In this document: one piece after another, positions 1 through 64,000 of the stretch
Layout: the number at the start of each line of letters is the position of its first letter
Numbering within the stretch: the first letter of the stretch is position 1
From: Flavobacterium lindanitolerans
GTDB lineage: Bacteria > Bacteroidota > Bacteroidia > Flavobacteriales > Flavobacteriaceae
Length of the DNA stretch: 64,000 nt
Reading direction: 5' to 3'
NCBI RefSeq assembly: GCF_002846575.1
Contig: NZ_PJND01000007.1
Coordinates: 186,001-250,000, forward strand
The notes under the pieces: model-generated
Database searches by the model: none
Seen by the model: only the letters and a program-made list of their open reading frames with translations
What the model was told of the DNA's origin: nothing
Made by a program: the position numbers and the translations under genes

Positions 1-244
1 CCAAAGCAAAGATTCCGTTGGTAACTCCTAATAACCGAACACCGGCTCCACCACATTGCGCCATTGATTCTAACAGAATAGTCCCGGGAACATAATTAAA
101 TTCCGGGAAATTACCTTTTAAGATAAAATTCGTGTCGTCAAACTTCTTAACGCCTATGATTTGTTCTTTATCTACAGAAATAATTTCGTCAACAAATAAA
201 AAAGGTGCCCTGTGCGGTATCAGGTTTTCAATATCCTTGCTCAT
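1..244 (-). CDS. FabZ-like 3-hydroxyacyl-ACP dehydratase, partial (cut by window start)
   Basis: The 81 visible N-terminal codons give a hot-dog-fold start. The PHRAPFLFVDEI segment near residue 10 carries the FabZ catalytic His, and LLESMAQCGG near residue 62 carries the acidic residue that precedes the central helix. Family role: dehydration of beta-hydroxyacyl-ACP in fatty acid synthesis, or a relative working on other acyl-ACPs. The ATG lies 6 bases after the stop of the PH/SHOCT gene, so the two are probably co-transcribed. The C-terminal part is outside the window, so FabZ cannot be separated from FabZ-like paralogues of aryl-polyene or lipid clusters. Confidence 0.75.
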   Translation of the reverse strand, partial: MSKDIENLIPHRAPFLFVDEIISVDKEQIIGVKKFDDTNFILKGNFPEFNYVPGTILLESMAQCGGAGVRLLGVTNGIFAL

Positions 245-250
245 GGCAGT

Positions 251-997
251 TTACATATGGCTTAAAATTTCTTTTTTCAAGGCATCATATTCTCCCTGCA
301 TAATGAGTCCGTTGTCCAATAGCTTTTTATAATTCTGTAATTTTTCAAACAGTTCGTCCTGCGACAATTCTCCTAAAGTTTTTTCCTTTGCAACTTCAGG
401 CTTTTCATCCGGATATTGTTTTTCATCTCGGTATCCGGATTGGGAAACAGGAATGATTTCAGCAAAATCAGTCACTTCTTCAGTTTCCATTTCTTCAATA
501 ACTTCCGGTTCTTCTACTTCAGCAAATGTTTCTGCAACGATTTCTTTTTCTTCGAATTCTTCTACTTTTGGTTCTTCAGCAAAAGCAGGCGCAACCGGAC
601 CATTTTTTAATACATCCAGTTGTTCTTTAGCAAAAGTATAGATTTTTCTTGCCTGTGTTTTTGGTATATAATCGATAGAAATGGTCAGGTCTGTTTTAGT
701 TGTAAATGAAAATTCGGAACCTAAAATATTTTCTTTTACAAAAGTCCCAGCAATATCATCCCATGTATAATCTGTGAAATCCATTGACAATCCTAAATTT
801 TTAGGCTTGCAGATAATAATCCTTTTGTTTGTAAGCACAATGCTGTCCGGAAAAACCGTAATGGCAGGTTTTTTTTGCACTCCTATATAGCCTATTTCCT
901 CATTTTTCATGAGCAGATCGGTCAGTTTTGAAGTAATCTTTTCGATTGCTTTTGGGTCTTGTTCTTCGTTTAAAAACTTTTTAATTTGTTCTTTCAT
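251..997 (-). CDS. PH-domain and SHOCT-domain protein
   Basis: A 248-aa soluble protein with no signal peptide or membrane segment. Residues about 30-130 look like a bacterial pleckstrin-homology domain: the VFPDSIVLTNKRIII pattern followed by a tryptophan strand is typical. Residues about 135-205 are a low-complexity linker rich in Glu, Val and Pro. The last 34 residues (ELFEKLQNYKKLLDNGLI then a GEYDALKKEIL pattern) fit a SHOCT domain, a short C-terminal oligomerisation motif. Biological role is unknown; PH-SHOCT proteins are often tied to membrane or envelope functions. It sits between the MmcQ-like gene and the FabZ-like gene on the same strand. Confidence 0.75.
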   Translation of the reverse strand: MKEQIKKFLNEEQDPKAIEKITSKLTDLLMKNEEIGYIGVQKKPAITVFPDSIVLTNKRIIICKPKNLGLSMDFTDYTWDDIAGTFVKENILGSEFSFTTKTDLTISIDYIPKTQARKIYTFAKEQLDVLKNGPVAPAFAEEPKVEEFEEKEIVAETFAEVEEPEVIEEMETEEVTDFAEIIPVSQSGYRDEKQYPDEKPEVAKEKTLGELSQDELFEKLQNYKKLLDNGLIMQGEYDALKKEILSHM

Positions 998-1042
998 CTT
1001 TCAGTTGCTGAATTTGTAGACATATATCCACAAAAGTAATAC

Positions 1043-1414
1043 CTAATTTTTTAATTCAATAATTTCAGTTTGGATTTTCTTTGTTAAGCTTTTGAAAACC
1101 AAATCATAGGAATGATCAATAAGTTCCCTTACCATCTTGTCAGTAACATCACCATGCAGAGAAACCGTATTCCAGTGGACTTTGCTCATATGATAGCCCG
1201 GCTTAATGTCGTCAAACTCGGCACGAAACTCTTCTGCCCGTTCCGGATCACATTTTAAATTGATAGATGGTGTTCCTTTTTCCCAACCACTAAGTGAGGA
1301 AAGCGCGAACATTTTTCCACCGACTTTAAAAACCAATGTGTCTTCATCAAAAGGAAAATGTTCTGTTACTCCTTTTTTAGAAAGGCAATACTCAAAATAG
1401 GCTTGTATATGCAT
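1043..1414 (-). CDS. MmcQ/YjbR family protein
   Basis: A 123-aa protein matching the small MmcQ/YjbR fold along its whole length: an N-terminal helix with YFEYCLSKKGVTEHFPF, a central VFKVGGKMFAL strand pair, then NLKCDPERAEEFR and PGYHMSKVHWNTV. The family resembles a DNA-binding double-wing fold, but its cellular function is not established. The start codon overlaps the stop of the upstream GNAT gene by one base, so translation is probably coupled. Confidence 0.85.
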   Translation of the reverse strand: MHIQAYFEYCLSKKGVTEHFPFDEDTLVFKVGGKMFALSSLSGWEKGTPSINLKCDPERAEEFRAEFDDIKPGYHMSKVHWNTVSLHGDVTDKMVRELIDHSYDLVFKSLTKKIQTEIIELKN

Positions 1415-1815
1415 TATCTTATTATTTTTTCCATTTGTTTTTCCGGATTGGCCAATGCTCCAAATCCAAATTTCTCATATAAAAAGTGGGCGTCTGCTGT
1501 TGCCAGTCGCCATGTCCTTACCTTGCTAAAAGCCGGCTCGCTTAATAATCTGTCCATCAACAGTGACGAATATCCTTTGCCTTGCTGTTCTTCCGCTATA
1601 AAAACATCCATAATATACGCAAAAACAACATAATCTGTCACTACTCTTGCAAATCCTATCTGCTTTCCATTGCTGTAAATCCCAAAACAATAAGAATTCT
1701 CAATAGTCGTCTTCACTTCTTCCATAGTTCTTCCTTTTGCCCAATAGGTGTTGGTGAGGAATTTATGGATAAACGAAATATCCAATTTGTCTTTGTCTGA
1801 AGAAATCCTAATCAT
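1414..1815 (-). CDS. GNAT family N-acetyltransferase
   Basis: A 133-aa single-domain GNAT protein. The acetyl-CoA loop is visible as EEQQGKGYSSLLM (Q-x-x-G-x-G/A pattern), preceded by the beta-4 strand VVFAYIMDVFI. The substrate cannot be inferred; the family includes amino-acid, peptide and small-molecule acetyltransferases. Its start overlaps the end of the cyclase-family gene by four bases (ATGA-type overlap) and its end overlaps the next gene by one base, so it is in the middle of a tightly packed operon. Confidence 0.85.
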   Translation of the reverse strand: MIRISSDKDKLDISFIHKFLTNTYWAKGRTMEEVKTTIENSYCFGIYSNGKQIGFARVVTDYVVFAYIMDVFIAEEQQGKGYSSLLMDRLLSEPAFSKVRTWRLATADAHFLYEKFGFGALANPEKQMEKIIR

Positions 1816-2576
1816 ATCTTATATAGAACAGGTTTGCTTGGACTGGCGTCATTTTCAAAAGAAGCTATTTGCAGATTAAGCAGATAACTCCCGTCTTCTA
1901 CATGGTCAGGCACAAAGATTAGTTCCGTAATTGTGGCATCAAATCGGGCATCATCGTTCAAATCATAGGTGTTTTTAACATTCCAGAATGCCTTATGAGC
2001 CAACAATTTACCCTGGTCTCTTTCCTTATCAACGCTTGGCAAATCAATCAGCAGGTGTTTGATTCCTCTTTCTCTGATAAAAACTGCTGCTTTTTCATCC
2101 AGATAAGGCGGATTAGTATCGGAATATTTTCTCGAAAGCTTTTCTTCCGGATTTGGCAACGTTCTGATGACAATGGCTTCTGGAAATTTTCCTTCCAAAG
2201 CCTTTTCTATCTGGTTTTTGGTGATTACCCGGTCTTCACCACGCAATTCCGGTTCAACAGAAACTAATTCTGCCGTAAAGAAAAAGGTTTTCAGATGCCG
2301 GTTGATGCTGTAAAATTCTTTTGTAATATGCCCCAAACATTCTGTGTGTGTCCCGTGTCCGTGCGGATTAAAAAAGATATTATTGAAATTGGTAGAGGAA
2401 CTTCCTTCAGAAACCTTTCCTACCCAATGACCAAAACGGACGGGTTCTATGACGGGTTTTTCTATATACCAGGCAATAGGATTTTCATCAGTATTTGTCA
2501 GGGTAATGGAAATGTCTATCGGTTTTGAAAAGTCAACTTCAAAATTTTGGTTATTATGCTGGATTGTAGCAATCAT
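1812..2576 (-). CDS. cyclase family protein (kynurenine formamidase-like metal hydrolase)
   Basis: A 254-aa cytoplasmic protein of the cyclase/kynurenine-formamidase superfamily. The metal-binding signature appears as HGHGTHTECLGH at residues 72-83, with the GTH core, an acidic residue two positions later and a final His. The variant with Glu in place of the usual Asp, and the extra residue before GTH, place it outside classical KynB. Nothing else of tryptophan breakdown is nearby, so kynurenine is not supported as substrate. The ATG at 2576 is the only sensible start. Confidence 0.8.
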   Translation of the reverse strand: MIATIQHNNQNFEVDFSKPIDISITLTNTDENPIAWYIEKPVIEPVRFGHWVGKVSEGSSSTNFNNIFFNPHGHGTHTECLGHITKEFYSINRHLKTFFFTAELVSVEPELRGEDRVITKNQIEKALEGKFPEAIVIRTLPNPEEKLSRKYSDTNPPYLDEKAAVFIRERGIKHLLIDLPSVDKERDQGKLLAHKAFWNVKNTYDLNDDARFDATITELIFVPDHVEDGSYLLNLQIASFENDASPSKPVLYKI

Positions 2577-2620
2577 TGTCAGATGTTTTAATTAGTACAA
2601 AAACCACCTGGCTTTTGCAT

Positions 2621-3757
2621 TTAATCATCCAAATTTATCAAAAACAAATCACTTGCAATTCCATCTGCCAAAAACTTTCCTTTTGGTGTTGTTTTCAAGA
2701 TATTCTTTTCGACGGCAAGCAATCCGTCAGCAATAAACTTTTCCGATTGCTTTTGTAAATATTGCAATACTTCTTCCCCAAATTCTTTTTGAATGCGATT
2801 AAGCGAAACGCCCCAAATAGTGCGAAGACCGGTCATGATATATTCATTATAGCGGTCATTTGCGGTCAAAATCTCGACTTCACCGGGTAATTTTCCGGCT
2901 TCGATTTCTTTCAGATAGATTGGATTGTTGGCAATATTCCAGCTTCTGGAAATACCGTCATAACTATGGGCAGAAGGACCAATACCAATATATTTTTTGC
3001 CCAGCCAATAGGCCGAATTGTTTTTGGAGAAATAATCCGGCTTGCCAAAATTGGACAGTTCATAATGAATGAATCCGTGCTGCTGAAGCATTTCTACCAG
3101 GATCATAAAATGTTCCTGAGCCACTTCATCTTTGGGTTCGGAAACTTTTCCGATCTGGATTAATTTCTTTAGGGCCGTTTTGGGCTCTACCGTTAAGGCG
3201 TAGCTTGAAATATGCGGAATGCCAAAACTCAGGGCCGTTTCTATATTCTGTTTCCACATTTCATTTGTCATTCCCGGAATGCCATAAATGAGGTCGATGG
3301 AAATATTGTCGAAATAACGTGTTGCCGTTTCCAGTGATTTTTTGGCTTCTTCGGCATTATGCGCACGATTCATCATTTTCAAATCATTCTCAAAAAAAGA
3401 CTGAATACCGATACTTAAACGGTTAATCCGACTGCCCGCCAACTCAACAATTCGTTCATCTGAAAGGTCATCAGGATTGGCTTCCAGAGTAATTTCCGGA
3501 TTTTCTGCCACTTTAAAATTGGCATATATGGCATCAATTAAAAAATCCAGTTCCTCATCAGACAAAACCGAAGGTGTACCGCCGCCAAAATAAATGGTTT
3601 CTACGATTTCGTTTTCAAATTCCGATTTCCGCATTTGCATTTCTTTCACCAATGCCTGTACCATTTCTTCTTTCTTTTTCATAGAAGTCGAAAAATGAAA
3701 GTCGCAATAATGGCAAGCCTGTTTGCAAAAAGGGATATGGATGTAAATACCGCTCAT
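2621..3757 (-). CDS. hemW: radical SAM family heme chaperone HemW
   Basis: A 378-aa radical SAM protein. The [4Fe-4S]/SAM motif CKQACHYC (Cys11, Cys15, Cys18; CxxxCxxC) follows GIYIHIPF, and GGGTPS follows near residue 60, both typical of the HemN/HemW group. HemW inserts heme into respiratory proteins rather than oxidising coproporphyrinogen. HemW carries CxxxCxxC without the extra Cys of HemN (CxxxCxxCxC), and here Phe follows the third Cys plus one, which favours HemW. Length is standard. It lies 24 bases after ruvC on the same strand. Confidence 0.9.
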   Translation of the reverse strand: MSGIYIHIPFCKQACHYCDFHFSTSMKKKEEMVQALVKEMQMRKSEFENEIVETIYFGGGTPSVLSDEELDFLIDAIYANFKVAENPEITLEANPDDLSDERIVELAGSRINRLSIGIQSFFENDLKMMNRAHNAEEAKKSLETATRYFDNISIDLIYGIPGMTNEMWKQNIETALSFGIPHISSYALTVEPKTALKKLIQIGKVSEPKDEVAQEHFMILVEMLQQHGFIHYELSNFGKPDYFSKNNSAYWLGKKYIGIGPSAHSYDGISRSWNIANNPIYLKEIEAGKLPGEVEILTANDRYNEYIMTGLRTIWGVSLNRIQKEFGEEVLQYLQKQSEKFIADGLLAVEKNILKTTPKGKFLADGIASDLFLINLDD

Positions 3758-3781
3758 TTTTTAGTATCGTGCAGAAATATA

Positions 3782-4336
3782 TTATTTCCTTACTCTTTCT
3801 TCATTTTGTTTTACAAAAGCATCCCAACCCGAATAGCTTTTGGTACCGGTTGCTTTTCCGGAATTAAAAAAGTGGCATACTGCTGCTGCCAAACCGTCTG
3901 TACTGTCGAGATTTTTTGGTAATTCTTTTAATGCCAGAAGTTGCTGAAGCATTTTAGCTACCTGTTCTTTAGATGCATTACCGTTTCCTGTAATGGCCAT
4001 TTTTATCTTTTTAGGTTCGTATTCCGTAATAGGAATCTGTCGCGAAAGACCTGCTGCCATGGCAACACCCTGAGCCCGTCCCAATTTCAGCATCGACTGA
4101 ACGTTTTTTCCAAAAAAGGGCGCTTCGATGGCAATTTCATCCGGATGGTGGGTTTCAATTAATTCGATGGTTCTTTCAAAAATGACTTTTAGCTTGGTAT
4201 AATGATCATCATATTTGCTCAATATAAGTTCATTCAATTGTAAAAACTCCATTTTTTTATTGATGACTCTTATCAATCCAAAACCCATGATGGTAGTTCC
4301 GGGATCAATTCCTAATATGATACGTTCGTTTGCCAA
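3782..4336 (-). CDS. ruvC: crossover junction endodeoxyribonuclease RuvC
   Basis: A 184-aa Holliday-junction resolvase that cuts four-way junctions with RuvAB. The N-terminal ILGIDPGTTIMGFG carries the first catalytic Asp (Asp11), AIEAPFF the second acidic residue, and the DSTDGLAAAVCH segment the C-terminal pair. The start read here is TTG; no ATG lies in frame between the preceding stop and the conserved region, so a non-ATG start is needed. Only 22 bases separate it from the divergent gene at 4359, so both promoters must overlap neighbouring coding DNA. It heads the minus-strand run down to position 1. Confidence 0.93.
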   Translation of the reverse strand: MANERIILGIDPGTTIMGFGLIRVINKKMEFLQLNELILSKYDDHYTKLKVIFERTIELIETHHPDEIAIEAPFFGKNVQSMLKLGRAQGVAMAAGLSRQIPITEYEPKKIKMAITGNGNASKEQVAKMLQQLLALKELPKNLDSTDGLAAAVCHFFNSGKATGTKSYSGWDAFVKQNEERVRK

Positions 4337-4358
4337 TTTTAATTTGTTATTTTGCCGA

Positions 4359-5303
4359 ATGATTGCAATTCCTCACAAAGCTAAACAATTCCTCGTGTTT
4401 CTGGTCAAACTTTTGATTGTTGGCGGCGCATTTTATTTTATCTGGAATCAATTGGCGCATAATGAACAGTTGGATTGGCAAAAATTTCTTGATTTACTGG
4501 ACAGGAAAAAATCTTTCTGGGGCATTATTTTCTTACTATCATTCAGCTTTTTCAATCGCTATTTTGAAATCTTAAAATGGCAGAATCTTGCTCAGGTCGT
4601 TGAAAAAATTTCTATTGGCAGCGCCACAGAGCAGGTCTTAGGCGCATTGACTGCCTCCATTTTCACACCAAACGGAATTGGAGAATATGGTGCCAAAACA
4701 TTATATTTCAAAAAAAAGGAAGCCAAAAGAATTGTATTTCTAAACCTGATTTGCAACGGAATCCAAATGATTCTGACCATCATTTTTGGTACGGTCGGAT
4801 TGCTTTATTTCAATTATAAATTTCCAATCGTTTCCAATAAAAGCCTTTTGCTTGTCTTTGGAATAGTACTGCTTATAGTCGTCCTCCTCTTTGGCTTGAA
4901 AAAAATTACGGTTAAAGGCTACTCTCTTCATCTGCTATTTGAAAAGATAAACGAGATTCCAAAGCAAATTCATCAAAAGAATATGCTTCTGGCGGTTGGC
5001 CGTTACCTCATCTTTTCGCATCAGTATTATTTCCTGTTTCTTGCTTTTGATGTCAAGCTGCCTTATGTATTACTTATGGCAACTATTACGAGTGTCTATT
5101 TCCTGGCTTCTTCCTTACCCACATTCCAGTTTTTAGATTTTGCTGTCAAAGGAAGTGTTGCCGTCTTTTTTTTCGGATTGCTTGGCGTAAACGAATGGAT
5201 TGTTGTTTTTATCAGTACCTTGATGTGGTTTTTAAATGTGGTGCTTCCTGTAGTTATAGGAAGTTATTATGTCTTTAATTTTAAGTCGAAATGGAAATCA
5301 TAG
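4359..5303 (+). CDS. lysylphosphatidylglycerol synthase transmembrane-domain-like protein
   Basis: A 314-aa integral membrane protein with about seven or eight hydrophobic segments and no soluble catalytic domain. It fits the UPF0104/LPG_synthase_TM family (flippase-like half of MprF): the GALTASIFTPNGIGEYG stretch is the family hallmark. The longer in-frame ATG at 4215 is inside ruvC and is rejected; the ATG at 4359 gives a clean start before the first membrane helix. Its last 13 bases overlap the start of the GT2 gene, suggesting coupled expression and a shared role in lipid or envelope glycan assembly, which is inference. Confidence 0.8.
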   Translation: MIAIPHKAKQFLVFLVKLLIVGGAFYFIWNQLAHNEQLDWQKFLDLLDRKKSFWGIIFLLSFSFFNRYFEILKWQNLAQVVEKISIGSATEQVLGALTASIFTPNGIGEYGAKTLYFKKKEAKRIVFLNLICNGIQMILTIIFGTVGLLYFNYKFPIVSNKSLLLVFGIVLLIVVLLFGLKKITVKGYSLHLLFEKINEIPKQIHQKNMLLAVGRYLIFSHQYYFLFLAFDVKLPYVLLMATITSVYFLASSLPTFQFLDFAVKGSVAVFFFGLLGVNEWIVVFISTLMWFLNVVLPVVIGSYYVFNFKSKWKS

Positions 5304-6412
5304 CCTTTCTGTTTTTTGGAATCGTGGGTATCTATTCCGTTTTTATCATCGGACTGGCTTACGGATTCCGCAAGGTGGCTGTTTTCAAAAACAACAGCTC
5401 TGAGCCAAAATCTACCTTTTCGATTATTGTTCCTTTCAGAAATGAGGCTCAACATCTTCCCCAATTGCTGTATTCTTTCTCGCAGATGGACTACCCAAGG
5501 TCAAAATTCGAGGTTATCTTTGTAAACGATGGCTCAACAGACGATTCCGTTAGCATTATCCAGAACTTCCAGGCTTTGAGTTTCGACTACCGGATAATTG
5601 ACTCCGTCCGAAAATCCGCTTCCCCAAAAAAAGACGCAATTGTAACAGCAATAAACCTCTTAGAAAACGAATGGGTTATAACTACCGATGCCGACTGTTT
5701 TGTTAGCCCAGACTGGCTAAAAACAATCGACAGCTACATTCAAAACCATAATCCTGTAATGATTGCCGGGGCAGTATCTTTTTCTGCGGATGAATCTTTC
5801 CTACAGCAATTCCAGCAATTGGATATGATTAGCCTGCAGGGAGCCACTATAGGAAGTTTCGGACTGCATAAGGCTTTTATGTGTAACGGAGCCAACCTCG
5901 CTTATAAAAAGGATTTATTTTTTGAACTCGGTGGCTTTGAAGGAAATGATGACCTTGCCAGCGGTGATGATGTTTTTGTACTGCAAAAAGCCGTGGCGAA
6001 ATATCCTGAAAAAGTACAATACCTAAAATCTGAATGCAATATTGTCCTGACGGAACCTTTGGATAGCTGGAAAGCGGTTTTCCATCAACGGGTACGTTGG
6101 GCTTCAAAAACGGCATCCTATCAGAATGCTTTCGGGAAAATTCTTGCCCTTATTGTTTTTGGAGGAAATCTGGCTATTGTTGTCGGATTGCTTTTGACAT
6201 TTTTGGGACTGTTTTCTTTTTGGAGCTGGTATCTGCTGTTTGCTGTAAAAATCTTTGCCGATTTCCTGTTGCTAAATCCAACCGGAAAGTTTCTAAAGCC
6301 GGAACAGGTCCGGTTTTTTCTAATCAGCAATCTGCTTTATCCTTTTTTCAGTACAACAGTTGCGCTGTATTCCCTTTTTGGAAAATACGAATGGAAAGGC
6401 AGAAAATTCTAA
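5291..6412 (+). CDS. membrane-anchored GT2 family glycosyltransferase
   Basis: A 373-aa protein with an N-terminal membrane helix, a GT-A domain and a C-terminal hydrophobic region. Seen motifs: FSIIVPFRNE at the start of the nucleotide fold, NDGSTDDS, the DAD (DxD-type) metal motif in TTDADCF, and QRVRW (QxxRW), the signature of processive or chitin/cellulose-synthase-like GT2 enzymes. Hence it transfers a sugar from a nucleotide-sugar at the cytoplasmic face. The acceptor is unknown. It overlaps the upstream flippase-like gene by 13 bases, so the two may work on the same lipid-linked product. Confidence 0.88.
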   Translation: MEIIAFLFFGIVGIYSVFIIGLAYGFRKVAVFKNNSSEPKSTFSIIVPFRNEAQHLPQLLYSFSQMDYPRSKFEVIFVNDGSTDDSVSIIQNFQALSFDYRIIDSVRKSASPKKDAIVTAINLLENEWVITTDADCFVSPDWLKTIDSYIQNHNPVMIAGAVSFSADESFLQQFQQLDMISLQGATIGSFGLHKAFMCNGANLAYKKDLFFELGGFEGNDDLASGDDVFVLQKAVAKYPEKVQYLKSECNIVLTEPLDSWKAVFHQRVRWASKTASYQNAFGKILALIVFGGNLAIVVGLLLTFLGLFSFWSWYLLFAVKIFADFLLLNPTGKFLKPEQVRFFLISNLLYPFFSTTVALYSLFGKYEWKGRKF

Positions 6413-6417
6413 GCTTA

Positions 6418-6894
6418 TTATTCTACATTGAGAATTACAGGCAAGATAAATTGCGTCTTTACCGGAATGCCTCTTTTCAAAGCGGGATTAATCTTTGGAA
6501 AATCGGTCAGACGGCTATGGAGTATGCTGTCAATTTTCACTTTATCATAGGCCAGACTATCGGACGGGAACTGTGGTTCGAACTCAATTCTTGAATCCGG
6601 ATATACGGTAACCTTAACCTGTATTGTATCAATCTGTGGATATAATATTGACAACGTATCCAAATCCAGTTTCTGTTGGATGGTAACCGTTAGGAAGTCA
6701 AAAAAACACTGCTTTCGGGTTGTTTCATCCTTAATGGAATCACAAGTTGCCACCGAAGGAAATTCATCTACCTGATTCCAGTTTACTTTCTGGAGCTCCT
6801 GTTTGAGCAGTTCTTCTTCAGAAATCTTCTGATTCTGAAGATTCTGGCAAGAACACAAAAGTCCTAAAAAAAGAATTGCTGTTAGTTTTCTCAT
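6418..6894 (-). CDS. small lipoprotein with a TonB-C-terminal-like region
   Basis: From the ATG at 6894 the protein is 158 aa and begins with a lipoprotein signal (hydrophobic LTAILFLGLLCSC; probable lipid Cys16). An in-frame ATG 18 bases upstream would add MPANHH before the charged n-region and is less likely. The C-terminal half (strands with VKVTVYPDSRIEF, then FPKINPALKRGIPVKTQF) resembles the beta-alpha-beta layout of TonB C-terminal domains found in many small flavobacterial envelope proteins. No function is known. It converges with the GT2 gene with five bases between the two stops and no terminator. Confidence 0.65.
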   Translation of the reverse strand: MRKLTAILFLGLLCSCQNLQNQKISEEELLKQELQKVNWNQVDEFPSVATCDSIKDETTRKQCFFDFLTVTIQQKLDLDTLSILYPQIDTIQVKVTVYPDSRIEFEPQFPSDSLAYDKVKIDSILHSRLTDFPKINPALKRGIPVKTQFILPVILNVE

Positions 6895-6952
6895 GTGATG
6901 ATTGGCAGGCATTTTGTAATATTACATAATTCAAAAATAATAAATTTAATTT

Positions 6953-7453
6953 ATGGAATATTTTTTATTGATTGCCGGATTTTTGTGCGTGATTGGAGGA
7001 ATCATCGGCAGCTTCCTGCCTGTGCTTCCAGATGCTCCTCTTTCCTGGATAGGTTTGCTGCTCCTTTACTTTTGCGACGGAATTGAAACCGAATACTGGG
7101 TGTTGGGCATTACGCTTTTCATAGCCATTGTTTCCGGCATTTTGGACTATATTATTCCGGCTAAGGGAACCAAACATTTTGGCGGCAGTTCCTATGGAAT
7201 CTGGGGCACCAACATAGGATTGGTTGTCGGACTGATTGCCCCTATTCCTTTTGGGTTTGTTATAGGTCCTTTTCTGGGTGCTTTTATTGGCGAAATGTTA
7301 TACGATTCCAAAGACCATTCCCGTGCACTAAAAGCAGCAACCGGATCATTTATCGGATTTTTAGCTTCAACCTTTATAAAATTTGTTGTGTGTATGGGAT
7401 TCCTGGGACTTTTTCTGTATAAAGTATGGGAATTTAGGGGAGTATGGTTTTAA
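6953..7453 (+). CDS. DUF456 domain-containing membrane protein
   Basis: A 166-aa hydrophobic protein with four or five membrane helices. GGIIGSFLPVLPDAPLSWIG at the start and the glycine-rich GIWGTNIGLVVGLI with GPFLGAFIGE in the middle are the DUF456 pattern (tandem glycine-zipper-like helices). Function is unknown. It is transcribed alone; upstream is the divergent lipoprotein gene, downstream only terminators facing the other way. Confidence 0.85.
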   Translation: MEYFLLIAGFLCVIGGIIGSFLPVLPDAPLSWIGLLLLYFCDGIETEYWVLGITLFIAIVSGILDYIIPAKGTKHFGGSSYGIWGTNIGLVVGLIAPIPFGFVIGPFLGAFIGEMLYDSKDHSRALKAATGSFIGFLASTFIKFVVCMGFLGLFLYKVWEFRGVWF

Positions 7454-7481
7454 TGATAAAAGGAGGCGTTATGTAAATCAA

Positions 7482-7511
7482 AAAAGCCCTCCAAGTAAAT
7501 GGAAAGCTTTT
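7482..7511 (-). terminator. second terminator hairpin downstream of tRNA-Asp
   Basis: On the minus strand AAAAGCUUUCCA pairs with UGGAGGGCUUUU over 12 pairs (two G-U) around a 6-base loop, followed by a U-rich stretch. It lies about 75 bases beyond the first tRNA terminator. Confidence 0.55.
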
Positions 7512-7587
7512 CATTGGTCTAACTACTAAACCTGGTACTTTCGTACCTAAACAACACAACTAATCTTAAAAACCTTTTTGGGCAAAA

Positions 7588-7609
7588 AAGCCTTTCTTTC
7601 GAAAGGCTT
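7588..7609 (-). terminator. rho-independent terminator of tRNA-Asp
   Basis: A perfect 9-bp stem AAGCCTTTC / GAAAGGCTT with a 4-base loop. Read on the minus strand it is followed by a run of T, and it lies 12 bases after the tRNA 3' end. Confidence 0.8.
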
Positions 7610-7621
7610 CCCCCAATTTAG

Positions 7622-7695
7622 CGGTCTGGACGGGACTCGAACCCGCGACCCCATGCGTGACAGGCATGTATTCTAACCAACTGAACTACCAAACC
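7622..7695 (-). tRNA. tRNA-Asp (anticodon GTC)
   Basis: On the minus strand the gene folds as a standard cloverleaf. The acceptor GGTTTGG pairs with CCAGACC (one G-T pair), the D arm holds AGTTCAGTTGGTTAGAA, the anticodon stem CATGC/GCATG encloses loop CTGTCAC with anticodon GTC, and the T arm reads GCGGGTTCGAGTCCCGT. The discriminator base is G, as expected for Asp. No CCA is encoded, which is usual in this phylum. It is the only tRNA in the window. Confidence 0.93.
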
Positions 7696-7781
7696 AGCGC
7701 TTAATTGCGAGTGCAAATATACCACAGTTTTTTACTTCTGCAAGCATTTTTGCAAAAAAAATCAAAACTTTTTTTATCGTT

Positions 7782-8708
7782 TTACCCAAACATTTGTTTT
7801 TCAACCAAATATGTAGTGAGTATTTTTTCAAAATTTTTACCCGCCGACACAGGAACATACTTGATTCTGTTCTGTGCGCAGGTCAATGACAATCGCTTAA
7901 AATAGCTTTCAGCGCGTTTTTCATACTCTTCTTTTATGTTATCTGCAAAAAGATTGACCTCTTCTCCCGATTCAACGTCTATAAATTTTCTTGGCGTATT
8001 GTCAAAATCAAAGCTTAGTTCCGTTTTGTTATCGATAACATGAAACAATACGACTTTATGCTTGTTGTGTTTTAAATGCTGTAACGCATTCAGCAACGCT
8101 TCTTCATTTCCGGGTTGAAACATGTCCGTAAACAATATAATCATGGAACGGCGGTGCATCTTTTCGGCAATCTGATGCAGGAAAGTAACCGTATCGGTGT
8201 TTTTAGACTGTTTTGGCTCTGCCAGCAATTGTTCCAGTTTATTGAGAAGCATCCGGTGATGGCGCTCGCTTCCTTTTTCCGGAGCATAATATTCATAACT
8301 GTCTGAATAGACACTCAACCCGACAGCATCCCGTTGTTTTTTGAGCAGATTCATCAATACTGCCGATGCGAGTACAGCAAATCCAATCTTGCTTTCGAAA
8401 AATTGTTGCCCATCCTGTAATTTTGGGTAATGCATGGAAGATGAATTGTCAATAATCAGGTGGCAACGGAGGTTGGTTTCTTCTTCAAAACGTTTAGTAT
8501 AGAGCCTGTCAGTTTTTGCGAACAGTTTCCAATCGATATGTTTTGTACTTTCACCGGAATTATACACCTTATGTTCTGCAAATTCGGCAGAAAACCCATG
8601 AAATGGGCTTTTGTGCATTCCCGAAATAAAACCCTCGACAACCTGATTGGCTAACAGCTCCAAATGCTGGAAACTGGAAATTTTTTCTATTTGCGATTCA
8701 ATCTTCAT
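7782..8708 (-). CDS. DUF58 domain-containing protein
   Basis: A 308-aa soluble protein of the DUF58 family, which is related to von Willebrand A folds and usually partners MoxR-type AAA ATPases. Seen: the family block YNSGESTKHIDWKLFAKTDR near residue 55, followed by LIIDNSSSM, which keeps a MIDAS-like D-x-S-x-S arrangement, and IILFTDMF later. No MoxR gene is in this window, so the usual partner must lie elsewhere. It is followed by the tRNA-Asp on the same strand but separated by 86 bases. Confidence 0.88.
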   Translation of the reverse strand: MKIESQIEKISSFQHLELLANQVVEGFISGMHKSPFHGFSAEFAEHKVYNSGESTKHIDWKLFAKTDRLYTKRFEEETNLRCHLIIDNSSSMHYPKLQDGQQFFESKIGFAVLASAVLMNLLKKQRDAVGLSVYSDSYEYYAPEKGSERHHRMLLNKLEQLLAEPKQSKNTDTVTFLHQIAEKMHRRSMIILFTDMFQPGNEEALLNALQHLKHNKHKVVLFHVIDNKTELSFDFDNTPRKFIDVESGEEVNLFADNIKEEYEKRAESYFKRLSLTCAQNRIKYVPVSAGKNFEKILTTYLVEKQMFG

Positions 8709-8769
8709 TCTTCAAATATATTGAAAGATTGACTGATTTAAAAATTTATCCCAAGACTTTGCTAAACAA

Positions 8770-8804
8770 AAAAAGGCCCGGATTATTATTCTCCAGACCT
8801 TTTT
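8770..8804 (-). terminator. terminator-like hairpin (distal)
   Basis: Read on the minus strand, AAAAAGGUCUGG pairs with CCGGGCCUUUUU over 12 pairs including two G-U; the plus strand would have two mismatches. It lies about 70 bases beyond the stronger hairpin at 8875-8908. Confidence 0.6.
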
Positions 8805-8874
8805 CAACTAATCCTAAAAACACTATAATTCATTACCGCATTGTCAACTGTTCATCTATTTTTTTGCAGTAAAA

Positions 8875-8908
8875 AAAAAGACCTGGCCGTAAAACACCAG
8901 GTCTTTTT
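8875..8908 (-). terminator. rho-independent terminator of the 8926 lipoprotein gene
   Basis: A perfect 12-bp stem AAAAAGACCTGG / CCAGGTCTTTTT with a 10-base loop, 17 bases after the stop of the minus-strand lipoprotein gene. Confidence 0.85.
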
Positions 8909-8925
8909 CTAACTAACCCCAGAAA

Positions 8926-9498
8926 TTATTCTGTTCTCTTAAAATCAAAACTTAAATCACCTCCATTATAATTTAAAGATACATTGGTTGGATATACCTG
9001 TGTGGCTCCATTTACCCATCTGTATTCTAAAAACTTAATATTTCCTGCTGTAATAGGATAAGTTGCATTTGTATTATCCGCCTTACTTCTTTTATACCAA
9101 TCATTGGAATTCATGGTAATCATATACTTCTTGTCTTTTTCTAATGCCAAATCAGTAATAGGATGTGTAACAAGAGTATTTGCAGTTGCTACATTTACGG
9201 TTTCGGTTTTTAAAACTTCTTTCGTTGTATAATCCCAGATTGTAACTTTCAATGCCGGGTTTGCATCTGGCATTTTAACCGTTATCGCTTTCATCACTCC
9301 TTTTACATTTGGAGAAAATGCCAATCCAAATTCATAGCTGCCTGAATTAATAAAATTGCTCGTAGTTGTAAATCCTGCCTGTGTATGATAAGATTCCAAT
9401 GGATTTTCAACAGGATAAGATGGTTTGCTATCGTCACTGCTGCAAGAGATTGCTAAAATTGCCAATAAAGCTCCTGATAAGATTTTAATCGTTTTCAT
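8926..9498 (-). CDS. secreted lipoprotein, DUF4082-like
   Basis: A 190-aa lipoprotein. The signal peptide ends at ISCSSDD with lipid Cys19; Ser-Ser-Asp-Asp after the Cys resembles the Flavobacterium lipoprotein export signal, so surface exposure is likely (inference). The rest is a beta-rich domain that starts AGFTTTSNFINSGSYEFGLAF and contains KVTIWDYTTKEVL, as in DUF4082-type extracellular sandwich domains. It diverges from the LytTR/TPR-kinase operon and shares with it an intergenic region that holds a 20-bp tandem repeat, so the pair may control it. Confidence 0.65.
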   Translation of the reverse strand: MKTIKILSGALLAILAISCSSDDSKPSYPVENPLESYHTQAGFTTTSNFINSGSYEFGLAFSPNVKGVMKAITVKMPDANPALKVTIWDYTTKEVLKTETVNVATANTLVTHPITDLALEKDKKYMITMNSNDWYKRSKADNTNATYPITAGNIKFLEYRWVNGATQVYPTNVSLNYNGGDLSFDFKRTE

Positions 9499-9576
9499 TT
9501 CTCTAATTTTTTGTTGTTATTTTTTACTCATTTGGTTGGGACAAAGTTGCAGACATCATCAGGCTAAAAAAACAGG

Positions 9577-9616
9577 AAATAGACCAATAACATTTTAAAT
9601 AGACCAATAACATTTT
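9577..9616. promoter_or_regulatory. perfect 20-bp tandem repeat, candidate LytTR binding site
   Basis: The 20-base unit AAATAGACCAATAACATTTT occurs twice back to back with no mismatch (9577-9596 and 9597-9616). A 20-base period is about two helical turns, the geometry expected for a dimer of a LytTR-type regulator on direct repeats. It lies in the divergent region between the lipoprotein and the LytTR regulator, 27 bases before the regulator -7 element. Confidence 0.6.
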
Positions 9617-9642
9617 TCTTAATAAATGTTAAATTTTTTATC

Positions 9643-9650
9643 TATATTTG
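9643..9650 (+). promoter_or_regulatory. Bacteroidota-type -7 element of the LytTR operon
   Basis: TATATTTG matches TAnnTTTG and lies 17 bases before the ATG at 9668. No convincing -33 TTG is placed at the usual distance, consistent with an activator-dependent promoter. Confidence 0.5.
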
Positions 9651-9667
9651 AGTAAATCCTACCGGAT

Positions 9668-10375
9668 ATGGAAAAGTTAAAATGCATCATAGTCGATGAT
9701 GACGAAATAGACAGACTTACGGTGCTTTCGTTTGCGAAACGGTTTGAAAACCTTTCCATTTTGGGCGTTTTTGATAACGCCGACGAGGCACTCGCTTTTA
9801 TGGAAAACAACAAACCGGACATTTTGTTTCTGGATATTGATATGCCCGGCATGAATGGTGTGGAATTGCGAAAAAAAGCTTTAGAAGTTTCCGCCTGTAT
9901 TTTCATCACTTCACACCCGGAATTTGCCGTAGAAAGCTTTGAACTTGACACTTTAGATTTTATCGTCAAGCCTTTAAAATTTGACCGCTTTGCCCAGACC
10001 ATGCGCCGCATTGAGGAATTCATGGAAATAAAGCATAAAGCCTCCTTATTTGAATCGAGCATAGGTGGTGATGTGATTTATATAAAAGAAGGACACGACC
10101 AGACCAAAGTCAAGCTACATGACATCTTATATCTTGAAGCCCTAAAAGACTACACGCTGATTATTACTTCTAAAAAAAGGCATTGTGTACTGTCAAGCAT
10201 AGGAGTGTTGCTTAAAGAATCCCATTTTCAATCTTTTATAAGAATACACAGGAGTTTTGCCGTACAAAAACAATTCATAGAAAAAATCAACACCCAGGAA
10301 ATCCTGCTCAGCAATGGAGCCATGATTCCTGTGGGAAGGAGCTTTAAAGAAAACATCAATATACTGCTATCATGA
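9668..10375 (+). CDS. LytTR family response regulator
   Basis: A 235-aa two-domain regulator. The receiver domain (residues 1-118) has the acidic cluster DDDE near residue 10, phospho-acceptor Asp56 in ILFLDIDMPG, and the switch Lys in DFIVKPL. Residues about 130-233 are a LytTR DNA-binding domain with DILYLEALKDYT and FIRIHRSFAV, both diagnostic. LytTR proteins bind direct repeats, and a perfect 20-bp tandem repeat lies just upstream. The stop overlaps the ATG of the kinase gene (ATGA), so the pair is translationally coupled. Confidence 0.92.
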   Translation: MEKLKCIIVDDDEIDRLTVLSFAKRFENLSILGVFDNADEALAFMENNKPDILFLDIDMPGMNGVELRKKALEVSACIFITSHPEFAVESFELDTLDFIVKPLKFDRFAQTMRRIEEFMEIKHKASLFESSIGGDVIYIKEGHDQTKVKLHDILYLEALKDYTLIITSKKRHCVLSSIGVLLKESHFQSFIRIHRSFAVQKQFIEKINTQEILLSNGAMIPVGRSFKENINILLS

Positions 10376-12360
10376 AAAAGGCATTCTTATTTTTAGTATT
10401 CTGCTTGTTCTCTACTGCACTATCTGCCCAAAAGCAAGGACAGATGCTGATTGATTCGTTGGAAACAGCCCTAAAAAACACCAAAGACAAAAAAACAATT
10501 GTCATTATCAAAAACAAGCTAAGCCAGGAATATTCAAGGGTGGACCCGGAAAAAGGAAAGCAACTGGCAAAAAGCGCCATTGAAATGGCAGAAACTATTG
10601 ATTTTAAAAATGGTCTGGCCGAAGGCTACCGTTGCCTGGGAATTAATACAACTGATTCTACAGCGATTAATTTTTACCGAAAAGGTCTAGCATTTGCCAA
10701 AGAAACTAAAGACAAGCAGGTATTGAGTGTTTTGTACCGGAATATAGCCGTTTATTATATCTATAGAAATGATTACAAAAACGGACTCGACTATAGTTTC
10801 AAATCGCTTAAACTAAGTGAGGAATTAGGCAAAAACGAAGAAATTGCCGGCACTTATATCAACATCGGGTTTATATACAACGACCTGAAAGACCGGAAAA
10901 AAGCACTGGAATATTTCAAAAAAGCATTGGATATAAACAAGAAGTTCAACAATCCGACGATGAAAGCTGTGATTCTTGAAAATATTGGCGTATTATACAA
11001 TAACGAAGGTAAAAACGAACTAGCGGTTTCCTACCTTAATCAGGCGCTGGAAATCAACCGAAAAAACAACAACCTGAATTTTGTAGCTACAAATCTTGGG
11101 ACGTTAGGAAGTGCCTATTTGGAATTAAAAAAATATGACCTGGCCGAAAGCCATATCAAGGAAGCATTAAAAATCAGCAAGGAGTTAAAAATTCGCAGAG
11201 TCATGTCCTACAACCTGCAAAATCTTTCCATGATTTACATGGACAAGTATGCAGACCCAAAAAACAACTCCTTTTACAAAAGCAGACCCGTGGCAGATAC
11301 TTCCTTACTGATGCTGAAAGAAGCGGTAATTTACGACCAGGAAAGCAACGACATCAAATCACTTTCAACCGATTTTAAACAGATTGCCTCGTTGTATGAG
11401 GAATTGGGCGATTCAAAAAACGCACTTCTTTATTTCAAAAAATTCAACACCTATAAAGATTCCATCTATCAGACTGACACAAAAGAAACCGTAAAAAACC
11501 TGGAAGACCAACGGACAATTGAACTAAAAAACAAGGAAATCCAGTTCAATAAGCTCAAAATTGAGAGTAAGGAAAAACAGAAATGGTATTTTATACTGGG
11601 TCTCATCCTATTGGGAATTATAGGGATACTGTTGTTCTACCAAAGCCGGAACCGCAAAAGAAGTAATGAAAAATTACAGCAACTGAATAACGAATTGGAT
11701 TTGGCCAATAAAACAAAATCCCGCTTTTTCAGTATCCTCAACCACGATTTGAGAAGTCCTGTGTCGAGTCTGATTCATTTTCTCCATCTGCAAAAAGAGA
11801 GTCCCGAATTGCTGGATGCTGAAAGCAAAAAAAGAATGGAAGACAAAACAATCAATTCTGCCGAAAACCTGCTTAATTCCATGGAAGACTTATTGCTTTG
11901 GAGCAAAGGCCAAATGGAAAACTTCAAACCTCAGCCTAAAACCATTAGTGTAGGTTCGTTATTTGAAGACACTCGAAAACATTTTTCAGGACAAGAGAAG
12001 ATTGACATTCTGTTTGAAGACCCGCAAGGATTAGTACTAAATACTGATGAAAATTACCTGAAAACAATTATCCGAAATCTGACCGGAAATGCCATCAAAG
12101 CTTTGGAAAAAACCAATAATGCTAAAATAATCTGGAAAGCATGGCAGGAAAACGGGATAAAACACCTTTCCATAACAGATAATGGCCCGGGTGGCACTCA
12201 GGAACAATTTAAAGCCTTATATGACGATAAAGAAGTTGTTGGAATTAAGACGGGATTAGGCCTGCATTTGATACGCGATCTGGCTAAGGCCATTGACTGC
12301 AAGATTGACATACAAACACAGCCTAACCAGGGGACTGCTTTTATACTGACATTAAAATAA
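10372..12360 (+). CDS. TPR-containing sensor histidine kinase
   Basis: A 662-aa membrane sensor. Residues 1-19 are a signal peptide ending SALSAQ-like, residues about 65-365 hold at least six tetratricopeptide repeats (for example AGTYINIGFIYNDLKDRKKA), a coiled coil runs about 370-400, and one membrane helix lies at 404-423. The kinase core has H-box Asn-His458-Asp-Leu-Arg-Ser-Pro, an N box NLTGNAIKAL, and G boxes DNGPGG and GLGLHL. So periplasmic TPRs signal through one helix to a HisKA/HATPase core, and the partner is the LytTR regulator in the preceding overlapping gene. The signal sensed is unknown. Confidence 0.9.
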   Translation: MKKAFLFLVFCLFSTALSAQKQGQMLIDSLETALKNTKDKKTIVIIKNKLSQEYSRVDPEKGKQLAKSAIEMAETIDFKNGLAEGYRCLGINTTDSTAINFYRKGLAFAKETKDKQVLSVLYRNIAVYYIYRNDYKNGLDYSFKSLKLSEELGKNEEIAGTYINIGFIYNDLKDRKKALEYFKKALDINKKFNNPTMKAVILENIGVLYNNEGKNELAVSYLNQALEINRKNNNLNFVATNLGTLGSAYLELKKYDLAESHIKEALKISKELKIRRVMSYNLQNLSMIYMDKYADPKNNSFYKSRPVADTSLLMLKEAVIYDQESNDIKSLSTDFKQIASLYEELGDSKNALLYFKKFNTYKDSIYQTDTKETVKNLEDQRTIELKNKEIQFNKLKIESKEKQKWYFILGLILLGIIGILLFYQSRNRKRSNEKLQQLNNELDLANKTKSRFFSILNHDLRSPVSSLIHFLHLQKESPELLDAESKKRMEDKTINSAENLLNSMEDLLLWSKGQMENFKPQPKTISVGSLFEDTRKHFSGQEKIDILFEDPQGLVLNTDENYLKTIIRNLTGNAIKALEKTNNAKIIWKAWQENGIKHLSITDNGPGGTQEQFKALYDDKEVVGIKTGLGLHLIRDLAKAIDCKIDIQTQPNQGTAFILTLK

Positions 12361-12364
12361 AAAA

Positions 12365-12395
12365 CCCTTCCAGAACTTTGGGGGTCCTGGAAGGG
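12365..12395 (-). terminator. terminator of trxA
   Basis: A 9-bp perfect stem CCCTTCCAG / CTGGAAGGG between the convergent kinase and trxA genes. On the minus strand it is followed by a T-rich run, so it mainly serves trxA. Confidence 0.75.
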
Positions 12396-12418
12396 CGTAT
12401 TAAAATATAATCTCTCGA

Positions 12419-12736
12419 TTATAACAATGCGTCAATTGCGTCTGTGTAGCTTTGTTTCGGCGCTACGCCTACTTGTCTTCCCACTACTTCTCCATTTTGG
12501 AAAACCAATACTGTTGGAATATTTCTCACGCCATACTTAGCAGCAAACTCCTGGTTTGCATCTACGTCAACTTTTCCAACAACAGCTTTCCCATCATATT
12601 CAGTACTGATTTGGTCGATGATTGGACCAACCATTCTACAAGGTCCACACCATGCTGCCCAAAAATCCACTAAAACGGGTTTATCTGATTTTAATACAAT
12701 TTCTTCGAAAGTTGCATCAGTTATTGCTTGTGCCAT
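12419..12736 (-). CDS. trxA: thioredoxin
   Basis: A 105-aa cytoplasmic thioredoxin of normal length. The redox motif WCGPC is followed by Arg and Met, the cis-Pro loop reads RNIPTVLVF, and the buried Asp is in VLVDFWAAWC. It reduces protein disulfides using thioredoxin reductase, which is not in this window. It lies about 110 bases downstream of dnaE on the same strand with its own intergenic space, so it may have its own promoter. Confidence 0.97.
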   Translation of the reverse strand: MAQAITDATFEEIVLKSDKPVLVDFWAAWCGPCRMVGPIIDQISTEYDGKAVVGKVDVDANQEFAAKYGVRNIPTVLVFQNGEVVGRQVGVAPKQSYTDAIDALL

Positions 12737-12848
12737 ATTTTTTGTTCTTTAATTTTACATTACAAAATTAGTTATTTTATCTGTAATGTTTGTTAATTGA
12801 AAATTAGTTTTGGTTATAAAGATATTGTCAATTTCTATCTCAAAAAAG

Positions 12849-15800
12849 TTAATTTAATTTGAAGTTGACTTGTAATTTTTCTAATTCACGCAATAATTCA
12901 CCACAAATATTCACTTTTAATTTCCTGCTTGGCATAGAAAGATAGGTAATTACTTTGGTTTCTTCTACAACTGCCGGAACATTCAATTCCATCTCTTCTG
13001 CATTTTCCATATCAGGAATTGCTTCGATTTCATCCGCATTTGTTTCTACTGCAACAGGTACTTCTTTTGTAATCTTTTCGGTCTCCATTACTTCAAAAGT
13101 CACATTATTTTCTCCCCTGTTAGCCTGAAAAATATGACTTAGCTTTGTAATCATTTCAGAATGCAGCTCACGGATGTTCATCTGGATAATAAGCTTTTTC
13201 GCAAAAGTAGTCAACACATCCTGTAGATACTGGATTCCTATGAACTGGATTCTTGGCTCGCCTTTTTTCCCTGTTTCCGCATTGGCCCAGCCTTCACGCA
13301 CCAGAATTTTCATATAGGTAAAATTATTCTGTATGAGGAAATGACGAAATTTAAGGTACTCCTCTCCAAATATTCTGAATTCTGCCGATTCATCATAGCC
13401 TTCCAATACAAACGAGGCCCAGCCTTTTCCGTTTTTGGCAACCCTATGCTGTACATCGGTTATAATTCCTCCAACTGTCAGGTTCTTATTGACATGTGCC
13501 TCCAGATTCTTCAATGCGTCCAGTTTGGCATTACAGAAATATTTCATTTCAAAACGGTAATCATCAAGAGGATGTCCGGAAATATAAATTCCAACTACTT
13601 CTTTTTCTTTTGCCAGTTTTTCCATCGTACTCCAGTCTTCACAAGGCGGTATGACCGGTTCCGGAATCTGCACGTCGCTTGTTTCTCCAAAAAGACTTAC
13701 TTGCGAAGAGTTTTCATTTTCCTGAAATTTTGAACCGTAGCGCATGGCCTTTTCCAAAAACGTAATTCCATCGCCTTCATCATGGAAATATTGGGCACGA
13801 TGTGCCGTAAAGCAATCGAATCCTCCTGCAAGAGCCAGGTTTTCAAATGCTTTTTTGTTGGCGGCACGCAAATCAATACGTTTTGCCAAATCAAAAATCG
13901 ATTTGTATTTTCCTTCTTTTCTGTTTTCTACAATAGTCTGTACGGCTCCCATTCCAACACCCTTAATGGCTCCCATTCCAAAACGGACAGCATAATTTTC
14001 ATTTACCGTAAACTTATAGAACGATTCATTAACATCGGGCCCCAGAACCTGCAATCCCATACGTTTACATTCTTCCATGAAAAACGAAACCTGTTTGATA
14101 TCGTTCATGTTGTTGGAAAGCACCGCCGCCATATATTCTGCCGGATAATGTGCTTTTAAGTAAGCCGTCTGGTAGGCAATCCAGGCATAGCAAGTGGAGT
14201 GTGATTTATTAAACGCATATTGTGCAAAGGCTTCCCAGTCTTTCCATATTTTTTCAAGCTTATCTGCCGGATGGCCATTAGCAACTGCCTGGTCAATGAA
14301 TTTGGATTTCATCTTATCCAGAACGTCTTTCTGCTTTTTACCCATTGCCTTACGCAAGACGTCGGCATCACCTTTGGAAAAGTTCGCCAGCTTTTGCGAC
14401 AAAAGCATTACCTGCTCCTGATATACCGTAATTCCATAGGTATCTTTCAGGTATTCTTCGCAGGCTTCAAGGTCATAGACGATTTCTTCTTCCCCATTTT
14501 TTCTTCGTACGAAACTCGGAATATATTCCAATGGTCCCGGACGATACAATGCGTTCATCGCAATCAAATCACCAAAAACCGTTGGCTTCAGGTCTTTCAT
14601 GTATTTCTGCATACCAACCGATTCGTATTGGAAAATCCCAACCGTTTCTCCTCTTTGGAAAAGCTCATACGTCTTGACATCATCAATCGGGAAAGCATCG
14701 GGATCCAGTTCAATTCCCGTTCTGTATTTTACCAGTTTTACGGTATCTTTTATAAGTGTCAGGGTCTTCAGACCCAGAAAGTCCATTTTTAGCAGACCTG
14801 CACTTTCTACTACTGAGTTATCAAATTGCGTTACATACAAATCCGAATCTTTTGCCGTAGAAACCGGGACGAAATTTGTAATATCGTCTGGCGTGATGAT
14901 AACACCACAGGCATGGATTCCCGTATTTCGGAGATTTCCTTCCAATAATTTTGCCTGAGTAATTGCTTCCCCACCCAAATCTCCTGCATTTGCAAGCGCT
15001 ATAAGTTCCTGTACTTTATCAAATTCTTCGGCACGAAGCGCCTTTTTAAGCTGTTCGTTATCAAAAGTAAATATCTTCGCCAGATTGAGGTTCATCGGGA
15101 TAAGCTTGGCAATCTTATCCGCTTCAAACAGCGGTAAATCCAAAACACGGGCCGTATCCCTGATTGAAGATTTTGCCGCCATGGTTCCATAAGTAATAAT
15201 CTGTGCTACCTGATTGGAACCGTATTTATTGATAACATAATCCATTACACGACCACGTCCTTCGTCATCAAAATCGATATCGATATCGGGCATGGACACA
15301 CGATCCGGATTTAGAAAACGCTCAAAAAGCAAATCGTAAAGCATCGGGTCGATATTGGTAATTCCCAAACAGTAAGCCACAACAGAACCCGCTGCCGAAC
15401 CACGGCCAGGACCTACAGAAACATCCAGCTTTCTCGCTTCGGCAATAAAATCCTGTACAATCAGGAAGTAACCCGGATAACCCGTCTTTTCAATCGTCTG
15501 TAATTCAAAATCCAGACGCTCCTGGATTTCAGGTGTTATTTCCTTGTATCTTCTCTTGGCTCCTTCATAAGTAAGGTGTTTGAGATAGAGATTTTCACCT
15601 CTTTTACCTCCGTCGATTTCATCTTCAGGAACAATGAATTGTTCAGGAATATCAAATTTTGGAAGCAGTACTTCGCGTGCCAAATCGAATATTTCTATTT
15701 TTTCGACTATTTCCTGAATATTGTATATGGCTTCCGGGAGATCAGCAAAAAGCGCCTTCATTTCTTCTCCCGACTTAAAATAATATTCTTTATTAGGCAT

Positions 15801-17348
15801 TCCATATCGGTAGCCGCGACCGCGTCCTACCGGTGTGGATTGTTTTTCACCGTCACGGACACAAAGAAGGATATCATGTGCATTGGCATCTTCCTTGTCG
15901 ATATAGAAAATGTTATTGGTTGCCACTAATTTCAGGTCGTGTTTTCTCGCTAAAGAAATCAAAGTAGTATTTACACGATTTTCATCTTCCTGATTGTGGC
16001 GCATCAACTCAATGTAACAATCTTCTCCAAATTCCTGTTTCCACCAAAGCAAAGCTTCTTCTGCCTGATGTTCACCAATATTCAGAATCTTGCTCGGTAT
16101 TTCGCCATAAAGGTTACCCGACAAGACAATTATATCTTCTTTGTATTGTTTTATGACTTCTTTATCTATCCTTGGCACATAATAAAAACCTTTGGTATAG
16201 GCTATCGAAGACATTTTGGCCAGGTTATGATAACCGTTTTTATTCTTTGCCAGCAAAACGACCTGATAGCCATTATCTTTTCGGGTACGGTCGAGGTGAT
16301 CTTCACAGACAAAAAACTCGCAACCCACTATTGGTTTCATCAAAACCTCTGTTGGTTCTTCACCATTATCAATGAGCGATTGGTTTTTTGCTTTTGCGGC
16401 TTTATTATGGTTCAGTACGTCACGTACAAAATGGAAAGCTCCCATTAAGTTAGCATGGTCTGTCATGGCGACGGCCGGCATTTTATGCTTAGCCGCAGCC
16501 TTAACCAGGTCGCCAATACTAATCGTGGATTGTAATACAGAAAACTGCGTATGGTTGTGCAGATGTACGAAATCAACATCTGTTAAAGAAATAGTGTTTT
16601 CTGCCGTCTGCTTTTTCTGGGCCTCATCAGTAGCTTTTTGCAAACGGGCACGCACTTCATCAGATGCCTGTTTCAGGTTGATGTGCTTTAATCCGATGAG
16701 CTGAATCTCTTTCGGATTGTTTTCATTGAACCTTCTAAAATAATCTGCCGGTACGTCAAGCTGTTCTTTCGTAAAAGCCTCTCTTCTGATTAATTCCAGG
16801 AAACAACGTGTTGTCGCTTCAACGTCAGCAGTTGCGTTGTGTGCTTCAGCAAAAGGCTGATTGAACAAAAACTGATGCAATTCCGTCAGTGTTGGCAGTT
16901 TGAATTTTCCTCCTCTTCCTCCCGGTAATTTTAAAAGTTCTGCCGTATATTCTGTACAGGTATCTAATACGGGCATTTCTGCCATTTTAGATGCTACTCC
17001 AAAACGGTAAAATTCGCAGCCCATGATATTGACATCAAAGCCAACGTTTTGCCCGACAATAAATTTCGATTTTGAAAGCGCAATATTAAACTTCTCAAGT
17101 ACCTCAGAAAGCCCGATTCCTCTTTCTGCCGCCAGTTCTGTAGAAATTCCGTGGATTCTTTCCGCATCATAGGGAATATTAAAACCTTCCGGCTTCACAA
17201 GGTAATCCTGGCTTTCAATCAGATTTCCCATTTCATCATGCAACTGCCAGGCTATCTGAATACAGCGAGGCCAATTGTTTGTATCTGTTATGGGAGCATC
17301 CCAACGCTTTGGCAATCCGGTTGTTTCGGTATCGAATATTAAGTACAT
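12849..17348 (-). CDS. dnaE: DNA polymerase III subunit alpha with N-terminal proofreading exonuclease
   Basis: A 1499-aa replicative polymerase. Residues 1-190 form a DEDDh exonuclease: DTE at 6-8, an Asp in VGQNVGFDVN near 104, and HNATADVEAT near 169-177. Then come the PHP domain (FVHLHNHTQFSVL near 260), the polymerase palm with PDIDIDF near 687, tandem HhH elements, and an OB fold (LTVGGIITDVQHRV) near 1270. Classical DnaE is about 1160 aa; the surplus is the exonuclease plus a C-terminal acidic stretch. It therefore carries its own proofreading activity, normally supplied by DnaQ. Start ATG at 17348 begins directly at the exonuclease. Confidence 0.96.
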   Translation of the reverse strand: MYLIFDTETTGLPKRWDAPITDTNNWPRCIQIAWQLHDEMGNLIESQDYLVKPEGFNIPYDAERIHGISTELAAERGIGLSEVLEKFNIALSKSKFIVGQNVGFDVNIMGCEFYRFGVASKMAEMPVLDTCTEYTAELLKLPGGRGGKFKLPTLTELHQFLFNQPFAEAHNATADVEATTRCFLELIRREAFTKEQLDVPADYFRRFNENNPKEIQLIGLKHINLKQASDEVRARLQKATDEAQKKQTAENTISLTDVDFVHLHNHTQFSVLQSTISIGDLVKAAAKHKMPAVAMTDHANLMGAFHFVRDVLNHNKAAKAKNQSLIDNGEEPTEVLMKPIVGCEFFVCEDHLDRTRKDNGYQVVLLAKNKNGYHNLAKMSSIAYTKGFYYVPRIDKEVIKQYKEDIIVLSGNLYGEIPSKILNIGEHQAEEALLWWKQEFGEDCYIELMRHNQEDENRVNTTLISLARKHDLKLVATNNIFYIDKEDANAHDILLCVRDGEKQSTPVGRGRGYRYGMPNKEYYFKSGEEMKALFADLPEAIYNIQEIVEKIEIFDLAREVLLPKFDIPEQFIVPEDEIDGGKRGENLYLKHLTYEGAKRRYKEITPEIQERLDFELQTIEKTGYPGYFLIVQDFIAEARKLDVSVGPGRGSAAGSVVAYCLGITNIDPMLYDLLFERFLNPDRVSMPDIDIDFDDEGRGRVMDYVINKYGSNQVAQIITYGTMAAKSSIRDTARVLDLPLFEADKIAKLIPMNLNLAKIFTFDNEQLKKALRAEEFDKVQELIALANAGDLGGEAITQAKLLEGNLRNTGIHACGVIITPDDITNFVPVSTAKDSDLYVTQFDNSVVESAGLLKMDFLGLKTLTLIKDTVKLVKYRTGIELDPDAFPIDDVKTYELFQRGETVGIFQYESVGMQKYMKDLKPTVFGDLIAMNALYRPGPLEYIPSFVRRKNGEEEIVYDLEACEEYLKDTYGITVYQEQVMLLSQKLANFSKGDADVLRKAMGKKQKDVLDKMKSKFIDQAVANGHPADKLEKIWKDWEAFAQYAFNKSHSTCYAWIAYQTAYLKAHYPAEYMAAVLSNNMNDIKQVSFFMEECKRMGLQVLGPDVNESFYKFTVNENYAVRFGMGAIKGVGMGAVQTIVENRKEGKYKSIFDLAKRIDLRAANKKAFENLALAGGFDCFTAHRAQYFHDEGDGITFLEKAMRYGSKFQENENSSQVSLFGETSDVQIPEPVIPPCEDWSTMEKLAKEKEVVGIYISGHPLDDYRFEMKYFCNAKLDALKNLEAHVNKNLTVGGIITDVQHRVAKNGKGWASFVLEGYDESAEFRIFGEEYLKFRHFLIQNNFTYMKILVREGWANAETGKKGEPRIQFIGIQYLQDVLTTFAKKLIIQMNIRELHSEMITKLSHIFQANRGENNVTFEVMETEKITKEVPVAVETNADEIEAIPDMENAEEMELNVPAVVEETKVITYLSMPSRKLKVNICGELLRELEKLQVNFKLN

Positions 17349-17471
17349 GGCTAATTGTTAAGGTTTTATATTTTTGAAAAATCCCAAAAACGCAGATTAC
17401 AAAAATACGTTATTTTAGGGTTTGGACAATAGTGCTTATCCATGAATCTTTTTCTAAAAACTTAAAACAAA

Positions 17472-17495
17472 AAATCCCGGCCGAGGCCAGGATTT
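17472..17495 (-). terminator. terminator of the 17515 lipoprotein gene
   Basis: On the minus strand AAAUCCUGGCC pairs with GGCCGGGAUUU (11 pairs, one G-U) around a 2-base centre and is followed by a T run. Confidence 0.7.
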
Positions 17496-17514
17496 ATATT
17501 CTGTAAATTATTTT

Positions 17515-17982
17515 TTATGGTGCGGTTTGGATTGGCACTCTGTAGAAATGACCTTCCTGATAATTCACTACCGGCGCTCCAATAGGATCTGCCGTTGTTG
17601 AAGGTGCATTAAAATAAAAAGTTCCCGTAACGGTTCCTTCCGGACTTTGTTCAATCTTGATTTGACCATCTCCTACTCCTGTTCCTGTAGCATATACAGA
17701 AGTAACACCGTCTGCCTCATAAGTATAGGTCGCTTTGTTTGCGCTGTTTACTCCCAAAGTGTAAGTTCCCGGCGCAATAGATGCCGTAGTAAGAGTTAGC
17801 GTTTCAAATGGTGTATTTCCATAAACGGTCAACACTCCTCCTGTAATCGTAGCATAGGAACTTGAAGCCCTCCATCGAACATTGTCTTTTTTACCCTGAA
17901 CGGATGGATTATTGAAAGTAGCATCGTCTTCACAAGAAATAAAAACAGCCACAAGCATTAAAAGCGATAAGATCTTTTTCAT
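17515..17982 (-). CDS. small lipoprotein, DUF6252-like
   Basis: From ATG 17982 the protein is 155 aa with signal MKKILSLLMLVAVFISC and probable lipid Cys17 followed by Glu-Asp-Asp. An in-frame ATG at 18129 would add 49 residues before this signal and is rejected. The mature part is a beta-rich domain: WRASSSYATITGGVLTVYG, then IAPGTYTLG and a C-terminal GTFYFNAP strand, typical of a widespread Bacteroidota lipoprotein fold related to DUF6252. Function is unknown. Confidence 0.65.
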   Translation of the reverse strand: MKKILSLLMLVAVFISCEDDATFNNPSVQGKKDNVRWRASSSYATITGGVLTVYGNTPFETLTLTTASIAPGTYTLGVNSANKATYTYEADGVTSVYATGTGVGDGQIKIEQSPEGTVTGTFYFNAPSTTADPIGAPVVNYQEGHFYRVPIQTAP

Positions 17983-18137
17983 ATTTATTATTGATAGATA
18001 TGGATAATCATTTTTACATCGACAAAAATAGTTTTTTATAGCATATATGCTAATGAAAATTAAAAAAATAACATCAAAATCGTAAAACGTCCGGATTTCA
18101 AAATTTAAAAAACGACAAATTTCAAACACGGAATAAT

Positions 18138-18163
18138 TTGTATTACAAACTTTTGTATATTTG
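18138..18163 (+). promoter_or_regulatory. Bacteroidota-type promoter of rpsP-rimM-trmN6
   Basis: The -7 element TATATTTG (18156-18163) matches TAnnTTTG exactly. A TTG at 18138-18140 lies 15 bases upstream, slightly closer than the usual -33 spacing. The leader to rpsP is about 40 bases. Confidence 0.65.
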
Positions 18164-18211
18164 CACCCTTAATTAACAGAGGTCGTGTACCTCAATTTAA
18201 TCATTTAGATT

Positions 18212-18784
18212 ATGTCTGTAAAAATTAGATTACAAAGACACGGTAAAAAAGGAAAACCTTTTTACTGGGTAGTAGCGGCAGATGCACGCTCAAAAAGAGA
18301 TGGTAAATTCCTTGAAAAAATCGGAACTTACAATCCAACTACTAACCCTGCAACTATCGATTTGAATCTTGATAGTGCTGTTAAATGGTTGCACAATGGT
18401 GCTCAGCCAACTGACACTGCGAGAGCTATCCTTTCTTACAAAGGAGCTTTATTGAAGCACCACCTTGACGGAGGAGTTCGTAAAGGAGCTTTAACTCAAG
18501 AGCAAGCTGATGAGAAACTAGCTAAATGGCTGGATGAAAAAGCTGGAAAAGTAAACGCGAAAAAAGACAACCTTTCTACTTCTAAAGCAGACGCAAAAGC
18601 TAAAGCTCTTGCTGCTGAGAAAAAAGTAAACGAGGATCGTATCGCTGCTGCTAAGCAAGCTGAACTTGAAGCTGCTAAAGCTGAAGAGGAAGCTGCTGTT
18701 GTTGAAGAAGAAGTTACTGAAGTTGAAGCATCAACTGAAGAAACTCCTGCTGCAGAAGAAAACAACGAAGAAACTCAAGCTTAA
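18212..18784 (+). CDS. rpsP: 30S ribosomal protein S16 with long acidic/alanine-rich tail
   Basis: Residues 1-85 are canonical S16 (VKIRLQRHGKKGKPFYWVV, then ILSYKGALLKHHL), a primary binder of 16S rRNA in the 30S body. Standard S16 is 80-90 aa, but here about 105 extra residues follow: a Lys-rich segment and then an Ala/Glu/Val-rich low-complexity tail. Such extensions occur in Bacteroidota S16. The GCT/GAA-rich codons of the tail create long antisense and out-of-frame open frames that should not be annotated. It is first in the rpsP-rimM-trmN6 group. Confidence 0.96.
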   Translation: MSVKIRLQRHGKKGKPFYWVVAADARSKRDGKFLEKIGTYNPTTNPATIDLNLDSAVKWLHNGAQPTDTARAILSYKGALLKHHLDGGVRKGALTQEQADEKLAKWLDEKAGKVNAKKDNLSTSKADAKAKALAAEKKVNEDRIAAAKQAELEAAKAEEEAAVVEEEVTEVEASTEETPAAEENNEETQA

Positions 18785-18797
18785 TTTTGATGCGATA

Positions 18798-19322
18798 ATG
18801 CGTAAAGAAGAGTGTTTCTATTTAGGTAAAATCGCAAAAAAATTCAGTTTTAAAGGTGAAGTCCTTGTTTATTTAGACACTGACGAACCTGAGTTATACG
18901 AAAATCTGGAATCAGTGTTTGTCGAATGCGGCAAACATCTGGTTCCTTTTTTTATTGAAAACAGTTCACTTCATAAAAACGACCTGCTTAGGGTACGTTT
19001 TGAAGACATCAATACAGAAGATGCAGCCGATGAGCTTATCGGGAATGCGATTTATCTTCCTTTAGAAATGTTGCCAAAACTGGAAGGCAACAAATTTTAT
19101 TTCCACGAAGTGATTGGCTTTGAAATAGAAGACAAACGCTTAGGTGTAGTTGGAAAAATACAATCCATTAATGATTCAACAGCCCAGCCGCTATTTGAAG
19201 TTCTTAATGGCGATACTGAAATTCTGATTCCGATGATTGACCATTTCCTGGTTTCAATCGACCGCGATAACAAAAAAGTAATTATGGACCTGCCGGAAGG
19301 ACTAATTGAAATGTATCTCTAA
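18798..19322 (+). CDS. rimM: ribosome maturation factor RimM
   Basis: A 174-aa protein with an N-terminal RimM barrel (CFYLGKIAKKFSFKGEVLV) and a C-terminal PRC-like domain (FYFHEVIGFEIED, then FEVLNGDTEILIPM). It binds S19 and assists maturation of the 30S head. The start is ATG 18798, 13 bases after rpsP; a longer frame beginning inside rpsP at 18666 is only an out-of-frame read of the S16 tail. Gene order S16-RimM is conserved across bacteria, but here TrmD does not follow; the next gene is TrmN6. Confidence 0.94.
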   Translation: MRKEECFYLGKIAKKFSFKGEVLVYLDTDEPELYENLESVFVECGKHLVPFFIENSSLHKNDLLRVRFEDINTEDAADELIGNAIYLPLEMLPKLEGNKFYFHEVIGFEIEDKRLGVVGKIQSINDSTAQPLFEVLNGDTEILIPMIDHFLVSIDRDNKKVIMDLPEGLIEMYL

Positions 19323-19352
19323 TCATTTCGGTCTATATCTTAACTCCTCACA

Positions 19353-20063
19353 ATGCCTTTCCAATTCAAACAATTTTCAGTAGAGCAAGACCGTTGTGCC
19401 ATGAAAATAGGAACCGACGGTGTATTACTAGGCGCATGGGCTCCCATTGAACACAATCCATTTAATGTTTTGGATATTGGAACAGGCACCGGAATCATTT
19501 CCCTGATGATTGCCCAAAGAAGCCATGCTGAGCAGATTGATGCCTTTGAAATCGATGAAGATGCTTATGAACAGGCTGTAGAGAATTTCGAAAATTCTCC
19601 CTGGTCCGACCGATTGTTTTGTTTTCATGCCGCATTGGACGAATTTATGGAAGAACCGGAGGACGAATATGACCTGATTGTTTCAAATCCGCCATTTTAT
19701 ACGGAAGATTATTCTTCAGGAAATGATCAGCGTGATTTGGCACGTTTTGCCGATGCCCTTCCCTTTGAAGATTTAGCCCAAGCTGGCGGTTTTTTACTTT
19801 CCCAGAATGGAATTTTTGCCGTTATCTTACCTTATAAGGAAGAAGAAAAATTTATTGCCTTGGTAAGGGATTTTGATTTATTTCCTGTAAAAATTACCCG
19901 TGTAAAAGGAACCCCAACTTCAGAAATCAAAAGAAGCCTGTTGGCTTTTAGCAAGCATCAGGTAGAAAATTTTCCAATTGACGAATTGGTTATTGAAATC
20001 TCCCGCCACAACTACACTCCGGAATACATCCATCTTACAAAAGATTTTTATTTAAAAATGTAA
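19353..20063 (+). CDS. trmN6: tRNA1(Val) (adenine(37)-N6)-methyltransferase
   Basis: A 236-aa SAM-dependent methyltransferase of the YfiC/TrmN6 group. FQFKQFSVEQDRCAMKIGTD and GVLLGAWA at the start are family-specific, the SAM loop is DIGTGTGIISLM, and the catalytic NPPFY motif marks an N6-adenine methylase. The expected product is m6A37 in tRNA-Val. The start at 19353 is 30 bases after rimM, likely in the same transcript. Confidence 0.88.
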   Translation: MPFQFKQFSVEQDRCAMKIGTDGVLLGAWAPIEHNPFNVLDIGTGTGIISLMIAQRSHAEQIDAFEIDEDAYEQAVENFENSPWSDRLFCFHAALDEFMEEPEDEYDLIVSNPPFYTEDYSSGNDQRDLARFADALPFEDLAQAGGFLLSQNGIFAVILPYKEEEKFIALVRDFDLFPVKITRVKGTPTSEIKRSLLAFSKHQVENFPIDELVIEISRHNYTPEYIHLTKDFYLKM

Positions 20064-20096
20064 TCCCTTCTTTTGAAAAGCAGGTAAAAATAAAAA

Positions 20097-20125
20097 AGTC
20101 TATTACTCAAAATAAGTAATAGACT
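20097..20125 (-). terminator. terminator of the small peptide gene
   Basis: A perfect 11-bp stem AGTCTATTACT / AGTAATAGACT with a 7-base loop, followed on the minus strand by TTTTTT. It may also stop the trmN6 transcript. Confidence 0.8.
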
Positions 20126-20147
20126 AATGTATACTGTTGTTTCTTTG

Positions 20148-20348
20148 CTATGAATCCTGAGGGCAAAGGAGCTTTGTCAAAACCTCGCAGCTATCTGCGT
20201 GTCCAACAACTATATTTCCGGTTCCCGGACAAACGCATGCGATAATATCATTACCGCCTCCTCTGATTGCTCCGTTACCTTTAATGGTTTTCTGTTCACC
20301 GTTGCTTAACTTGTGAACTCCTTCTAATTTCAAAATGTTTTCTAACAT
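20148..20348 (-). CDS. bacteriocin-like small peptide with leader
   Basis: A 66-aa peptide. Residues 1-25 look like the leader of flavobacterial bacteriocin-like peptides (KLEGVHKLSNGEQKTIKG: a leucine-x-x-Glu/Gly stretch, then L-S/K-x-x-E-Q-K-x-I). A Gly-Gly-Gly at 30-32 could be a double-Gly-type processing site. The putative core carries Cys38, Cys40, Cys54 and Cys62, enough for two disulfides or other crosslinks. There is no neighbouring peptidase-ABC exporter, modification enzyme or immunity gene, so an unlinked export system would be needed. It has its own terminator and its own upstream space. Confidence 0.6.
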   Translation of the reverse strand: MLENILKLEGVHKLSNGEQKTIKGNGAIRGGGNDIIACVCPGTGNIVVGHADSCEVLTKLLCPQDS

Positions 20349-20686
20349 AATCTGTAGGTTTAAAAATTATGAAAATCGACCCAATCACTTAAAGACATTT
20401 GGGCTTTATGTCTTTTATCTTAAGATATTCATTCTCTGCATGTTCAAAATCAAATTGTAAGATAAATTTACCGAAAAATAATTTACCGGAGATGGATTCT
20501 TTTAAATTTATCTAAGATTTTTTATCAAAAACGCAATTATCTGAAGCTTTCTTAAAAATTACAGCAACACTTTCTAACATTTGCTGATTGTTTTGTTGCA
20601 ATTCTTTATGTAAGTTTGCAAACGTTTTCGGAATAAAACAAAAAACAGTAAAAACAGATAGCCCGGCTATCGAAATGATAAAAATA
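20349..20686. other. divergent intergenic region of about 330 bases
   Basis: This is the longest gene-free stretch in the window, between the small peptide gene and the glutaryl-CoA dehydrogenase gene. Its right part holds the dehydrogenase promoter. The middle has two AATTTACCG copies 19 bases apart (near 20466 and 20484) of unknown meaning. No RNA gene is recognised. Confidence 0.5.
20588..20618 (+). promoter_or_regulatory. promoter of the glutaryl-CoA dehydrogenase gene
   Basis: The -7 element TAAGTTTG is at 20611-20618 and a TTG lies at 20588-20590, 20 bases upstream, the proper -33 distance. A start codon at 20588 for the following gene would lie inside this promoter and is therefore rejected. 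Confidence 0.6.
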
Positions 20687-21865
20687 ATGAGACCCGATCT
20701 TTTCCAAGCTCCAGATTATTACCTTTTAGACGAATTATTGTCTGACGAACACAAAATGGTACGCGACGCTGCCCGCGAATGGGTAAAACGTGAAGTATCT
20801 CCAATCATTGAAGAGTATGCTCAAAAAGCAGAATTTCCGAACCAAATCATTAATGGTTTGGCAGAAATTGGTGCTTTTGGCCCATACATTCCAGAAGAAT
20901 ACGGTGGTGCTGGCTTGGACCAGATTTCGTATGGCTTGATTATGCAGGAAATTGAAAGAGGTGATTCCGGTGTTCGCTCTACTGCTTCAGTACAATCTTC
21001 GTTGGTTATGTATCCTATTTGGAAATACGGAAATGAGGAGCAAAGAATGAAATATTTACCAAAACTGGCTTCCGGTAAATTTATCGGATGTTTCGGTCTT
21101 ACGGAACCTGATTTCGGTTCAAACCCGGGCGGAATGGTTACCAATTTCAAAGACAAGGGTGACCATTATTTATTGAATGGTGCTAAAATGTGGATATCGA
21201 ATGCTCCTTTTGCTGATATCGCAGTAGTTTGGGCGAAAGATGAATCCGGCAGAATACACGGTTTAATTGTGGAAAGAGGCATGGAAGGATTTACAACTCC
21301 TGAAACACACAACAAATGGTCACTTCGTGCTTCTGCGACAGGCGAATTGATTTTTGACAATGTAAAGGTTCCTAAAGAAAATTTACTGCCTAATAAATCT
21401 GGTCTTGGAGCTCCACTAGGATGTCTCGATTCTGCACGTTACGGTATTGCATGGGGTGCTATAGGTGCTGCAATGGACTGTTATGATACGGCTCTTCGCT
21501 ATGCAAAAGAAAGAATCCAGTTTGATAAGCCAATCGCAGGAACTCAATTACAGCAAAAGAAACTGGCTGAAATGATTACTGAAATAACAAAAGCTCAATT
21601 ATTAACCTGGAGATTAGGTGTTTTGAGAAATGAAGGAAAAGCAACTTCGGCACAAATCTCTATGGCGAAAAGAAATAATGTGGACATGGCAATCAATATT
21701 GCCAGAGAAGCAAGACAAATTCTGGGCGGTATGGGTATTACAGGCGAGTATTCAATTATGAGACACATGATGAATTTAGAATCTGTTATTACTTATGAAG
21801 GAACCCATGATATTCACTTATTAATTACAGGAATGGACATTACCGGAATTCCTGCATTTAAATAG
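20675..21865 (+). CDS. gcdH: glutaryl-CoA dehydrogenase (acyl-CoA dehydrogenase family)
   Basis: A 396-aa FAD enzyme from ATG 20675 (ATG 20687, giving MRPDLFQAP, is an alternative). Glutaryl-CoA dehydrogenase signatures are the SVQSSLVMYPI block, CFGLTEPDFGSNP, SLRASATG, ARYGIAWG, and the catalytic base Glu in TYEGTHDIH. The family oxidises and decarboxylates glutaryl-CoA to crotonyl-CoA in lysine and tryptophan breakdown, giving electrons to ETF. No other lysine-degradation gene is adjacent. The gene has its own promoter and its own terminator, so it is monocistronic. Confidence 0.85.
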   Translation: MIKIMRPDLFQAPDYYLLDELLSDEHKMVRDAAREWVKREVSPIIEEYAQKAEFPNQIINGLAEIGAFGPYIPEEYGGAGLDQISYGLIMQEIERGDSGVRSTASVQSSLVMYPIWKYGNEEQRMKYLPKLASGKFIGCFGLTEPDFGSNPGGMVTNFKDKGDHYLLNGAKMWISNAPFADIAVVWAKDESGRIHGLIVERGMEGFTTPETHNKWSLRASATGELIFDNVKVPKENLLPNKSGLGAPLGCLDSARYGIAWGAIGAAMDCYDTALRYAKERIQFDKPIAGTQLQQKKLAEMITEITKAQLLTWRLGVLRNEGKATSAQISMAKRNNVDMAINIAREARQILGGMGITGEYSIMRHMMNLESVITYEGTHDIHLLITGMDITGIPAFK

Positions 21866-21887
21866 TAAACAAATATTAAAGTATCTT

Positions 21888-21918
21888 AAAAAGCTTCTCT
21901 ATAACGGGAAGCTTTTTT
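21888..21918 (+). terminator. terminator of gcdH
   Basis: Stem AAAAAGCTTC / GAAGCTTTTT with a 10-base loop and a following T run, 22 bases after the gcdH stop. Confidence 0.8.
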
Positions 21919-21941
21919 ACATTTGTAAAAATCCCTCCATC

Positions 21942-22724
21942 ATGAATATTGACACTATTAACGCCCGCATTCAGCCTCAAAAAGACATTTTATTAAACCA
22001 TCCATTGTATAAAAAGATACAAAATCTGGAAGACTTGCGAAGATTTCTGGAATGCCATGTATATGCCGTTTGGGATTTTATGTCACTTTTAAAAGCATTA
22101 CAGTCTAAATTAACCTCCACAACTACACCATGGTTGCCTGTTGGGAATCCAGAAATCCGTTACCTGATTAATGAAATTGTTTTGGCCGAAGAAACCGATT
22201 TAACTCTGGATGGAAAAAGACAGAGCCATTACGAAATGTATATTGACGCGATGAAAGATTGCGGTGCAAATATTTCGGAAATTCAGAGTTTTTTAGAAAA
22301 TGTTATCACAACCCGTAATATTTTTGTTTCGATAAAAAAAAGCGAACTGCATCCGAAAATCAAAAATTTCCTGGACTTTACTTTTCGTGTTATTGATGAA
22401 GGCAAGCCTCATGAGATTGCCGCCGCTTTTACTTTTGGAAGAGAGGACCTGATTCCTTCTATGTTTACAGAAATATTGAGGAATTTTCAGGAAAACTTTC
22501 CAAATGCCGACCTACAGAAACTGATTTATTATTTCGAAAGACACATTGAGCTTGATGCTGATGAGCATGGTCCTATGGCGATGCAAATGATTGAAGAGCT
22601 ATGCAACAATGACGAATTGAGATGGCAGGAAGTAGAAGAAGTATCTGTTCAGGCATTGGAAAAAAGAATTGGCCTTTGGGATGCTATTGAAGAACAAATT
22701 TCAATGAAAGCAGAATTAGCTTAA
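21942..22724 (+). CDS. DUF3050 domain-containing protein (heme-oxygenase-like fold)
   Basis: A 260-aa all-helical soluble protein matching DUF3050 from end to end: HPLYKKIQNLEDLRRFLECH, HVYAVWDFMSLLKALQ, and a late FERHIELDADEHGPMAM. The family is distantly related to the heme-oxygenase/TenA-like diiron fold, and the repeated His/Glu residues in the helices fit a metal site, but no reaction is known. It lies behind the gcdH terminator, so it is expressed separately. Confidence 0.85.
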   Translation: MNIDTINARIQPQKDILLNHPLYKKIQNLEDLRRFLECHVYAVWDFMSLLKALQSKLTSTTTPWLPVGNPEIRYLINEIVLAEETDLTLDGKRQSHYEMYIDAMKDCGANISEIQSFLENVITTRNIFVSIKKSELHPKIKNFLDFTFRVIDEGKPHEIAAAFTFGREDLIPSMFTEILRNFQENFPNADLQKLIYYFERHIELDADEHGPMAMQMIEELCNNDELRWQEVEEVSVQALEKRIGLWDAIEEQISMKAELA

Positions 22725-22930
22725 TTTGAAAATCTCAATCTGTTTACAGTAAATCCTTACAACATCTTAAAGCCCAAGCTGTTTTTTATCGATTATTTAG
22801 ATTTATTTTAGATTATTTCGAAAATTTAACTTTAAAATTCCAAGATATTTATAACTTAGCGCGCTTGTTTTCTTTCAAATAAGTAAAATAAAATATCACA
22901 TAATTATTAATTTCCAATTTTCATATTTCC

Positions 22931-24313
22931 ATGAAAAAAATTACACATTTTTTGTGCCTGGGCCTTATCAGTTTTTCAGCCCTTGCACAAGATGCACCGC
23001 ATGTCTTTGGAAGAAAAGTTCAAAGTGTTAATCCTACTACCGGAATAATCAGATGCGCCTCTTCAGAATACGAATCGTATCTTCAAGAAAAAAATCCAAA
23101 AAGAACAACAACCGAAAAATTCGAAGAGTGGCTTGCTCCAAAAGTAGCTGCTACAAAGTCAGATTTACTAGCCAGAAAAGGTACAGCAGGAACAAATGCA
23201 GTAATTACAATTCCAGTTGTGGTTCACGTTATTCACAGCGGACAATCTGTAGGCAGTGGAAGAAATATTTCTGATGCAAGAGTCAACTCCCAAATTACAG
23301 TTTTGAATCAGGATTTCAGAAGAATGCTGGACACACCTGGATACAATACAAATCCTGTGGGAGCTGATGTTGAAGTTGAATTTTGTTTGGCAAAAGTAAA
23401 CCCTAATGGAAATCCTACCAACGGAATTGACCGCGTTAACTTGGGCACTACAACATGGGGCGAAGCCAATGTTGAGTCAATACTTAAACCCCAAACTATA
23501 TGGGATCCTACAAGATACTTAAACATATGGGTTTGCCAATTTGGAGGAGACTTAAACGGAGTTTTAGGATATGCACAATTTCCGCTTGATTCAGGTTTGG
23601 GAGGATTATGGCCGGATGGCACTGAAACTGAATTTACTGACGGTGTAATTATTGATTGGAGGGCTTTTGGATCATCCGACTATGTTTCAGGGTCTTATTT
23701 TTCTGGCATAGACAAAGGAAGGACTACAACACATGAAATTGGACACTTTTTAGGATTAAGACATATTTGGGGAGACAATTCCTCTTGTGATATGGACGCC
23801 ATAGACAGTTCTAACGACTTTTGTCCGGACACTCCTGCTGCCAGAGCAGCACATTATGACTGTGCCCAAGAGTATGACACTTGTACAGCGGTCCCAGGTA
23901 AAGATATGACAGAAAACTATATGGATTATTCAAACGACACCTGTATGAATATCTTTACGCTAAACCAAAAGGCTAGAATAAAGACTGTATTGCAAAATTC
24001 TCCTAGAAGAAATACATTAGGCACTTCAACTGTCTGCCAGCCACCATTAAGCAATCCATCATTTGAATTATTACAGGGAATAAAACTATATCCAAACCCT
24101 GCTAATGATATATTAAACATTGCGGTATCTGACAGCTCTAAAACTCCAGACAGCTATACAATCTATAATAGCCTGGGACAGGCTATCAAACATGCTACAA
24201 CTTTTAACGAAGAAAACTTAAAAATAGACACTTCAAATTATGCTACAGGAATCTATATGATTCGATTTACAAAAGGTAATGAAACTAAAACGCTACAGTT
24301 TGTTAAGAACTAA
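22931..24313 (+). CDS. secreted M43 (pappalysin-like) zinc metalloprotease with T9SS sorting domain
   Basis: A 460-aa exported protease. Residues 1-19 are a signal peptide ending ALAQ. The metzincin zinc site is HEIGHFLGLRH at residues 268-278 (HExxHxxGxxH), and a Met-turn-like NYMDYS follows. Paired Cys around CDMDAIDSSNDFC and CAQEYDTC fit a disulfide-stabilised M43 domain. Residues about 383-460 are a type A T9SS domain (LYPNPANDIL, GIYMIRF, ending LQFVKN). The tail and its downstream DNA are nearly identical to those of the next gene. It is expected to be released or attached at the cell surface. Confidence 0.9.
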   Translation: MKKITHFLCLGLISFSALAQDAPHVFGRKVQSVNPTTGIIRCASSEYESYLQEKNPKRTTTEKFEEWLAPKVAATKSDLLARKGTAGTNAVITIPVVVHVIHSGQSVGSGRNISDARVNSQITVLNQDFRRMLDTPGYNTNPVGADVEVEFCLAKVNPNGNPTNGIDRVNLGTTTWGEANVESILKPQTIWDPTRYLNIWVCQFGGDLNGVLGYAQFPLDSGLGGLWPDGTETEFTDGVIIDWRAFGSSDYVSGSYFSGIDKGRTTTHEIGHFLGLRHIWGDNSSCDMDAIDSSNDFCPDTPAARAAHYDCAQEYDTCTAVPGKDMTENYMDYSNDTCMNIFTLNQKARIKTVLQNSPRRNTLGTSTVCQPPLSNPSFELLQGIKLYPNPANDILNIAVSDSSKTPDSYTIYNSLGQAIKHATTFNEENLKIDTSNYATGIYMIRFTKGNETKTLQFVKN

Positions 24314-24333
24314 TGCAGTTCACACATAAATAA

Positions 24334-24363
24334 AAAAAGGCCTTCGAATGAAGGCCTTTTTTT
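24334..24363 (+). terminator. terminator of the 22931 protease gene
   Basis: Stem AAAAAGGCCTTC / GAAGGCCTTTTT with a short loop, then a T run. Its flanks resemble those after the next protease gene. Confidence 0.85.
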
Positions 24364-24459
24364 ATGGCTAAAAATTCAAATGTTTAATATTTTTAACAAA
24401 ATATATTTTCAATATAATAATTTATTAGCTTTATCGCAACAAACTAACAATCTTATAGA

Positions 24460-27400
24460 ATGAATAAATTTATTTGTGGCATTATCTGCTTTTTATTAAG
24501 CTATGTCGGTTTTGCACAACAACAAAAAGAAATTAAAATCAATCAGTGTGGAACTGATGAATTAATCAACCAAACATTAAAAAAAAATCCACAACTCCAG
24601 GAAGTCATGGAGATGAATGAAAAAATGGTGCGTGAGGTAAAAGCCGACAAAATCTCTCAGAGAAGTGGTAGCCAATCGTTAATTACTATACCTGTAATAG
24701 TATATGTAGTACATGATGGCACTTCAACAACAAATATCTCCGATGACCAAGTTCAGAGTCAGATTTCGGCATTAAACAATTATTTTAACCCTTATGCAAT
24801 GAAGTTCTGTCTTGCAACTAAGACAGTTACCTCATCATCAGTCCCAATGCCTTCCGGTGCTGTACAAACCACTCCCGGTATAATACATGTAAGCAATAGT
24901 ACTCTTTCTAATCATGCGATGACTGTTACCTCGCAAATGCAACTTGAGAATGCCACTAGCGGGATATTTAACTCCGGCATCAGCTCAGATACTTTTTTAA
25001 GGATATGGGTCGTGAAAAGTATTGATGGAACTTCTTCAAATATTCTAGGTTATGGTACTTTTCCAGGAATGCCAATGGGAATTGATGGGATTGTAGTTCG
25101 TTATGATGCCTTTGGTGATGCCAATACTTGTTCTAACTGCAACCTACTTCCAGGCTATGATCAAGGAAAAGTATTGGTTCATGAAGTAGGTCATCATTTT
25201 GGGCTATATCATACGTTTGAAAATGGATGTAGTGGAAACACGCCTGCTACTTGTGAGACAAGTGGTGATCGTGTATGTGATACTCCTCAAGTAGCAGTTC
25301 CTAATTCCGGCTGTCCCGTAACTGTTAATAGTTGTCTAGGAGAAAGCCCTACAGAACTACCTGACCTTATCAACAACCATATGGATTACACCAATGATAT
25401 ATGCAGGAACGAGTTTACACAAGGTCAGAAAGAAAGAATGTTTGCCATGTTAAGCATTCACAGGAACTCATTGTATACCGCAGAAAATCTCATCAATTCA
25501 GGAGTTACTTGTACTCCAAGCCTTATCTCAGCAAATTTTACAGCAAGCAGCTATACGGCATGCATAGGCAGTGCCAATGCAATAACATTTACCGCCGTCA
25601 ATGCTCCCGGAGTAAGTTATTCATGGAATTTTGGTGATTCGGGGTCTCCTTCAAATACAGCCAATACACAGATAGCCACCCATACTTTCAGCTCAACAGC
25701 AAATTCTCCATATACTGTAACACTGACAGTTACCCGGATTTTCGATGGTATAACGACTAGCTCTACTGCTCAAATCTTTGTTGAAAATTGTTCTCCTATC
25801 CTTAATTCAGACTCTAATTGGTATACAAGCTGGAGTAATATGCTAAAATTCCATACTGGCACACCTTCATTTGATTTGTCTTTCCCTGAAACTGCACCAA
25901 CTTCTTATGCCTTAACCACACAAAGTGACAATTCGGGCAACCTGCTTTTCTATGCTGGAAAAGATTATGTCTGGAATGCAAACTATCAGCAACTAAATAC
26001 ACAGAGTATGGCTCCTGACAGCAATGGAGCTAGGGTAAACTCTGTAATCAGTTTACCAAATCCGGGTTCTGCCTCAAAATATACTATTTTTACCAACAAT
26101 TCTAATTCATATAATGATCAGGGCTTTAGGTATCATATCGTAAACGCCACTTCTACTGCCCTGGCAACTTTGGGACCTATTCGCCAACCTGTCACTATAC
26201 CTTCAAACCAAGGATTCCTAACAAGTCCAATTGACGGTGCTTTAATAGGCGGTGAAGGCGTTACAGCAATAAAGAAATGTTCTGGTGATGATTATTGGAT
26301 AATCACAGGGCTTAAAAAAAACAATGGATATTTTCTAGTTGTATACTCCTTTACCAATACACCAATCAATGGCGGGCTTACATACGTGAGCCAGTTCCAG
26401 ATTAATCCTTATAATTTAGATTATAACTCAATTGAAGCGTCACCTAATGGTGATAAGCTATTTTTATTTCTAAATGGAGGTAGCACAAAATCCTTTATAT
26501 ATGATTTTAATAAAATTTCTGGAACAATAAGCAATGAAAAGGAGATAACTGTGCGAAGCTCGGTTGTAGGCGCCGCTTTTAGCCCTGATTCAAAATTACT
26601 ATATATAATTGATTACCAAAGGGTAATAAATCAATATAATTTAAGCAGCCCAAACATTAACAACACTAAGATTGATGTTTACAGGCTACCTTCAGAAAAA
26701 TTCTTTCACTCAATGCAATCAGGCCCAGATGGCAAAATATACATGAATATATACCCATCAAAACAGCTTGCCGTAATCCATTCTCCTAATACCCGAAGCA
26801 CTTCTGGCAATCCGAATGCATGTAACTTTTCAACCAATGGGCCTTTACGCCCTGGAGGAAACTACGCCAGCTTAGGAGGCGGATTACCAAACATGATTGA
26901 TGCCAAACATGCAACCGTATATCCAGGAACACCAGCCTCAATAAGCAGTTATATTACAGCATGTAATACATATAAGTTTTTCCCAGATTTTTGTGGCACC
27001 TCTTTTAGCTGGGATTTTGGAGATCCTGCTTCTGGAAGTAATAATACTTCTACAGAAGCCAATCCTACACATGTTTTTAGCGCAGGGTCACTACCTTTAT
27101 ATACTTATACGGTAAAGTTAAAAAACAGCAGCAATGTAGTTATCGCTCAGACAACCATAACTATACAGAATGACCCAATACAAATCTCAGGAAGTACAGA
27201 AGCGTGCGTTGCAACATCTCCGGTTACAAATAACTATACAACTCTTCAGGAAGGAGATAATGCAATATGGTCAATAACACAAGGAACCGGGACTTTTACG
27301 GGTCCAAACAATCTTTCCAATTTTAATGTGAACTGGACTTCTTTGCCTGGCACAATAACTCTGACAATAACTAATTCCGCCGGCTGTATTAAAACTATAA

Positions 27401-28860
27401 CTCAGAATATAGCATCATCGTGTATAGGTGAAGGTACCGATAAAGTGGTTTTTACAACAAAACTACAATCAGACAATAAAATTATTATGGGAGGAAATTT
27501 CACTTCTTATAATGGAATCCCAATTAACAGAATTGCCCGATTAAATACCAATATGAGTCTTGACACTACTTTTCAGGTAGGTACAGGCGCTAATGATGTT
27601 GTATATTGCTCTGCTATCCAAACAGATGGAAAAATAGTAATTGGAGGAGAATTTACTAATTATAATGGCAATTTAAGAAACGGATTAGTGCGATTAAATA
27701 ACGACGGAAGTATCGATACCAGTTTTACTATAGGAACCGGAATAAACAACCCCTCTCCTGGATTAAACTCTATAAAAGCAATGGCCATACAGAGTGATGG
27801 AAAAATAATTATTGGAGGGTTATTTACTTCTTATAACGGAACAGCAAGGGTCAATTTAGCCCGATTGAATGCAAATGGAACATTGGATAATACATTCGTA
27901 TCCAATTTTATCTCTGATGGAAATACCGTAGAATGTATAGAAATACAAAATGATGGAAAAATTATAGTTGGTGGATATTTTACCTCCTATGGTTCAGACC
28001 AAAGATCCGGAATTATACGACTAAATTCAAACGGAACAATTGACACCACTTTTAATCCGGGAACTGGTATTGATTGGGGAGGCATACACACCGTTAAAGC
28101 ATTGCCTGACGGAAAAATCATTGCTGGTGGGGATTTTGGGTCTTATAATGGCAATTTAAAACCCTATCTCGTAAAGCTAAATTCTAATGGTTCCATAGAT
28201 ACATCATTCTCTCCTTCCAGTATAGGAATTAGGCCAGGAGGCATAGGAGTAATGACCATTGGTATCCAAACAGATGGAAAAATAATTATTGGTGGTGGCT
28301 TTAGCATTGTTGACAATCAAATTAAGCCAAGAATAGCTCGACTAAATAGTTCTGGATCTTTAGACCTCACATTCAATCCTGGCAGCGGGTTTGGTCCCGT
28401 AGATGGTAATAGAGTAATTGGTGCTAAACTGTATTCCCTTTCCATACAACCTGATGGAAAAATAGTTTGCGGAGGATATTTTAAATCGTATAATTCTATA
28501 GAAGTAAACAATATAACAAGAATAGACCTTGTAACTAATATCATTGGCAGAACAATGAATCAAAACGTTGTAAAGCAAAACGAAACAGACACTGTTGAAA
28601 AGATATATACTACCCATTTACATGAAATCACCTTGTATCCAAACCCCACTAACGGTATATTGAACATTGGAGTATCTGACAGCTCTAAAACTCCTGACAG
28701 CTATACAATCTATAATAGTTTAGGACAGGCAGTCAAGCAAATCAAAAACGTTACAGAAGAAAGTTTAAAAATCGATACTTCAAATTACGCTACCGGAATC
28801 TACATGATTCGATTTACAAAAGGTAATGAAACTAAAACACTACAGTTTGTTAAGAACTAA
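24460..28860 (+). CDS. large secreted M43 metalloprotease with PKD and delta-60 repeats and T9SS domain
   Basis: A 1466-aa mosaic. Signal peptide 1-19; M43 domain about 70-345 with zinc site HEVGHHFGLYH at 241-251 and NHMDYTND as Met-turn; PKD-like domain about 355-430 (SYSWNFGDSG); a beta-propeller-like region about 440-815 with phrases such as DNSGNLLFYAGKDYVWN; second PKD about 825-910 (SFSWDFGDP); seven delta-60 repeats about 990-1370, each with DGKII-GG-F-Y then RLN-DGSID-F; and a T9SS tail about 1390-1466. The repeats suggest a long extracellular stalk or binding surface presenting the protease. Substrates are unknown. Confidence 0.88.
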   Translation: MNKFICGIICFLLSYVGFAQQQKEIKINQCGTDELINQTLKKNPQLQEVMEMNEKMVREVKADKISQRSGSQSLITIPVIVYVVHDGTSTTNISDDQVQSQISALNNYFNPYAMKFCLATKTVTSSSVPMPSGAVQTTPGIIHVSNSTLSNHAMTVTSQMQLENATSGIFNSGISSDTFLRIWVVKSIDGTSSNILGYGTFPGMPMGIDGIVVRYDAFGDANTCSNCNLLPGYDQGKVLVHEVGHHFGLYHTFENGCSGNTPATCETSGDRVCDTPQVAVPNSGCPVTVNSCLGESPTELPDLINNHMDYTNDICRNEFTQGQKERMFAMLSIHRNSLYTAENLINSGVTCTPSLISANFTASSYTACIGSANAITFTAVNAPGVSYSWNFGDSGSPSNTANTQIATHTFSSTANSPYTVTLTVTRIFDGITTSSTAQIFVENCSPILNSDSNWYTSWSNMLKFHTGTPSFDLSFPETAPTSYALTTQSDNSGNLLFYAGKDYVWNANYQQLNTQSMAPDSNGARVNSVISLPNPGSASKYTIFTNNSNSYNDQGFRYHIVNATSTALATLGPIRQPVTIPSNQGFLTSPIDGALIGGEGVTAIKKCSGDDYWIITGLKKNNGYFLVVYSFTNTPINGGLTYVSQFQINPYNLDYNSIEASPNGDKLFLFLNGGSTKSFIYDFNKISGTISNEKEITVRSSVVGAAFSPDSKLLYIIDYQRVINQYNLSSPNINNTKIDVYRLPSEKFFHSMQSGPDGKIYMNIYPSKQLAVIHSPNTRSTSGNPNACNFSTNGPLRPGGNYASLGGGLPNMIDAKHATVYPGTPASISSYITACNTYKFFPDFCGTSFSWDFGDPASGSNNTSTEANPTHVFSAGSLPLYTYTVKLKNSSNVVIAQTTITIQNDPIQISGSTEACVATSPVTNNYTTLQEGDNAIWSITQGTGTFTGPNNLSNFNVNWTSLPGTITLTITNSAGCIKTITQNIASSCIGEGTDKVVFTTKLQSDNKIIMGGNFTSYNGIPINRIARLNTNMSLDTTFQVGTGANDVVYCSAIQTDGKIVIGGEFTNYNGNLRNGLVRLNNDGSIDTSFTIGTGINNPSPGLNSIKAMAIQSDGKIIIGGLFTSYNGTARVNLARLNANGTLDNTFVSNFISDGNTVECIEIQNDGKIIVGGYFTSYGSDQRSGIIRLNSNGTIDTTFNPGTGIDWGGIHTVKALPDGKIIAGGDFGSYNGNLKPYLVKLNSNGSIDTSFSPSSIGIRPGGIGVMTIGIQTDGKIIIGGGFSIVDNQIKPRIARLNSSGSLDLTFNPGSGFGPVDGNRVIGAKLYSLSIQPDGKIVCGGYFKSYNSIEVNNITRIDLVTNIIGRTMNQNVVKQNETDTVEKIYTTHLHEITLYPNPTNGILNIGVSDSSKTPDSYTIYNSLGQAVKQIKNVTEESLKIDTSNYATGIYMIRFTKGNETKTLQFVKN

Positions 28861-28878
28861 TGTGGTTCACCCATAATA

Positions 28879-28904
28879 AAAAAGCCTTCTTTCGAAGGCT
28901 TTTT
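28879..28904. terminator. bidirectional terminator between protease and ferredoxin genes
   Basis: Stem AAAAAGCCTTC / GAAGGCTTTTT with a 4-base loop, flanked by A and T runs. It sits between convergent genes ending at 28860 and 28910. Confidence 0.85.
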
Positions 28905-28909
28905 TTATT

Positions 28910-29236
28910 TTAATATTCCGGAGCTAATTCTATTTCCAGTCCGTCCAATTCTTCCGTGATATGAATCTGACAGCCAAGACGGCTGTTGGACTTGACAAAA
29001 AAGGCTTCTGAAAGCATGGCTTCTTCATCATCACCCATTTCAGGCAAGGCAACATCATTAAGCACATAACACTGGCAAGAAGCACACATAGCCATGCCTC
29101 CGCAAACTCCAATGGTTCCTTCCGGAGCCAGTTCATAAGCACGAACCAGTTCCATAATATTCATATTCATGTCTGTCGGAGCCTGGACTTCGTGTAAAGT
29201 CCCTTCCCGATCAGTTATTTTGATAGTAACATCCAT
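28910..29236 (-). CDS. [2Fe-2S] ferredoxin (adrenodoxin/ISC type)
   Basis: A 108-aa ferredoxin. The cluster ligands are CGGMAMCASC (C-x5-C-x2-C) plus a later Cys in RLGCQI, the vertebrate-adrenodoxin/ISC-Fdx arrangement. It carries single electrons, probably received from the reductase encoded 24 bases upstream in the same operon, and may feed Fe-S assembly (NifU-like and ApbC genes lie next) or an oxygenase. Length is normal. Confidence 0.92.
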   Translation of the reverse strand: MDVTIKITDREGTLHEVQAPTDMNMNIMELVRAYELAPEGTIGVCGGMAMCASCQCYVLNDVALPEMGDDEEAMLSEAFFVKSNSRLGCQIHITEELDGLEIELAPEY

Positions 29237-29260
29237 TTTGTATTTGATAATGCCGCGTGA

Positions 29261-30313
29261 TTAATCTATCGATTTCACGACCGCCTTTTCAGCTTCTTTT
29301 CTTGTTCCGTCAAATCCGTCTACGCCAGAAACAGTCGTATATTTCAGTACGTATTTTTTACCCGGATTTAATTTATTGTAAACACTCTGGCACATCAGCG
29401 TAGCTTCATGGAAACCGCAAAGAATCAGCTTTAATTTACCAGGATAAGTATTGACATCGCCAATAGCGTAAATTCCTTCAATATTGGTTTGATAATCCAA
29501 TGAGTTATCTACTTTAATCGCATTTTTTTCAATTTCAAGGCCCCAGTTGGCTATCGCTCCTAATTTAGGTGATAATCCAAAAAGCGGAATAAAATAGTCT
29601 GTTTTGATATTTCTGTGCGCTCCGTTTTCATCAATATCAATCGATTCCAGATGTTCTGCCCCGTTTAATCCGGTAACTTCAGCCGGAGTTATCAAGCGGA
29701 TTTTTCCCGCATGTTTTAGTTCCTGTACTTTTTCTACAGAATCCAATGCCCCGCGGAACTCATTTCTTCTATGGATAAGCGTAACTTCTGAAGCAACATT
29801 GGCCAGAAAAATACTCCAGTCCAGGGCAGAATCTCCCCCGCCGGCAATTACTATCCTTTTGTCCCTGAACAGCTCCGGGTCTTTTACAAAATATTCAACT
29901 CCTTTATCTTCATAGAATTCAATATCTTCAATCAAAGGTTTTCTAGGCTCGAAGCTTCCCAAACCACCGGCAATTGCAACGGCTTTGCAATGATGTGCCG
30001 TTCCTTTATCTGTAGTTACAATAAAAGTTCCGTCTTCCTGCTTTTGAATAGTTTCCGCCTTTTCATTCAATGTAAATCCGGGTTGAAACTGTTTGATTTG
30101 CTCCATAAGGTTAGTAACTAAATCACCTGCCAATACAGATGGATAGCCTGGAATATCGAAAATGGGTTTTTTAGGATAAAGTTCTGCCAACTGTCCGCCG
30201 GGTTGAGGCAGGGCATCAATAATGTGGCATTTTAGTTTTAGCAGTCCTGCTTCAAAAACGGTAAACAGACCTGTGGGTCCGGCACCGATTATTAGTATAT
30301 CTGTTTCAATCAT
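29261..30313 (-). CDS. ferredoxin-NADP reductase, thioredoxin-reductase-like type
   Basis: A 350-aa flavoprotein of the TrxR-like FNR family (YumC type). Seen: the FAD dinucleotide motif GAGPTGLFTVFEAG, the NAD(P) motif AGGGDSALDW, and the C-terminal FAD motif GIYAIGDVNTYPG. The CxxC redox pair of true thioredoxin reductases is absent, which supports FNR function. It would pass electrons between NADPH and the ferredoxin encoded directly downstream. Three short palindromes lie upstream of its start (30379-30444). Confidence 0.9.
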   Translation of the reverse strand: MIETDILIIGAGPTGLFTVFEAGLLKLKCHIIDALPQPGGQLAELYPKKPIFDIPGYPSVLAGDLVTNLMEQIKQFQPGFTLNEKAETIQKQEDGTFIVTTDKGTAHHCKAVAIAGGLGSFEPRKPLIEDIEFYEDKGVEYFVKDPELFRDKRIVIAGGGDSALDWSIFLANVASEVTLIHRRNEFRGALDSVEKVQELKHAGKIRLITPAEVTGLNGAEHLESIDIDENGAHRNIKTDYFIPLFGLSPKLGAIANWGLEIEKNAIKVDNSLDYQTNIEGIYAIGDVNTYPGKLKLILCGFHEATLMCQSVYNKLNPGKKYVLKYTTVSGVDGFDGTRKEAEKAVVKSID

Positions 30314-30378
30314 TTTTTAAAAATTCTGAGGGTTCTAAGTTTCTGATACAAAATTCAGGAAACCAAGAGTCATTTTGT

Positions 30379-30392
30379 ATGATAAATATCAT
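30379..30392. promoter_or_regulatory. candidate FNR/CRP-family box upstream of the ferredoxin reductase
   Basis: ATGATA-AA-TATCAT is a perfect 14-base palindrome whose TGAT-N4-ATCA core matches the FNR consensus TTGAT-N4-ATCAA except for the outer base. It lies 66 bases before the reductase start. Confidence 0.4.
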
Positions 30393-30405
30393 GTCACCGT
30401 GGCCT

Positions 30406-30444
30406 GGTAGCTACCGGAAACATTTGTCCTAAAAATGCAGGACA
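30406..30444. promoter_or_regulatory. two further inverted repeats in the reductase upstream region
   Basis: GGTAGCTACC (30406-30415) is a perfect 10-base palindrome, and TGTCCT-N8-AGGACA (30425-30444) is a perfect 6+6 inverted repeat. With the FNR-like box they form three palindromes within 66 bases. No regulator can be named for them. Confidence 0.4.
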
Positions 30445-30478
30445 GTATTGCAATCTGAATGAGATTACAATAAAAAGC

Positions 30479-30503
30479 CAGGGAATATTGAAAATACTCC
30501 CTG
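30479..30503 (-). terminator. terminator of the apbC-nifU unit
   Basis: On the minus strand an 11-bp stem CAGGGAGUAUU / AAUAUUCCCUG (one G-U) with a 3-base loop, then a U-rich tail, 15 bases after the NifU-like stop. Confidence 0.8.
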
Positions 30504-30518
30504 ACACAAAGTTTATAT

Positions 30519-30758
30519 TTAGGCTACATTCACCACAGTTTCAATCTGCGGAGCGTATTTTTTTATAGTAGTTTCAACGCCGGCCTTTAATGTCATCTGG
30601 TTCACACTGCAACCAACACAGGCTCCTTCAAGACGAACCTTGACATGTTTGTCATCTTCTATTTCAATGAGTGAAATATTTCCTCCGTCTGACTCAAGAA
30701 ACGGACGAATTTCATCCAATGCCTTCTCTACGTTTAATTTAATTTCTTCTGTTGTCAT
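30519..30758 (-). CDS. NifU C-terminal-domain family protein (Fe-S scaffold/carrier)
   Basis: From ATG 30758 the protein is 79 aa, a stand-alone NifU C-terminal domain (Nfu type). IRPFLESDGGNISLIEI and the cluster motif GACVGCS (CxxC) followed by TLKAGVE are family hallmarks. Such proteins carry a [4Fe-4S] cluster to target enzymes as a bridged dimer. An in-frame ATG 21 bases upstream (30779) would add a charged heptapeptide and cannot be excluded. It is next to the Mrp/ApbC gene, another Fe-S carrier, supporting a shared role. Confidence 0.92.
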   Translation of the reverse strand: MTTEEIKLNVEKALDEIRPFLESDGGNISLIEIEDDKHVKVRLEGACVGCSVNQMTLKAGVETTIKKYAPQIETVVNVA

Positions 30759-30836
30759 AATCTTGTTTTTTTGGGACAAACTAGATTTTAGTTTCCGGAC
30801 AAATTAGGAATCGTATCCAAAAACCTGCTAAATGTC

Positions 30837-31964
30837 TTATTTTTTTACTGCCGAGCATCCCGCCATTGTCGTAATTTTTACGGCTTCAGAAGGTGGCAGA
30901 TTTTCATTTCTATATACTGTTTCCTGAACTACGTTTCTGGCAATATCTTCAAAAACTTTTTCCAAAGGAGAAGCCGTTTGCAAGGCAGCCGGACGTCCGT
31001 AATCTCCTGCTTCGCGTATTGATTGTACGATTGGAACTTCACCTAAAAACGGAACTTCCAAATCTTGCGCAAGATTCTTGGCTCCTTCTTTTCCAAAGAT
31101 ATAATATTTATTTTCAGGTAGTTCTTCAGGTGTAAAATAGGCCATATTTTCAATAATTCCAAGAACTGGAACATTGATTGAATCGGATTGGAACATGGCT
31201 ACTCCTTTTTTCGCATCAGCCAATGCAACAGCTTGTGGCGTACTCACTACAACTGCTCCTGTTATTGGCAATGACTGAACGATTGATAAGTGAATGTCAC
31301 CTGTTCCTGGTGGCAAATCGATTAGCATAAAATCCAATTCTCCCCAGTCCGCATCAAAAATCATCTGGTTCAACGCTTTTGACGCCATAGGTCCTCTCCA
31401 GATTACAGCCTGACTTGGTGCTGTGAAAAACCCGATTGAAAGAATTTTGACTTCATAGCTTTCGATAGGTTTCATTTTAGATTTTCCATCAACGGTAACG
31501 GAAATTGGCTTTTCTGATTCTACGTCAAACATAATAGGCATTGACGGACCATAAATATCTGCATCAAGCACACCTACGTTAAAGCCCATTTTTGCCAATG
31601 TTACGGCCAGGTTTGCAGTAACCGTTGATTTTCCAACGCCTCCTTTACCAGAAGCCACGGCAATAATGTTTTTGATTCCGGGAATAGATTTTCCTTTGAT
31701 TTCAGGCTTTTCAGGTGTTTCAACTTTTATGTTGACCTTTACTTTAGCTTCTGACGAAATCTTTTCATGTATTGTTTTGATGATATCAGCTTCTGCACGT
31801 TTTTTAATGTGTAGTGCCGGTGTCGCAAGTGTAAGTTCTACTACTACTTCGTCTCCAAAAGTAAGTACATTCTGAACCGCTCCGCTTTCTACCATATTTT
31901 TACCTTCTCCAGCAATGGTAATAGTTTCCAATGCTTTAAGAACTTCTTTCCTATCTATTTTCAT
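30837..31964 (-). CDS. apbC: Mrp/NBP35 family ATP-binding Fe-S carrier
   Basis: A 375-aa P-loop NTPase of the Mrp/ApbC/NBP35 family. An N-terminal MIP18-like domain (residues 1-85) is followed by the deviant Walker A motif ASGKGGVGKST, switch-type DADIYGPS, and LIDLPPGTGD. The family binds a [4Fe-4S] cluster at a CxxC and delivers it to apoproteins. The canonical GIIENMAYF segment here is followed by TPEELPENKY instead of the usual Cys-containing loop, as in other Bacteroidota homologues. It is probably co-transcribed with the NifU-like gene 78 bases downstream. Confidence 0.9.
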   Translation of the reverse strand: MKIDRKEVLKALETITIAGEGKNMVESGAVQNVLTFGDEVVVELTLATPALHIKKRAEADIIKTIHEKISSEAKVKVNIKVETPEKPEIKGKSIPGIKNIIAVASGKGGVGKSTVTANLAVTLAKMGFNVGVLDADIYGPSMPIMFDVESEKPISVTVDGKSKMKPIESYEVKILSIGFFTAPSQAVIWRGPMASKALNQMIFDADWGELDFMLIDLPPGTGDIHLSIVQSLPITGAVVVSTPQAVALADAKKGVAMFQSDSINVPVLGIIENMAYFTPEELPENKYYIFGKEGAKNLAQDLEVPFLGEVPIVQSIREAGDYGRPAALQTASPLEKVFEDIARNVVQETVYRNENLPPSEAVKITTMAGCSAVKK

Positions 31965-32118
31965 TTTTGTATAGCTCTCTTTTTCAAGCCTTTAAATTAG
32001 ACTGATTTTAAATTGCAAAGATAGCATGAAAACTTTGTAATGTAAAGTTAATAGATTGAAAAAGTTTATGGTTTGATAGACGAATTTGGACTAAGCGGGT
32101 TATTGCTTTGAAAAGTAA

Positions 32119-33423
32119 TTACAATTCGTTTTTTTGGATTAGGTTAATCTTCAGAGAAGCATACTGTACGAGTAAATTATTCTTCAGAAAATCATATTCT
32201 GAAGACAGCAATTGGTTTTTTACCGATGTATAAATCACGGCATCTACTTTTCCACTAGTGAATTTTGCCTGCGTAGTTCTGAATGATTCTTTGGCATATT
32301 TCAATGTGTTTTGCAGGTTAGAAGCGAGCTGCATGTATTGTTTTTTCCGGGTTGTTTCCAATTCCACCTGCTGCTGTATTCTGATTTTTTCCTGTTCCGA
32401 AATCAATTTGACTTTTTCCGCTTCAATTTTGGATGCGGTAATCTGCCTGCTTCTCTTAAATCCGTTGAATACCGGAACAGTGAGTCTTAGCCCTATTTCG
32501 TGATTTTTATTATCATCAAATTGGGATTTGAAACTTGGCATGTTTTCATTGGGTTGATTTATGGGCGAAGAATAAAATGTCGAAAGGCTATAATATCCTG
32601 AAATGGAAGGAAGATTGTCTGATCTTAATATTGAAATTTCTTTTTTGGACCTTTTATACGATAATTCAGCATATTCGATTTTCGGATTTTTAAAAACCGA
32701 TTTATCTACCGGTTCTGTTTCTTCAGCAAGATAGACTTCAAAAGTAACGGCTTCCAGATTTTCTACCGCAAAGTTCATCAGTTGAAAAAGTTGTAATTTT
32801 TGAGTTTCAAATAACTGCACTGCCTCAAGTAAACCTTTTTCATCTTGCGAAAAACTGAGTTGGATATCATACAGATCACTTTCGGGCTTATTGCCAATTT
32901 CTACTTCTTTTTTAATACGCTCTAAGTTAAAGGCGGTATTCTGTATCTGCTCTTTTTGAATTTTGACCAATTCCTGAGAAAACAAAGCATCAAAATATTT
33001 TTCGAGTAACTGCAGCTTGTATTCGTACTCTATGACTTCTTTGTCTGCCTGAGCCAATTCAATATTTATCTTATTTCTTTGGGCAGTAGCCAGATTTCCA
33101 AAATTTAAAAGGTTCATATTGGCTCCCAAGCTCATGTTGTCGTATTGAATGTCTGAACTCACCCTGTTGTTTGTGCTTGGGTCAATAGTAGAACCAAAGT
33201 TATAGCTATGATTGCCCGTCAGATTCACTGTTGGAAACAGTTCCAAAAGCGGATGTGTATACAGCTTTTTGGCCCTGTTGATTTCGAGCTGCTTGATTTT
33301 TATATCGATATTATTTTGCAAAGCCGTATCAAAACACTTTTGCAATGACCAGGAGTTTTCCTGGCCATTAACAAAAATGCCCGAAGTAATTAGGAGCAAG
33401 CTCAAAATTAATTTCTTATTCAT
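32119..33423 (-). CDS. TolC family outer-membrane efflux protein
   Basis: A 434-aa exported protein with signal MNKKLILSLLLITSGIFVNGQ and the two-fold TolC pattern of long amphipathic helices: LQKCFDTALQNNIDIK at the start and a C-terminal FRTTQAKFTSGKVDAV-type repeat. Role: trimeric outer-membrane exit duct. It is the last gene of the efflux operon; its start overlaps the end of the second permease gene by eight bases. No terminator hairpin is evident in the following 120 bases. Confidence 0.9.
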   Translation of the reverse strand: MNKKLILSLLLITSGIFVNGQENSWSLQKCFDTALQNNIDIKIKQLEINRAKKLYTHPLLELFPTVNLTGNHSYNFGSTIDPSTNNRVSSDIQYDNMSLGANMNLLNFGNLATAQRNKINIELAQADKEVIEYEYKLQLLEKYFDALFSQELVKIQKEQIQNTAFNLERIKKEVEIGNKPESDLYDIQLSFSQDEKGLLEAVQLFETQKLQLFQLMNFAVENLEAVTFEVYLAEETEPVDKSVFKNPKIEYAELSYKRSKKEISILRSDNLPSISGYYSLSTFYSSPINQPNENMPSFKSQFDDNKNHEIGLRLTVPVFNGFKRSRQITASKIEAEKVKLISEQEKIRIQQQVELETTRKKQYMQLASNLQNTLKYAKESFRTTQAKFTSGKVDAVIYTSVKNQLLSSEYDFLKNNLLVQYASLKINLIQKNEL

Positions 33424-35848
33424 ATTTCAGATATTTCAAGACATTAACTCTTGTGGCCTGATAGGCTCTTGACAATACCACAATCAGCATTAGCAGCAAA
33501 AGCGCAACAAACCCTACAACAAACGGAACAATTGAAATATCTATGCGGTAAGCAAAATTTTCGAGCCATTTGTTTAGTAGAAAATAAACCGGAAACAGAG
33601 CAATCAGGAAACCGGCAATACAGAAAACAACATATTGTTTGGAAAGTTCTTTTAGCAGTGTCTTTGTTTCTGCTCCCAGCGTTTTTCGGATGGCTATTTC
33701 CTTCATCCTACGTTGGATGGAATACGAAGCCAGGGCAAACAAACCGGACAGCGCAATAAATATTACGATAATATTCAGCAATGAAAATAAATTTCTCTGG
33801 TTCACGTAGGCCTGGTAAGACCTTGCGTAACTTTTGTTTACAAAATCATATTTAAACGGGTATTCTGTATCTACTTTCTTAATCCAGAAATTTTCAATTT
33901 CTTTCATCGCACTTTCCATATGCTCCGCATCTATTTTTACAAAAATCTGATGCGCGTTCTGAATCATCCACGGAATGGTTTTATAATGAAAAATCGTCAT
34001 TGGCGGAATCTGATCCTGAGGACCACTAACATGGAAATCTTTTGCAATACCTACAATTTTTAGCTTTTTGTTGTTCCAATTGATTTCTTTACCAATCGGA
34101 TCCTTTTCATTCATCATGCGTAAAGCGGTTTCATTAATCAGAATATTTTCTATCGTATCTGTTGAAAGCGAAGGAGAAAGGTTCCTCCCTTTTGCCAGTT
34201 TAATATTCATCATGTTCAGAAAATCAAAATCGATTGCCATATTACTGCCCTGTACAGCTTTCTTGTTGTATTCATATCCTGAAGAAGCCTGAGCACCACC
34301 TCCAAAGTCAAAAGATCCAATTGAAACCTGAGTCACTCCTTTGATTTTCAGAAGCTCCTGATGAATAGTTTCATAACGCAGTACTATTTTTTCCAAATAT
34401 CCTTTTTCTTTAAAATCATATGGATTCCTATAGTTAACCTGAACAACCTGATCTCCTTTGAATCCTAAATCTTTAGAGTTCATATAGGAAACCTGTTCGT
34501 AAACGATATACGACCCGACAATAAAGAAAGAAGCGATAGCAAATTGCAGAATCAGCATGCCGTTTCTAAGCCAGATCCCGTTTTTACTTCTGCCAAAATT
34601 GCCTTTCAATACTTTTAAAGTTTCAAAGTTTGATACATATACTGCCGGGAAAATACCTGCAAACAATACCACCAGACCAAATATCAAAAGAATTTGCAGG
34701 TAGAACTGTCCGCTATGGATAATCAGATTCTTATTCAAAAACTCATTGTAATAAGGCAGGGAAAGTTCTACAATTACCAATGAAATCAAGATCGCAAAAC
34801 CTGCCATCAGCATTGTTTCAAAAATAAATTGCTTGACAATATTGCCTCTTGCAGCTCCGATTATTTTTCGGACACCTACTTCTTTTGCCCTTTTTATGGC
34901 ATTTGCTGTTGCCAGGTTTACATAATTGACGATGGAAAGCGTCAAGATTAAAAGAGACAGTCCCATCATTATCAACAAAAATTGATAGTTCCCCCTTCCT
35001 TCTCCATAATTTTCTGTGATGGAATGCAATCTTGCTGCGGTTAATGGTTCCAAAATAATTTTAGAGAGATAACCCTCTCTGTTTTTCTCTCTCCATTGTT
35101 CCGGAGTAATCCCTTGTTCTCTTGCCCATTTCAATTCCCTGTTTTCATACAGCAGCCGTTCTAATTTTAATTTTACCGGCCCTGTCTGTTGAGGATTTTT
35201 TAATTTGAGCATTAGCGCAAAACTAAAATTCCCCCATTGTGGCCTATTTTCTTCCAATCTTCTATCAATTCTGCTAATAACAACCTCCGGTGCCATAGAA
35301 GATTTACCCGGAACTTTATATATTGCTCTTACAACAAACTTCTGTTCGGATAAATCAATTTCTTTTCCAATCGGGTCTTCATTTCTGAATAGTTTTTGGG
35401 CTGCTTCTTCAGACAATGCCACACTGTTATTGTCTGCCAAAGCATTTTTCGTACTTCCTTTTATAAATTCGAATGGAAAAAATTCGAAAAACGTTTTCTG
35501 AGCATCGGTAATTTTCAGGATTTCCTTTTTTCTCTTGTAACTCACTATATCTTCCATATAATCCGCATCAAAATAGCAGTAGGATTCCAGTTCTTCATAA
35601 TTTTTAAGATAAGGTTCAAACCCCGCCACATTGGTAGCCCAAAGCATGTTTTCACCAAGGTTAGAAATAGAAAGAAATATTCTTTCCTTATCAGGATTCC
35701 ATTCGTTATAAGAATGTTCATCATTCCAATAGAGAATGGCAAAAATCAACCCTGCAATTCCCATACTCAACCCCAAGATATTTAGACCTGTAAAAATCTT
35801 GTTGTCTTTAATTTGATATAAAAATATTTTTAGCCAATTTTTCAGCAT
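33416..35848 (-). CDS. MacB-like ABC transporter permease (copy 2)
   Basis: An 810-aa permease with two MacB_PCD-FtsX units: a membrane helix at about 20-42, a periplasmic domain, three helices with NYVNLATANAIKRAKEVGVRK near 310, a second helix set, and the C-terminal FtsX repeat with MKEIAIRKTLGAETKTL. It has eight predicted membrane helices in all. It lacks an ATPase domain and must use the separate ATPase of this operon. It is a clear tandem paralogue of the next gene upstream, suggesting a permease heterodimer or two alternative pumps sharing ATPase, adaptor and channel. Confidence 0.9.
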   Translation of the reverse strand: MLKNWLKIFLYQIKDNKIFTGLNILGLSMGIAGLIFAILYWNDEHSYNEWNPDKERIFLSISNLGENMLWATNVAGFEPYLKNYEELESYCYFDADYMEDIVSYKRKKEILKITDAQKTFFEFFPFEFIKGSTKNALADNNSVALSEEAAQKLFRNEDPIGKEIDLSEQKFVVRAIYKVPGKSSMAPEVVISRIDRRLEENRPQWGNFSFALMLKLKNPQQTGPVKLKLERLLYENRELKWAREQGITPEQWREKNREGYLSKIILEPLTAARLHSITENYGEGRGNYQFLLIMMGLSLLILTLSIVNYVNLATANAIKRAKEVGVRKIIGAARGNIVKQFIFETMLMAGFAILISLVIVELSLPYYNEFLNKNLIIHSGQFYLQILLIFGLVVLFAGIFPAVYVSNFETLKVLKGNFGRSKNGIWLRNGMLILQFAIASFFIVGSYIVYEQVSYMNSKDLGFKGDQVVQVNYRNPYDFKEKGYLEKIVLRYETIHQELLKIKGVTQVSIGSFDFGGGAQASSGYEYNKKAVQGSNMAIDFDFLNMMNIKLAKGRNLSPSLSTDTIENILINETALRMMNEKDPIGKEINWNNKKLKIVGIAKDFHVSGPQDQIPPMTIFHYKTIPWMIQNAHQIFVKIDAEHMESAMKEIENFWIKKVDTEYPFKYDFVNKSYARSYQAYVNQRNLFSLLNIIVIFIALSGLFALASYSIQRRMKEIAIRKTLGAETKTLLKELSKQYVVFCIAGFLIALFPVYFLLNKWLENFAYRIDISIVPFVVGFVALLLLMLIVVLSRAYQATRVNVLKYLKYE

Positions 35849-35882
35849 AATGTCTTTTTTTATTAGTTAATCCCATTTGAGT

Positions 35883-38306
35883 TTATTCGTATTTTAAATA
35901 TTTCAGGACGTTCATCCTTGTTGCCTGATAAGCTTTTGAAATTACTATTCCCAACGTAAGTGCCATTAGCAATACGAAACCTATCAGAAAAGGAACGGAA
36001 GAAATAGCAATCCTATAGGCAAAATTCTCCAGCCATTTATCTAATAACAGGTATGCAGGAAACAGAGCAATTACAAAACCTATGATGCAGAACACCACAT
36101 ATTGTTTTGAAAGTGTTGCCAGAAGCGTTTTGGTCTCTGCCCCCAAAACTTTCCTGATAGCAATTTCCTTCATCCGGTTTTGGATAGAGTAAGAAGCCAG
36201 GGCAAACAGTCCGAAAAGTGCAATCAATATCACAACCAGATTCAGCAATGAAAACAGATTTCTCTGACTGATGTAACCGGAATAGGTCCGTGCAAAGCTT
36301 TTATCGACAAAATCATATCGTAAAGGATATCTTGTGTCTAATTTTGTTGTCCAGAATTTCTCTATATCAGCTATTGTCTGCTCCATATTTTCAGGAGAAA
36401 TCTTCACATAAAGTCTGCTCAAATAGCTGCTTTCAGAAACCGTTTTAAGATGGTAAAAAAGCATTGGAGGGATTTCCCTTTGCGGGCCATAGGAATTAAA
36501 GTCTTCGACAACGCCCACAACTTTCAATCTTCTGATACCCGGTTTGTCGCCGTCATCTCTAAAATCAAACTCTTTTCCTATCGGGTCTTTTTCACCCATT
36601 AAAGCAGCCGTAGTTTTATTGATAATGACAGAATTGATAGTATCCGACGCAAATTTTTCAGAAAGTTTTCTTCCTTCTGCCATTTGGATTCCCATCAGAT
36701 CAAACAGACCAAATTCCATCGACATGTTTTCTACTTCAATATCTTTCCCTTTATATTCAAAAACTGTAGTGAAATAGCCTCCGCCACCAAAAGAAAAGTT
36801 GCCAGCAGAAACTCCTTCAACTCCTTTTATTTTCAATAATTCATTGCGGATCATTTCATAATCGGCCGGGTTTTTCGCTTCATTAAAAGGAATATCAATG
36901 ACCTGATTGCCGTTAAATCCAAGGTCTTTGTCCATCATAAAATTTACCTGCTGATAAACAATGTAAGAGCCTATGATGAAAAACGATGCGATTGCAAATT
37001 GGAAAATCAGCATTCCGTTTCGAAGCCAGATTCCTCGTTTGCTTCGGCTGTAATTCCCTTTTAGCACTTTCAGCACATCAAAATTGGAAATATAAAGTGC
37101 TGGAAATACTCCTGAAGCAATAACAGTTACTACAAAAACTGCAATCAATTGGAGGTAAAACAGTCCACTGTTCAGAACCATATTTTTCGACAAAAATTCG
37201 TTGTAATATGGAAGCAGCAATTCTACGATCACCAAGGCAAAAAGAATTGAAAAGGAAGTGGTGATTACTGTTTCAAATAAAAACTGCCAGACAATCTGTT
37301 TTTTGGCAGCTCCGATAATTTTACGGACACCAACTTCCTTGGCACGCTTTATTGCATTTGCCGTTGCCAGGTTTATATAGTTTACAATAGAAAGAATCAG
37401 GATTAACACCGAAAGTCCCAACATAATTATAAGAAATTGGTAATTGCCACTTCCTTCCTGATAGCCGTTGTTTACTTTTGAGTGCAGTCTCGCCGTTTTC
37501 AACTGTTCCAGATGCGGAATATCTAATCCATAATTTTTGACGTATGCTTCTGCAGTAATCCCTTTTTCTTTGGCAGCTTTTCTTGCTTGTTTGTCAACAT
37601 AAATCTGGTGAATTTGCTTTTCAACCATTTCTTTGTTAGCCAGATTTTTTAATTTGACAACTAAAAAAACGGTATGGGCATTCCAATTATCTATATTCTT
37701 TTTTATGAATTCTTCAAATTCTTCACGTATTACAATTGCCGGTTCTACCGAAGACTTTCCCGAAATTTTATACACGCCACCAACAACACAATTGGTTTCA
37801 CCTACTTTTATCGATTTACCTATAGGATCTTCATCACCAAATAATTTCTGTGCTGTTTCCTCAGAAATTGCTGCATTATTTTTTTCTTTAAGAGCCGTCC
37901 TGGCATTGGATCTGATAAATTCAAAAGGAAAAAAAGAGAAAAAATTCCCTTCCGATTTTAACACTTTTGATACCAGTTCTTTTTTGTCAGCATATTCAAC
38001 AAGTGCTCTGTTATAGGCCGGATAAAAGTTACAGTATTCTTCTACTTCAGGTGTCACTTCTTTCAGCCGGGCTCCCAAAGGCACCACATTATAAGCCAGA
38101 AATCCTGACCTGGGCTGGTCATTGACTACCTGAAAGACATTTTCTTTTTCAGGATTCCATGCATTATAAGACTGCTCATCATTCCAATACAAAATGGAGA
38201 ACACCAATCCTGCTACGCCTATACTCAATCCCAAAATATTCAAGATGGTAAAAAGCTTGTTATTTCGGATTTGGTACAAAAATATTTTTAGCCAGTTTGA
38301 AAGCAT
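35883..38306 (-). CDS. MacB-like ABC transporter permease (copy 1)
   Basis: An 807-aa paralogue of the 33416 permease with the same architecture and near-identical signature blocks (NWLKIFLYQIRNNKLF at the start, KRAKEVGVRKIIGAAK, MKEIAIRKVLGAETKTL, ending LKYLKYE). The periplasmic domains differ most, so the two may recognise different clients. It lies 54 bases after the ATPase gene and 34 bases before the second permease. Family role: mechanotransmission-type export from the periplasm, or lipoprotein and peptide extrusion, rather than classical cytosolic transport. Confidence 0.9.
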   Translation of the reverse strand: MLSNWLKIFLYQIRNNKLFTILNILGLSIGVAGLVFSILYWNDEQSYNAWNPEKENVFQVVNDQPRSGFLAYNVVPLGARLKEVTPEVEEYCNFYPAYNRALVEYADKKELVSKVLKSEGNFFSFFPFEFIRSNARTALKEKNNAAISEETAQKLFGDEDPIGKSIKVGETNCVVGGVYKISGKSSVEPAIVIREEFEEFIKKNIDNWNAHTVFLVVKLKNLANKEMVEKQIHQIYVDKQARKAAKEKGITAEAYVKNYGLDIPHLEQLKTARLHSKVNNGYQEGSGNYQFLIIMLGLSVLILILSIVNYINLATANAIKRAKEVGVRKIIGAAKKQIVWQFLFETVITTSFSILFALVIVELLLPYYNEFLSKNMVLNSGLFYLQLIAVFVVTVIASGVFPALYISNFDVLKVLKGNYSRSKRGIWLRNGMLIFQFAIASFFIIGSYIVYQQVNFMMDKDLGFNGNQVIDIPFNEAKNPADYEMIRNELLKIKGVEGVSAGNFSFGGGGYFTTVFEYKGKDIEVENMSMEFGLFDLMGIQMAEGRKLSEKFASDTINSVIINKTTAALMGEKDPIGKEFDFRDDGDKPGIRRLKVVGVVEDFNSYGPQREIPPMLFYHLKTVSESSYLSRLYVKISPENMEQTIADIEKFWTTKLDTRYPLRYDFVDKSFARTYSGYISQRNLFSLLNLVVILIALFGLFALASYSIQNRMKEIAIRKVLGAETKTLLATLSKQYVVFCIIGFVIALFPAYLLLDKWLENFAYRIAISSVPFLIGFVLLMALTLGIVISKAYQATRMNVLKYLKYE

Positions 38307-38360
38307 AAGATTGATTTTTGAGATTTATAATTAAACCCTATTTCCTTATTTTTAAACTGC

Positions 38361-39059
38361 TTATACTAAAACGTTCACATTTCTGCTGTTCAGTTTTTCC
38401 GAAAGTATTATACCGTCCTTCATCAAAATGGTTTTTTGGGAAAACGAAGCATCATAATCCGAGTGGGTAACCATTAAAATCGTGGCTCCATTGGCATGCA
38501 AATCGGTCAGAAGTTCCATCACTTCATTTCCGTTTTTACTGTCCAGGTTACCTGTTGGCTCATCAGCCAATATAATTTTAGGATCATTGATCAACGCTCT
38601 TGCCACAGCAACCCTTTGCTGTTGTCCTCCTGAAAGCTGTTGCGGGAAATGCCTCAATCGGTGTGAAATGGCAAGACGTTCCGCCATCGCTTCTACTTTT
38701 TTCTTTCTTTCTGAAGCACTCACATTATTATAAATCAGAGGCAATTCGATATTATCGTATACTGAAAGCTCATCAATCAGGTTAAAATTCTGGAAAACAA
38801 AACCGATGTTCTGTTTTCTTATTTTTGATTTTTCACTTTCTTTTAGCCCGCGGATTTCTTTCCCCAATAATTGATAGCTTCCTGAAGTAACATCGTCTAA
38901 AAGTCCGACAATGTTTAGCAATGTTGATTTTCCACAACCGGAAGCTCCCATAATGGTTACAAATTCGCCTTGCTTTACTTCTAATGAAATTTCATTAAGC
39001 GCTTTGGTTTCTACTTCTTCTGTTCTGAATACTTTTGAGAGGTTTTGAATTTTGATCAT
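38361..39059 (-). CDS. ABC transporter ATP-binding protein (MacB/LolD type)
   Basis: A 232-aa ATPase. Walker A is GASGCGKSTLL, the Q loop is FVFQNFNLIDEL, the signature is LSGGQQQRVAVARAL, Walker B is IILADEPTGNLDS, and the H loop is MVTHSD. The x-LDS-x ending after Walker B and the short length are typical of MacB/LolD/FtsE-like ATPases. It energises the two permeases encoded downstream. Confidence 0.95.
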   Translation of the reverse strand: MIKIQNLSKVFRTEEVETKALNEISLEVKQGEFVTIMGASGCGKSTLLNIVGLLDDVTSGSYQLLGKEIRGLKESEKSKIRKQNIGFVFQNFNLIDELSVYDNIELPLIYNNVSASERKKKVEAMAERLAISHRLRHFPQQLSGGQQQRVAVARALINDPKIILADEPTGNLDSKNGNEVMELLTDLHANGATILMVTHSDYDASFSQKTILMKDGIILSEKLNSRNVNVLV

Positions 39060-39114
39060 GATTTTTGATTTTTTTGATTGTTCGTTTTGATTGATGATTG
39101 AAACTGATGATGAT

Positions 39115-39552
39115 TTATTTTTCTATCCATTGGCAGAAATACGATCCCGCCGTCTGCTGCCCAAGGAACTTGATTTTATACTCCTGGTTTTCCTGAAACA
39201 ACACTTCTGTTTCTCCCTTTTCGTCCTTAGAAAATGATTTTTGAAACAATACTTCATTCTGGCCATTTACTACCCTCATTTCCAATGTTCCTTTTTTTAC
39301 TTTGATGTCATATTTCAACAAAGTATTGGCATCTTTTGAGGCAGTAATCTTCACAAAAGTTTCTCCTTCATATTCTGAATATCTTGCTTTTGTATAAGTA
39401 TTTCCATTTTCATTGGCCCATTTTTTATCTTTTACAGGTTCCGTAAAATGAGTTCCTTCTGCCTTGATATGATTATTAGTTCCTTTTTCTTGAGCAAAAA
39501 GCTGAAAAAAATTCAGGATCAGGAATGCTAATAGTAATAAAAATTTCTGCAT
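39115..39552 (-). CDS. uncharacterised small secreted protein in the efflux operon
   Basis: A 145-aa protein with signal peptide (FLLLLAFLILNFFQLFAQ) and a small beta-rich mature domain: KITASKDANTLLKYDIKVKK, then a C-terminal QEYKIKFLGQQTAGSYFCQW. I recognise no family. It lies two bases after the HlyD-like gene and 55 bases before the ATPase gene, so it is embedded in the operon and probably periplasmic. It may be an accessory or client-binding protein of the pump; that is inference from position only. Confidence 0.6.
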   Translation of the reverse strand: MQKFLLLLAFLILNFFQLFAQEKGTNNHIKAEGTHFTEPVKDKKWANENGNTYTKARYSEYEGETFVKITASKDANTLLKYDIKVKKGTLEMRVVNGQNEVLFQKSFSKDEKGETEVLFQENQEYKIKFLGQQTAGSYFCQWIEK

Positions 39553-39554
39553 AA

Positions 39555-40793
39555 TTATTTAAAGTTTAAAATTTCAATTTCTTTATAGTCTTTGTAAGAT
39601 GAAGTCACCACTTTATCTCCGGCTTTTAATCCGCTCAATACTTCATAATACAAAGGGTTTTCTCTGCCCAGGCTAATTTCTTTTCGAACCGCCTTATCAC
39701 CTTCTACGACAAAAATCCATTTGCCTGAAGTATCTTCATAAAAGCTACCTTTTGAAAGCACTGTGCTTTTAGATTTTCCGGAAAGCAGCAGTCTGACTCC
39801 AAAACTCAAGCCTTGCCTAAGATCCAGTTTTTCCGTACTCATGAAATTAAGTTCCACCTGAAACCGGCCGTTTTTTACCTCCGGAATTACTTTCGAAACC
39901 GTTACCTGAACCATTTCTCCTTTGTATTCAATTTCACCTTTTTGGCCCTCCGAAACTTTTTCAAGATAAAACTCATCGACATCTGCCAGCAATTTATATC
40001 CCTTCATGACATCAATTTTCCCTATACTTTCTCCGGCAAGATAATTTTTACCCAAAACCGGCTCAAAAGATGATAATCTCCCTGATAATGGTGCCGTAAC
40101 CAAAAAGTTCTTTTTGTTGTTTCTAAGAATGCTCAGGCTTTTCTGTATGATTGCCTGCGACTGGTTAATCTGGGCAATCTGAATCTGGTTCGTCTGTTTT
40201 TCTTTTTGGATACTTTGCTGGATTATGTTTTTTCGTTCTTTTTGGAACCTGAAATTTTCCTGTGTTTTTTCCCATTCATTTTTGGAAAGAATTTGTTCTT
40301 TGAACAGTTTCTCATTCAGCTCATACAAACTTTTTGCATCCAGATAATCATGTTCTATGGCCACAAGATCTTTTGCAAGGTTCAATTCCTGGTTTCTCAA
40401 ATCCAGTTTTACTTTATTGAGGTTATTGATTTGTTCAATCATAGATGTTTCCTGTGTCATATAACCTAATTCTGTATTCGGGTTATACAATCGCGCCAAA
40501 GGCTGCCCTTTTTGTACAAAATCGCCATTGCCTACAAAAATTTCCTGGATAGAACCACCTTCAATTACATTTAGCAACATCGAATTAAGCGGTTCTACCT
40601 TTGCCTGAAAAACAATAAAATCTTCAAAATTGGCATTCTCAACCGTCTTAATTGTGATTTCTCCCTTTTTGACATCCAAACCTCTTTTTTTAGTCACAGA
40701 GGAAAACACAATATAGGCAGCCAATAAAAAAAGAGGCAAACCAATTAACAGGTATTTATTTTTTCTACTTTTACGAGGAACGATAGTGTCCAT
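39555..40793 (-). CDS. HlyD/MacA-like periplasmic adaptor protein
   Basis: A 412-aa membrane-fusion protein. An N-terminal membrane anchor (YLLIGLPLFLLAAYIVF, residues 14-30) is followed by a lipoyl half-motif (GGSIQEIFVGNGDFVQKGQPL), a long helical hairpin about 120-230, the second lipoyl half (LVTAPLSGRLSSF), and beta-barrel and membrane-proximal domains with SGKWIFVVEGDKAVRKEI. It would link the MacB-like permeases to the TolC-like channel. It is the first gene of the operon, and its upstream region holds a sigma-54-like promoter. Confidence 0.9.
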   Translation of the reverse strand: MDTIVPRKSRKNKYLLIGLPLFLLAAYIVFSSVTKKRGLDVKKGEITIKTVENANFEDFIVFQAKVEPLNSMLLNVIEGGSIQEIFVGNGDFVQKGQPLARLYNPNTELGYMTQETSMIEQINNLNKVKLDLRNQELNLAKDLVAIEHDYLDAKSLYELNEKLFKEQILSKNEWEKTQENFRFQKERKNIIQQSIQKEKQTNQIQIAQINQSQAIIQKSLSILRNNKKNFLVTAPLSGRLSSFEPVLGKNYLAGESIGKIDVMKGYKLLADVDEFYLEKVSEGQKGEIEYKGEMVQVTVSKVIPEVKNGRFQVELNFMSTEKLDLRQGLSFGVRLLLSGKSKSTVLSKGSFYEDTSGKWIFVVEGDKAVRKEISLGRENPLYYEVLSGLKAGDKVVTSSYKDYKEIEILNFK

Positions 40794-40817
40794 ATCAAAT
40801 TATTTGCGGAACTAACT

Positions 40818-40832
40818 AACAATTTTGTGCCA
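40818..40832 (-). promoter_or_regulatory. sigma-54-like promoter of the efflux operon
   Basis: On the minus strand TGGCACAAAATTGTT has a perfect -24 half (TGGCAC) and a weaker -12 half (TTG with T in place of the C, and one base closer than consensus). It points at the HlyD-like gene, about 25 bases from its ATG, and lies about 95 bases from the paired sites at 40895-40931. Confidence 0.45.
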
Positions 40833-40852
40833 CAATTTTAAAAATTACAAAA

Positions 40853-40867
40853 CCTTATATTATAAGG
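40853..40867. promoter_or_regulatory. 15-base palindrome in the divergent region
   Basis: CCTTATA-T-TATAAGG is a perfect inverted repeat midway between the two divergent transcripts, with a T-rich tail on the plus strand. It could be an operator, or part of a promoter AT element; the centre is too tight for a good terminator. Confidence 0.35.
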
Positions 40868-40894
40868 CTTTTCTTTTTTAAACAAAATCTCAAG

Positions 40895-40931
40895 TGTCCG
40901 ATAATGAACACTATTTGTCCAAAAACGAACA
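40895..40931. promoter_or_regulatory. paired enhancer-like sites for the sigma-54 regulator
   Basis: TGTCC-N6-GAACA occurs at 40895-40910 and again at 40916-40931. Half-site, spacer length and orientation are identical, and the two copies are 21 bases apart (two helical turns). Each is an imperfect palindrome (TGTYC...GRACA), as expected for a Fis-type helix-turn-helix dimer. They lie immediately before the ATG of the sigma-54 response regulator. Confidence 0.6.
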
Positions 40932-40935
40932 GTCG

Positions 40936-42294
40936 ATGAAAAAAACACAAGCCACAATTTTAGTGATTGATGACCAGGAAGACATCTTATTTGCTTCGAG
41001 GATGGTCCTCAAGAAGCATTTTGAAACCATTTATACGCTGAATAATCCTAAAAACATATTGGATACACTGTCCCAAAATCAAATTGACGTTGTTCTTTTA
41101 GACATGAATTACAGAATAGGCTTTGAAGACGGAAGGGAAGGAATTTATCTTTTAAAGGAAATCAAAACTTTTTCACCACAGACCACAGTAATTCTGATGA
41201 CTGCTTTTGGAAAGGTAGAAACGGCCGTTGAAGGTCTTAAAGCCGGTGCTTTCGACTATATTCTGAAACCATGGGACAATGAAAAACTGTTGGAGGTCGT
41301 AAAGGCTGCCGTTGAAGAAAACCGGAAAGAAAAGAAAAAAACAGCAAAAGCCCCTAAACAAGATGCTTTTTTTATTGGAAATTCTTCCGGCATACAGAAG
41401 GCGTATTCCCTTGCGGAAAAAGTAGCAAAAACGGATGCCAACGTTTTAATTTTAGGGGAAAACGGAACAGGAAAGTATGTACTGGCGAATCATATACACC
41501 AAAATTCCAATCGAAATACTCATCCTTTTGTTCACGTGGACCTGGGTTCCTTAAACGATAATATTTTCGAAAGCGAACTTTTTGGTTATGCCAAAGGCGC
41601 TTTTACCGATGCCAAAAATGATACGCCCGGAAGATTCGAACTGGCCCAAAAAGGAACCATCTTCTTGGATGAAATAGGAAATGTTCCTTTGCAATTGCAG
41701 GCAAAATTACTGCAAGTCATACAAAACAAATCGGTGACACGTTTGGGCGAAGCAAAACCCAGACAATTGGACGTCCGAATAATCACGGCTACCAACATGG
41801 ATCTCAAACAGGAAGTCAGTCAAAAGAATTTCAGGGAAGACCTTTACTACAGGATCAATACAATGGAAATCACGCTGCCACCGCTTCGCGAACAAAAAGA
41901 CGATATTGTTCCATTAGCCAATTTCCTGCTTGCCAGGATAATTGAAAAATATGATCGTAGCGAAATTATTTTCGACAACAACGCATTAGCACAAATGGAA
42001 AGGCATTCCTGGAATGGAAATATACGCGAAATGGAAAACCGCATCGAACGCGCTGTTATCCTGTGCGAAAACAATACGATTACGGTTTCCGATCTTGATT
42101 TGGATGTTATTTCCAAAACGGAAAGTAACGATGACGTTCAACTTTCTGATGTTGAAAAATCTGCCATTGAAAAAGTACTGCAAAAGAACAATTTCAATAT
42201 CAGCAAATCTGCTGAAGAACTTGGTCTTTCCAGGGCTTCACTATACAGAAGAATGGAAAAATATAAAATAGACAATCCGAATGGCTCCGAATAG
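40936..42294 (+). CDS. sigma-54-dependent response regulator (NtrC family)
   Basis: A 452-aa regulator from ATG 40936. A GTG at 40894 would extend it by 14 residues but would translate through the paired operator-like sites, so it is disfavoured. Receiver domain: DDQED and phospho-acceptor in VVLLDMNYR, with an unusual MNY in place of the common xMP. AAA+ domain: Walker A GENGTGK, GAFTDA (variant of the sigma-54-contacting GAFTGA), Walker B FLDEIGN. C-terminal Fis-type helix-turn-helix: FNISKSAEELGLSRASLYRR. It probably activates the divergent efflux operon, with the kinase encoded next. Confidence 0.92.
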   Translation: MKKTQATILVIDDQEDILFASRMVLKKHFETIYTLNNPKNILDTLSQNQIDVVLLDMNYRIGFEDGREGIYLLKEIKTFSPQTTVILMTAFGKVETAVEGLKAGAFDYILKPWDNEKLLEVVKAAVEENRKEKKKTAKAPKQDAFFIGNSSGIQKAYSLAEKVAKTDANVLILGENGTGKYVLANHIHQNSNRNTHPFVHVDLGSLNDNIFESELFGYAKGAFTDAKNDTPGRFELAQKGTIFLDEIGNVPLQLQAKLLQVIQNKSVTRLGEAKPRQLDVRIITATNMDLKQEVSQKNFREDLYYRINTMEITLPPLREQKDDIVPLANFLLARIIEKYDRSEIIFDNNALAQMERHSWNGNIREMENRIERAVILCENNTITVSDLDLDVISKTESNDDVQLSDVEKSAIEKVLQKNNFNISKSAEELGLSRASLYRRMEKYKIDNPNGSE

Positions 42295-43603
42295 AAATAC
42301 AGCACTATTATTGCGATTCTGCGCTATCCTGGCAGGCATCACCATTTGTTTTTTCTTATTTCAGAAAGGACTATTTTATACTTCAATCTTTCTGCTTTTG
42401 GTGGTTCTAATCCTTATATTGGAATTGTTTTCTGCCATAAGAAATATATTTTTATTCTATGACAAGACGATACAGGCTATTTTGAACAATGACTTTTCTG
42501 CCGATTTTTCAAAACATGCTTCTTTTGAAAATTATAAAACGCTTTTTAAACTTTATGACAGTCTGAAAGTAAAACAAAATGAGCAGGTATCTAAAGATTT
42601 GGTTTATCGCTCTATCCTGAATAATATAGAAACAGGAGTATTGATTTTAGAAAAAGAACACGAAGACTGGAGCATTTTTTTGATGAATGATTATTTCTCG
42701 AATCATTTTCAGGTACCAAAAGTTTCAAAATGGCACTATTTAAAAAATCAGTTGCCTTCGCTTTGTGCCATTATTGAAGAAAGGAGTTTTCAGGAAATCA
42801 AGACCTCATTACAAATCAGCATAAGCAAACAGGCTTCACAAACCTTCATCCTTCAAGCTTCCAAAACAAAAACTTTCGATAGAGAGTACTATATTATATT
42901 GCTTGATTCCATACAAAAAGTAATTGAGAAAAAAGAAAAAGAAGCCTGGATTAACCTGATGAAAGTCATTTCGCATGAGTTGATGAATTCCATCACTCCT
43001 ATCCGCTCTCTTACGCAAAACCTGAATGAACTGATGCAACAGGAATCTTTGTCTAAGGAAGATTTAGAAGATATCAGACAGAGTGTTACGACCATCATCC
43101 ATAGAAGTGACCATCTTCAGAATTTTGTGGAAAGCTATCGTAAACTCGCCATGCTTCCAACACCAGACAAGGAAGTAGTAGAATTAAAACCTTTGCTCGA
43201 AAACACGTTACAGGTTATGGCGCCACTTTTCAAGAAAGGAAATATTATCGTAAAAAATACAATTGAATCAAACAGGCGAATTAAAGCCGACAAGCTTCAA
43301 ATCGAACAGGTTCTTATCAACTTGCTAACAAACAGCATTTATGCTTTGGAAGACAAAGAAAAAAAGGAAATTGAAATTGTTTCTGAAGAAAAAAATGGCC
43401 GGACTTTTATTACGATATGCGATTCCGGAACGGGTGTCGATCCGGCTATTGAAGAGAAAATTTTCCTCCCTTTTTTCACAACACGCAAAGAAGGCGCAGG
43501 TATTGGCCTTACGTTATCAAAAAATATAATCGAGGCGCATGGCGGCTACCTGAGCCATAGTAATGATAATGGGCGAACCAGCTTTACAATTTGTTTATTG
43601 TAG
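42281..43603 (+). CDS. sensor histidine kinase (NtrB-like)
   Basis: A 440-aa membrane kinase. Two N-terminal helices (residues about 10-30 and 32-55) leave almost no periplasmic loop. A PAS-like region about 100-210 follows, then the H box VISHELMNSITPIRSL and HATPase motifs (NLLTNSIYAL, DSGTGVD, GAGIGLTLSKNI). The lack of a periplasmic sensor suggests it senses the membrane or cytoplasm. It overlaps the regulator gene by 14 bases, so the two form a coupled pair. Confidence 0.9.
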   Translation: MAPNRNTALLLRFCAILAGITICFFLFQKGLFYTSIFLLLVVLILILELFSAIRNIFLFYDKTIQAILNNDFSADFSKHASFENYKTLFKLYDSLKVKQNEQVSKDLVYRSILNNIETGVLILEKEHEDWSIFLMNDYFSNHFQVPKVSKWHYLKNQLPSLCAIIEERSFQEIKTSLQISISKQASQTFILQASKTKTFDREYYIILLDSIQKVIEKKEKEAWINLMKVISHELMNSITPIRSLTQNLNELMQQESLSKEDLEDIRQSVTTIIHRSDHLQNFVESYRKLAMLPTPDKEVVELKPLLENTLQVMAPLFKKGNIIVKNTIESNRRIKADKLQIEQVLINLLTNSIYALEDKEKKEIEIVSEEKNGRTFITICDSGTGVDPAIEEKIFLPFFTTRKEGAGIGLTLSKNIIEAHGGYLSHSNDNGRTSFTICLL

Positions 43604-43664
43604 AATTATTACGACAATTTTATCAAAAAATTCATCATAATTAACAATACTTTGTTTTTTATCA

Positions 43665-43672
43665 TAAATTTG
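43665..43672 (+). promoter_or_regulatory. -7 element upstream of aqpZ
   Basis: TAAATTTG matches TAnnTTTG, 27 bases before the ATG. A TTTG at 43651-43654 is too close to be a normal -33 element, so only the -7 part is supported. Confidence 0.4.
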
Positions 43673-43699
43673 TGTTAATTAACTTAATAATTTATACTT

Positions 43700-44407
43700 A
43701 TGAGAAAATTATTTGCTGAGTTTTTTGGAACATTTTGGCTGGTTTTTGGAGGATGCGGGAGTGCGTTATACGCTGCAGGAATTCCAAATCTGGGAATTGG
43801 TTTTGCCGGAGTCGCTTTGGCTTTCGGACTTACAGTACTGACAATGGCTTATGCTGTTGGGCATATCTCTGGAGGACATTTTAATCCGGCTGTTTCATTT
43901 GGTCTTTGGGCCGGTGGCCGATTTTCAGGAAAAGAACTGGTGCCATACATTCTTTCACAGGTAGCAGGAGGAATAGCAGCTGCAGCGGTCTTATATTTAA
44001 TCGCTTCCGGGAAAGAAGGTTTTTCAATTGATGCAACAAAAGCGGGTGCTTTTGCAGCAAATGGTTTTGGAAGCCTGTCTCCTGAAGGCTATTCATTAGA
44101 AGCCGCTTTCATAGCAGAGCTTCTCCTAACCTTTTTCTTTCTGATTATTATTCTTGGCGCAACGGATAGATTTGCAAACGGAAAATTTGCCGGAGTTGCA
44201 ATCGGGCTTGGACTCACCCTGATTCACCTTATCAGTATTCCAATTACGAATACTTCTGTAAACCCGGCCAGATCAACTTCTCAGGCTCTTTTTGCCGGAG
44301 GTGAATATATTTCACAATTATGGCTATTCTGGGCGGCTCCTATTCTGGGCGCGATTCTTGCCGGATTTGCTTATAAATTCCTGTTGCAGAATAACGACGA
44401 ATCTTAA
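43700..44407 (+). CDS. aqpZ: aquaporin Z
   Basis: A 235-aa inner-membrane channel with six membrane helices and the two half-helix NPA motifs in HFNPAVSFG and SVNPARS. The starting [22 protein letters not shown] is diagnostic of AqpZ. The second-loop residues around [10 protein letters not shown], with Thr-Ser before NPA and Arg after, fit a water-selective pore rather than a glycerol facilitator. Length matches E. coli AqpZ. It is transcribed alone, with a strong bidirectional terminator after it. Confidence 0.95.
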
Positions 44408-44412
44408 AATAC

Positions 44413-44436
44413 AAAGGCGGGAAATTTCCCGCCTTT
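44413..44436. terminator. bidirectional terminator after aqpZ
   Basis: A perfect 24-base palindrome AAAGGCGGGAAA / TTTCCCGCCTTT between convergent aqpZ and the alkyltransferase-like gene, flanked by A and T tracts. Confidence 0.85.
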
Positions 44437-44439
44437 TTC

Positions 44440-44769
44440 TTATCTTAATTCAATTGCCGGATCCCAGAAATGTTTTTCGAAATCCACAATCTGATTATCT
44501 ACAACTTCAATCCCTTCATTTTCCAAAAGCTGCTGCATCAGGTTAGTACCATCAAAGTGATGTTTTCCTGACAAAAGCCCAACACGGTTCACTACCCTAT
44601 GTGCCGGAATATCCTCATTATTATGAGAGGCATTCATTGCCCAACCTACCATTCTCGCTGATCCTGAAGAAGCCAGATATTTTGCAATTGCGCCATAGGA
44701 AGTAACCCTTCCGTAAGGGATTTGTTTTGCGACTTCATACACTCTTTGGAAAAAATTTTCTTCTTTCAT
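44440..44769 (-). CDS. alkyltransferase-like protein (MGMT family, lacks active-site Cys)
   Basis: A 109-aa MGMT/Ada C-terminal domain protein: IPYGRVTSYGAIAKYL and GWAMNAS are the DNA-binding part. In active O6-alkylguanine transferases the active site reads PCHRV; here it is PAHRVV, with Ala in place of the alkyl-accepting Cys. It is therefore an alkyltransferase-like (ATL) protein, which binds O6-alkylguanine and flags it for nucleotide excision repair instead of repairing it directly. It is 11 bases after the LysE-type gene. Confidence 0.88.
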   Translation of the reverse strand: MKEENFFQRVYEVAKQIPYGRVTSYGAIAKYLASSGSARMVGWAMNASHNNEDIPAHRVVNRVGLLSGKHHFDGTNLMQQLLENEGIEVVDNQIVDFEKHFWDPAIELR

Positions 44770-44780
44770 TTCTGAAAAAT

Positions 44781-45407
44781 TTAATTCCTAAAAATCTTGA
44801 TCAGATTGATAATGGCAACCAGCCCCGTAACCGAGCCTAAAAAGTAATTCATATTTTCCATCATCCAATTGGTCTTGTGCTCTATTTTTTTAAAAAAAAC
44901 GATGTAGATATAAAAAATTGAGAAGGAACCTACAACAACTCCAAGTACAAACATCCAAATCAGTGTAGGTGTGAATTGCAAGTACCCGTTATTCGCCAGA
45001 GTAATACTGACAAAGACATAATACGGTATTGGGAAAAAATTTAAGGCGGACAACAGCATTCCCAGGAAAAACCTTCCTGTTTTTGTTCTTATTTTGCTAT
45101 CTTCTTCTTTAAGTTTTGGCTTTTTTGCAATAAAGAAAAAATAAATAGTAAGCAATGCGAACAAAACCAGACCTATTTCCTGAAGCAGGTAAATAATATC
45201 CGGTCTGCTGTTGATGAATTTTGCAAATGCGACTGCTATATAAGTTTGAAAAAACACCACAACCGTGGCTCCTACCGCAAAATAAACTGCACGTGTACGT
45301 CCATCACGAACGCTTATTTTAGCAGCCGTCATGTTTATCAGCCCCGGAAGAGCAATTCCAACAGCGGATAGCAAAATCCCCCACAACAGCGCCATTGCAA
45401 TTGCCAT
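44781..45407 (-). CDS. LysE family transporter
   Basis: A 208-aa membrane protein with six helices. The opening GILLSAVGIALPGLINMTAAK followed by RDGRTRAVYFAVGA is the LysE/RhtB pattern, a small-solute exporter family for amino acids and related compounds. Here LPGLIN replaces the common LPGPVN, so the substrate could differ from known members. It is separated from trmB by one base and is likely in the same transcript. Confidence 0.8.
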   Translation of the reverse strand: MAIAMALLWGILLSAVGIALPGLINMTAAKISVRDGRTRAVYFAVGATVVVFFQTYIAVAFAKFINSRPDIIYLLQEIGLVLFALLTIYFFFIAKKPKLKEEDSKIRTKTGRFFLGMLLSALNFFPIPYYVFVSITLANNGYLQFTPTLIWMFVLGVVVGSFSIFYIYIVFFKKIEHKTNWMMENMNYFLGSVTGLVAIINLIKIFRN

Positions 45408-45408
45408 A

Positions 45409-46083
45409 TTATTTTATTTTAAATCTAATATAGGTAATTGCCTTATTAATTTCCAAATATTGTTTCTCATAAAATGTCTGGATGCTTGTCACCACTTCCG
45501 GACTGCCTTCGTTTTTATAGACGTTATGATTCGAATACAAAACCTCATGTCCTTCTCCATGTAATAATCCAAGCGTATAACCGTGCATGAACTCACTATC
45601 CGTTTTCAGATTTACGACTCCATCCGGCTTTAATATTTTTTTATAAAGCTGCAGGAATTGCGAATTGGTCATCCTGTGCTTTGTTCTCTTGTATTTGATT
45701 TGCGGATCCGGGAATGTAATCCAGATTTCATCTACTTCATTTTCTCCAAAAATATGGTCAATTAATTCAATCTGTGTCCTTACAAAAGCCACATTTTGCA
45801 TTCCGTCTTCCACAGCAGTCTTAGCACCTCTCCAAAAACGGGCTCCTTTGATATCGATTCCAATAAAGTTTTTATTCGGATATTTTTCGGCCAATCCAAC
45901 GGAATATTCTCCCTTTCCACAACCTAATTCCAGAACAAGCGGATTATCATTTTTAAAAAAAGAGATATTCCATTTTCCTTTCAAAGGAAATTCGCCACCC
46001 ACTACTTCTTCTCTGGTTGGCTGAAAAACATTACCAAAAGTGGCGTTCTCTTTAAATCGTTTTAGCTTATTTTTACTTCCCAC
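45409..46083 (-). CDS. trmB: tRNA (guanosine(46)-N7)-methyltransferase
   Basis: A 224-aa SAM-dependent enzyme that forms m7G46 in the tRNA variable loop. Motifs: LELGCGKGEYSVGLA (SAM loop), FIGIDIKGARFWRG, and the TrmB-specific WITFPDPQIKYKRTKHR with the catalytic Asp. The N-terminal basic stretch SKNKLKRFKEN is typical of bacterial TrmB. It heads a minus-strand unit with the LysE-type gene and the ATL gene. Confidence 0.95.
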   Translation of the reverse strand: MGSKNKLKRFKENATFGNVFQPTREEVVGGEFPLKGKWNISFFKNDNPLVLELGCGKGEYSVGLAEKYPNKNFIGIDIKGARFWRGAKTAVEDGMQNVAFVRTQIELIDHIFGENEVDEIWITFPDPQIKYKRTKHRMTNSQFLQLYKKILKPDGVVNLKTDSEFMHGYTLGLLHGEGHEVLYSNHNVYKNEGSPEVVTSIQTFYEKQYLEINKAITYIRFKIK

Positions 46084-46310
46084 GGCTTAATTTAAAATTT
46101 TGGTAAAATTAAGGAAATATATATGAACTGAATTACTTTTATCTTGCCTGAAATTTAATTCGGGATTTGAAGCTAGTATTCGGGCTTTTATTATCAATCA
46201 CAATTCGTTCTTTTTTGCCGATTAAGGAAATTGAGAAGGTAAAAAATTACCAAACAGAAGCCAGACAATATTGACCATTTTTAAACTTTTAACAGCAGGA
46301 CCGAAAAGCC

Positions 46311-47369
46311 ATGTCTTCAAAAAAAATATTAGTGGCTCCATTGAATTGGGGCCTCGGCCATGCCACAAGATGCATTCCTATTATAGAAGCTCTTGAAAAT
46401 AACGGTTATACTCCGATTATAGCTTCGGATGGAGTAGCGCTGCAAATGCTCCAAAAAGAGTTTCCGCATCTGCAAAGCCTCGAACTGCCATCTTACCACA
46501 TTGAATATGCTAAGAACGGTGCTTTTTTTAAATGGAAAATGATTAAGAATTCCCCAAAAATGATTGAGGCCATTCTCCATGAGAAAAAGACCATCCGCCA
46601 GTGGATTGATGAATATGATATTGCCGGAATCATTTCAGACAACAGGCTTGGGGTGTATTCCAAAAAAATACCTTCTGTTTTTATTACACACCAGCTTAAT
46701 GTATTGACGGGAAATACGACATGGATTTCCAGCAAGGTACATCAGCATATCATTAAAAAATTCAACCAGTGCTGGATTCCGGATGTTGAAACCAAACCCA
46801 ATCTTTCCGGAAAATTAGGACATCTTGAGAATCCGGAAGAGAATATAAAATACATTGGCCCTTTAAGCCGGCTCCACAGAAAGCCTACTGATAAGAAATA
46901 CGATCTGATGGTTATACTATCCGGACCTGAACCGCAACGCGGCATGCTGGAAGCTCAACTAACACAGGAAATGGGACAATTCAAAGGGAAAGTAGTTTTT
47001 ATTAAAGGAAAAATTGAGCCTGAGCAAAAAATTGAACAAGCAGGTAATGTGACTTATTACAACTTTATGAATACGGAAGAGTTAGAGAATACCTTCAACG
47101 AAAGTGAAATTGTACTGTGCCGTTCCGGTTATACTACAATTATGGACCTCGCACAGCTTGGCAAAAAAGCTTTTTTTATCCCAACTCCCGGACAATACGA
47201 ACAGGAATATCTAGCCAAAAAACTAAAGAAGGAAGGATTGGTTCCTTTTGCCAGACAAGAAGATTTCAAGATTGAAAATCTTCTGGAAATTGACCTGTTT
47301 AAAGGATTAAAAAATTTCGGGACTGCAATAACCTGGAATAAATTATTTTGTCTTTTCGAGGGTAAATGA
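46311..47369 (+). CDS. MurG/GT28-like glycosyltransferase family protein
   Basis: A 352-aa two-domain GT-B protein without membrane segments. The N-terminal VAPLNWGLGHATRCIPII resembles the glycine-rich loop of MurG and UDP-glycosyltransferases, and the C-terminal VLCRSGYTTIMDLAQLGK plus PTPGQYEQEYLA matches the nucleotide-sugar site of GT28-type enzymes. Acceptor and sugar are unknown; it is widespread in Bacteroidota. Its last 27 bases overlap the 3' end of the convergent kinase gene, so no terminator separates the two. Confidence 0.82.
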   Translation: MSSKKILVAPLNWGLGHATRCIPIIEALENNGYTPIIASDGVALQMLQKEFPHLQSLELPSYHIEYAKNGAFFKWKMIKNSPKMIEAILHEKKTIRQWIDEYDIAGIISDNRLGVYSKKIPSVFITHQLNVLTGNTTWISSKVHQHIIKKFNQCWIPDVETKPNLSGKLGHLENPEENIKYIGPLSRLHRKPTDKKYDLMVILSGPEPQRGMLEAQLTQEMGQFKGKVVFIKGKIEPEQKIEQAGNVTYYNFMNTEELENTFNESEIVLCRSGYTTIMDLAQLGKKAFFIPTPGQYEQEYLAKKLKKEGLVPFARQEDFKIENLLEIDLFKGLKNFGTAITWNKLFCLFEGK

Positions 47370-48386
47370 GAATTCTGAACCTTTGCCTACCTGGCTCTCG
47401 ACATAGATTTTTTCGTCGTGGGCCTCAATAATATGCTTTACGATAGAAAGCCCCAAACCTGATCCACCTTCGCTTCTCGCACCACTTTTGTCAATTCTGT
47501 AAAAACGCTCAAAAAGTCTTGGGATGTGCTGTTTTTCAATACCGTCGCCATTATCCATAATACGCACAATGACTTTATTGTTGACAAGGTCTTCCACACT
47601 GACTTCTGTAGTACCGTCTTCCTTACCGTATTTTATGGAATTGACGACAAGGTTGGTAACTACCTGTTGTATTTTTTCCTTGTCGCCATATACATAAATA
47701 GGTTTCACATATTTCAAATCGAACATAAGTAATATGTTTTTCTCCGATGCTTTCATTTCCAGCAAATCGAAAACATTCTGGATGACTTCCAAAATATCAA
47801 ATCGCGTGTTCACTAAATTCAATTCACCGGCTTCCAGTTTCGTAATCATATCCAAATCCTGCACGATGTAGATTAGTCTTTCGACTCCTTTCTCGGCACG
47901 CTGAAGGTATTTTTTACGAATGGTTTTGTCTTTCATTCCGCCATCCAAAAGCGTCGAAAGATATCCCTGAACGGTAAACAAAGGCGTTTTTAATTCATGT
48001 GAAACATTCCCGATAAATTCTCTTCGGTATTCTTCACGGACTTTCAGGGTTTCGATTTCGAGTTTTTTGTCGGTGGCAAATTTTTTCACCTGTTTGGTCA
48101 GCGTAGCCATATCGGTAGTTATTGGCTGTGACCTGAAATTAGTAGATTCAAGAAGCGAAACATCATCATAGATTTTTTTCACTCTTCTGTAAATAAATCT
48201 TTCTACGCGGTATTGTAAAACGAAGAAAGAAAAAATGGCAATGCCCAAGGCAAAAATGAGACAGAATTTCCAAGAGAAAGTAAAAAACACGCTGGTCAGT
48301 ATTCCCACCATTCCGGTTGCGAAAAAAGTAATATACAGCGATGATTTTACCGCAAAACGGTATGTTCTCTTGAAACTTACGGACAT
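47343..48386 (-). CDS. PhoR-like sensor histidine kinase
   Basis: A 347-aa kinase with two N-terminal helices (about 15-60) and no evident periplasmic domain, followed by the H box FIGNVSHELKTPLFTVQGYL (the PhoR-type phrase) and HATPase motifs NLVVNSIKYG, DNGDGI, GGSGLGLSIVKHI. Its start overlaps the stop of the response regulator by one base, so the pair is coupled. By sequence type and by the TonB receptor next door, phosphate limitation is a plausible signal, but this is inference. Confidence 0.9.
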   Translation of the reverse strand: MSVSFKRTYRFAVKSSLYITFFATGMVGILTSVFFTFSWKFCLIFALGIAIFSFFVLQYRVERFIYRRVKKIYDDVSLLESTNFRSQPITTDMATLTKQVKKFATDKKLEIETLKVREEYRREFIGNVSHELKTPLFTVQGYLSTLLDGGMKDKTIRKKYLQRAEKGVERLIYIVQDLDMITKLEAGELNLVNTRFDILEVIQNVFDLLEMKASEKNILLMFDLKYVKPIYVYGDKEKIQQVVTNLVVNSIKYGKEDGTTEVSVEDLVNNKVIVRIMDNGDGIEKQHIPRLFERFYRIDKSGARSEGGSGLGLSIVKHIIEAHDEKIYVESQVGKGSEFSFTLEKTK

Positions 48387-49069
48387 TAAACTTCTAATTT
48401 ATAGCCAACTCCTTTAATGGTTTTGAACAGTTCTTCTCCGATTTTCTCTCTTAACTTACGGATATGGACATCAATTGTTCTTCCGCCAACGATAACTTCG
48501 TTGCCCCAAACCTTGTCCAGAATTTCCTCTCTCTTGAATACTTTTCCCGGTTTTGACGCTAACAAATAGAAAAGTTCAAATTCTTTTCTTGGCAATATGA
48601 TTTCTTTTCCGTCCTGGATAATCTTATATTCTTCTCTGTTGATTTCGATACCGCCTACATTTAAGGTTTCCGAATTCTGCTCTTCCTCTTTTAGCCTTCT
48701 TAACAATGATTTTACTTTGCTCACCAGTAATTTTGGCTTGATAGGTTTTGCAATATAGTCATCTGCTCCGGCATCTAACCCGGCAACCTGTGAATAGTCT
48801 TCACTTCTTGCTGTCAGGAAAGTAATGATTACGTTGCTCAGTTCAGGCAGCTTTCTGATATTTTCACAGGCTTCCATTCCATCCATCTCCGGCATCATCA
48901 CATCCATAATAATCAGGTGCGGCAACTCCTTTTTGGCTTTCAGTATAGCCTCTTTCCCGTTGCTGGCCGTTACAATCTGATAGCCTTCCTGTGAAAGATT
49001 ATACCCTACAATTTCCAGGATATCCTGCTCATCATCAACCAATAAAATCTTAATGTCTTTCTTTTTCAT
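48386..49069 (-). CDS. PhoB/OmpR-like response regulator
   Basis: A 227-aa regulator. Receiver: DDEQD, phospho-acceptor Asp in LIIMDVMMPEMDG, switch Lys in DDYIAKPIKPK. A winged-helix domain (about 130-225) has LPRKEFELFYLLASKPGKVFKREEIL and VGGRTIDVHIRKLREKIG, the OmpR/PhoB recognition-helix region. Ends GVGYKLEV as usual. It diverges from the TonB-dependent receptor gene with 183 bases between. Confidence 0.92.
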   Translation of the reverse strand: MKKKDIKILLVDDEQDILEIVGYNLSQEGYQIVTASNGKEAILKAKKELPHLIIMDVMMPEMDGMEACENIRKLPELSNVIITFLTARSEDYSQVAGLDAGADDYIAKPIKPKLLVSKVKSLLRRLKEEEQNSETLNVGGIEINREEYKIIQDGKEIILPRKEFELFYLLASKPGKVFKREEILDKVWGNEVIVGGRTIDVHIRKLREKIGEELFKTIKGVGYKLEV

Positions 49070-49252
49070 CTTTAGGAAAAAATTTGCGTTTAGCGGTTGT
49101 AAATGTAAATATAAAACAAAAGGATTATATGTGTTAACTGTAATTTAATATCGTAACAATTTAGTAAAGTTCCTGAAACTTAAAAGTAACAGGTTGCTAA
49201 CATCAGCTTTACAAAACGACCGTTCCTTTGCGCAAATTTAAACAACACACAA

Positions 49253-51985
49253 ATGAAAATTAAACTATTATTCATTACTTTATTGCTTAGCACTCTTGGT
49301 TTTGCACAAAGCAAAAGTACGATTTCAGGAGTAATTACTGATAAGGATTTGAATAACGAAACGTTGCCATTTGCAACAGTCACAGTTAAAGGAACGACCA
49401 CAGCAGCCCAAACAGATATGGATGGGAAATATACTTTAACTGTAAAGCCGGGAACTCATGTGCTGGTTTTTGCCTTTTTGGGTTATGAGTCACAAGAAGA
49501 AACCGTAACGATCAAGGCCGGAGAAACAAAAACAATAAACAAAGCATTAAGTTCCGGAAGCGTTACTCTGGAAGACGTAGTGATTGAATCCGTACAGAGC
49601 AGACAAAAAGAAACCGCTCTTTTAATGGAACAGCAAAAAGCAGTTGAAATCAAGCAAAACATTGGCGCACAGGAACTTTCAAGAAAAGGAGTAAGTGATG
49701 CGGCCGGTGCAGTTACTAAAGTTACCGGAATTTCAAAACAAGAAGGTACAGGTAATATTTTTGTCAGAGGTTTAGGTGACCGTTACAATTCTACATCAAT
49801 GAATGGTTTGCCTATTCCATCAAATGATCCGGAAAAAAAGAACATCGCTTTGAATCTTTTTTCTACTGATATTGTAGAATATATTTCAATTGACAAAGTA
49901 TACAATCCTAGAATTTTTGGAGATTTTGCAGGTGGTAACGTAGATATTATTTCTAAAGATTTCAAAGGTAATGGTCTTTTTGAAATAGAATTAGGTTCTG
50001 TTGTAAACACCAATGCCATCAAACAGGATAATTTCATATTACAGCAGGGACCAAATAAGCTCGGATATTCGAATGCTGACCTTCCAAACAACCCATTGGG
50101 CTCATACAGTTTTAAAAACAGCCTGATTCCTGAAAAAGAAGCACCCTATGGAGGAAATGCCAACTTCAAGGCCGGTAAATCATTCGACATTGGAAACGAA
50201 GGCCGTCTAAGTCTGTTTGCAACTGCCGGATTTGCTAATGGTTTTAGTTATAGAGAAGGAATTAACCAAAGTGTGAGTGCCCAAGGAGCAAAGCTAAAAT
50301 CTTTCGACCAGAAAACCTATTCATACAACACCAATACAACAGGAATGTTTAATGCGGCTTACCGTATAAATCCTGACCACAAAATCAATTATAACTTCCT
50401 GTTTGTTAACTCTTCTTCACAAGTAAATGATGAATACAGAGGTTTTATTCGTGACCTTGCAGAAGACGACAATGGTTTTATCCGCAGAGGAACCTATACT
50501 CAGAACAAATTGATGATTAATCAATTATTGGGAACCCATAAAATCACTGACAATATTGACTTAAACTGGGGAACTTCATTCAACAGAATTAAGAGTGAAA
50601 TGCCAGACAGAACGCAAAACACTTTAAAGTATATTAATGATTTCAACGGTTATGTATTAGGCGTAAACACAACAACAGACAACCACAGATATTTCCAAAA
50701 CCTGACAGAAGATGAATTGGCAGCCAATGTTTCTGCTGATTATAAATTTGGAAAAACAGAAGATGGAAGCCAAAAAGGTAAATTGACTGTAGGGTATAGC
50801 GGAAGATTCAAAAAGAGAGACTTTGACGCGATACAGTTTAACTTCAGAATAGCAACAGACCAAATGAATACTGTTGTAGATCCTTACAATCTTGATGCTT
50901 TCTTTAATCAGACAGCCTACAACAATGGTGCTTTTCAAATTGAGGCGTTCAGCGGACTAACACCACAAATCTACACAGGTGACCAAAAAATCCATGCCGG
51001 TTATTTCAACTTAGAATATAAGCTTTCAGAAAAACTGACATCCTTAATTGGAGTGAGAGCTGAAAAAGTATATCAAAAAGTTTTCTGGAGAACTCAGTTG
51101 GACAATTCCGGAAGAAGCAACACTTTTGACAAAAACGAAATCTTGCCAAGCATCGTATTGAAATATGAGCTAAATGACAAGCAAAACCTGCGTTTTGGAG
51201 CAAGCAAGACTTACACATTGCCTCAATTTAAGGAAAGAGCTCTTTTTGTTTATGAAGATGTAACAGAAATTAAAGTAGGTAACCCGGACCTTTATCCTTC
51301 TCAAAACTATAATGTGGATTTAAAATGGGAATTTTTCCCAAAAAATGAAGAAATCATTTCTGTAGGTGCTTTTGGTAAATACATTCTTGACCCAATCAAC
51401 GAAATCACCCTGGCTTCTTCAACTAACGATATTTCTTTCCTTAACACAGGAGACACCGGATATGTGGTTGGAGCAGAATTTGAAATCAGAAAGAATGTTT
51501 TTGAAGTTGATTCGGCAAACAGAAGCAAACTTTCTGCCGGCTTTAATGCTTCTTATATGAAAACAAGCCAGGATCTTGATTCAGAAAAAGTAAGAAAAGA
51601 AACAAGCTATAACATCAACCTTACAAGCTCTAAAGACAGCTTCACTGGTGCTGCAGATTTATTGATGAACGCAGATCTTACCTATATCAAAGAATGGGAC
51701 AAGAGTGATTCCAGTATTATGGCAACATTAGCATATGCCTATTCTTCTGACCGTCTTTATGCCTTGGGAGTAGAAACTAAAGGAAATCTGGTTGACAAAG
51801 CAATTGGTTCTCTTGATTTTATATTAAAAACCAAACTGAACAAAAATCTAGGAATCAACTTTACGGCCAGAAACATCTTAGACCCAAAAGTTAAAAGAGT
51901 TCAGGAAAACAGAACAGAAGACATTACGGTTCTTTCCTATAAAAAAGGTGTTGGTTTAAACCTTGGGTTGACCTATCAGTTCTAA
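49253..51985 (+). CDS. TonB-dependent outer-membrane receptor
   Basis: A 910-aa receptor. Signal peptide 1-19 (ending GFAQ); a carboxypeptidase-regulatory-like domain about 24-105 (GVITDKDLNNETLPFATVTVKG, then DGKYTLTVKPG); plug domain about 130-240 with VRGLGDRYNSTSMNGLPIPS; and a beta-barrel to the end, closing with an aromatic residue (LTYQF). No SusD-like gene follows, so this is not a glycan SusCD pair. With a beta-helix lipoprotein downstream and a PhoBR-like pair upstream, a role in phosphate-linked uptake is possible but not shown. Confidence 0.9.
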   Translation: MKIKLLFITLLLSTLGFAQSKSTISGVITDKDLNNETLPFATVTVKGTTTAAQTDMDGKYTLTVKPGTHVLVFAFLGYESQEETVTIKAGETKTINKALSSGSVTLEDVVIESVQSRQKETALLMEQQKAVEIKQNIGAQELSRKGVSDAAGAVTKVTGISKQEGTGNIFVRGLGDRYNSTSMNGLPIPSNDPEKKNIALNLFSTDIVEYISIDKVYNPRIFGDFAGGNVDIISKDFKGNGLFEIELGSVVNTNAIKQDNFILQQGPNKLGYSNADLPNNPLGSYSFKNSLIPEKEAPYGGNANFKAGKSFDIGNEGRLSLFATAGFANGFSYREGINQSVSAQGAKLKSFDQKTYSYNTNTTGMFNAAYRINPDHKINYNFLFVNSSSQVNDEYRGFIRDLAEDDNGFIRRGTYTQNKLMINQLLGTHKITDNIDLNWGTSFNRIKSEMPDRTQNTLKYINDFNGYVLGVNTTTDNHRYFQNLTEDELAANVSADYKFGKTEDGSQKGKLTVGYSGRFKKRDFDAIQFNFRIATDQMNTVVDPYNLDAFFNQTAYNNGAFQIEAFSGLTPQIYTGDQKIHAGYFNLEYKLSEKLTSLIGVRAEKVYQKVFWRTQLDNSGRSNTFDKNEILPSIVLKYELNDKQNLRFGASKTYTLPQFKERALFVYEDVTEIKVGNPDLYPSQNYNVDLKWEFFPKNEEIISVGAFGKYILDPINEITLASSTNDISFLNTGDTGYVVGAEFEIRKNVFEVDSANRSKLSAGFNASYMKTSQDLDSEKVRKETSYNINLTSSKDSFTGAADLLMNADLTYIKEWDKSDSSIMATLAYAYSSDRLYALGVETKGNLVDKAIGSLDFILKTKLNKNLGINFTARNILDPKVKRVQENRTEDITVLSYKKGVGLNLGLTYQF

Positions 51986-52006
51986 AAAAACAATATTTAA
52001 GAATCT

Positions 52007-52034
52007 AAAAATGGCCGCGTTAGCAGCCATTTTT
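52007..52034 (+). terminator. terminator of the TonB receptor gene
   Basis: Stem AAAAATGGC / GCCATTTTT around an 10-base centre, 21 bases after the receptor stop, ending in a T run. Confidence 0.75.
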
Positions 52035-52198
52035 CTTTGTTTGCAGCCACTGTTTTTCAGTTAACATTTGCTTTGAGTTGATAACGTTTTATTTACAAAT
52101 AATAAAAACTAATATAACGATATCATCACATTCTTTTAACCGCAAACTAAAGCCTAATCTCCACTTTTGCATTAGAAAATTAATAAAAAACAACACAA

Positions 52199-53374
52199 AT
52201 GAAAAAATCTCTTTTTAAAGCTTTCAGCATGGCACTTCTTGCATCTGCAGCTGTATTAACATCATGTTCAAGTGATGATGGAAACAACAACGGACCTTCT
52301 TCAACTTTCGTTCTTGATGCTAACAATTTCAAAGGAACAATTAATGATGGAGAAGTAGTACTAAAAACAGGAGTTACTTATAAATTGAGCGGTAAATTAG
52401 TTGTTGCAAACGGAGCTAAATTAACAATCGAGCCTGGAGCTATTATTGAAGCTACAGCAAGACCTGACAACTCAACAGAAGACATCAGATATATTGCTGT
52501 TGCACAAGGAGGCCAGATTTTCGTAAACGGTACTGCTACTAATCCTGTAGTGATGACAAGTTCTGTAAAATCTCCAGGAAAATGGGGAGGTTTGGTAATC
52601 TGTGGTAAAGCTCCAATCAACAAAGGTGCTACAGCATCTGCAGAGGTTTCAGATTTGACATACGGTGGTACATTGGCTAACGACAATTCAGGATCAATCA
52701 GATACTTAAGAATTGAGTATTCAGGATATGCTTATAACAGTGAAAAAGAATTCAATGGACTTTCATTATTTGGTGTTGGTAGTGGAACAACTATCGAGTA
52801 TGTACAAGTACACGAAGGTTCTGACGACGGTATTGAGTTTTTCGGAGGTACAGTAAACACTAAGTATTTGATTTCTACTTCAAATGAAGACGATTCTTTC
52901 GACTGGACTGAAGGTTGGAACGGAACTAACGAAAACTGGTATGGAAAATTAGGTCTTGGAAGAGGAAACAGAGGTATCGAAGCTGATAACAACTCTAACA
53001 ATCACCTTGCAACTCCAATTGCTAATCCAAACATCAAAAACCTTACACTTATTGGACTTGGTGCTCAAGGAAGCGAATCTCAGGCATTGAAATTAAGAGT
53101 AGGTACTAAAGGTAAATTTGACAACCTGGTATTGAGCAACTTCGTTACAGGGTTTGACGTTCAACACAACGAAAGCGTTGGATATGTAGCTGACGGTACA
53201 TTAAAAGCTACTAACGTTAGATTTGATAACATTACTACAAAATCTACAGGTAAAAATACAGCCGGCGAAACAGTAAACGTAGCTGCAATCTATACAGAAT
53301 CTACTACTGCTACAGGTGCCGGAAACGGAACTGCGACTCCATCATGGGCTCAAGGTTGGACTGTTGGTCTATAA
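52199..53374 (+). CDS. surface lipoprotein, right-handed beta-helix type
   Basis: A 391-aa lipoprotein. The signal ends LTSCSSDDG with lipid Cys; Ser-Ser-Asp-Asp afterwards fits the Flavobacterium surface-export signal. The mature protein has stacked short strands with many Gly/Asn turns (AKLTIEPGAIIEA, GSIRYLRIEYSG, TIEYVQVHEGSDDGIEFFGG), as in beta-helix proteins. Homologues next to TonB receptors are often mislabelled as multidrug transporters, but there is no transporter feature here. It probably cooperates with the receptor encoded upstream at the outer surface. Confidence 0.7.
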   Translation: MKKSLFKAFSMALLASAAVLTSCSSDDGNNNGPSSTFVLDANNFKGTINDGEVVLKTGVTYKLSGKLVVANGAKLTIEPGAIIEATARPDNSTEDIRYIAVAQGGQIFVNGTATNPVVMTSSVKSPGKWGGLVICGKAPINKGATASAEVSDLTYGGTLANDNSGSIRYLRIEYSGYAYNSEKEFNGLSLFGVGSGTTIEYVQVHEGSDDGIEFFGGTVNTKYLISTSNEDDSFDWTEGWNGTNENWYGKLGLGRGNRGIEADNNSNNHLATPIANPNIKNLTLIGLGAQGSESQALKLRVGTKGKFDNLVLSNFVTGFDVQHNESVGYVADGTLKATNVRFDNITTKSTGKNTAGETVNVAAIYTESTTATGAGNGTATPSWAQGWTVGL

Positions 53375-53393
53375 TAACCTAAATTAATATGAC

Positions 53394-53422
53394 AAAATGC
53401 CTTTCGAAATGAAAGGCATTTT
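53394..53422 (+). terminator. terminator of the beta-helix lipoprotein gene
   Basis: Stem AAAATGCCTTTC / GAAAGGCATTTT with a 5-base loop and a T run. It overlaps the possible ATG at 53397 of the next frame, which shows that the true start of that gene is downstream. Confidence 0.85.
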
Positions 53423-53477
53423 TTTTGGTATAATAATTGAAATATGTTTTATATATTTACAATACCAAATCCACGCT

Positions 53478-53819
53478 ATGGCTAAAAAATACTTTTACAT
53501 TATATTCTTCTTCCTGTTCCTTTTCTCTGCAAGAGTTTTGGCTCAAGAGTCAAGGCCGGCGGCTAACGGAAAAACACAGGAAACTACCATCGAAGGTTTG
53601 AGTTTCTATCCAAATCCCGTTAGTAATGGTAAGATTTATATTACATCAAAATCGACTTTAGACAAAGAAATTGCCATTTATGACGTGCTTGGCAAAAAGG
53701 TTTTACAGTCTGTCGTGACTTCAAAAGAACTTAATGTTTCTTCACTTTCGCCGGGCGTTTATATTATAAAAATTAAGGAAGGCGAAGCAACTGCTACTAG
53801 AAAGCTAATAGTCAAATAG
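53478..53819 (+). CDS. minimal T9SS protein: signal peptide plus sorting domain only
   Basis: From ATG 53478 the protein is 113 aa: a signal peptide (residues 1-23, ending RVLAQ), a linker of about 17 residues, and a complete type A T9SS domain (LSFYPNPVSNGKIYI, AIYDVLGKKVLQ, PGVYIIKI, ending ATRKLIVK). No cargo domain is left. A longer frame from 53397 runs through the preceding terminator and is rejected. The sorting domain is the same type as those of the next two genes. Function unknown; it might be a stand-alone surface anchor or a decoy for the secretion machine. Confidence 0.75.
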   Translation: MAKKYFYIIFFFLFLFSARVLAQESRPAANGKTQETTIEGLSFYPNPVSNGKIYITSKSTLDKEIAIYDVLGKKVLQSVVTSKELNVSSLSPGVYIIKIKEGEATATRKLIVK

Positions 53820-53870
53820 TTGTAATTAAATCATCTAAATACATTTAACTATAAATTTACACAGATATTT

Positions 53871-53899
53871 TTGTCTCTGACAAATTGTTTCTATCTTTG
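53871..53899 (+). promoter_or_regulatory. Bacteroidota-type promoter of the lamin-tail T9SS gene
   Basis: -33 TTG at 53871-53873 and -7 TATCTTTG at 53892-53899 with 18 bases between: an excellent match to the phylum consensus, 32 bases before the ATG. Confidence 0.75.
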
Positions 53900-53931
53900 C
53901 AGTACATTTTTATAACAAAAAACAAGTTAAC

Positions 53932-54825
53932 ATGAAAAAACTTTACATTTTATTATCTGTTGCATTTGTATCAGTTTCGGCTTCTGCACAAGTAGTTATT
54001 AGCCAAGTTTATGGTGGAGGTGGAAATAATGGAGCAGTATACACGAACGACTTTATTGAATTATACAATAGAGGAACAGCTCCTCAAAGTTTAAATGGTT
54101 GGTCTGTTCAGTATGCTTCGGCTGCAGGTACATCATGGGCTGTTCAAACCCTTCCAAACGTTACAATACAACCTGGAAAATATTATTTAATTCAGCAAGC
54201 AGCTGGAACAACTCCGGTTGCAGCATTGCCGACGCCAGATTTAGATGGTGTTACATGTGGCTGTACAGTTTCTGGTGGCGCAAGTCCAGCTCCAATACCT
54301 GGCTTTTCAATGGCTGGTACTAATGGTAAAGTTATTTTAGTAAACACAACTGTTGCTGAAACTACTGCTAACCCAACTGGCTCTCAAATAATTGACAAAG
54401 TAGGATACGGAACTGCAAATGGTTTTGAAGGATCTGCTGCTACTGCTGCATTAACAAATTCTACAGCTGCAATCAGAAACAATAATGGTTGTGCAGATAC
54501 AAATGATAATGCTGCTGATTTCACAGTTGCTGCTCCAACTCCTAGAAACTCTGCAACTGCAGCTAACACTTGTAGCTTAGGCATTAAAGACAACGAAATC
54601 GCTGGACTTAAAGTTTACCCAAACCCTGTAACAAACGGAAAGCTATTCATTACTTCAAATGCTAATGTTGAAAAAACAGTTGCTATCTATGATGTATTAG
54701 GAAAACAAGTAGTAAATACAACTGCTACAGAGTCTGTAAACGTTTCTAACTTAAAAGGTGGTGTTTACATCGTTAAAATCACTGAAGAAGGAAAAACAGC
54801 TACTAGAAAATTAGTTATCAAGTAA
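53932..54825 (+). CDS. T9SS protein with lamin-tail domain
   Basis: A 297-aa exported protein. Signal peptide 1-19 (SASAQ); lamin-tail domain about 20-160, with VVISQVYGGGGNNGAVYTND, FIELYNRG and GWSVQYAS as the standard opening; then an Asn/Thr/Ala-rich part and a type A sorting domain about 225-297 (LKVYPNPVTNGKLFI, GVYIVKI, ATRKLVIK). In bacteria LTD domains sit on secreted nucleases and surface proteins, but no nuclease motif is present here. A strong own promoter suggests high expression. Confidence 0.85.
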   Translation: MKKLYILLSVAFVSVSASAQVVISQVYGGGGNNGAVYTNDFIELYNRGTAPQSLNGWSVQYASAAGTSWAVQTLPNVTIQPGKYYLIQQAAGTTPVAALPTPDLDGVTCGCTVSGGASPAPIPGFSMAGTNGKVILVNTTVAETTANPTGSQIIDKVGYGTANGFEGSAATAALTNSTAAIRNNNGCADTNDNAADFTVAAPTPRNSATAANTCSLGIKDNEIAGLKVYPNPVTNGKLFITSNANVEKTVAIYDVLGKQVVNTTATESVNVSNLKGGVYIVKITEEGKTATRKLVIK

Positions 54826-54847
54826 TTAGTTTCTTTCAAAATAATAT

Positions 54848-54871
54848 AAAGCATCCCAATAGGGATGCTTT
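54848..54871 (+). terminator. terminator of the lamin-tail gene
   Basis: Stem AAAGCATCCC / GGGATGCTTT with a 4-base loop, followed by a long T run. Confidence 0.85.
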
Positions 54872-54913
54872 TTTTTGTATTATTGTTTTCTAATCAAAAA
54901 ATATAACAAAAAC

Positions 54914-55702
54914 ATGAGGAAATTTTACATTTTATTACTAGTAGTTTCTTTTGGAAATAGCTACTCCCAAACAACCATATTCACAGAAAATATGGGAAAT
55001 ACAACTGCAACAACTGCTATAGCTTCCCATACCTTTCAAAACAGCAGCCCAATACTCTTTTCAGGTACCGCTGATGTACGAAATACAACTCCATCTGAAA
55101 ACTATGAAGGTGTCTCTGGAAATGGATGCGTTTTTCTGGGAGGAACAACTCCTGCTAAAACTTTTATTATTGAAGGGATAAATACACTTAATTATTCTGA
55201 CCTGACTTTGTCATTTGGACACTATAAAGGAACCAATGCTGGAAGCAATGAATTAACAGTGCAAGTAAGTACTGACGGAACAGCATGGACTCCTTTAACT
55301 TACACAAGACCAACCGGAACAGGAACCTCTTCCTGGATATTGATTACTCCTTCCGGCACAATCCCATCTACATCCAACCTAAGAATAAAATTCGAAAACC
55401 CAATCTCAAATGTCGGATTTAGAATTGATGATGTTAAGCTAACCGGAAATACTTTGGGGATTTCTGAAAATACAATTCCCGGCCTTAAAGTTTATCCAAA
55501 TCCGGTTACCAATGGAAAATTATTTATCACTACTGTGGCTAACGTTGAAAAAACTATTGCTATATATGATGTTTTAGGAAAGCAAGTGGCAAACACAATA
55601 GCTAAAGATTACGTAAATGTTTCTAACTTAAAAGATGGTGTTTATATCGTTAAAATTACTGAGGAAGGAAAAACTGCTACTAGAAAATTAGTTATTAAAT
55701 AA
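54914..55702 (+). CDS. T9SS protein with beta-sandwich domain
   Basis: From ATG 54914 the protein is 262 aa; an ATG at 54875 would add 13 residues including a Tyr/Lys-rich start overlapping the terminator and is rejected. Signal peptide 1-19 (NSYSQ); residues about 20-180 are a jelly-roll-like sandwich (LTLSFGHYKGTNAGSNELTVQ, TSSWILITPSG, GFRIDDVKLTG), as in carbohydrate-binding or choice-of-anchor domains. Its sorting domain (about 190-262) is nearly identical to that of the lamin-tail protein. Ligand unknown. Confidence 0.8.
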   Translation: MRKFYILLLVVSFGNSYSQTTIFTENMGNTTATTAIASHTFQNSSPILFSGTADVRNTTPSENYEGVSGNGCVFLGGTTPAKTFIIEGINTLNYSDLTLSFGHYKGTNAGSNELTVQVSTDGTAWTPLTYTRPTGTGTSSWILITPSGTIPSTSNLRIKFENPISNVGFRIDDVKLTGNTLGISENTIPGLKVYPNPVTNGKLFITTVANVEKTIAIYDVLGKQVANTIAKDYVNVSNLKDGVYIVKITEEGKTATRKLVIK

Positions 55703-55720
55703 TCTAAAAACATACTTTAA

Positions 55721-55749
55721 AAAAAGCCTCAATAATATTGAGGCTTTTT
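55721..55749 (+). terminator. terminator of the 54914 gene
   Basis: A near-perfect palindrome AAAAAGCCTCAATA / TATTGAGGCTTTTT followed by T residues. Confidence 0.85.
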
Positions 55750-55843
55750 TTATTACACTTATTATCAATCAAATAAAAAATATTTATAATGTAAATTCTT
55801 ATGTTTTTTATATATTTATGAGAAAACATATAAATCAAATTTT

Positions 55844-56206
55844 ATGAAAACAAAACAACTTTATTTGACTACGCTATTAGTAATAACTTCTTATACGGTA
55901 AAAGCGCAAATCGGGAATACTATTTATGGAGTTGAAGCCGGTGACCATATAATAAATGGAAGCCACAATACATATATAGGCTCTAATTCGGGAGGAATAA
56001 ATTACAATAGCAATAACAATGTTTTCATTGGAGATTCATCTGGTTATGAAAGTGAAAACGGCAGTAATAATACCTATCTTGGATATTATTCCGGTCTCAA
56101 TTCTCAAGGGTCTAACAACATATTTCTAGGCAATAAAGCAGGAATGAATGAACTGGCAAGTAACAAATTATACATACAAAAAGTAAATCTGCTTCTCAAA
56201 AAATAA
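55844..56206 (+). CDS. short repeat protein, probably truncated paralogue of the fibre family
   Basis: A 120-aa exported protein: signal peptide 1-21 (TVKAQ), then five 16/17-residue repeats of the N-T-x-I/L-G-x-x-A/S-G type (for example NTYIGSNSGG, NIFLGNKAG). The three longer paralogues nearby continue after the repeats with a conserved 'PLIWGDF' segment and a coiled-coil tail, but this one ends IQKVNLLLKK and stops. Reading one base later after the A-run gives SKSASQKII before another stop, so a frameshift followed by decay is possible. It may also be a real short head-only form. It is 31 bases before the next family member. Confidence 0.6.
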   Translation: MKTKQLYLTTLLVITSYTVKAQIGNTIYGVEAGDHIINGSHNTYIGSNSGGINYNSNNNVFIGDSSGYESENGSNNTYLGYYSGLNSQGSNNIFLGNKAGMNELASNKLYIQKVNLLLKK

Positions 56207-56237
56207 TCACAATCTTTTAACAACAAAACCTAACAAT

Positions 56238-57146
56238 ATGAAATTAAAACAAATAGCAATTCCCGTATTGCTTTTATTTGGGTTAGCTGGACATTCACAA
56301 AATGTAGCCTCAACAGCAAATTTAACGAGTGGCGGCTATCAAGCAGGAACTGCAGGAAATTATAACACTTATTACGGTAGCAATACCGGAGAAAATAATT
56401 CGTCAGGAACAAATAATACATTTTTAGGCAATATTGCCGGAAAAAGCAATACCTCTGGATCACAGAATATATTTATCGGATCACAAAGTGGGTTTCAAAA
56501 TAAAACTGGCACGGGGAACATATATTTAGGACATTATGCTGGAGGAGAAATAGAATCTGGCAATAACAATACATTTATAGGGGCAAATGCTGGAGGCGAA
56601 GCACATGGTTCCAACAATGTTTATATTGGGGCCTATGCGGGTTATTATGAAAATCTTGACAATCAACTCCGAATAAATAACTCTTTCGGAACCACACCTT
56701 TAATTTGGGGCGACTTTAATCTCGATCAGCTAAAATTTAACGGAAAAGTGGGCATTGGAAACGGTTTCGGAAGCTTTCCTTCAACAGCAGGCTCAGTAAA
56801 CGTTTCAAATTACAACCTGTTTGTAAAAGGCGGTATATTGACAGAAGAAGTACGTGTCAATCTTCAAGGTGATTGGGCTGACTATGTTTTTGATAAAAAT
56901 TATAATTTAAAGCCTCTTGAAGAGGTAGAAACTTTTATCAAAGAAAATGGCCATTTAGAAAATGTTCCTTCTGCAAAACAGGTAAAGGAAAACGGTATCG
57001 AATTGGGTGAAATTGCAAAAATCCAACAAGAAAAAATCGAGGAACTCACGCTCTATCTTATCGAATTAAACAAAGAGAATAAGGTGCTGCAGAAAAAACT
57101 GCTTGAATTAGAAGAAAAAATAAACAATTCAAATACCAAAAATTAA
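56238..57146 (+). CDS. repeat fibre-like protein A (YadA-head-like repeats, coiled-coil tail)
   Basis: A 302-aa exported protein. Signal peptide 1-20 (GHSQ), an ASTANLTSGGYQAGT lead-in, six 16/17-residue repeats (about 40-140; consensus N-T-F-I-G-x2-A-G), a conserved middle (PLIWGDF, KFNGKVGIGNGFG, LFVKGGILTEEVRVNLQ), then WADYVF, ENGHLENVPSAKQVKENGIE, and a coiled coil over the last 45 residues. The repeats suggest a left-handed beta-roll, and the coiled coil suggests oligomerisation, as in trimeric adhesin heads and tail fibres. There is no outer-membrane anchor and no sorting domain. The next gene is a close paralogue. Confidence 0.75.
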   Translation: MKLKQIAIPVLLLFGLAGHSQNVASTANLTSGGYQAGTAGNYNTYYGSNTGENNSSGTNNTFLGNIAGKSNTSGSQNIFIGSQSGFQNKTGTGNIYLGHYAGGEIESGNNNTFIGANAGGEAHGSNNVYIGAYAGYYENLDNQLRINNSFGTTPLIWGDFNLDQLKFNGKVGIGNGFGSFPSTAGSVNVSNYNLFVKGGILTEEVRVNLQGDWADYVFDKNYNLKPLEEVETFIKENGHLENVPSAKQVKENGIELGEIAKIQQEKIEELTLYLIELNKENKVLQKKLLELEEKINNSNTKN

Positions 57147-57165
57147 CTGCTTAACTTTTACAATT

Positions 57166-58119
57166 ATGAAACTATCAAAATTTTTAAATCTAGGAATTTT
57201 ATTCTGCACTATTACTGCTTTTTCACAAAATGTAGCTTCAACCGCTACTTTGACAAGCGGAGGCTTAAATGCCGGCACTAATGGAACGGCTAATACATTT
57301 TATGGATACCAAACAGGTAGATATACCGGTACTGGCATAAACAATACGTTCATAGGACATGAATCAGGTCGGGAAAACACAACAGGAAAAAACAATGCTT
57401 TTATTGGCTATCAAGCAGGAGCAAATAACACAATAGGAGCAAATAATACTTTTGTCGGTTCACATTCTGGACAAACTAGCTATAGCGGTTCTAACAATGT
57501 CTATGTAGGTCAGTTTACAGGTGGAGAAAACAATGGCAACTATAATACTTTTTTAGGAATGCTGGCAGGAGGAGACTCACAAGGCTCAAACAATGTATTA
57601 ATAGGAAGTAATGCCGGCTATTCAATGTCTGGAAATGACAAATTATTTATTGATAATACAGACACGGCCAGTCCTCTAATCTGGGGTGATTTTGCCCAAG
57701 ATCAATTAAAATTTAACGGAAAAGTAGGCATTGGAAACGGTTTCGGAAACTTTCCTACAACAGCAGGTTCTGTAAACGTTTCCAATTATAATCTTTTTGT
57801 AAATGGCGGTATATTGACAGAAGAAGTACGGGTCAATCTTCAGAGCGATTGGGCAGATTATGTATTCAGTAAAGATTATGAATTAATGCCTCTTCAAAAG
57901 ATAGAAATATTCATCAAAGAAAATGGCCATTTGCCTAATATGCCTTCTGCAAAACAGGTAAAAGAAGAAGGAATCGAATTAGGGCAGATTGCAAAAATGC
58001 AGCAGGAAAAAATTGAGGAACTGACACTTCATATGATCGAGCAAAATAAAACAATCGAAAAACAGAGTGAAGAAATAAAAGAGCTAAAAGAACTGGTAAA
58101 ACAATTGATAGAAAAATAA
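57166..58119 (+). CDS. repeat fibre-like protein B
   Basis: A 317-aa paralogue of protein A. Signal peptide 1-21 (TAFSQ), the same ASTATLTSGGLNAGT lead-in, seven repeats (NTFIGHESGREN, NAFIGYQAGANN and so on), the same middle block and ENGHLPNMPSAKQVKEEGIE, and a longer coiled-coil tail ending KELVKQLIEK. Nucleotide similarity to protein A is very high from about 57720 to 57850, which shows recent duplication or gene conversion. Its stop is separated from the ATG of the VWA-T9SS gene by a single base, so the two are almost certainly translated together. Confidence 0.78.
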   Translation: MKLSKFLNLGILFCTITAFSQNVASTATLTSGGLNAGTNGTANTFYGYQTGRYTGTGINNTFIGHESGRENTTGKNNAFIGYQAGANNTIGANNTFVGSHSGQTSYSGSNNVYVGQFTGGENNGNYNTFLGMLAGGDSQGSNNVLIGSNAGYSMSGNDKLFIDNTDTASPLIWGDFAQDQLKFNGKVGIGNGFGNFPTTAGSVNVSNYNLFVNGGILTEEVRVNLQSDWADYVFSKDYELMPLQKIEIFIKENGHLPNMPSAKQVKEEGIELGQIAKMQQEKIEELTLHMIEQNKTIEKQSEEIKELKELVKQLIEK

Positions 58120-58120
58120 T

Positions 58121-59452
58121 ATGAAAAAACTATATATCCTTATTTTGTTCCTTACATGTGGCCTTAAAAGCTTTGCACAAGGAACAGATGTCATCTTCTG
58201 GATTGACAATAGTGGTTCAATTGACGACATCGAATACGCTGCTATGAAAGCATCCGTGAGCAATATTATGGCAAATGTCCTTGAATGCAATCCCGATAAT
58301 AAAATAACCGTTATACAATATGCTGCCACGAAAGTTGGAACAAACTTTATTCCTAAAATCAAAATTGAAACTGACTTTACAAACTCGGCTATAAGTTTTT
58401 CCCGTGTTCCTGTGGCTGATGTAGGAAATTATGATTTTGCACATGAATCACTAGGATTGATTGGAAAGGCATTAGACCATATTACAGATTCAAACATACT
58501 TGGAACTTCATTTTTAAACAGAACTTCCGGAAATACATTAGCCATCTATTTCTTTACGGATGCTTTGCGAGATGACCTGACAGGGTCATGTCTTGTAAAC
58601 AAAAACACTATCTTAATCGGATCAAATGGTGCTTTTCAAAACTATACAAATTTCAAGGTTTCACGAAATGCTACATTTATTGTAACAATGGTTCCTAGTG
58701 GTGCAGAAGGTTACATGCCGGGATCTGACTTAAAAGCAAAAAAAGCAGGAGCCGCAATTTCTAGCGGAGGAAATGGAGGAACTTATATCCTTAATGAAAT
58801 AGAGTCTTATCCTTTAGATCCAAATGGTCCTGGCTCATTACCCCGCTTCTTTTTATACAAGCCAAACTTCACATTGACCCCTGTAGAAATCGGCGCTATA
58901 AGCGATCAATTATGCTCTGTTGTTCAAGCTCCCTGTCCACAACATTTAATTCTTACATCTCCGCTTGACGATGTTAACGCTCCAATTCAAGACAATCGTC
59001 AGGCTTCAATTTCAATAACAGCTTCCAACCAAATTAATAAGGAAGCAGTTGGAATATACCATGCGGGAAGCACTCTGGTTTTTAAATCTGGTTTTCATTC
59101 AAAAAACGGCTCCCGATTTAGAGCATATGTTGAGGGATGTTCAGATAAGTTTGTTGGAAGAGAATCTGACATTACTAACAGAAAAGAATTTCAAAAGGAA
59201 ATGAAAGGCACTCAAATTGTTCAAAAACCACTCTTATATCCAAACCCGGCTACACAAAAAGCAACAATAGAATATGACGAACCAATTCATAATCTCCTGA
59301 TTAGTTCTATTGATGGAAGAACAATCTTTTCCAAAATACTTAAAACAAATTCTTATGAAATTGATTTATCCAATTATAAAAACGGAATATATATAGTAAC
59401 GATTCAGACTAGTAACAGAAATATTTTTACTTCTAAACTTATAAAAGAGTAA
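58121..59452 (+). CDS. VWA-domain, 3-coathanger-like T9SS surface protein
   Basis: A 443-aa exported protein. Signal peptide 1-20 (KSFAQ); a von Willebrand A domain about 21-250 with MIDAS residues Asp29-x-Ser31-x-Ser33 (FWIDNSGSI) and FFTDALRDD; a 3-coathanger-like domain about 271-341 (TASNQINKEAVGIYHAG, FKSGFHSKNGSRFRAYV); and a type A sorting domain about 370-443 (LYPNPATQKATIEY). VWA domains with an intact MIDAS bind protein ligands through a metal. With the repeat protein encoded one base upstream, it may be the surface-attached adhesive partner; this is inference. Confidence 0.82.
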   Translation: MKKLYILILFLTCGLKSFAQGTDVIFWIDNSGSIDDIEYAAMKASVSNIMANVLECNPDNKITVIQYAATKVGTNFIPKIKIETDFTNSAISFSRVPVADVGNYDFAHESLGLIGKALDHITDSNILGTSFLNRTSGNTLAIYFFTDALRDDLTGSCLVNKNTILIGSNGAFQNYTNFKVSRNATFIVTMVPSGAEGYMPGSDLKAKKAGAAISSGGNGGTYILNEIESYPLDPNGPGSLPRFFLYKPNFTLTPVEIGAISDQLCSVVQAPCPQHLILTSPLDDVNAPIQDNRQASISITASNQINKEAVGIYHAGSTLVFKSGFHSKNGSRFRAYVEGCSDKFVGRESDITNRKEFQKEMKGTQIVQKPLLYPNPATQKATIEYDEPIHNLLISSIDGRTIFSKILKTNSYEIDLSNYKNGIYIVTIQTSNRNIFTSKLIKE

Positions 59453-59462
59453 TTAAAAACCC

Positions 59463-59488
59463 AAAGGCTCCAGCGTACTGGAGCCTTT
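59463..59488 (+). terminator. terminator after the VWA-T9SS gene
   Basis: A perfect 11-bp stem AAAGGCTCCAG / CTGGAGCCTTT with a CGTA loop. It ends the 55844-59452 unit. Confidence 0.85.
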
Positions 59489-59710
59489 ACTATTATTAAA
59501 AATCGCAAAACGAAATGATTGCTTTTAAAATTAATGTCATTTTGAACAAATACAACCACGCGTTAAAATTTCTTTCCCGAAACTTCGTATAAATATTTAA
59601 AACCCATTTTTTATATTAAAATAACAAATTGCCTCATTTACAGTATTTTAATTATTTTTTTATACTACAAATAGTGTTAATTTTAGGTTAAACCTTAAAT
59701 CAACATTATT

Positions 59711-60640
59711 ATGAACTTAACAAAAACCCTATGCGCAGGATTACTGCTTGGCGGAATTTTTTCTGCAAATTCGCAAAATGTCGCTTCGACTAACTTACTA
59801 ACCAGCGGCGGACTTGATGCCGGAACCGTTGAAAAAGAAAATGCGTTTTATGGCTACCAGGCCGGACGTTTTACCGAAAATGCTTATAATTCCTTTTTTG
59901 GGCATTTGGCAGGCGCTAAAAATGTCTCAGGAGACAGCAACTCTTTTTTTGGACATCAGGCCGGAATCAATAATGGAGAAGGCAGTTCAAATACTTTTAT
60001 TGGTGCAAGTGCCGGATCATATAATTATGACGGAAGACATAACGTTTATGTGGGTTATGCCAGCGGCGCATCAAATCAAGGAAATACAAACACTTTCATT
60101 GGAGCCTATTCCGGTGCAAAAGCTACAGGAGAAGGCAATGTCCTGATTGGAAGCTATGCAGGTTATGGAGAAACGGACAGCAACAAACTTCACATTAACA
60201 ATGCCTATAATGTAACGCCTTTGATTTGGGGTGATTTCTCGGAATACCTTATCAAATTAAACGGAAAAGTGGGTATTGGTAACGATTTTGGTGCATTCCC
60301 AATTTTTGCAGGAGGCTTGGATATTTCGCATTACAGGCTGATTGTAAAAGGCGGCATCCTTACAGAAGAAGTAAGAATCAACCTGCAGGCTGATTGGGCT
60401 GATTATGTTTTCTCTGATAGTTATAAGCTAAAATCTTTGGAAGAAGTAGAGAAATATATTGAAGATAACGGCCACCTGCCAAATGTTCCTTCAGCCAAAC
60501 AAGTAAAAGAAGAAGGAATTGAATTGGGTGAAATCACAAAAATCCAACAGGAAAAGATTGAGGAACTGACACTTTATCTGATTCAGCAGAATAAGGAAAT
60601 CCAGGAGTTAAAAGAAATGGTGAAAAACTTAAAGCAATAA
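59711..60640 (+). CDS. repeat fibre-like protein C
   Basis: A 309-aa paralogue of proteins A and B. Signal peptide 1-22 (SANSQ), ASTNLLTSGGLDAGT lead-in, seven repeats (NSFFGHLAG, NTFIGASAG, NVLIGSYAG), the shared middle (PLIWGDF, KLNGKVGIGNDFG, GGILTEEVRINLQ), ENGHLPNVPSAKQVKEEGIE and a coiled-coil tail ending KEMVKNLKQ. It is more diverged than A is from B. A 258-base gap and a terminator separate it from the previous unit, so it begins a second transcription unit together with the 60643 gene. Confidence 0.77.
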   Translation: MNLTKTLCAGLLLGGIFSANSQNVASTNLLTSGGLDAGTVEKENAFYGYQAGRFTENAYNSFFGHLAGAKNVSGDSNSFFGHQAGINNGEGSSNTFIGASAGSYNYDGRHNVYVGYASGASNQGNTNTFIGAYSGAKATGEGNVLIGSYAGYGETDSNKLHINNAYNVTPLIWGDFSEYLIKLNGKVGIGNDFGAFPIFAGGLDISHYRLIVKGGILTEEVRINLQADWADYVFSDSYKLKSLEEVEKYIEDNGHLPNVPSAKQVKEEGIELGEITKIQQEKIEELTLYLIQQNKEIQELKEMVKNLKQ

Positions 60641-60642
60641 AT

Positions 60643-61935
60643 GTGAAAAATCTATACAGAAAACCAAAAACAGGGCTGCTTATCCTCTTTTGTTTTTTGG
60701 CTGGCTCTTTCCATTCAGAGCTTTATTCTCAAGAACAGATTATATGGGATAATGTGCCTGTAAATACGACGGGGATTACCGCAACATATTCCGGCGGAAC
60801 CCTTAACGTGATGGCTACCGGCACAGGATTGAATATGGTATTCTACAGCATACCTGCCAATCCAACAGTGTTTCAAACTACCGGCGCATGGAATAATGCT
60901 CCTTCCAAAGATTTGACCTTTACCTTTCCGGAGAAAGTAATAATAACCCGGTTTCGGGTGTATGACATCAATTACGGCACCTGGAACGATTCCTTTAGCT
61001 TTTCAAACATTACATTCGGCGGAGTGACTGCATCGGCCGGATGCTGCGCTACAACCAGCGGGGTTACAGTATCAGCCGGAACTCCACCAAATACAGATGT
61101 TCATTGGACCTGTTCTAATGCCATAGACAGCTTTACGATAAATTACGCCAATACCAACGGGACAACACATGCGTATCTGTTTTATACGATGGAAATCCTA
61201 AGGCTACCGTCAATAGGAACGTTATGTTATAACAGTATACCTCCTACTCTGCCTACAACTTTAGGTAATAATATTCAGGGTAGCTGGAGTCCCGCTACTA
61301 TCGACACGAGTGTGGCCGGAACAACCCAATATGTCTTTACACCAAATGGCGGACAGACGATTCAATGTCCGATAGCAATTGATGTCACCGTATTGCCTCC
61401 CGGGCAGCAAAACTGCTGTATTCCCGACATAACATTAACATCACCAACAGACAATGTGGCATCAGGAAATCAGGATAACCGGGAAACCTCAAACACGATT
61501 ACAGCCCACAACACCATCAATTCAGGTGCTGTTGGAGTATATCATGCCAAAAGAACCATTACGCTTAAAAAAGGGTTCTATTCAGCAAACGGCTCCAGAT
61601 TCAGAGGTTATATACAGGGATGTACAGGTACATTTGTAGGAAGAGAATCTCCTGCTGCCGAAACGACAGATCTGAAAAAGCTGATAACCGATACTCCTGT
61701 TACGGAAAAGCTGCTTTTGTATCCAAATCCGGCGACACAAAAAGCCACCATAGAATACCAGCAGCCTATCCGAAACATTCGGGTTACCTCTATTGATGGA
61801 AAAACAATGCTTTCGAAAGAGCTTGACGCTAACTCTTATGAGATTGACCTTGCTAACTATAAAAACGGAATGTATATCGTGACAGTACAAACCGGAGATG
61901 GAAGGACAATTACTTCCAAACTGTTTAAAAAATAG
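60643..61935 (+). CDS. 3-coathanger-like T9SS surface protein with unrecognised N-terminal domain
   Basis: A 430-aa exported protein. It starts at GTG 60643, two bases after the stop of repeat protein C; the ATG at 60641 is out of frame and no other in-frame ATG precedes the signal peptide (TGLLILFCFLAGSFHSELYSQ). Residues about 32-185 are a beta-rich domain I do not recognise (TGITATYSGGTLNVMATG, KVIITRFRVYDINYG). A Cys pair CC at about 256 precedes a 3-coathanger-like domain about 257-328 (NTINSGAVGVYHAK, KKGFYSANGSRFRGYI) and a sorting domain about 358-430. The last two domains match those of the VWA protein. Confidence 0.78.
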   Translation: MKNLYRKPKTGLLILFCFLAGSFHSELYSQEQIIWDNVPVNTTGITATYSGGTLNVMATGTGLNMVFYSIPANPTVFQTTGAWNNAPSKDLTFTFPEKVIITRFRVYDINYGTWNDSFSFSNITFGGVTASAGCCATTSGVTVSAGTPPNTDVHWTCSNAIDSFTINYANTNGTTHAYLFYTMEILRLPSIGTLCYNSIPPTLPTTLGNNIQGSWSPATIDTSVAGTTQYVFTPNGGQTIQCPIAIDVTVLPPGQQNCCIPDITLTSPTDNVASGNQDNRETSNTITAHNTINSGAVGVYHAKRTITLKKGFYSANGSRFRGYIQGCTGTFVGRESPAAETTDLKKLITDTPVTEKLLLYPNPATQKATIEYQQPIRNIRVTSIDGKTMLSKELDANSYEIDLANYKNGMYIVTVQTGDGRTITSKLFKK

Positions 61936-61959
61936 TTTTCAGGTCAACATTAATTTATC

Positions 61960-61993
61960 AACCCCGAACAGATATAAAATCCTGTCGGGGTTT
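61960..61993 (+). terminator. terminator after the 60643 gene
   Basis: AACCCCG-A-ACAG pairs with CTGT-CGGGGTT (one bulge) across a 10-base loop and is followed by T-rich DNA. Confidence 0.75.
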
Positions 61994-62031
61994 GTTTTTA
62001 AAATAATTACCTTTGCCAAAAACAATTCCCT

Positions 62032-63012
62032 TTGATTGCAGCATCAGACATATTCAGTATTTCCAACAATAAGCAGTTTGAAAAAATAGCCCTGAAAGTA
62101 TTCCGGTTCCAATACGACAACAATAGCGTATATCGTGAATTCTGCCAGTTTTTGAATGTCGAAAAACAACAGGTGAAAACACTGCAGCAGATTCCGTTTC
62201 TGCCAATACAGTTTTTCAAGAGTCATGAGGTTTTGTCTTCAACCGAAAAAATTCAGGAAACGTTTACGAGTTCCGGAACGACAGGAATGTCAACCAGCAG
62301 GCACTTTATTACCGATATTACTTTATACGAAGAAAGCTATCAAAAAGGATTCGCGCAATTTTACGGAAATATTGAAAATTATGCCGTGCTCGCCCTTCTG
62401 CCTTCTTATCTGGAAAGGGAAGGTTCTTCGCTTATCTATATGGTTGACGACCTGATTAAGCTGTCAAACCATCCGGAAAGCGGTTTCTACCTCAACAATT
62501 ATGACGACCTGATTCAAAAATTACTTCAGCTTGATAAAGCTGGCGAAAATATAATTTTAATTGGCGTAACCTATGCACTGCTTGACCTTATTGAAAAGCA
62601 ACAATTCCATCTGAAAAACACTATCATCATGGAAACCGGAGGCATGAAAGGAAAACGCAAGGAAATGATTCGGGAGGAACTTCATGAATTGCTCTGCAAA
62701 GGATTTGGCGTTAACGCTATTCATTCAGAATACGGAATGACAGAACTGCTGTCACAGGCCTATTCTCTTGGCAACGGAATCTTTGAATGCCCAAACTGGA
62801 TGCAGGTACTTATCCGCGATACTGAAGACGCGCTGTCCTATGTTGAAAATGGAAAAACCGGCGGTATAAATGTTATTGACCTCGCCAATATCAATTCGTG
62901 CTCTTTTATTGCCACACAGGATTTGGGAAAAAAACAACCCAACAATTCATTTGAAGTATTGGGCCGTTTTGATAATTCTGATATTCGCGGATGCAATCTG
63001 ATGGTGCTGTAA
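62032..63012 (+). CDS. LuxE-like acyl-protein synthetase family protein
   Basis: A 326-aa cytoplasmic protein of the LuxE/acyl-protein synthetase family (adenylate-forming). The nucleotide motif is TFTSSGTTGMSTSRH, followed by YSLGNGIFECPNW-type and RFDNSDIRGCNLMV endings typical of the group. In bioluminescence operons LuxE activates fatty acids as acyl-AMP and passes them to an internal Cys, but there are no luxCDAB genes here, so the acyl acceptor is unknown. The start is TTG at 62032; no ATG exists before the conserved region. It converges with the transporter gene with four bases between. Confidence 0.8.
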   Translation: MIAASDIFSISNNKQFEKIALKVFRFQYDNNSVYREFCQFLNVEKQQVKTLQQIPFLPIQFFKSHEVLSSTEKIQETFTSSGTTGMSTSRHFITDITLYEESYQKGFAQFYGNIENYAVLALLPSYLEREGSSLIYMVDDLIKLSNHPESGFYLNNYDDLIQKLLQLDKAGENIILIGVTYALLDLIEKQQFHLKNTIIMETGGMKGKRKEMIREELHELLCKGFGVNAIHSEYGMTELLSQAYSLGNGIFECPNWMQVLIRDTEDALSYVENGKTGGINVIDLANINSCSFIATQDLGKKQPNNSFEVLGRFDNSDIRGCNLMVL

Positions 63013-63016
63013 CGGT

Positions 63017-64000
63017 CTAATAATAACCAATAACTTTCATCCACAGACCACCAACAACCATATAAATCACGAGCATAATTACACCCGTAATCAGACCTTT
63101 TGTCCACCAGTTTTTGATATCCACAAATCCGCTTCCAAAGAAAACCGGAGCCGGACCATGTCCGTAATGGGTTAGCGTACCATAAAATGAACCACAGAAT
63201 CCTAACATAAATGCCAATAGCAGTCCCGGAATTCCTATAGAAACCCCAACGCCCAGTAATGCGGCATACATCGCCGCCACATGCGCCGTAGCACTTGCAA
63301 AAAGGTAATGGCTCAGGAAATAAACAATCATAATAACAGGAAAAGCAATCTGCCAGCTTAAATCTCCAATCTTGGTTTTTATCAATTCACTAAACCAGCC
63401 TATAAAACCCAGTTCGTTGAGAGAACTGGCCATCATGACCAAAACGGCAAACCAAACGATAGTATCCCAAGCGCCTTTTTCTGCTTTAACATCTTCCCAC
63501 GTAAGTACAGAAGTCAATAGTAATAGCACAAGCCCAAGAAAAGCTGTAGTTGTAGCATCAATACCGAATAAATCTCCTGTAATCCATAAAAACAACAATA
63601 CGGCGAAAGCCAAAAGCATGAGCCATTCATTTTTTGTAACCGGTCCCATCTCCGCCAGTTTTTGTTTGGCAAGTGCCGGTGCATCACCTGTCTTTTTTAG
63701 TTCCGGGGGATATACTTTATATAAAACCATAGGAATCACAAAAAAGGCAACAAGACCCGGTACAATTCCGGCAATTGCCCATGACATCCAAGTAATATGA
63801 ATACCCAAATCAGCTGCAAACTTTTGGCACATGGGATTGCTTGCTGTTCCGGTCAGGAACATAGATGAAGCTATCAGGTTCATGTTATAACTGTTCAGCG
63901 TAAGAAAGGAGCCCAGTTTCCTATGTGTTTCCGGCTTGTCCGGAACCGAATCAAAACTTATGGACATGGATTTCATAATCGGATAAATAATTCCGCCTCC
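63017..64000 (-). CDS. DASS (SLC13-like) dicarboxylate/anion transporter, partial (cut by window end)
   Basis: The visible 328 codons are the C-terminal two thirds of a DASS-family carrier (family length about 470-490 aa). Seen: FLTGTASNPMCQKFAADLGI, containing the substrate-binding SN-P turn of the first repeat; KVYPPELKKT; and the second repeat ASATAHVAAMYAALLG. This subgroup resembles bacterial citrate/tartrate/2-oxoglutarate antiporters (CitT, TtdT-like). An internal Met at 63976 is not the start; the frame stays open to the window end and begins GGGIIYPI. No binding-protein or metabolic partner is visible. Confidence 0.85.
   Translation of the reverse strand, partial: GGGIIYPIMKSMSISFDSVPDKPETHRKLGSFLTLNSYNMNLIASSMFLTGTASNPMCQKFAADLGIHITWMSWAIAGIVPGLVAFFVIPMVLYKVYPPELKKTGDAPALAKQKLAEMGPVTKNEWLMLLAFAVLLFLWITGDLFGIDATTTAFLGLVLLLLTSVLTWEDVKAEKGAWDTIVWFAVLVMMASSLNELGFIGWFSELIKTKIGDLSWQIAFPVIMIVYFLSHYLFASATAHVAAMYAALLGVGVSIGIPGLLLAFMLGFCGSFYGTLTHYGHGPAPVFFGSGFVDIKNWWTKGLITGVIMLVIYMVVGGLWMKVIGYY

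Follow-up and report, generated by a model that had tools for sequence, protein, structure and literature searches.

Fibre genes followed by exchangeable type IX cargo genes in Flavobacterium and relatives look like an undescribed modular surface device

In the genome of Flavobacterium lindanitolerans genes of repeat proteins with YadA-like heads stand directly before genes of proteins with a sorting domain of the type IX secretion system (T9SS). This locus raises the question whether each such pair works as one unit and, if so, how a fibre that has no anchor of its own would be held at the cell surface. The window, i.e. the whole stretch of 64,000 nucleotides analysed here, contains the following features:

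55844..56206, + strand: short fibre fragment (120 aa) with YadA-like head repeats only; matches the head profile without the C-terminal domain profile, and matches phrog_6002
56238..57146, + strand: fibre protein A (302 aa) with head repeats, C-terminal domain and coiled-coil-like end; an additional fibre copy that has no partner of its own
57166..58119, + strand: fibre protein B (317 aa); head (about residues 22-186) predicted as YadA-type beta-roll, C-terminal helix predicted at 272-316
58121..59452, + strand: partner P1 (443 aa) with VWA-like N-terminal domain, coathanger at 294-341 and T9SS type A sorting domain at 372-443
59463..59488, + strand, also readable on the - strand: terminator-like hairpin between the two cassettes (consensus match only)
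59711..60640, + strand: fibre protein C (309 aa)
60643..61935, + strand: partner P2 (430 aa, GTG start) with different N-terminal beta domains, coathanger at 281-328 and T9SS type A sorting domain at 359-430
62032..63012, + strand: gene of 326 aa, which we take to be a LuxE-like ligase; it marks the slot and lies downstream of fibre and partner in 14 other fetched loci

The original prediction described two cassettes, and the reading frames lie where it had placed them: fibre B is followed after 1 base by P1 with its VWA-like, coathanger and T9SS domains, and fibre C after 2 bases by P2 with the same coathanger and sorting domains (from A to B there are 19 bases). A terminator had been claimed between the pairs, and a hairpin is indeed found there, as a consensus match only. 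Similarly, the view that A and the short reading frame are extra fibre copies holds for A, which like C is related to B (60% and 57% identity, respectively), and for the short frame only as regards its head repeats.

The two partners have the 3-coathanger stack domain NF045639 in common, with 55.6 bits in P1 and 57.3 in P2 (cut-off 26). They also share the sorting domain TIGR04183, which scores 42.7 bits in P1 and 44.3 in P2 (cut-off 23). Their N-terminal halves do not correspond to each other, as expected for the proposed swap of the N-terminal domain. The VWA assignment of P1 is borderline (PF00092, 23.2 bits, just under the cut-off of 23.8) and a relative passes the same cut-off with 26.8 bits (locus L293). 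In a fold search, the output of which was filled by sorting-domain matches, the tail of P2 matched solved T9SS sorting domains. Typically the coathanger directly precedes the sorting domain, with a median distance of 24 aa in 105 pairs. The genome encodes a T9SS, judged by its SprA (match of 2890.8 bits, cut-off 200), and P1 and P2 are putative type A cargoes that would be exported and attached by it.

For the head of fibre B a YadA-type beta-roll is predicted by a structure model, and a fold search with this model matches the heads of adhesins, which agrees with the YadA-head-like repeats recognised before. The model ends in a helix, so the C-terminus is predicted to be helical; its hydrophobic periodicity of 3.5 residues is only suggestive (permutation P of 0.05 and 0.10), and we infer a trimer for the fibre. 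The claim that these repeat proteins have no anchor of their own could be extended: the YadA anchor family is missing in A, B and C (Pfam, E<=1) and in 65 relatives (E<=0.01), no sorting domain is found in A, B and C with NCBIfam, and none of 261 fibre-domain genes, some of them incomplete, carries a C-terminal sorting domain of type A or B according to local profiles. A start like that of a signal peptide occurs in 104 of 105 fibres by a crude test. Fibre length is widely spread (168 to 1430 aa, some possibly incomplete). A stray VirB5-type match to C reaches 13.7 bits against a cut-off of 346. Since the sorting domain is what identifies a type IX cargo, an exported fibre lacking it would escape notice.

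The head repeats of A, B and C also match the virion structural protein phrog_6002 (E 8e-12 to 5e-13) and the tail spike phrog_4636, and at E<=0.001 there are matches between the fibre model and 71 viral models. A phage origin of the fibre was considered and provisionally set aside: a pattern-based scan of viral contigs with the fibre alignment confirmed no relative among 262 pattern matches. The PHROG matches lie in the head repeats. The head fold may be shared with viral proteins.

Elsewhere in the genome a third cassette was found, which had been overlooked in the original prediction. It comprises a fibre of 529 aa and, 29 bases on, a VWA-coathanger-T9SS protein whose VWA label rests on the alignment with P1. 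Altogether the genome has 3 coathangers of the NF045639 type, and all 3 genes directly follow a fibre gene. There are 79 type A sorting domains over the cut-off, 3 of them in the coathanger-bearing proteins; a comparison of coordinates places none of the other 76 in a gene directly after any of the 8 fibre matches of the genome. Thus, with 3 of 3 coathanger genes following a fibre in contrast with 0 of 76 other sorting-domain genes, this adjacency is not due to chance. The sorting domains of P1 and P2 are 65% identical and reach 38-41% with the third cassette, and the coathangers of all three are about equally similar (54-60%). As proof of exchange inside the window this incongruence is mixed and was not used.

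Is the pair peculiar to this genome? In the fibre-selected sample (best 78 of 225 relatives) the next gene has a coathanger in 62 of 78 loci, and a coathanger and/or T9SS sorting domain in 70, of which 67 match the curated model TIGR04183 and 55 NF045639. This tabulation, which the original prediction had called for, shows that homologues like these are mostly paired. The 8 remaining loci include two where the next gene extends past the end of the stretch (L274, L276) and two where it has neither domain (L294, L298). Seen from the partner, a fibre-domain gene lies directly upstream of 50 of 52 examined genes with both coathanger and sorting domain. The genus and family sets list 102 distinct places with NF045639. 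Of these, 87 were examined; the 15 left out comprise 5 sub-cut-off places of the genus set and 10 from the family set. No reading frame could be assigned to 2 of the 87, and 85 were analysed.

The fibre C-terminal domain as such is more widespread than the pair: among 199 genomes of the genus fibre-profile matches occur in 111 and coathangers in 46. When fibre-domain genes of the genus were chosen adversely, i.e. for having no over-cut-off NF045639 match nearby, a coathanger or T9SS gene came next in only 15 of the 45 gene runs and was missing in 30. In 20 such adverse regions from other genera 13 of 19 fibre-domain genes had no T9SS neighbour (for 2 of the 13 the next gene is truncated). There are 22 coathangers in genome G527; of 12 seen in 6 regions 10 have a visible upstream gene, and none of these 10 has a fibre-domain gene within two genes. 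Among 30 long RHS-type coathanger proteins a fibre-domain gene is present at most five genes upstream in 11, 12 reach the contig end and 7 have none. The two-gene pairing is general in Flavobacterium and relatives, with a fibre often followed by a putatively anchored partner, and we found no matching description in the open-licence PubMed Central literature.

The N-terminal fronts of the partners comprise subtilase, metallopeptidase, trypsin-like, VWA and BNR domains, and some partners are nearly free of a passenger; of 10 such minimal partners 3 reach the cut-off of the curated coathanger model, 2 score less and 5 have no listed match. The variable N-terminal domains expected next to fibres are seen widely, and also at one and the same syntenic slot, where 15 occupied loci show at least 6 front types. 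Its marker gene occurs in 195 of 199 genomes of the genus, in most of them with no listed fibre match beside it, and the slot is seldom occupied; among the matches listed, marker and fibre lie within 7 kb in 5 genomes (the present one, G258, G265, G317 and G333). A comparison of 14 pairs at the slot (L252 and L259 left out) shows that the fibre goes with the slot and not with the partner front. The coathanger goes with the passenger and not with the fibre, its mean identity being 0.27 between slot partners with different passengers and 0.338 between slot partners and those elsewhere with the same passenger. The partner seems to be exchanged with its coathanger included while the fibre stays. 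That a fibre is kept in 15 of 15 slot loci is uninformative and was discarded as evidence because all loci were fetched for fibre or coathanger.

Distances of fibre and coathanger correlate across cassettes (0.298, a value reached by 0 of 500 permutations). Once species relatedness is removed, only a weak signal is left (814 agreements against 741 +- 49, with 14 of 200 permutations as high). Co-evolution was not accepted as proof of contact, and a matched surface between fibre and coathanger is not indicated because the coathanger at the slot goes with the passenger.

From gene order and domain make-up we regard it as rather probable that fibre and partner form one two-gene surface module, with contact and display to be understood as inferred. 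The first gene would give an exported fibre of YadA-type head, connecting domain and C-terminal coiled coil, having neither membrane anchor nor sorting signal. The second gene, which probably shares a message with the first, would give a T9SS cargo of three parts, namely an exchangeable passenger (VWA, protease, another domain or none), the coathanger and the sorting domain, by which the T9SS would carry it across the outer membrane and attach it. The C-terminal part of the fibre would bind the coathanger-plus-sorting part, so that the partner would hold this end at the surface, with the head pointing outward for binding and adhesion and the passenger active beside it. Only tentatively can a further-reaching version be put forward, a two-partner type IX secretion: the signal-less fibre would cross the outer membrane bound to its cargo neighbour, or be captured outside by it, via the coathanger-sorting part; one sorting signal would export and anchor both, and the partner, whether protease, VWA protein or RHS protein, would be exchanged as a unit.

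Two co-expressed surface proteins that act independently, the fibre leaving by another route without binding its neighbour, would be in line with the many fibre C-terminal domains without T9SS neighbour, the weak co-variation within genomes and a partner seemingly exchanged together with its coathanger while the fibre stays. However, mere co-expression leaves unexplained why the coathanger is the specific mark of a fibre neighbour, as the examined genes with coathanger and sorting domain nearly always adjoin a fibre-domain gene and only the 3 coathanger-bearing type A sorting domains of this genome come right after fibres; we judge such independence rather improbable. A trimeric fibre that remains in the periplasm as an escort, holding, protecting or inhibiting its partner until export by the T9SS, would fit the signal-peptide-like starts, the missing sorting signals and the many protease passengers. 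Yet some pairs have a VWA partner, another non-protease partner or one that almost lacks a passenger, and these would have no need of an inhibitor; the great variation in fibre size and the match of its head to adhesin heads also speak against an escort, which appears improbable.

Contact-dependent antagonism, with the fibre attaching to an adjacent cell and the partner (a protease, or elsewhere an RHS protein) acting as effector, is suggested by long RHS-repeat proteins that carry the coathanger (RHS_repeat in 5 of 5 scanned, from 30) and have a fibre-domain gene two genes upstream in 8 of 30; in 4 of the 8 the gene in between encodes a small T9SS protein. In addition, T9SS substrates are reported near TANFOR toxins in the available part of PMC7073777. 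But the linkage to RHS genes is loose, and P1 and P2, which both end in the sorting domain, have no toxin, peptidase or RHS domain in Pfam and NCBIfam, which makes antagonism very improbable.

Returning to the two-gene surface module, this arrangement looks like an undescribed device of a fibre and then a swappable partner. If true, the pair would give a use to the coathanger domain, a database name for which no paper was found in the open-licence PubMed Central literature under either “3-coathanger stack” or “GCX_COOH”. Fibres would become linked to many of the proteases and binding proteins on the surface of Bacteroidota, flavobacteria would have a possible way to present YadA-type adhesins that needs no autotransporter barrel, and the pair would allow a clear test of whether a signal-less protein can be co-exported.

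Among known systems, trimeric autotransporter adhesins (YadA, BoaA, AtaA; type Vc) have the head beta-roll that is also predicted here. In contrast with them A, B and C have no YadA anchor, and both anchor and secretion signal would come from a second, T9SS-secreted protein. (PMC9950754 was discarded as a YadA source as the match in its available text is an author name.) With T9SS type A cargoes such as gingipains, RemA and mirolase P1 and P2 share a TIGR04183 domain over the cut-off and, in P2, a tail matching solved sorting domains. Known type A cargoes are exported and anchored for themselves, whereas here a coathanger directly precedes the sorting domain and a fibre gene lies upstream. As to the Mfa/Fim type V pili, Mfa1 is a lipoprotein-type pilin and not a YadA-head protein; A, B and C have no match to the FimA/Mfa1 pilin family (Pfam, NCBIfam, E<=1), and we know of no exchange of the VWA part of Mfa5 for proteases. 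Nevertheless, Mfa5 of Porphyromonas gingivalis, like P1, is a VWA-T9SS protein serving a surface fibre: the available part of PMC5445135 lists it as VWA-domain T9SS cargo and cites a title on its role in Mfa1 fimbria expression. The accessible portions of PMC9251779 and PMC4793230 contain nothing on co-export by T9SS and on the fibre-partner pair, respectively. A similar two-protein logic is known for type B cargo from the SprB/SprF and PorP-type pairs, where one protein holds the other at the surface (PMC9143113, as far as its available text goes). In those pairs the adhesin is itself the cargo and its partner an outer membrane barrel, whereas here the adhesin is without sorting signal and its neighbour is the cargo. 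The 3-coathanger stack domain (NF045639, GCX_COOH), present in P1 and P2 over the domain cut-off, is already known as a database model; the new point is its link to a fibre gene.

The cassettes of the window are composed of YadA-head-like repeat proteins without an anchor of their own (fibres) and of partners that carry a variable front (passenger), a 3-coathanger stack (NF045639) and a type A T9SS sorting domain (TIGR04183):

55844-61935, + strand: six genes, coding for a fibre fragment that has only the head, for fibres A, B and C, and for partners P1 (after B) and P2 (after C)

This layout of open reading frames was recovered as originally described, including the gaps of one base between B and P1 and of two bases between C and P2. 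The genome belongs to Flavobacterium or stands very close to that genus; among named sequences, the one nearest to fibre B is from F. lindanitolerans. In the own genome (3.72 Mb, completeness 99.93%) there are three coathanger domains, and every coathanger gene lies immediately 3' of a fibre; the fibre search recovered both coathanger places and one more distant match. TIGR04183 detects 79 sorting domains over cut-off, and in no case is one of the other 76 encoded by the gene that comes next after a fibre match. Immediately upstream of the fibres, 53397-55702 encodes three more T9SS type A proteins. The third cassette, which lies elsewhere in the genome, is preceded at a distance of about 3 kb by a 1089-aa protein (L012:12705-15974, C9 of the own genome), RHS/YD-repeat-like by reading, in which NF045639 finds no coathanger. 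In C8 of the own genome, L013:9900-19121 and 1846-9751 together encode a 3073-aa repetitive protein, with a terminal domain resembling the C-terminal one of the fibre, and after it eight apparently paralogous proteins, each about 300 aa long.

Seen from the partner, a coathanger occurs in 46 of 199 genomes of the genus sample and in 28 of 149 of the family sample; 87 of the 102 distinct listed places were examined and 85 were assignable. Fifty-two genes combine coathanger and sorting domain, and 48 of them are immediately preceded, at no more than 50 bases, by a gene with the fibre's C-terminal domain (fibre-domain gene). The remainder comprises two genes whose preceding fibre-domain gene is farther away, one contig end and one exception (L174). 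Three further short coathanger genes lack the sorting domain, as do 30 long ones, where a fibre-domain gene is found within five upstream genes in 11, a contig end in 12 and neither in 7. RHS repeats were present in all five long proteins scanned. Several loci show a recurring order of fibre domain, small T9SS protein with YD-repeat-like motif (by reading) and long protein, with the RHS repeats of the very long gene confirmed in L141 only. The intervening proteins (148-184 aa; L141, L143, L150, L172, L189, L191, L204, L209) contain one such motif and a T9SS sorting domain.

In the phylum sample 36 of 296 genomes have a coathanger match, and 20 regions were taken. Among the 15 coathanger genes of L331-L343, one of them from the own family, the fibre domain is directly upstream in 8, one gene further in 5 and absent in 2; in region L344 the local profile detects no coathanger. 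The 7.2-Mb Bacteroidota genome G527 has 22 coathanger domains, of which 12 genes were seen in six regions (L325-L330); for the 10 of these with a visible upstream gene, neither of the two nearest genes is a fibre-domain gene. There the coathanger ends at most 11 residues from the C-terminus in 11 of 12 genes, some of them in tandem, and it may on its own serve for sorting or anchoring.

Seen from the fibre, a scan of named genomes gave 78 loci, the best 78 of 225 relatives, including Flavobacterium, Paenimyroides, Dyadobacter, Kordia, Flavivirga, Chitinophagaceae, Saprospiraceae and others. The gene following the fibre, or the last fibre of a run, encodes coathanger plus type A domain in 59, coathanger plus type B in 2, coathanger only in 1, T9SS only in 8 and neither domain in 6, and lies on the opposite strand in 2. 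Since the local profiles came from earlier locus sets and relatives, the 70 next genes with either domain were searched again using curated models, of which TIGR04183 matched 67, NF045639 55 and the Pfam sorting domain 69. For 477 other genes of the same loci the next gene is a coathanger gene in 4 and a T9SS gene in 43 cases. Homologues mostly without a coathanger-T9SS neighbour, the result named beforehand as speaking against the pair, were not what this test of the original prediction returned. In regions picked for having no over-cut-off coathanger match nearby, a coathanger or T9SS gene is next in 15 of 45 runs of the genus and, across 20 regions from other genera, after 6 of 19 fibre-domain genes. 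Because of these lower values and the wide occurrence of fibre profile matches (111 of 199 genus and 72 of 149 family genomes), the C-terminal domain alone is not tied to the pair; most fibres that have a head are tied to it (in the named set, 56 of 64 runs). Six loci (L203, L206, L209, L212, L213, L214) contain tandem runs of two to five fibre-domain genes in which the local profile detects no YadA-type head; in L212 and L213 a gene of about 940 aa lies downstream. In Dyadobacter (L294, L298) the fibre is overlapped by 20 bases by a gene of about 380 aa without coathanger or sorting domain, presumably resembling a polysaccharide lyase.

That the N-terminal domain of the partner varies, as predicted, is borne out by many passenger families. 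At E<=0.001 the 70 next genes (one protein may count in several families) match Peptidase_S8 (14), reprolysin-type M12 (8), M43 (6), BNR (6), trypsin-like (4), VWA (4), PKD (4), M36 (2), M64 (1), S46 (1) and others. Of the 105 distinct fibre-partner pairs, five carry passengers shorter than 60 residues, and the remaining 100 make up 22 groups lacking BLASTP similarity. Ten minimal partners (182-210 aa, curated models) carry the type A or type B sorting domain in five cases each; their coathanger is above cut-off in 3, misses it narrowly or clearly in 2, and is not listed in 5, the last resting on the local profile.

The position upstream of a 326-aa marker gene (62032..63012; 95% identical in F. 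microcysteis) holds fibre and T9SS partner in 15 distinct loci (18 rows, with three genomes represented twice).

Passengers found upstream of the marker gene
P2 type: window, F. microcysteis
VWA: L121, L286 (in the window P1 carries the VWA type)
M64: L112, L258
Group whose scanned member has no Pfam domain: L248, L249, L251, L254, L265
Subtilase group: L291
Another group: L158
Ungrouped: L252
Partner without detected coathanger: L259

A 124-aa T9SS gene (L158) or a second fibre (L248) can stand between partner and marker, and T9SS genes also occur upstream of the fibre in these loci. As they were selected for fibre or coathanger, fibre presence in them carries no information; among the unselected genomes of the genus, 195 of 199 have the marker and at least five, among the matches listed, a fibre within 7 kb, so this slot is seldom occupied by a fibre. 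For 12 of 14 slot fibres the nearest relative is another slot fibre, 6 of the 12 with a different passenger. With species relatedness still in the figures, mean fibre identity is 0.655 between slot loci with different passengers versus 0.582 between slot and elsewhere with the same passenger, whereas coathanger identity shows the reverse (0.27 versus 0.338). Sequence comparison thus favours that the partner, coathanger included, would have been exchanged beside a resident fibre rather than whole cassettes arriving. Limited by low occupancy, this argument is not the main support for the pairing.

The layout is operon-like, with constant gene order and changing partner front, and none of 261 fibre-domain genes has a sorting signal. 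The constant part of the partner would bind the C-terminal end of the fibre, so that a single export signal could serve both chains. Divergence of fibre and coathanger correlates (0.298), the relatedness-free test being weak. Of the two cargo classes, type A becomes linked to anionic LPS and type B is probably retained by PorP-like proteins (PMC9143113). The T9SS pore lets folded proteins through (PMC9251779), which would make joint passage of fibre and partner possible in principle; equally open is that the fibre exits otherwise and is captured at the surface.

In the open-licence PubMed Central literature no paper was found under either name of the coathanger model, and searches of it on T9SS together with YadA, trimeric autotransporters, Rhs toxins or co-secretion yielded no account of the fibre-partner pair. 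The nearest relative in spirit is a VWA T9SS cargo associated with a surface fibre, namely Mfa5, which is connected with Mfa1 fimbriae (PMC5445135). A striking feature of the cassettes is the apparent exchange of partners.
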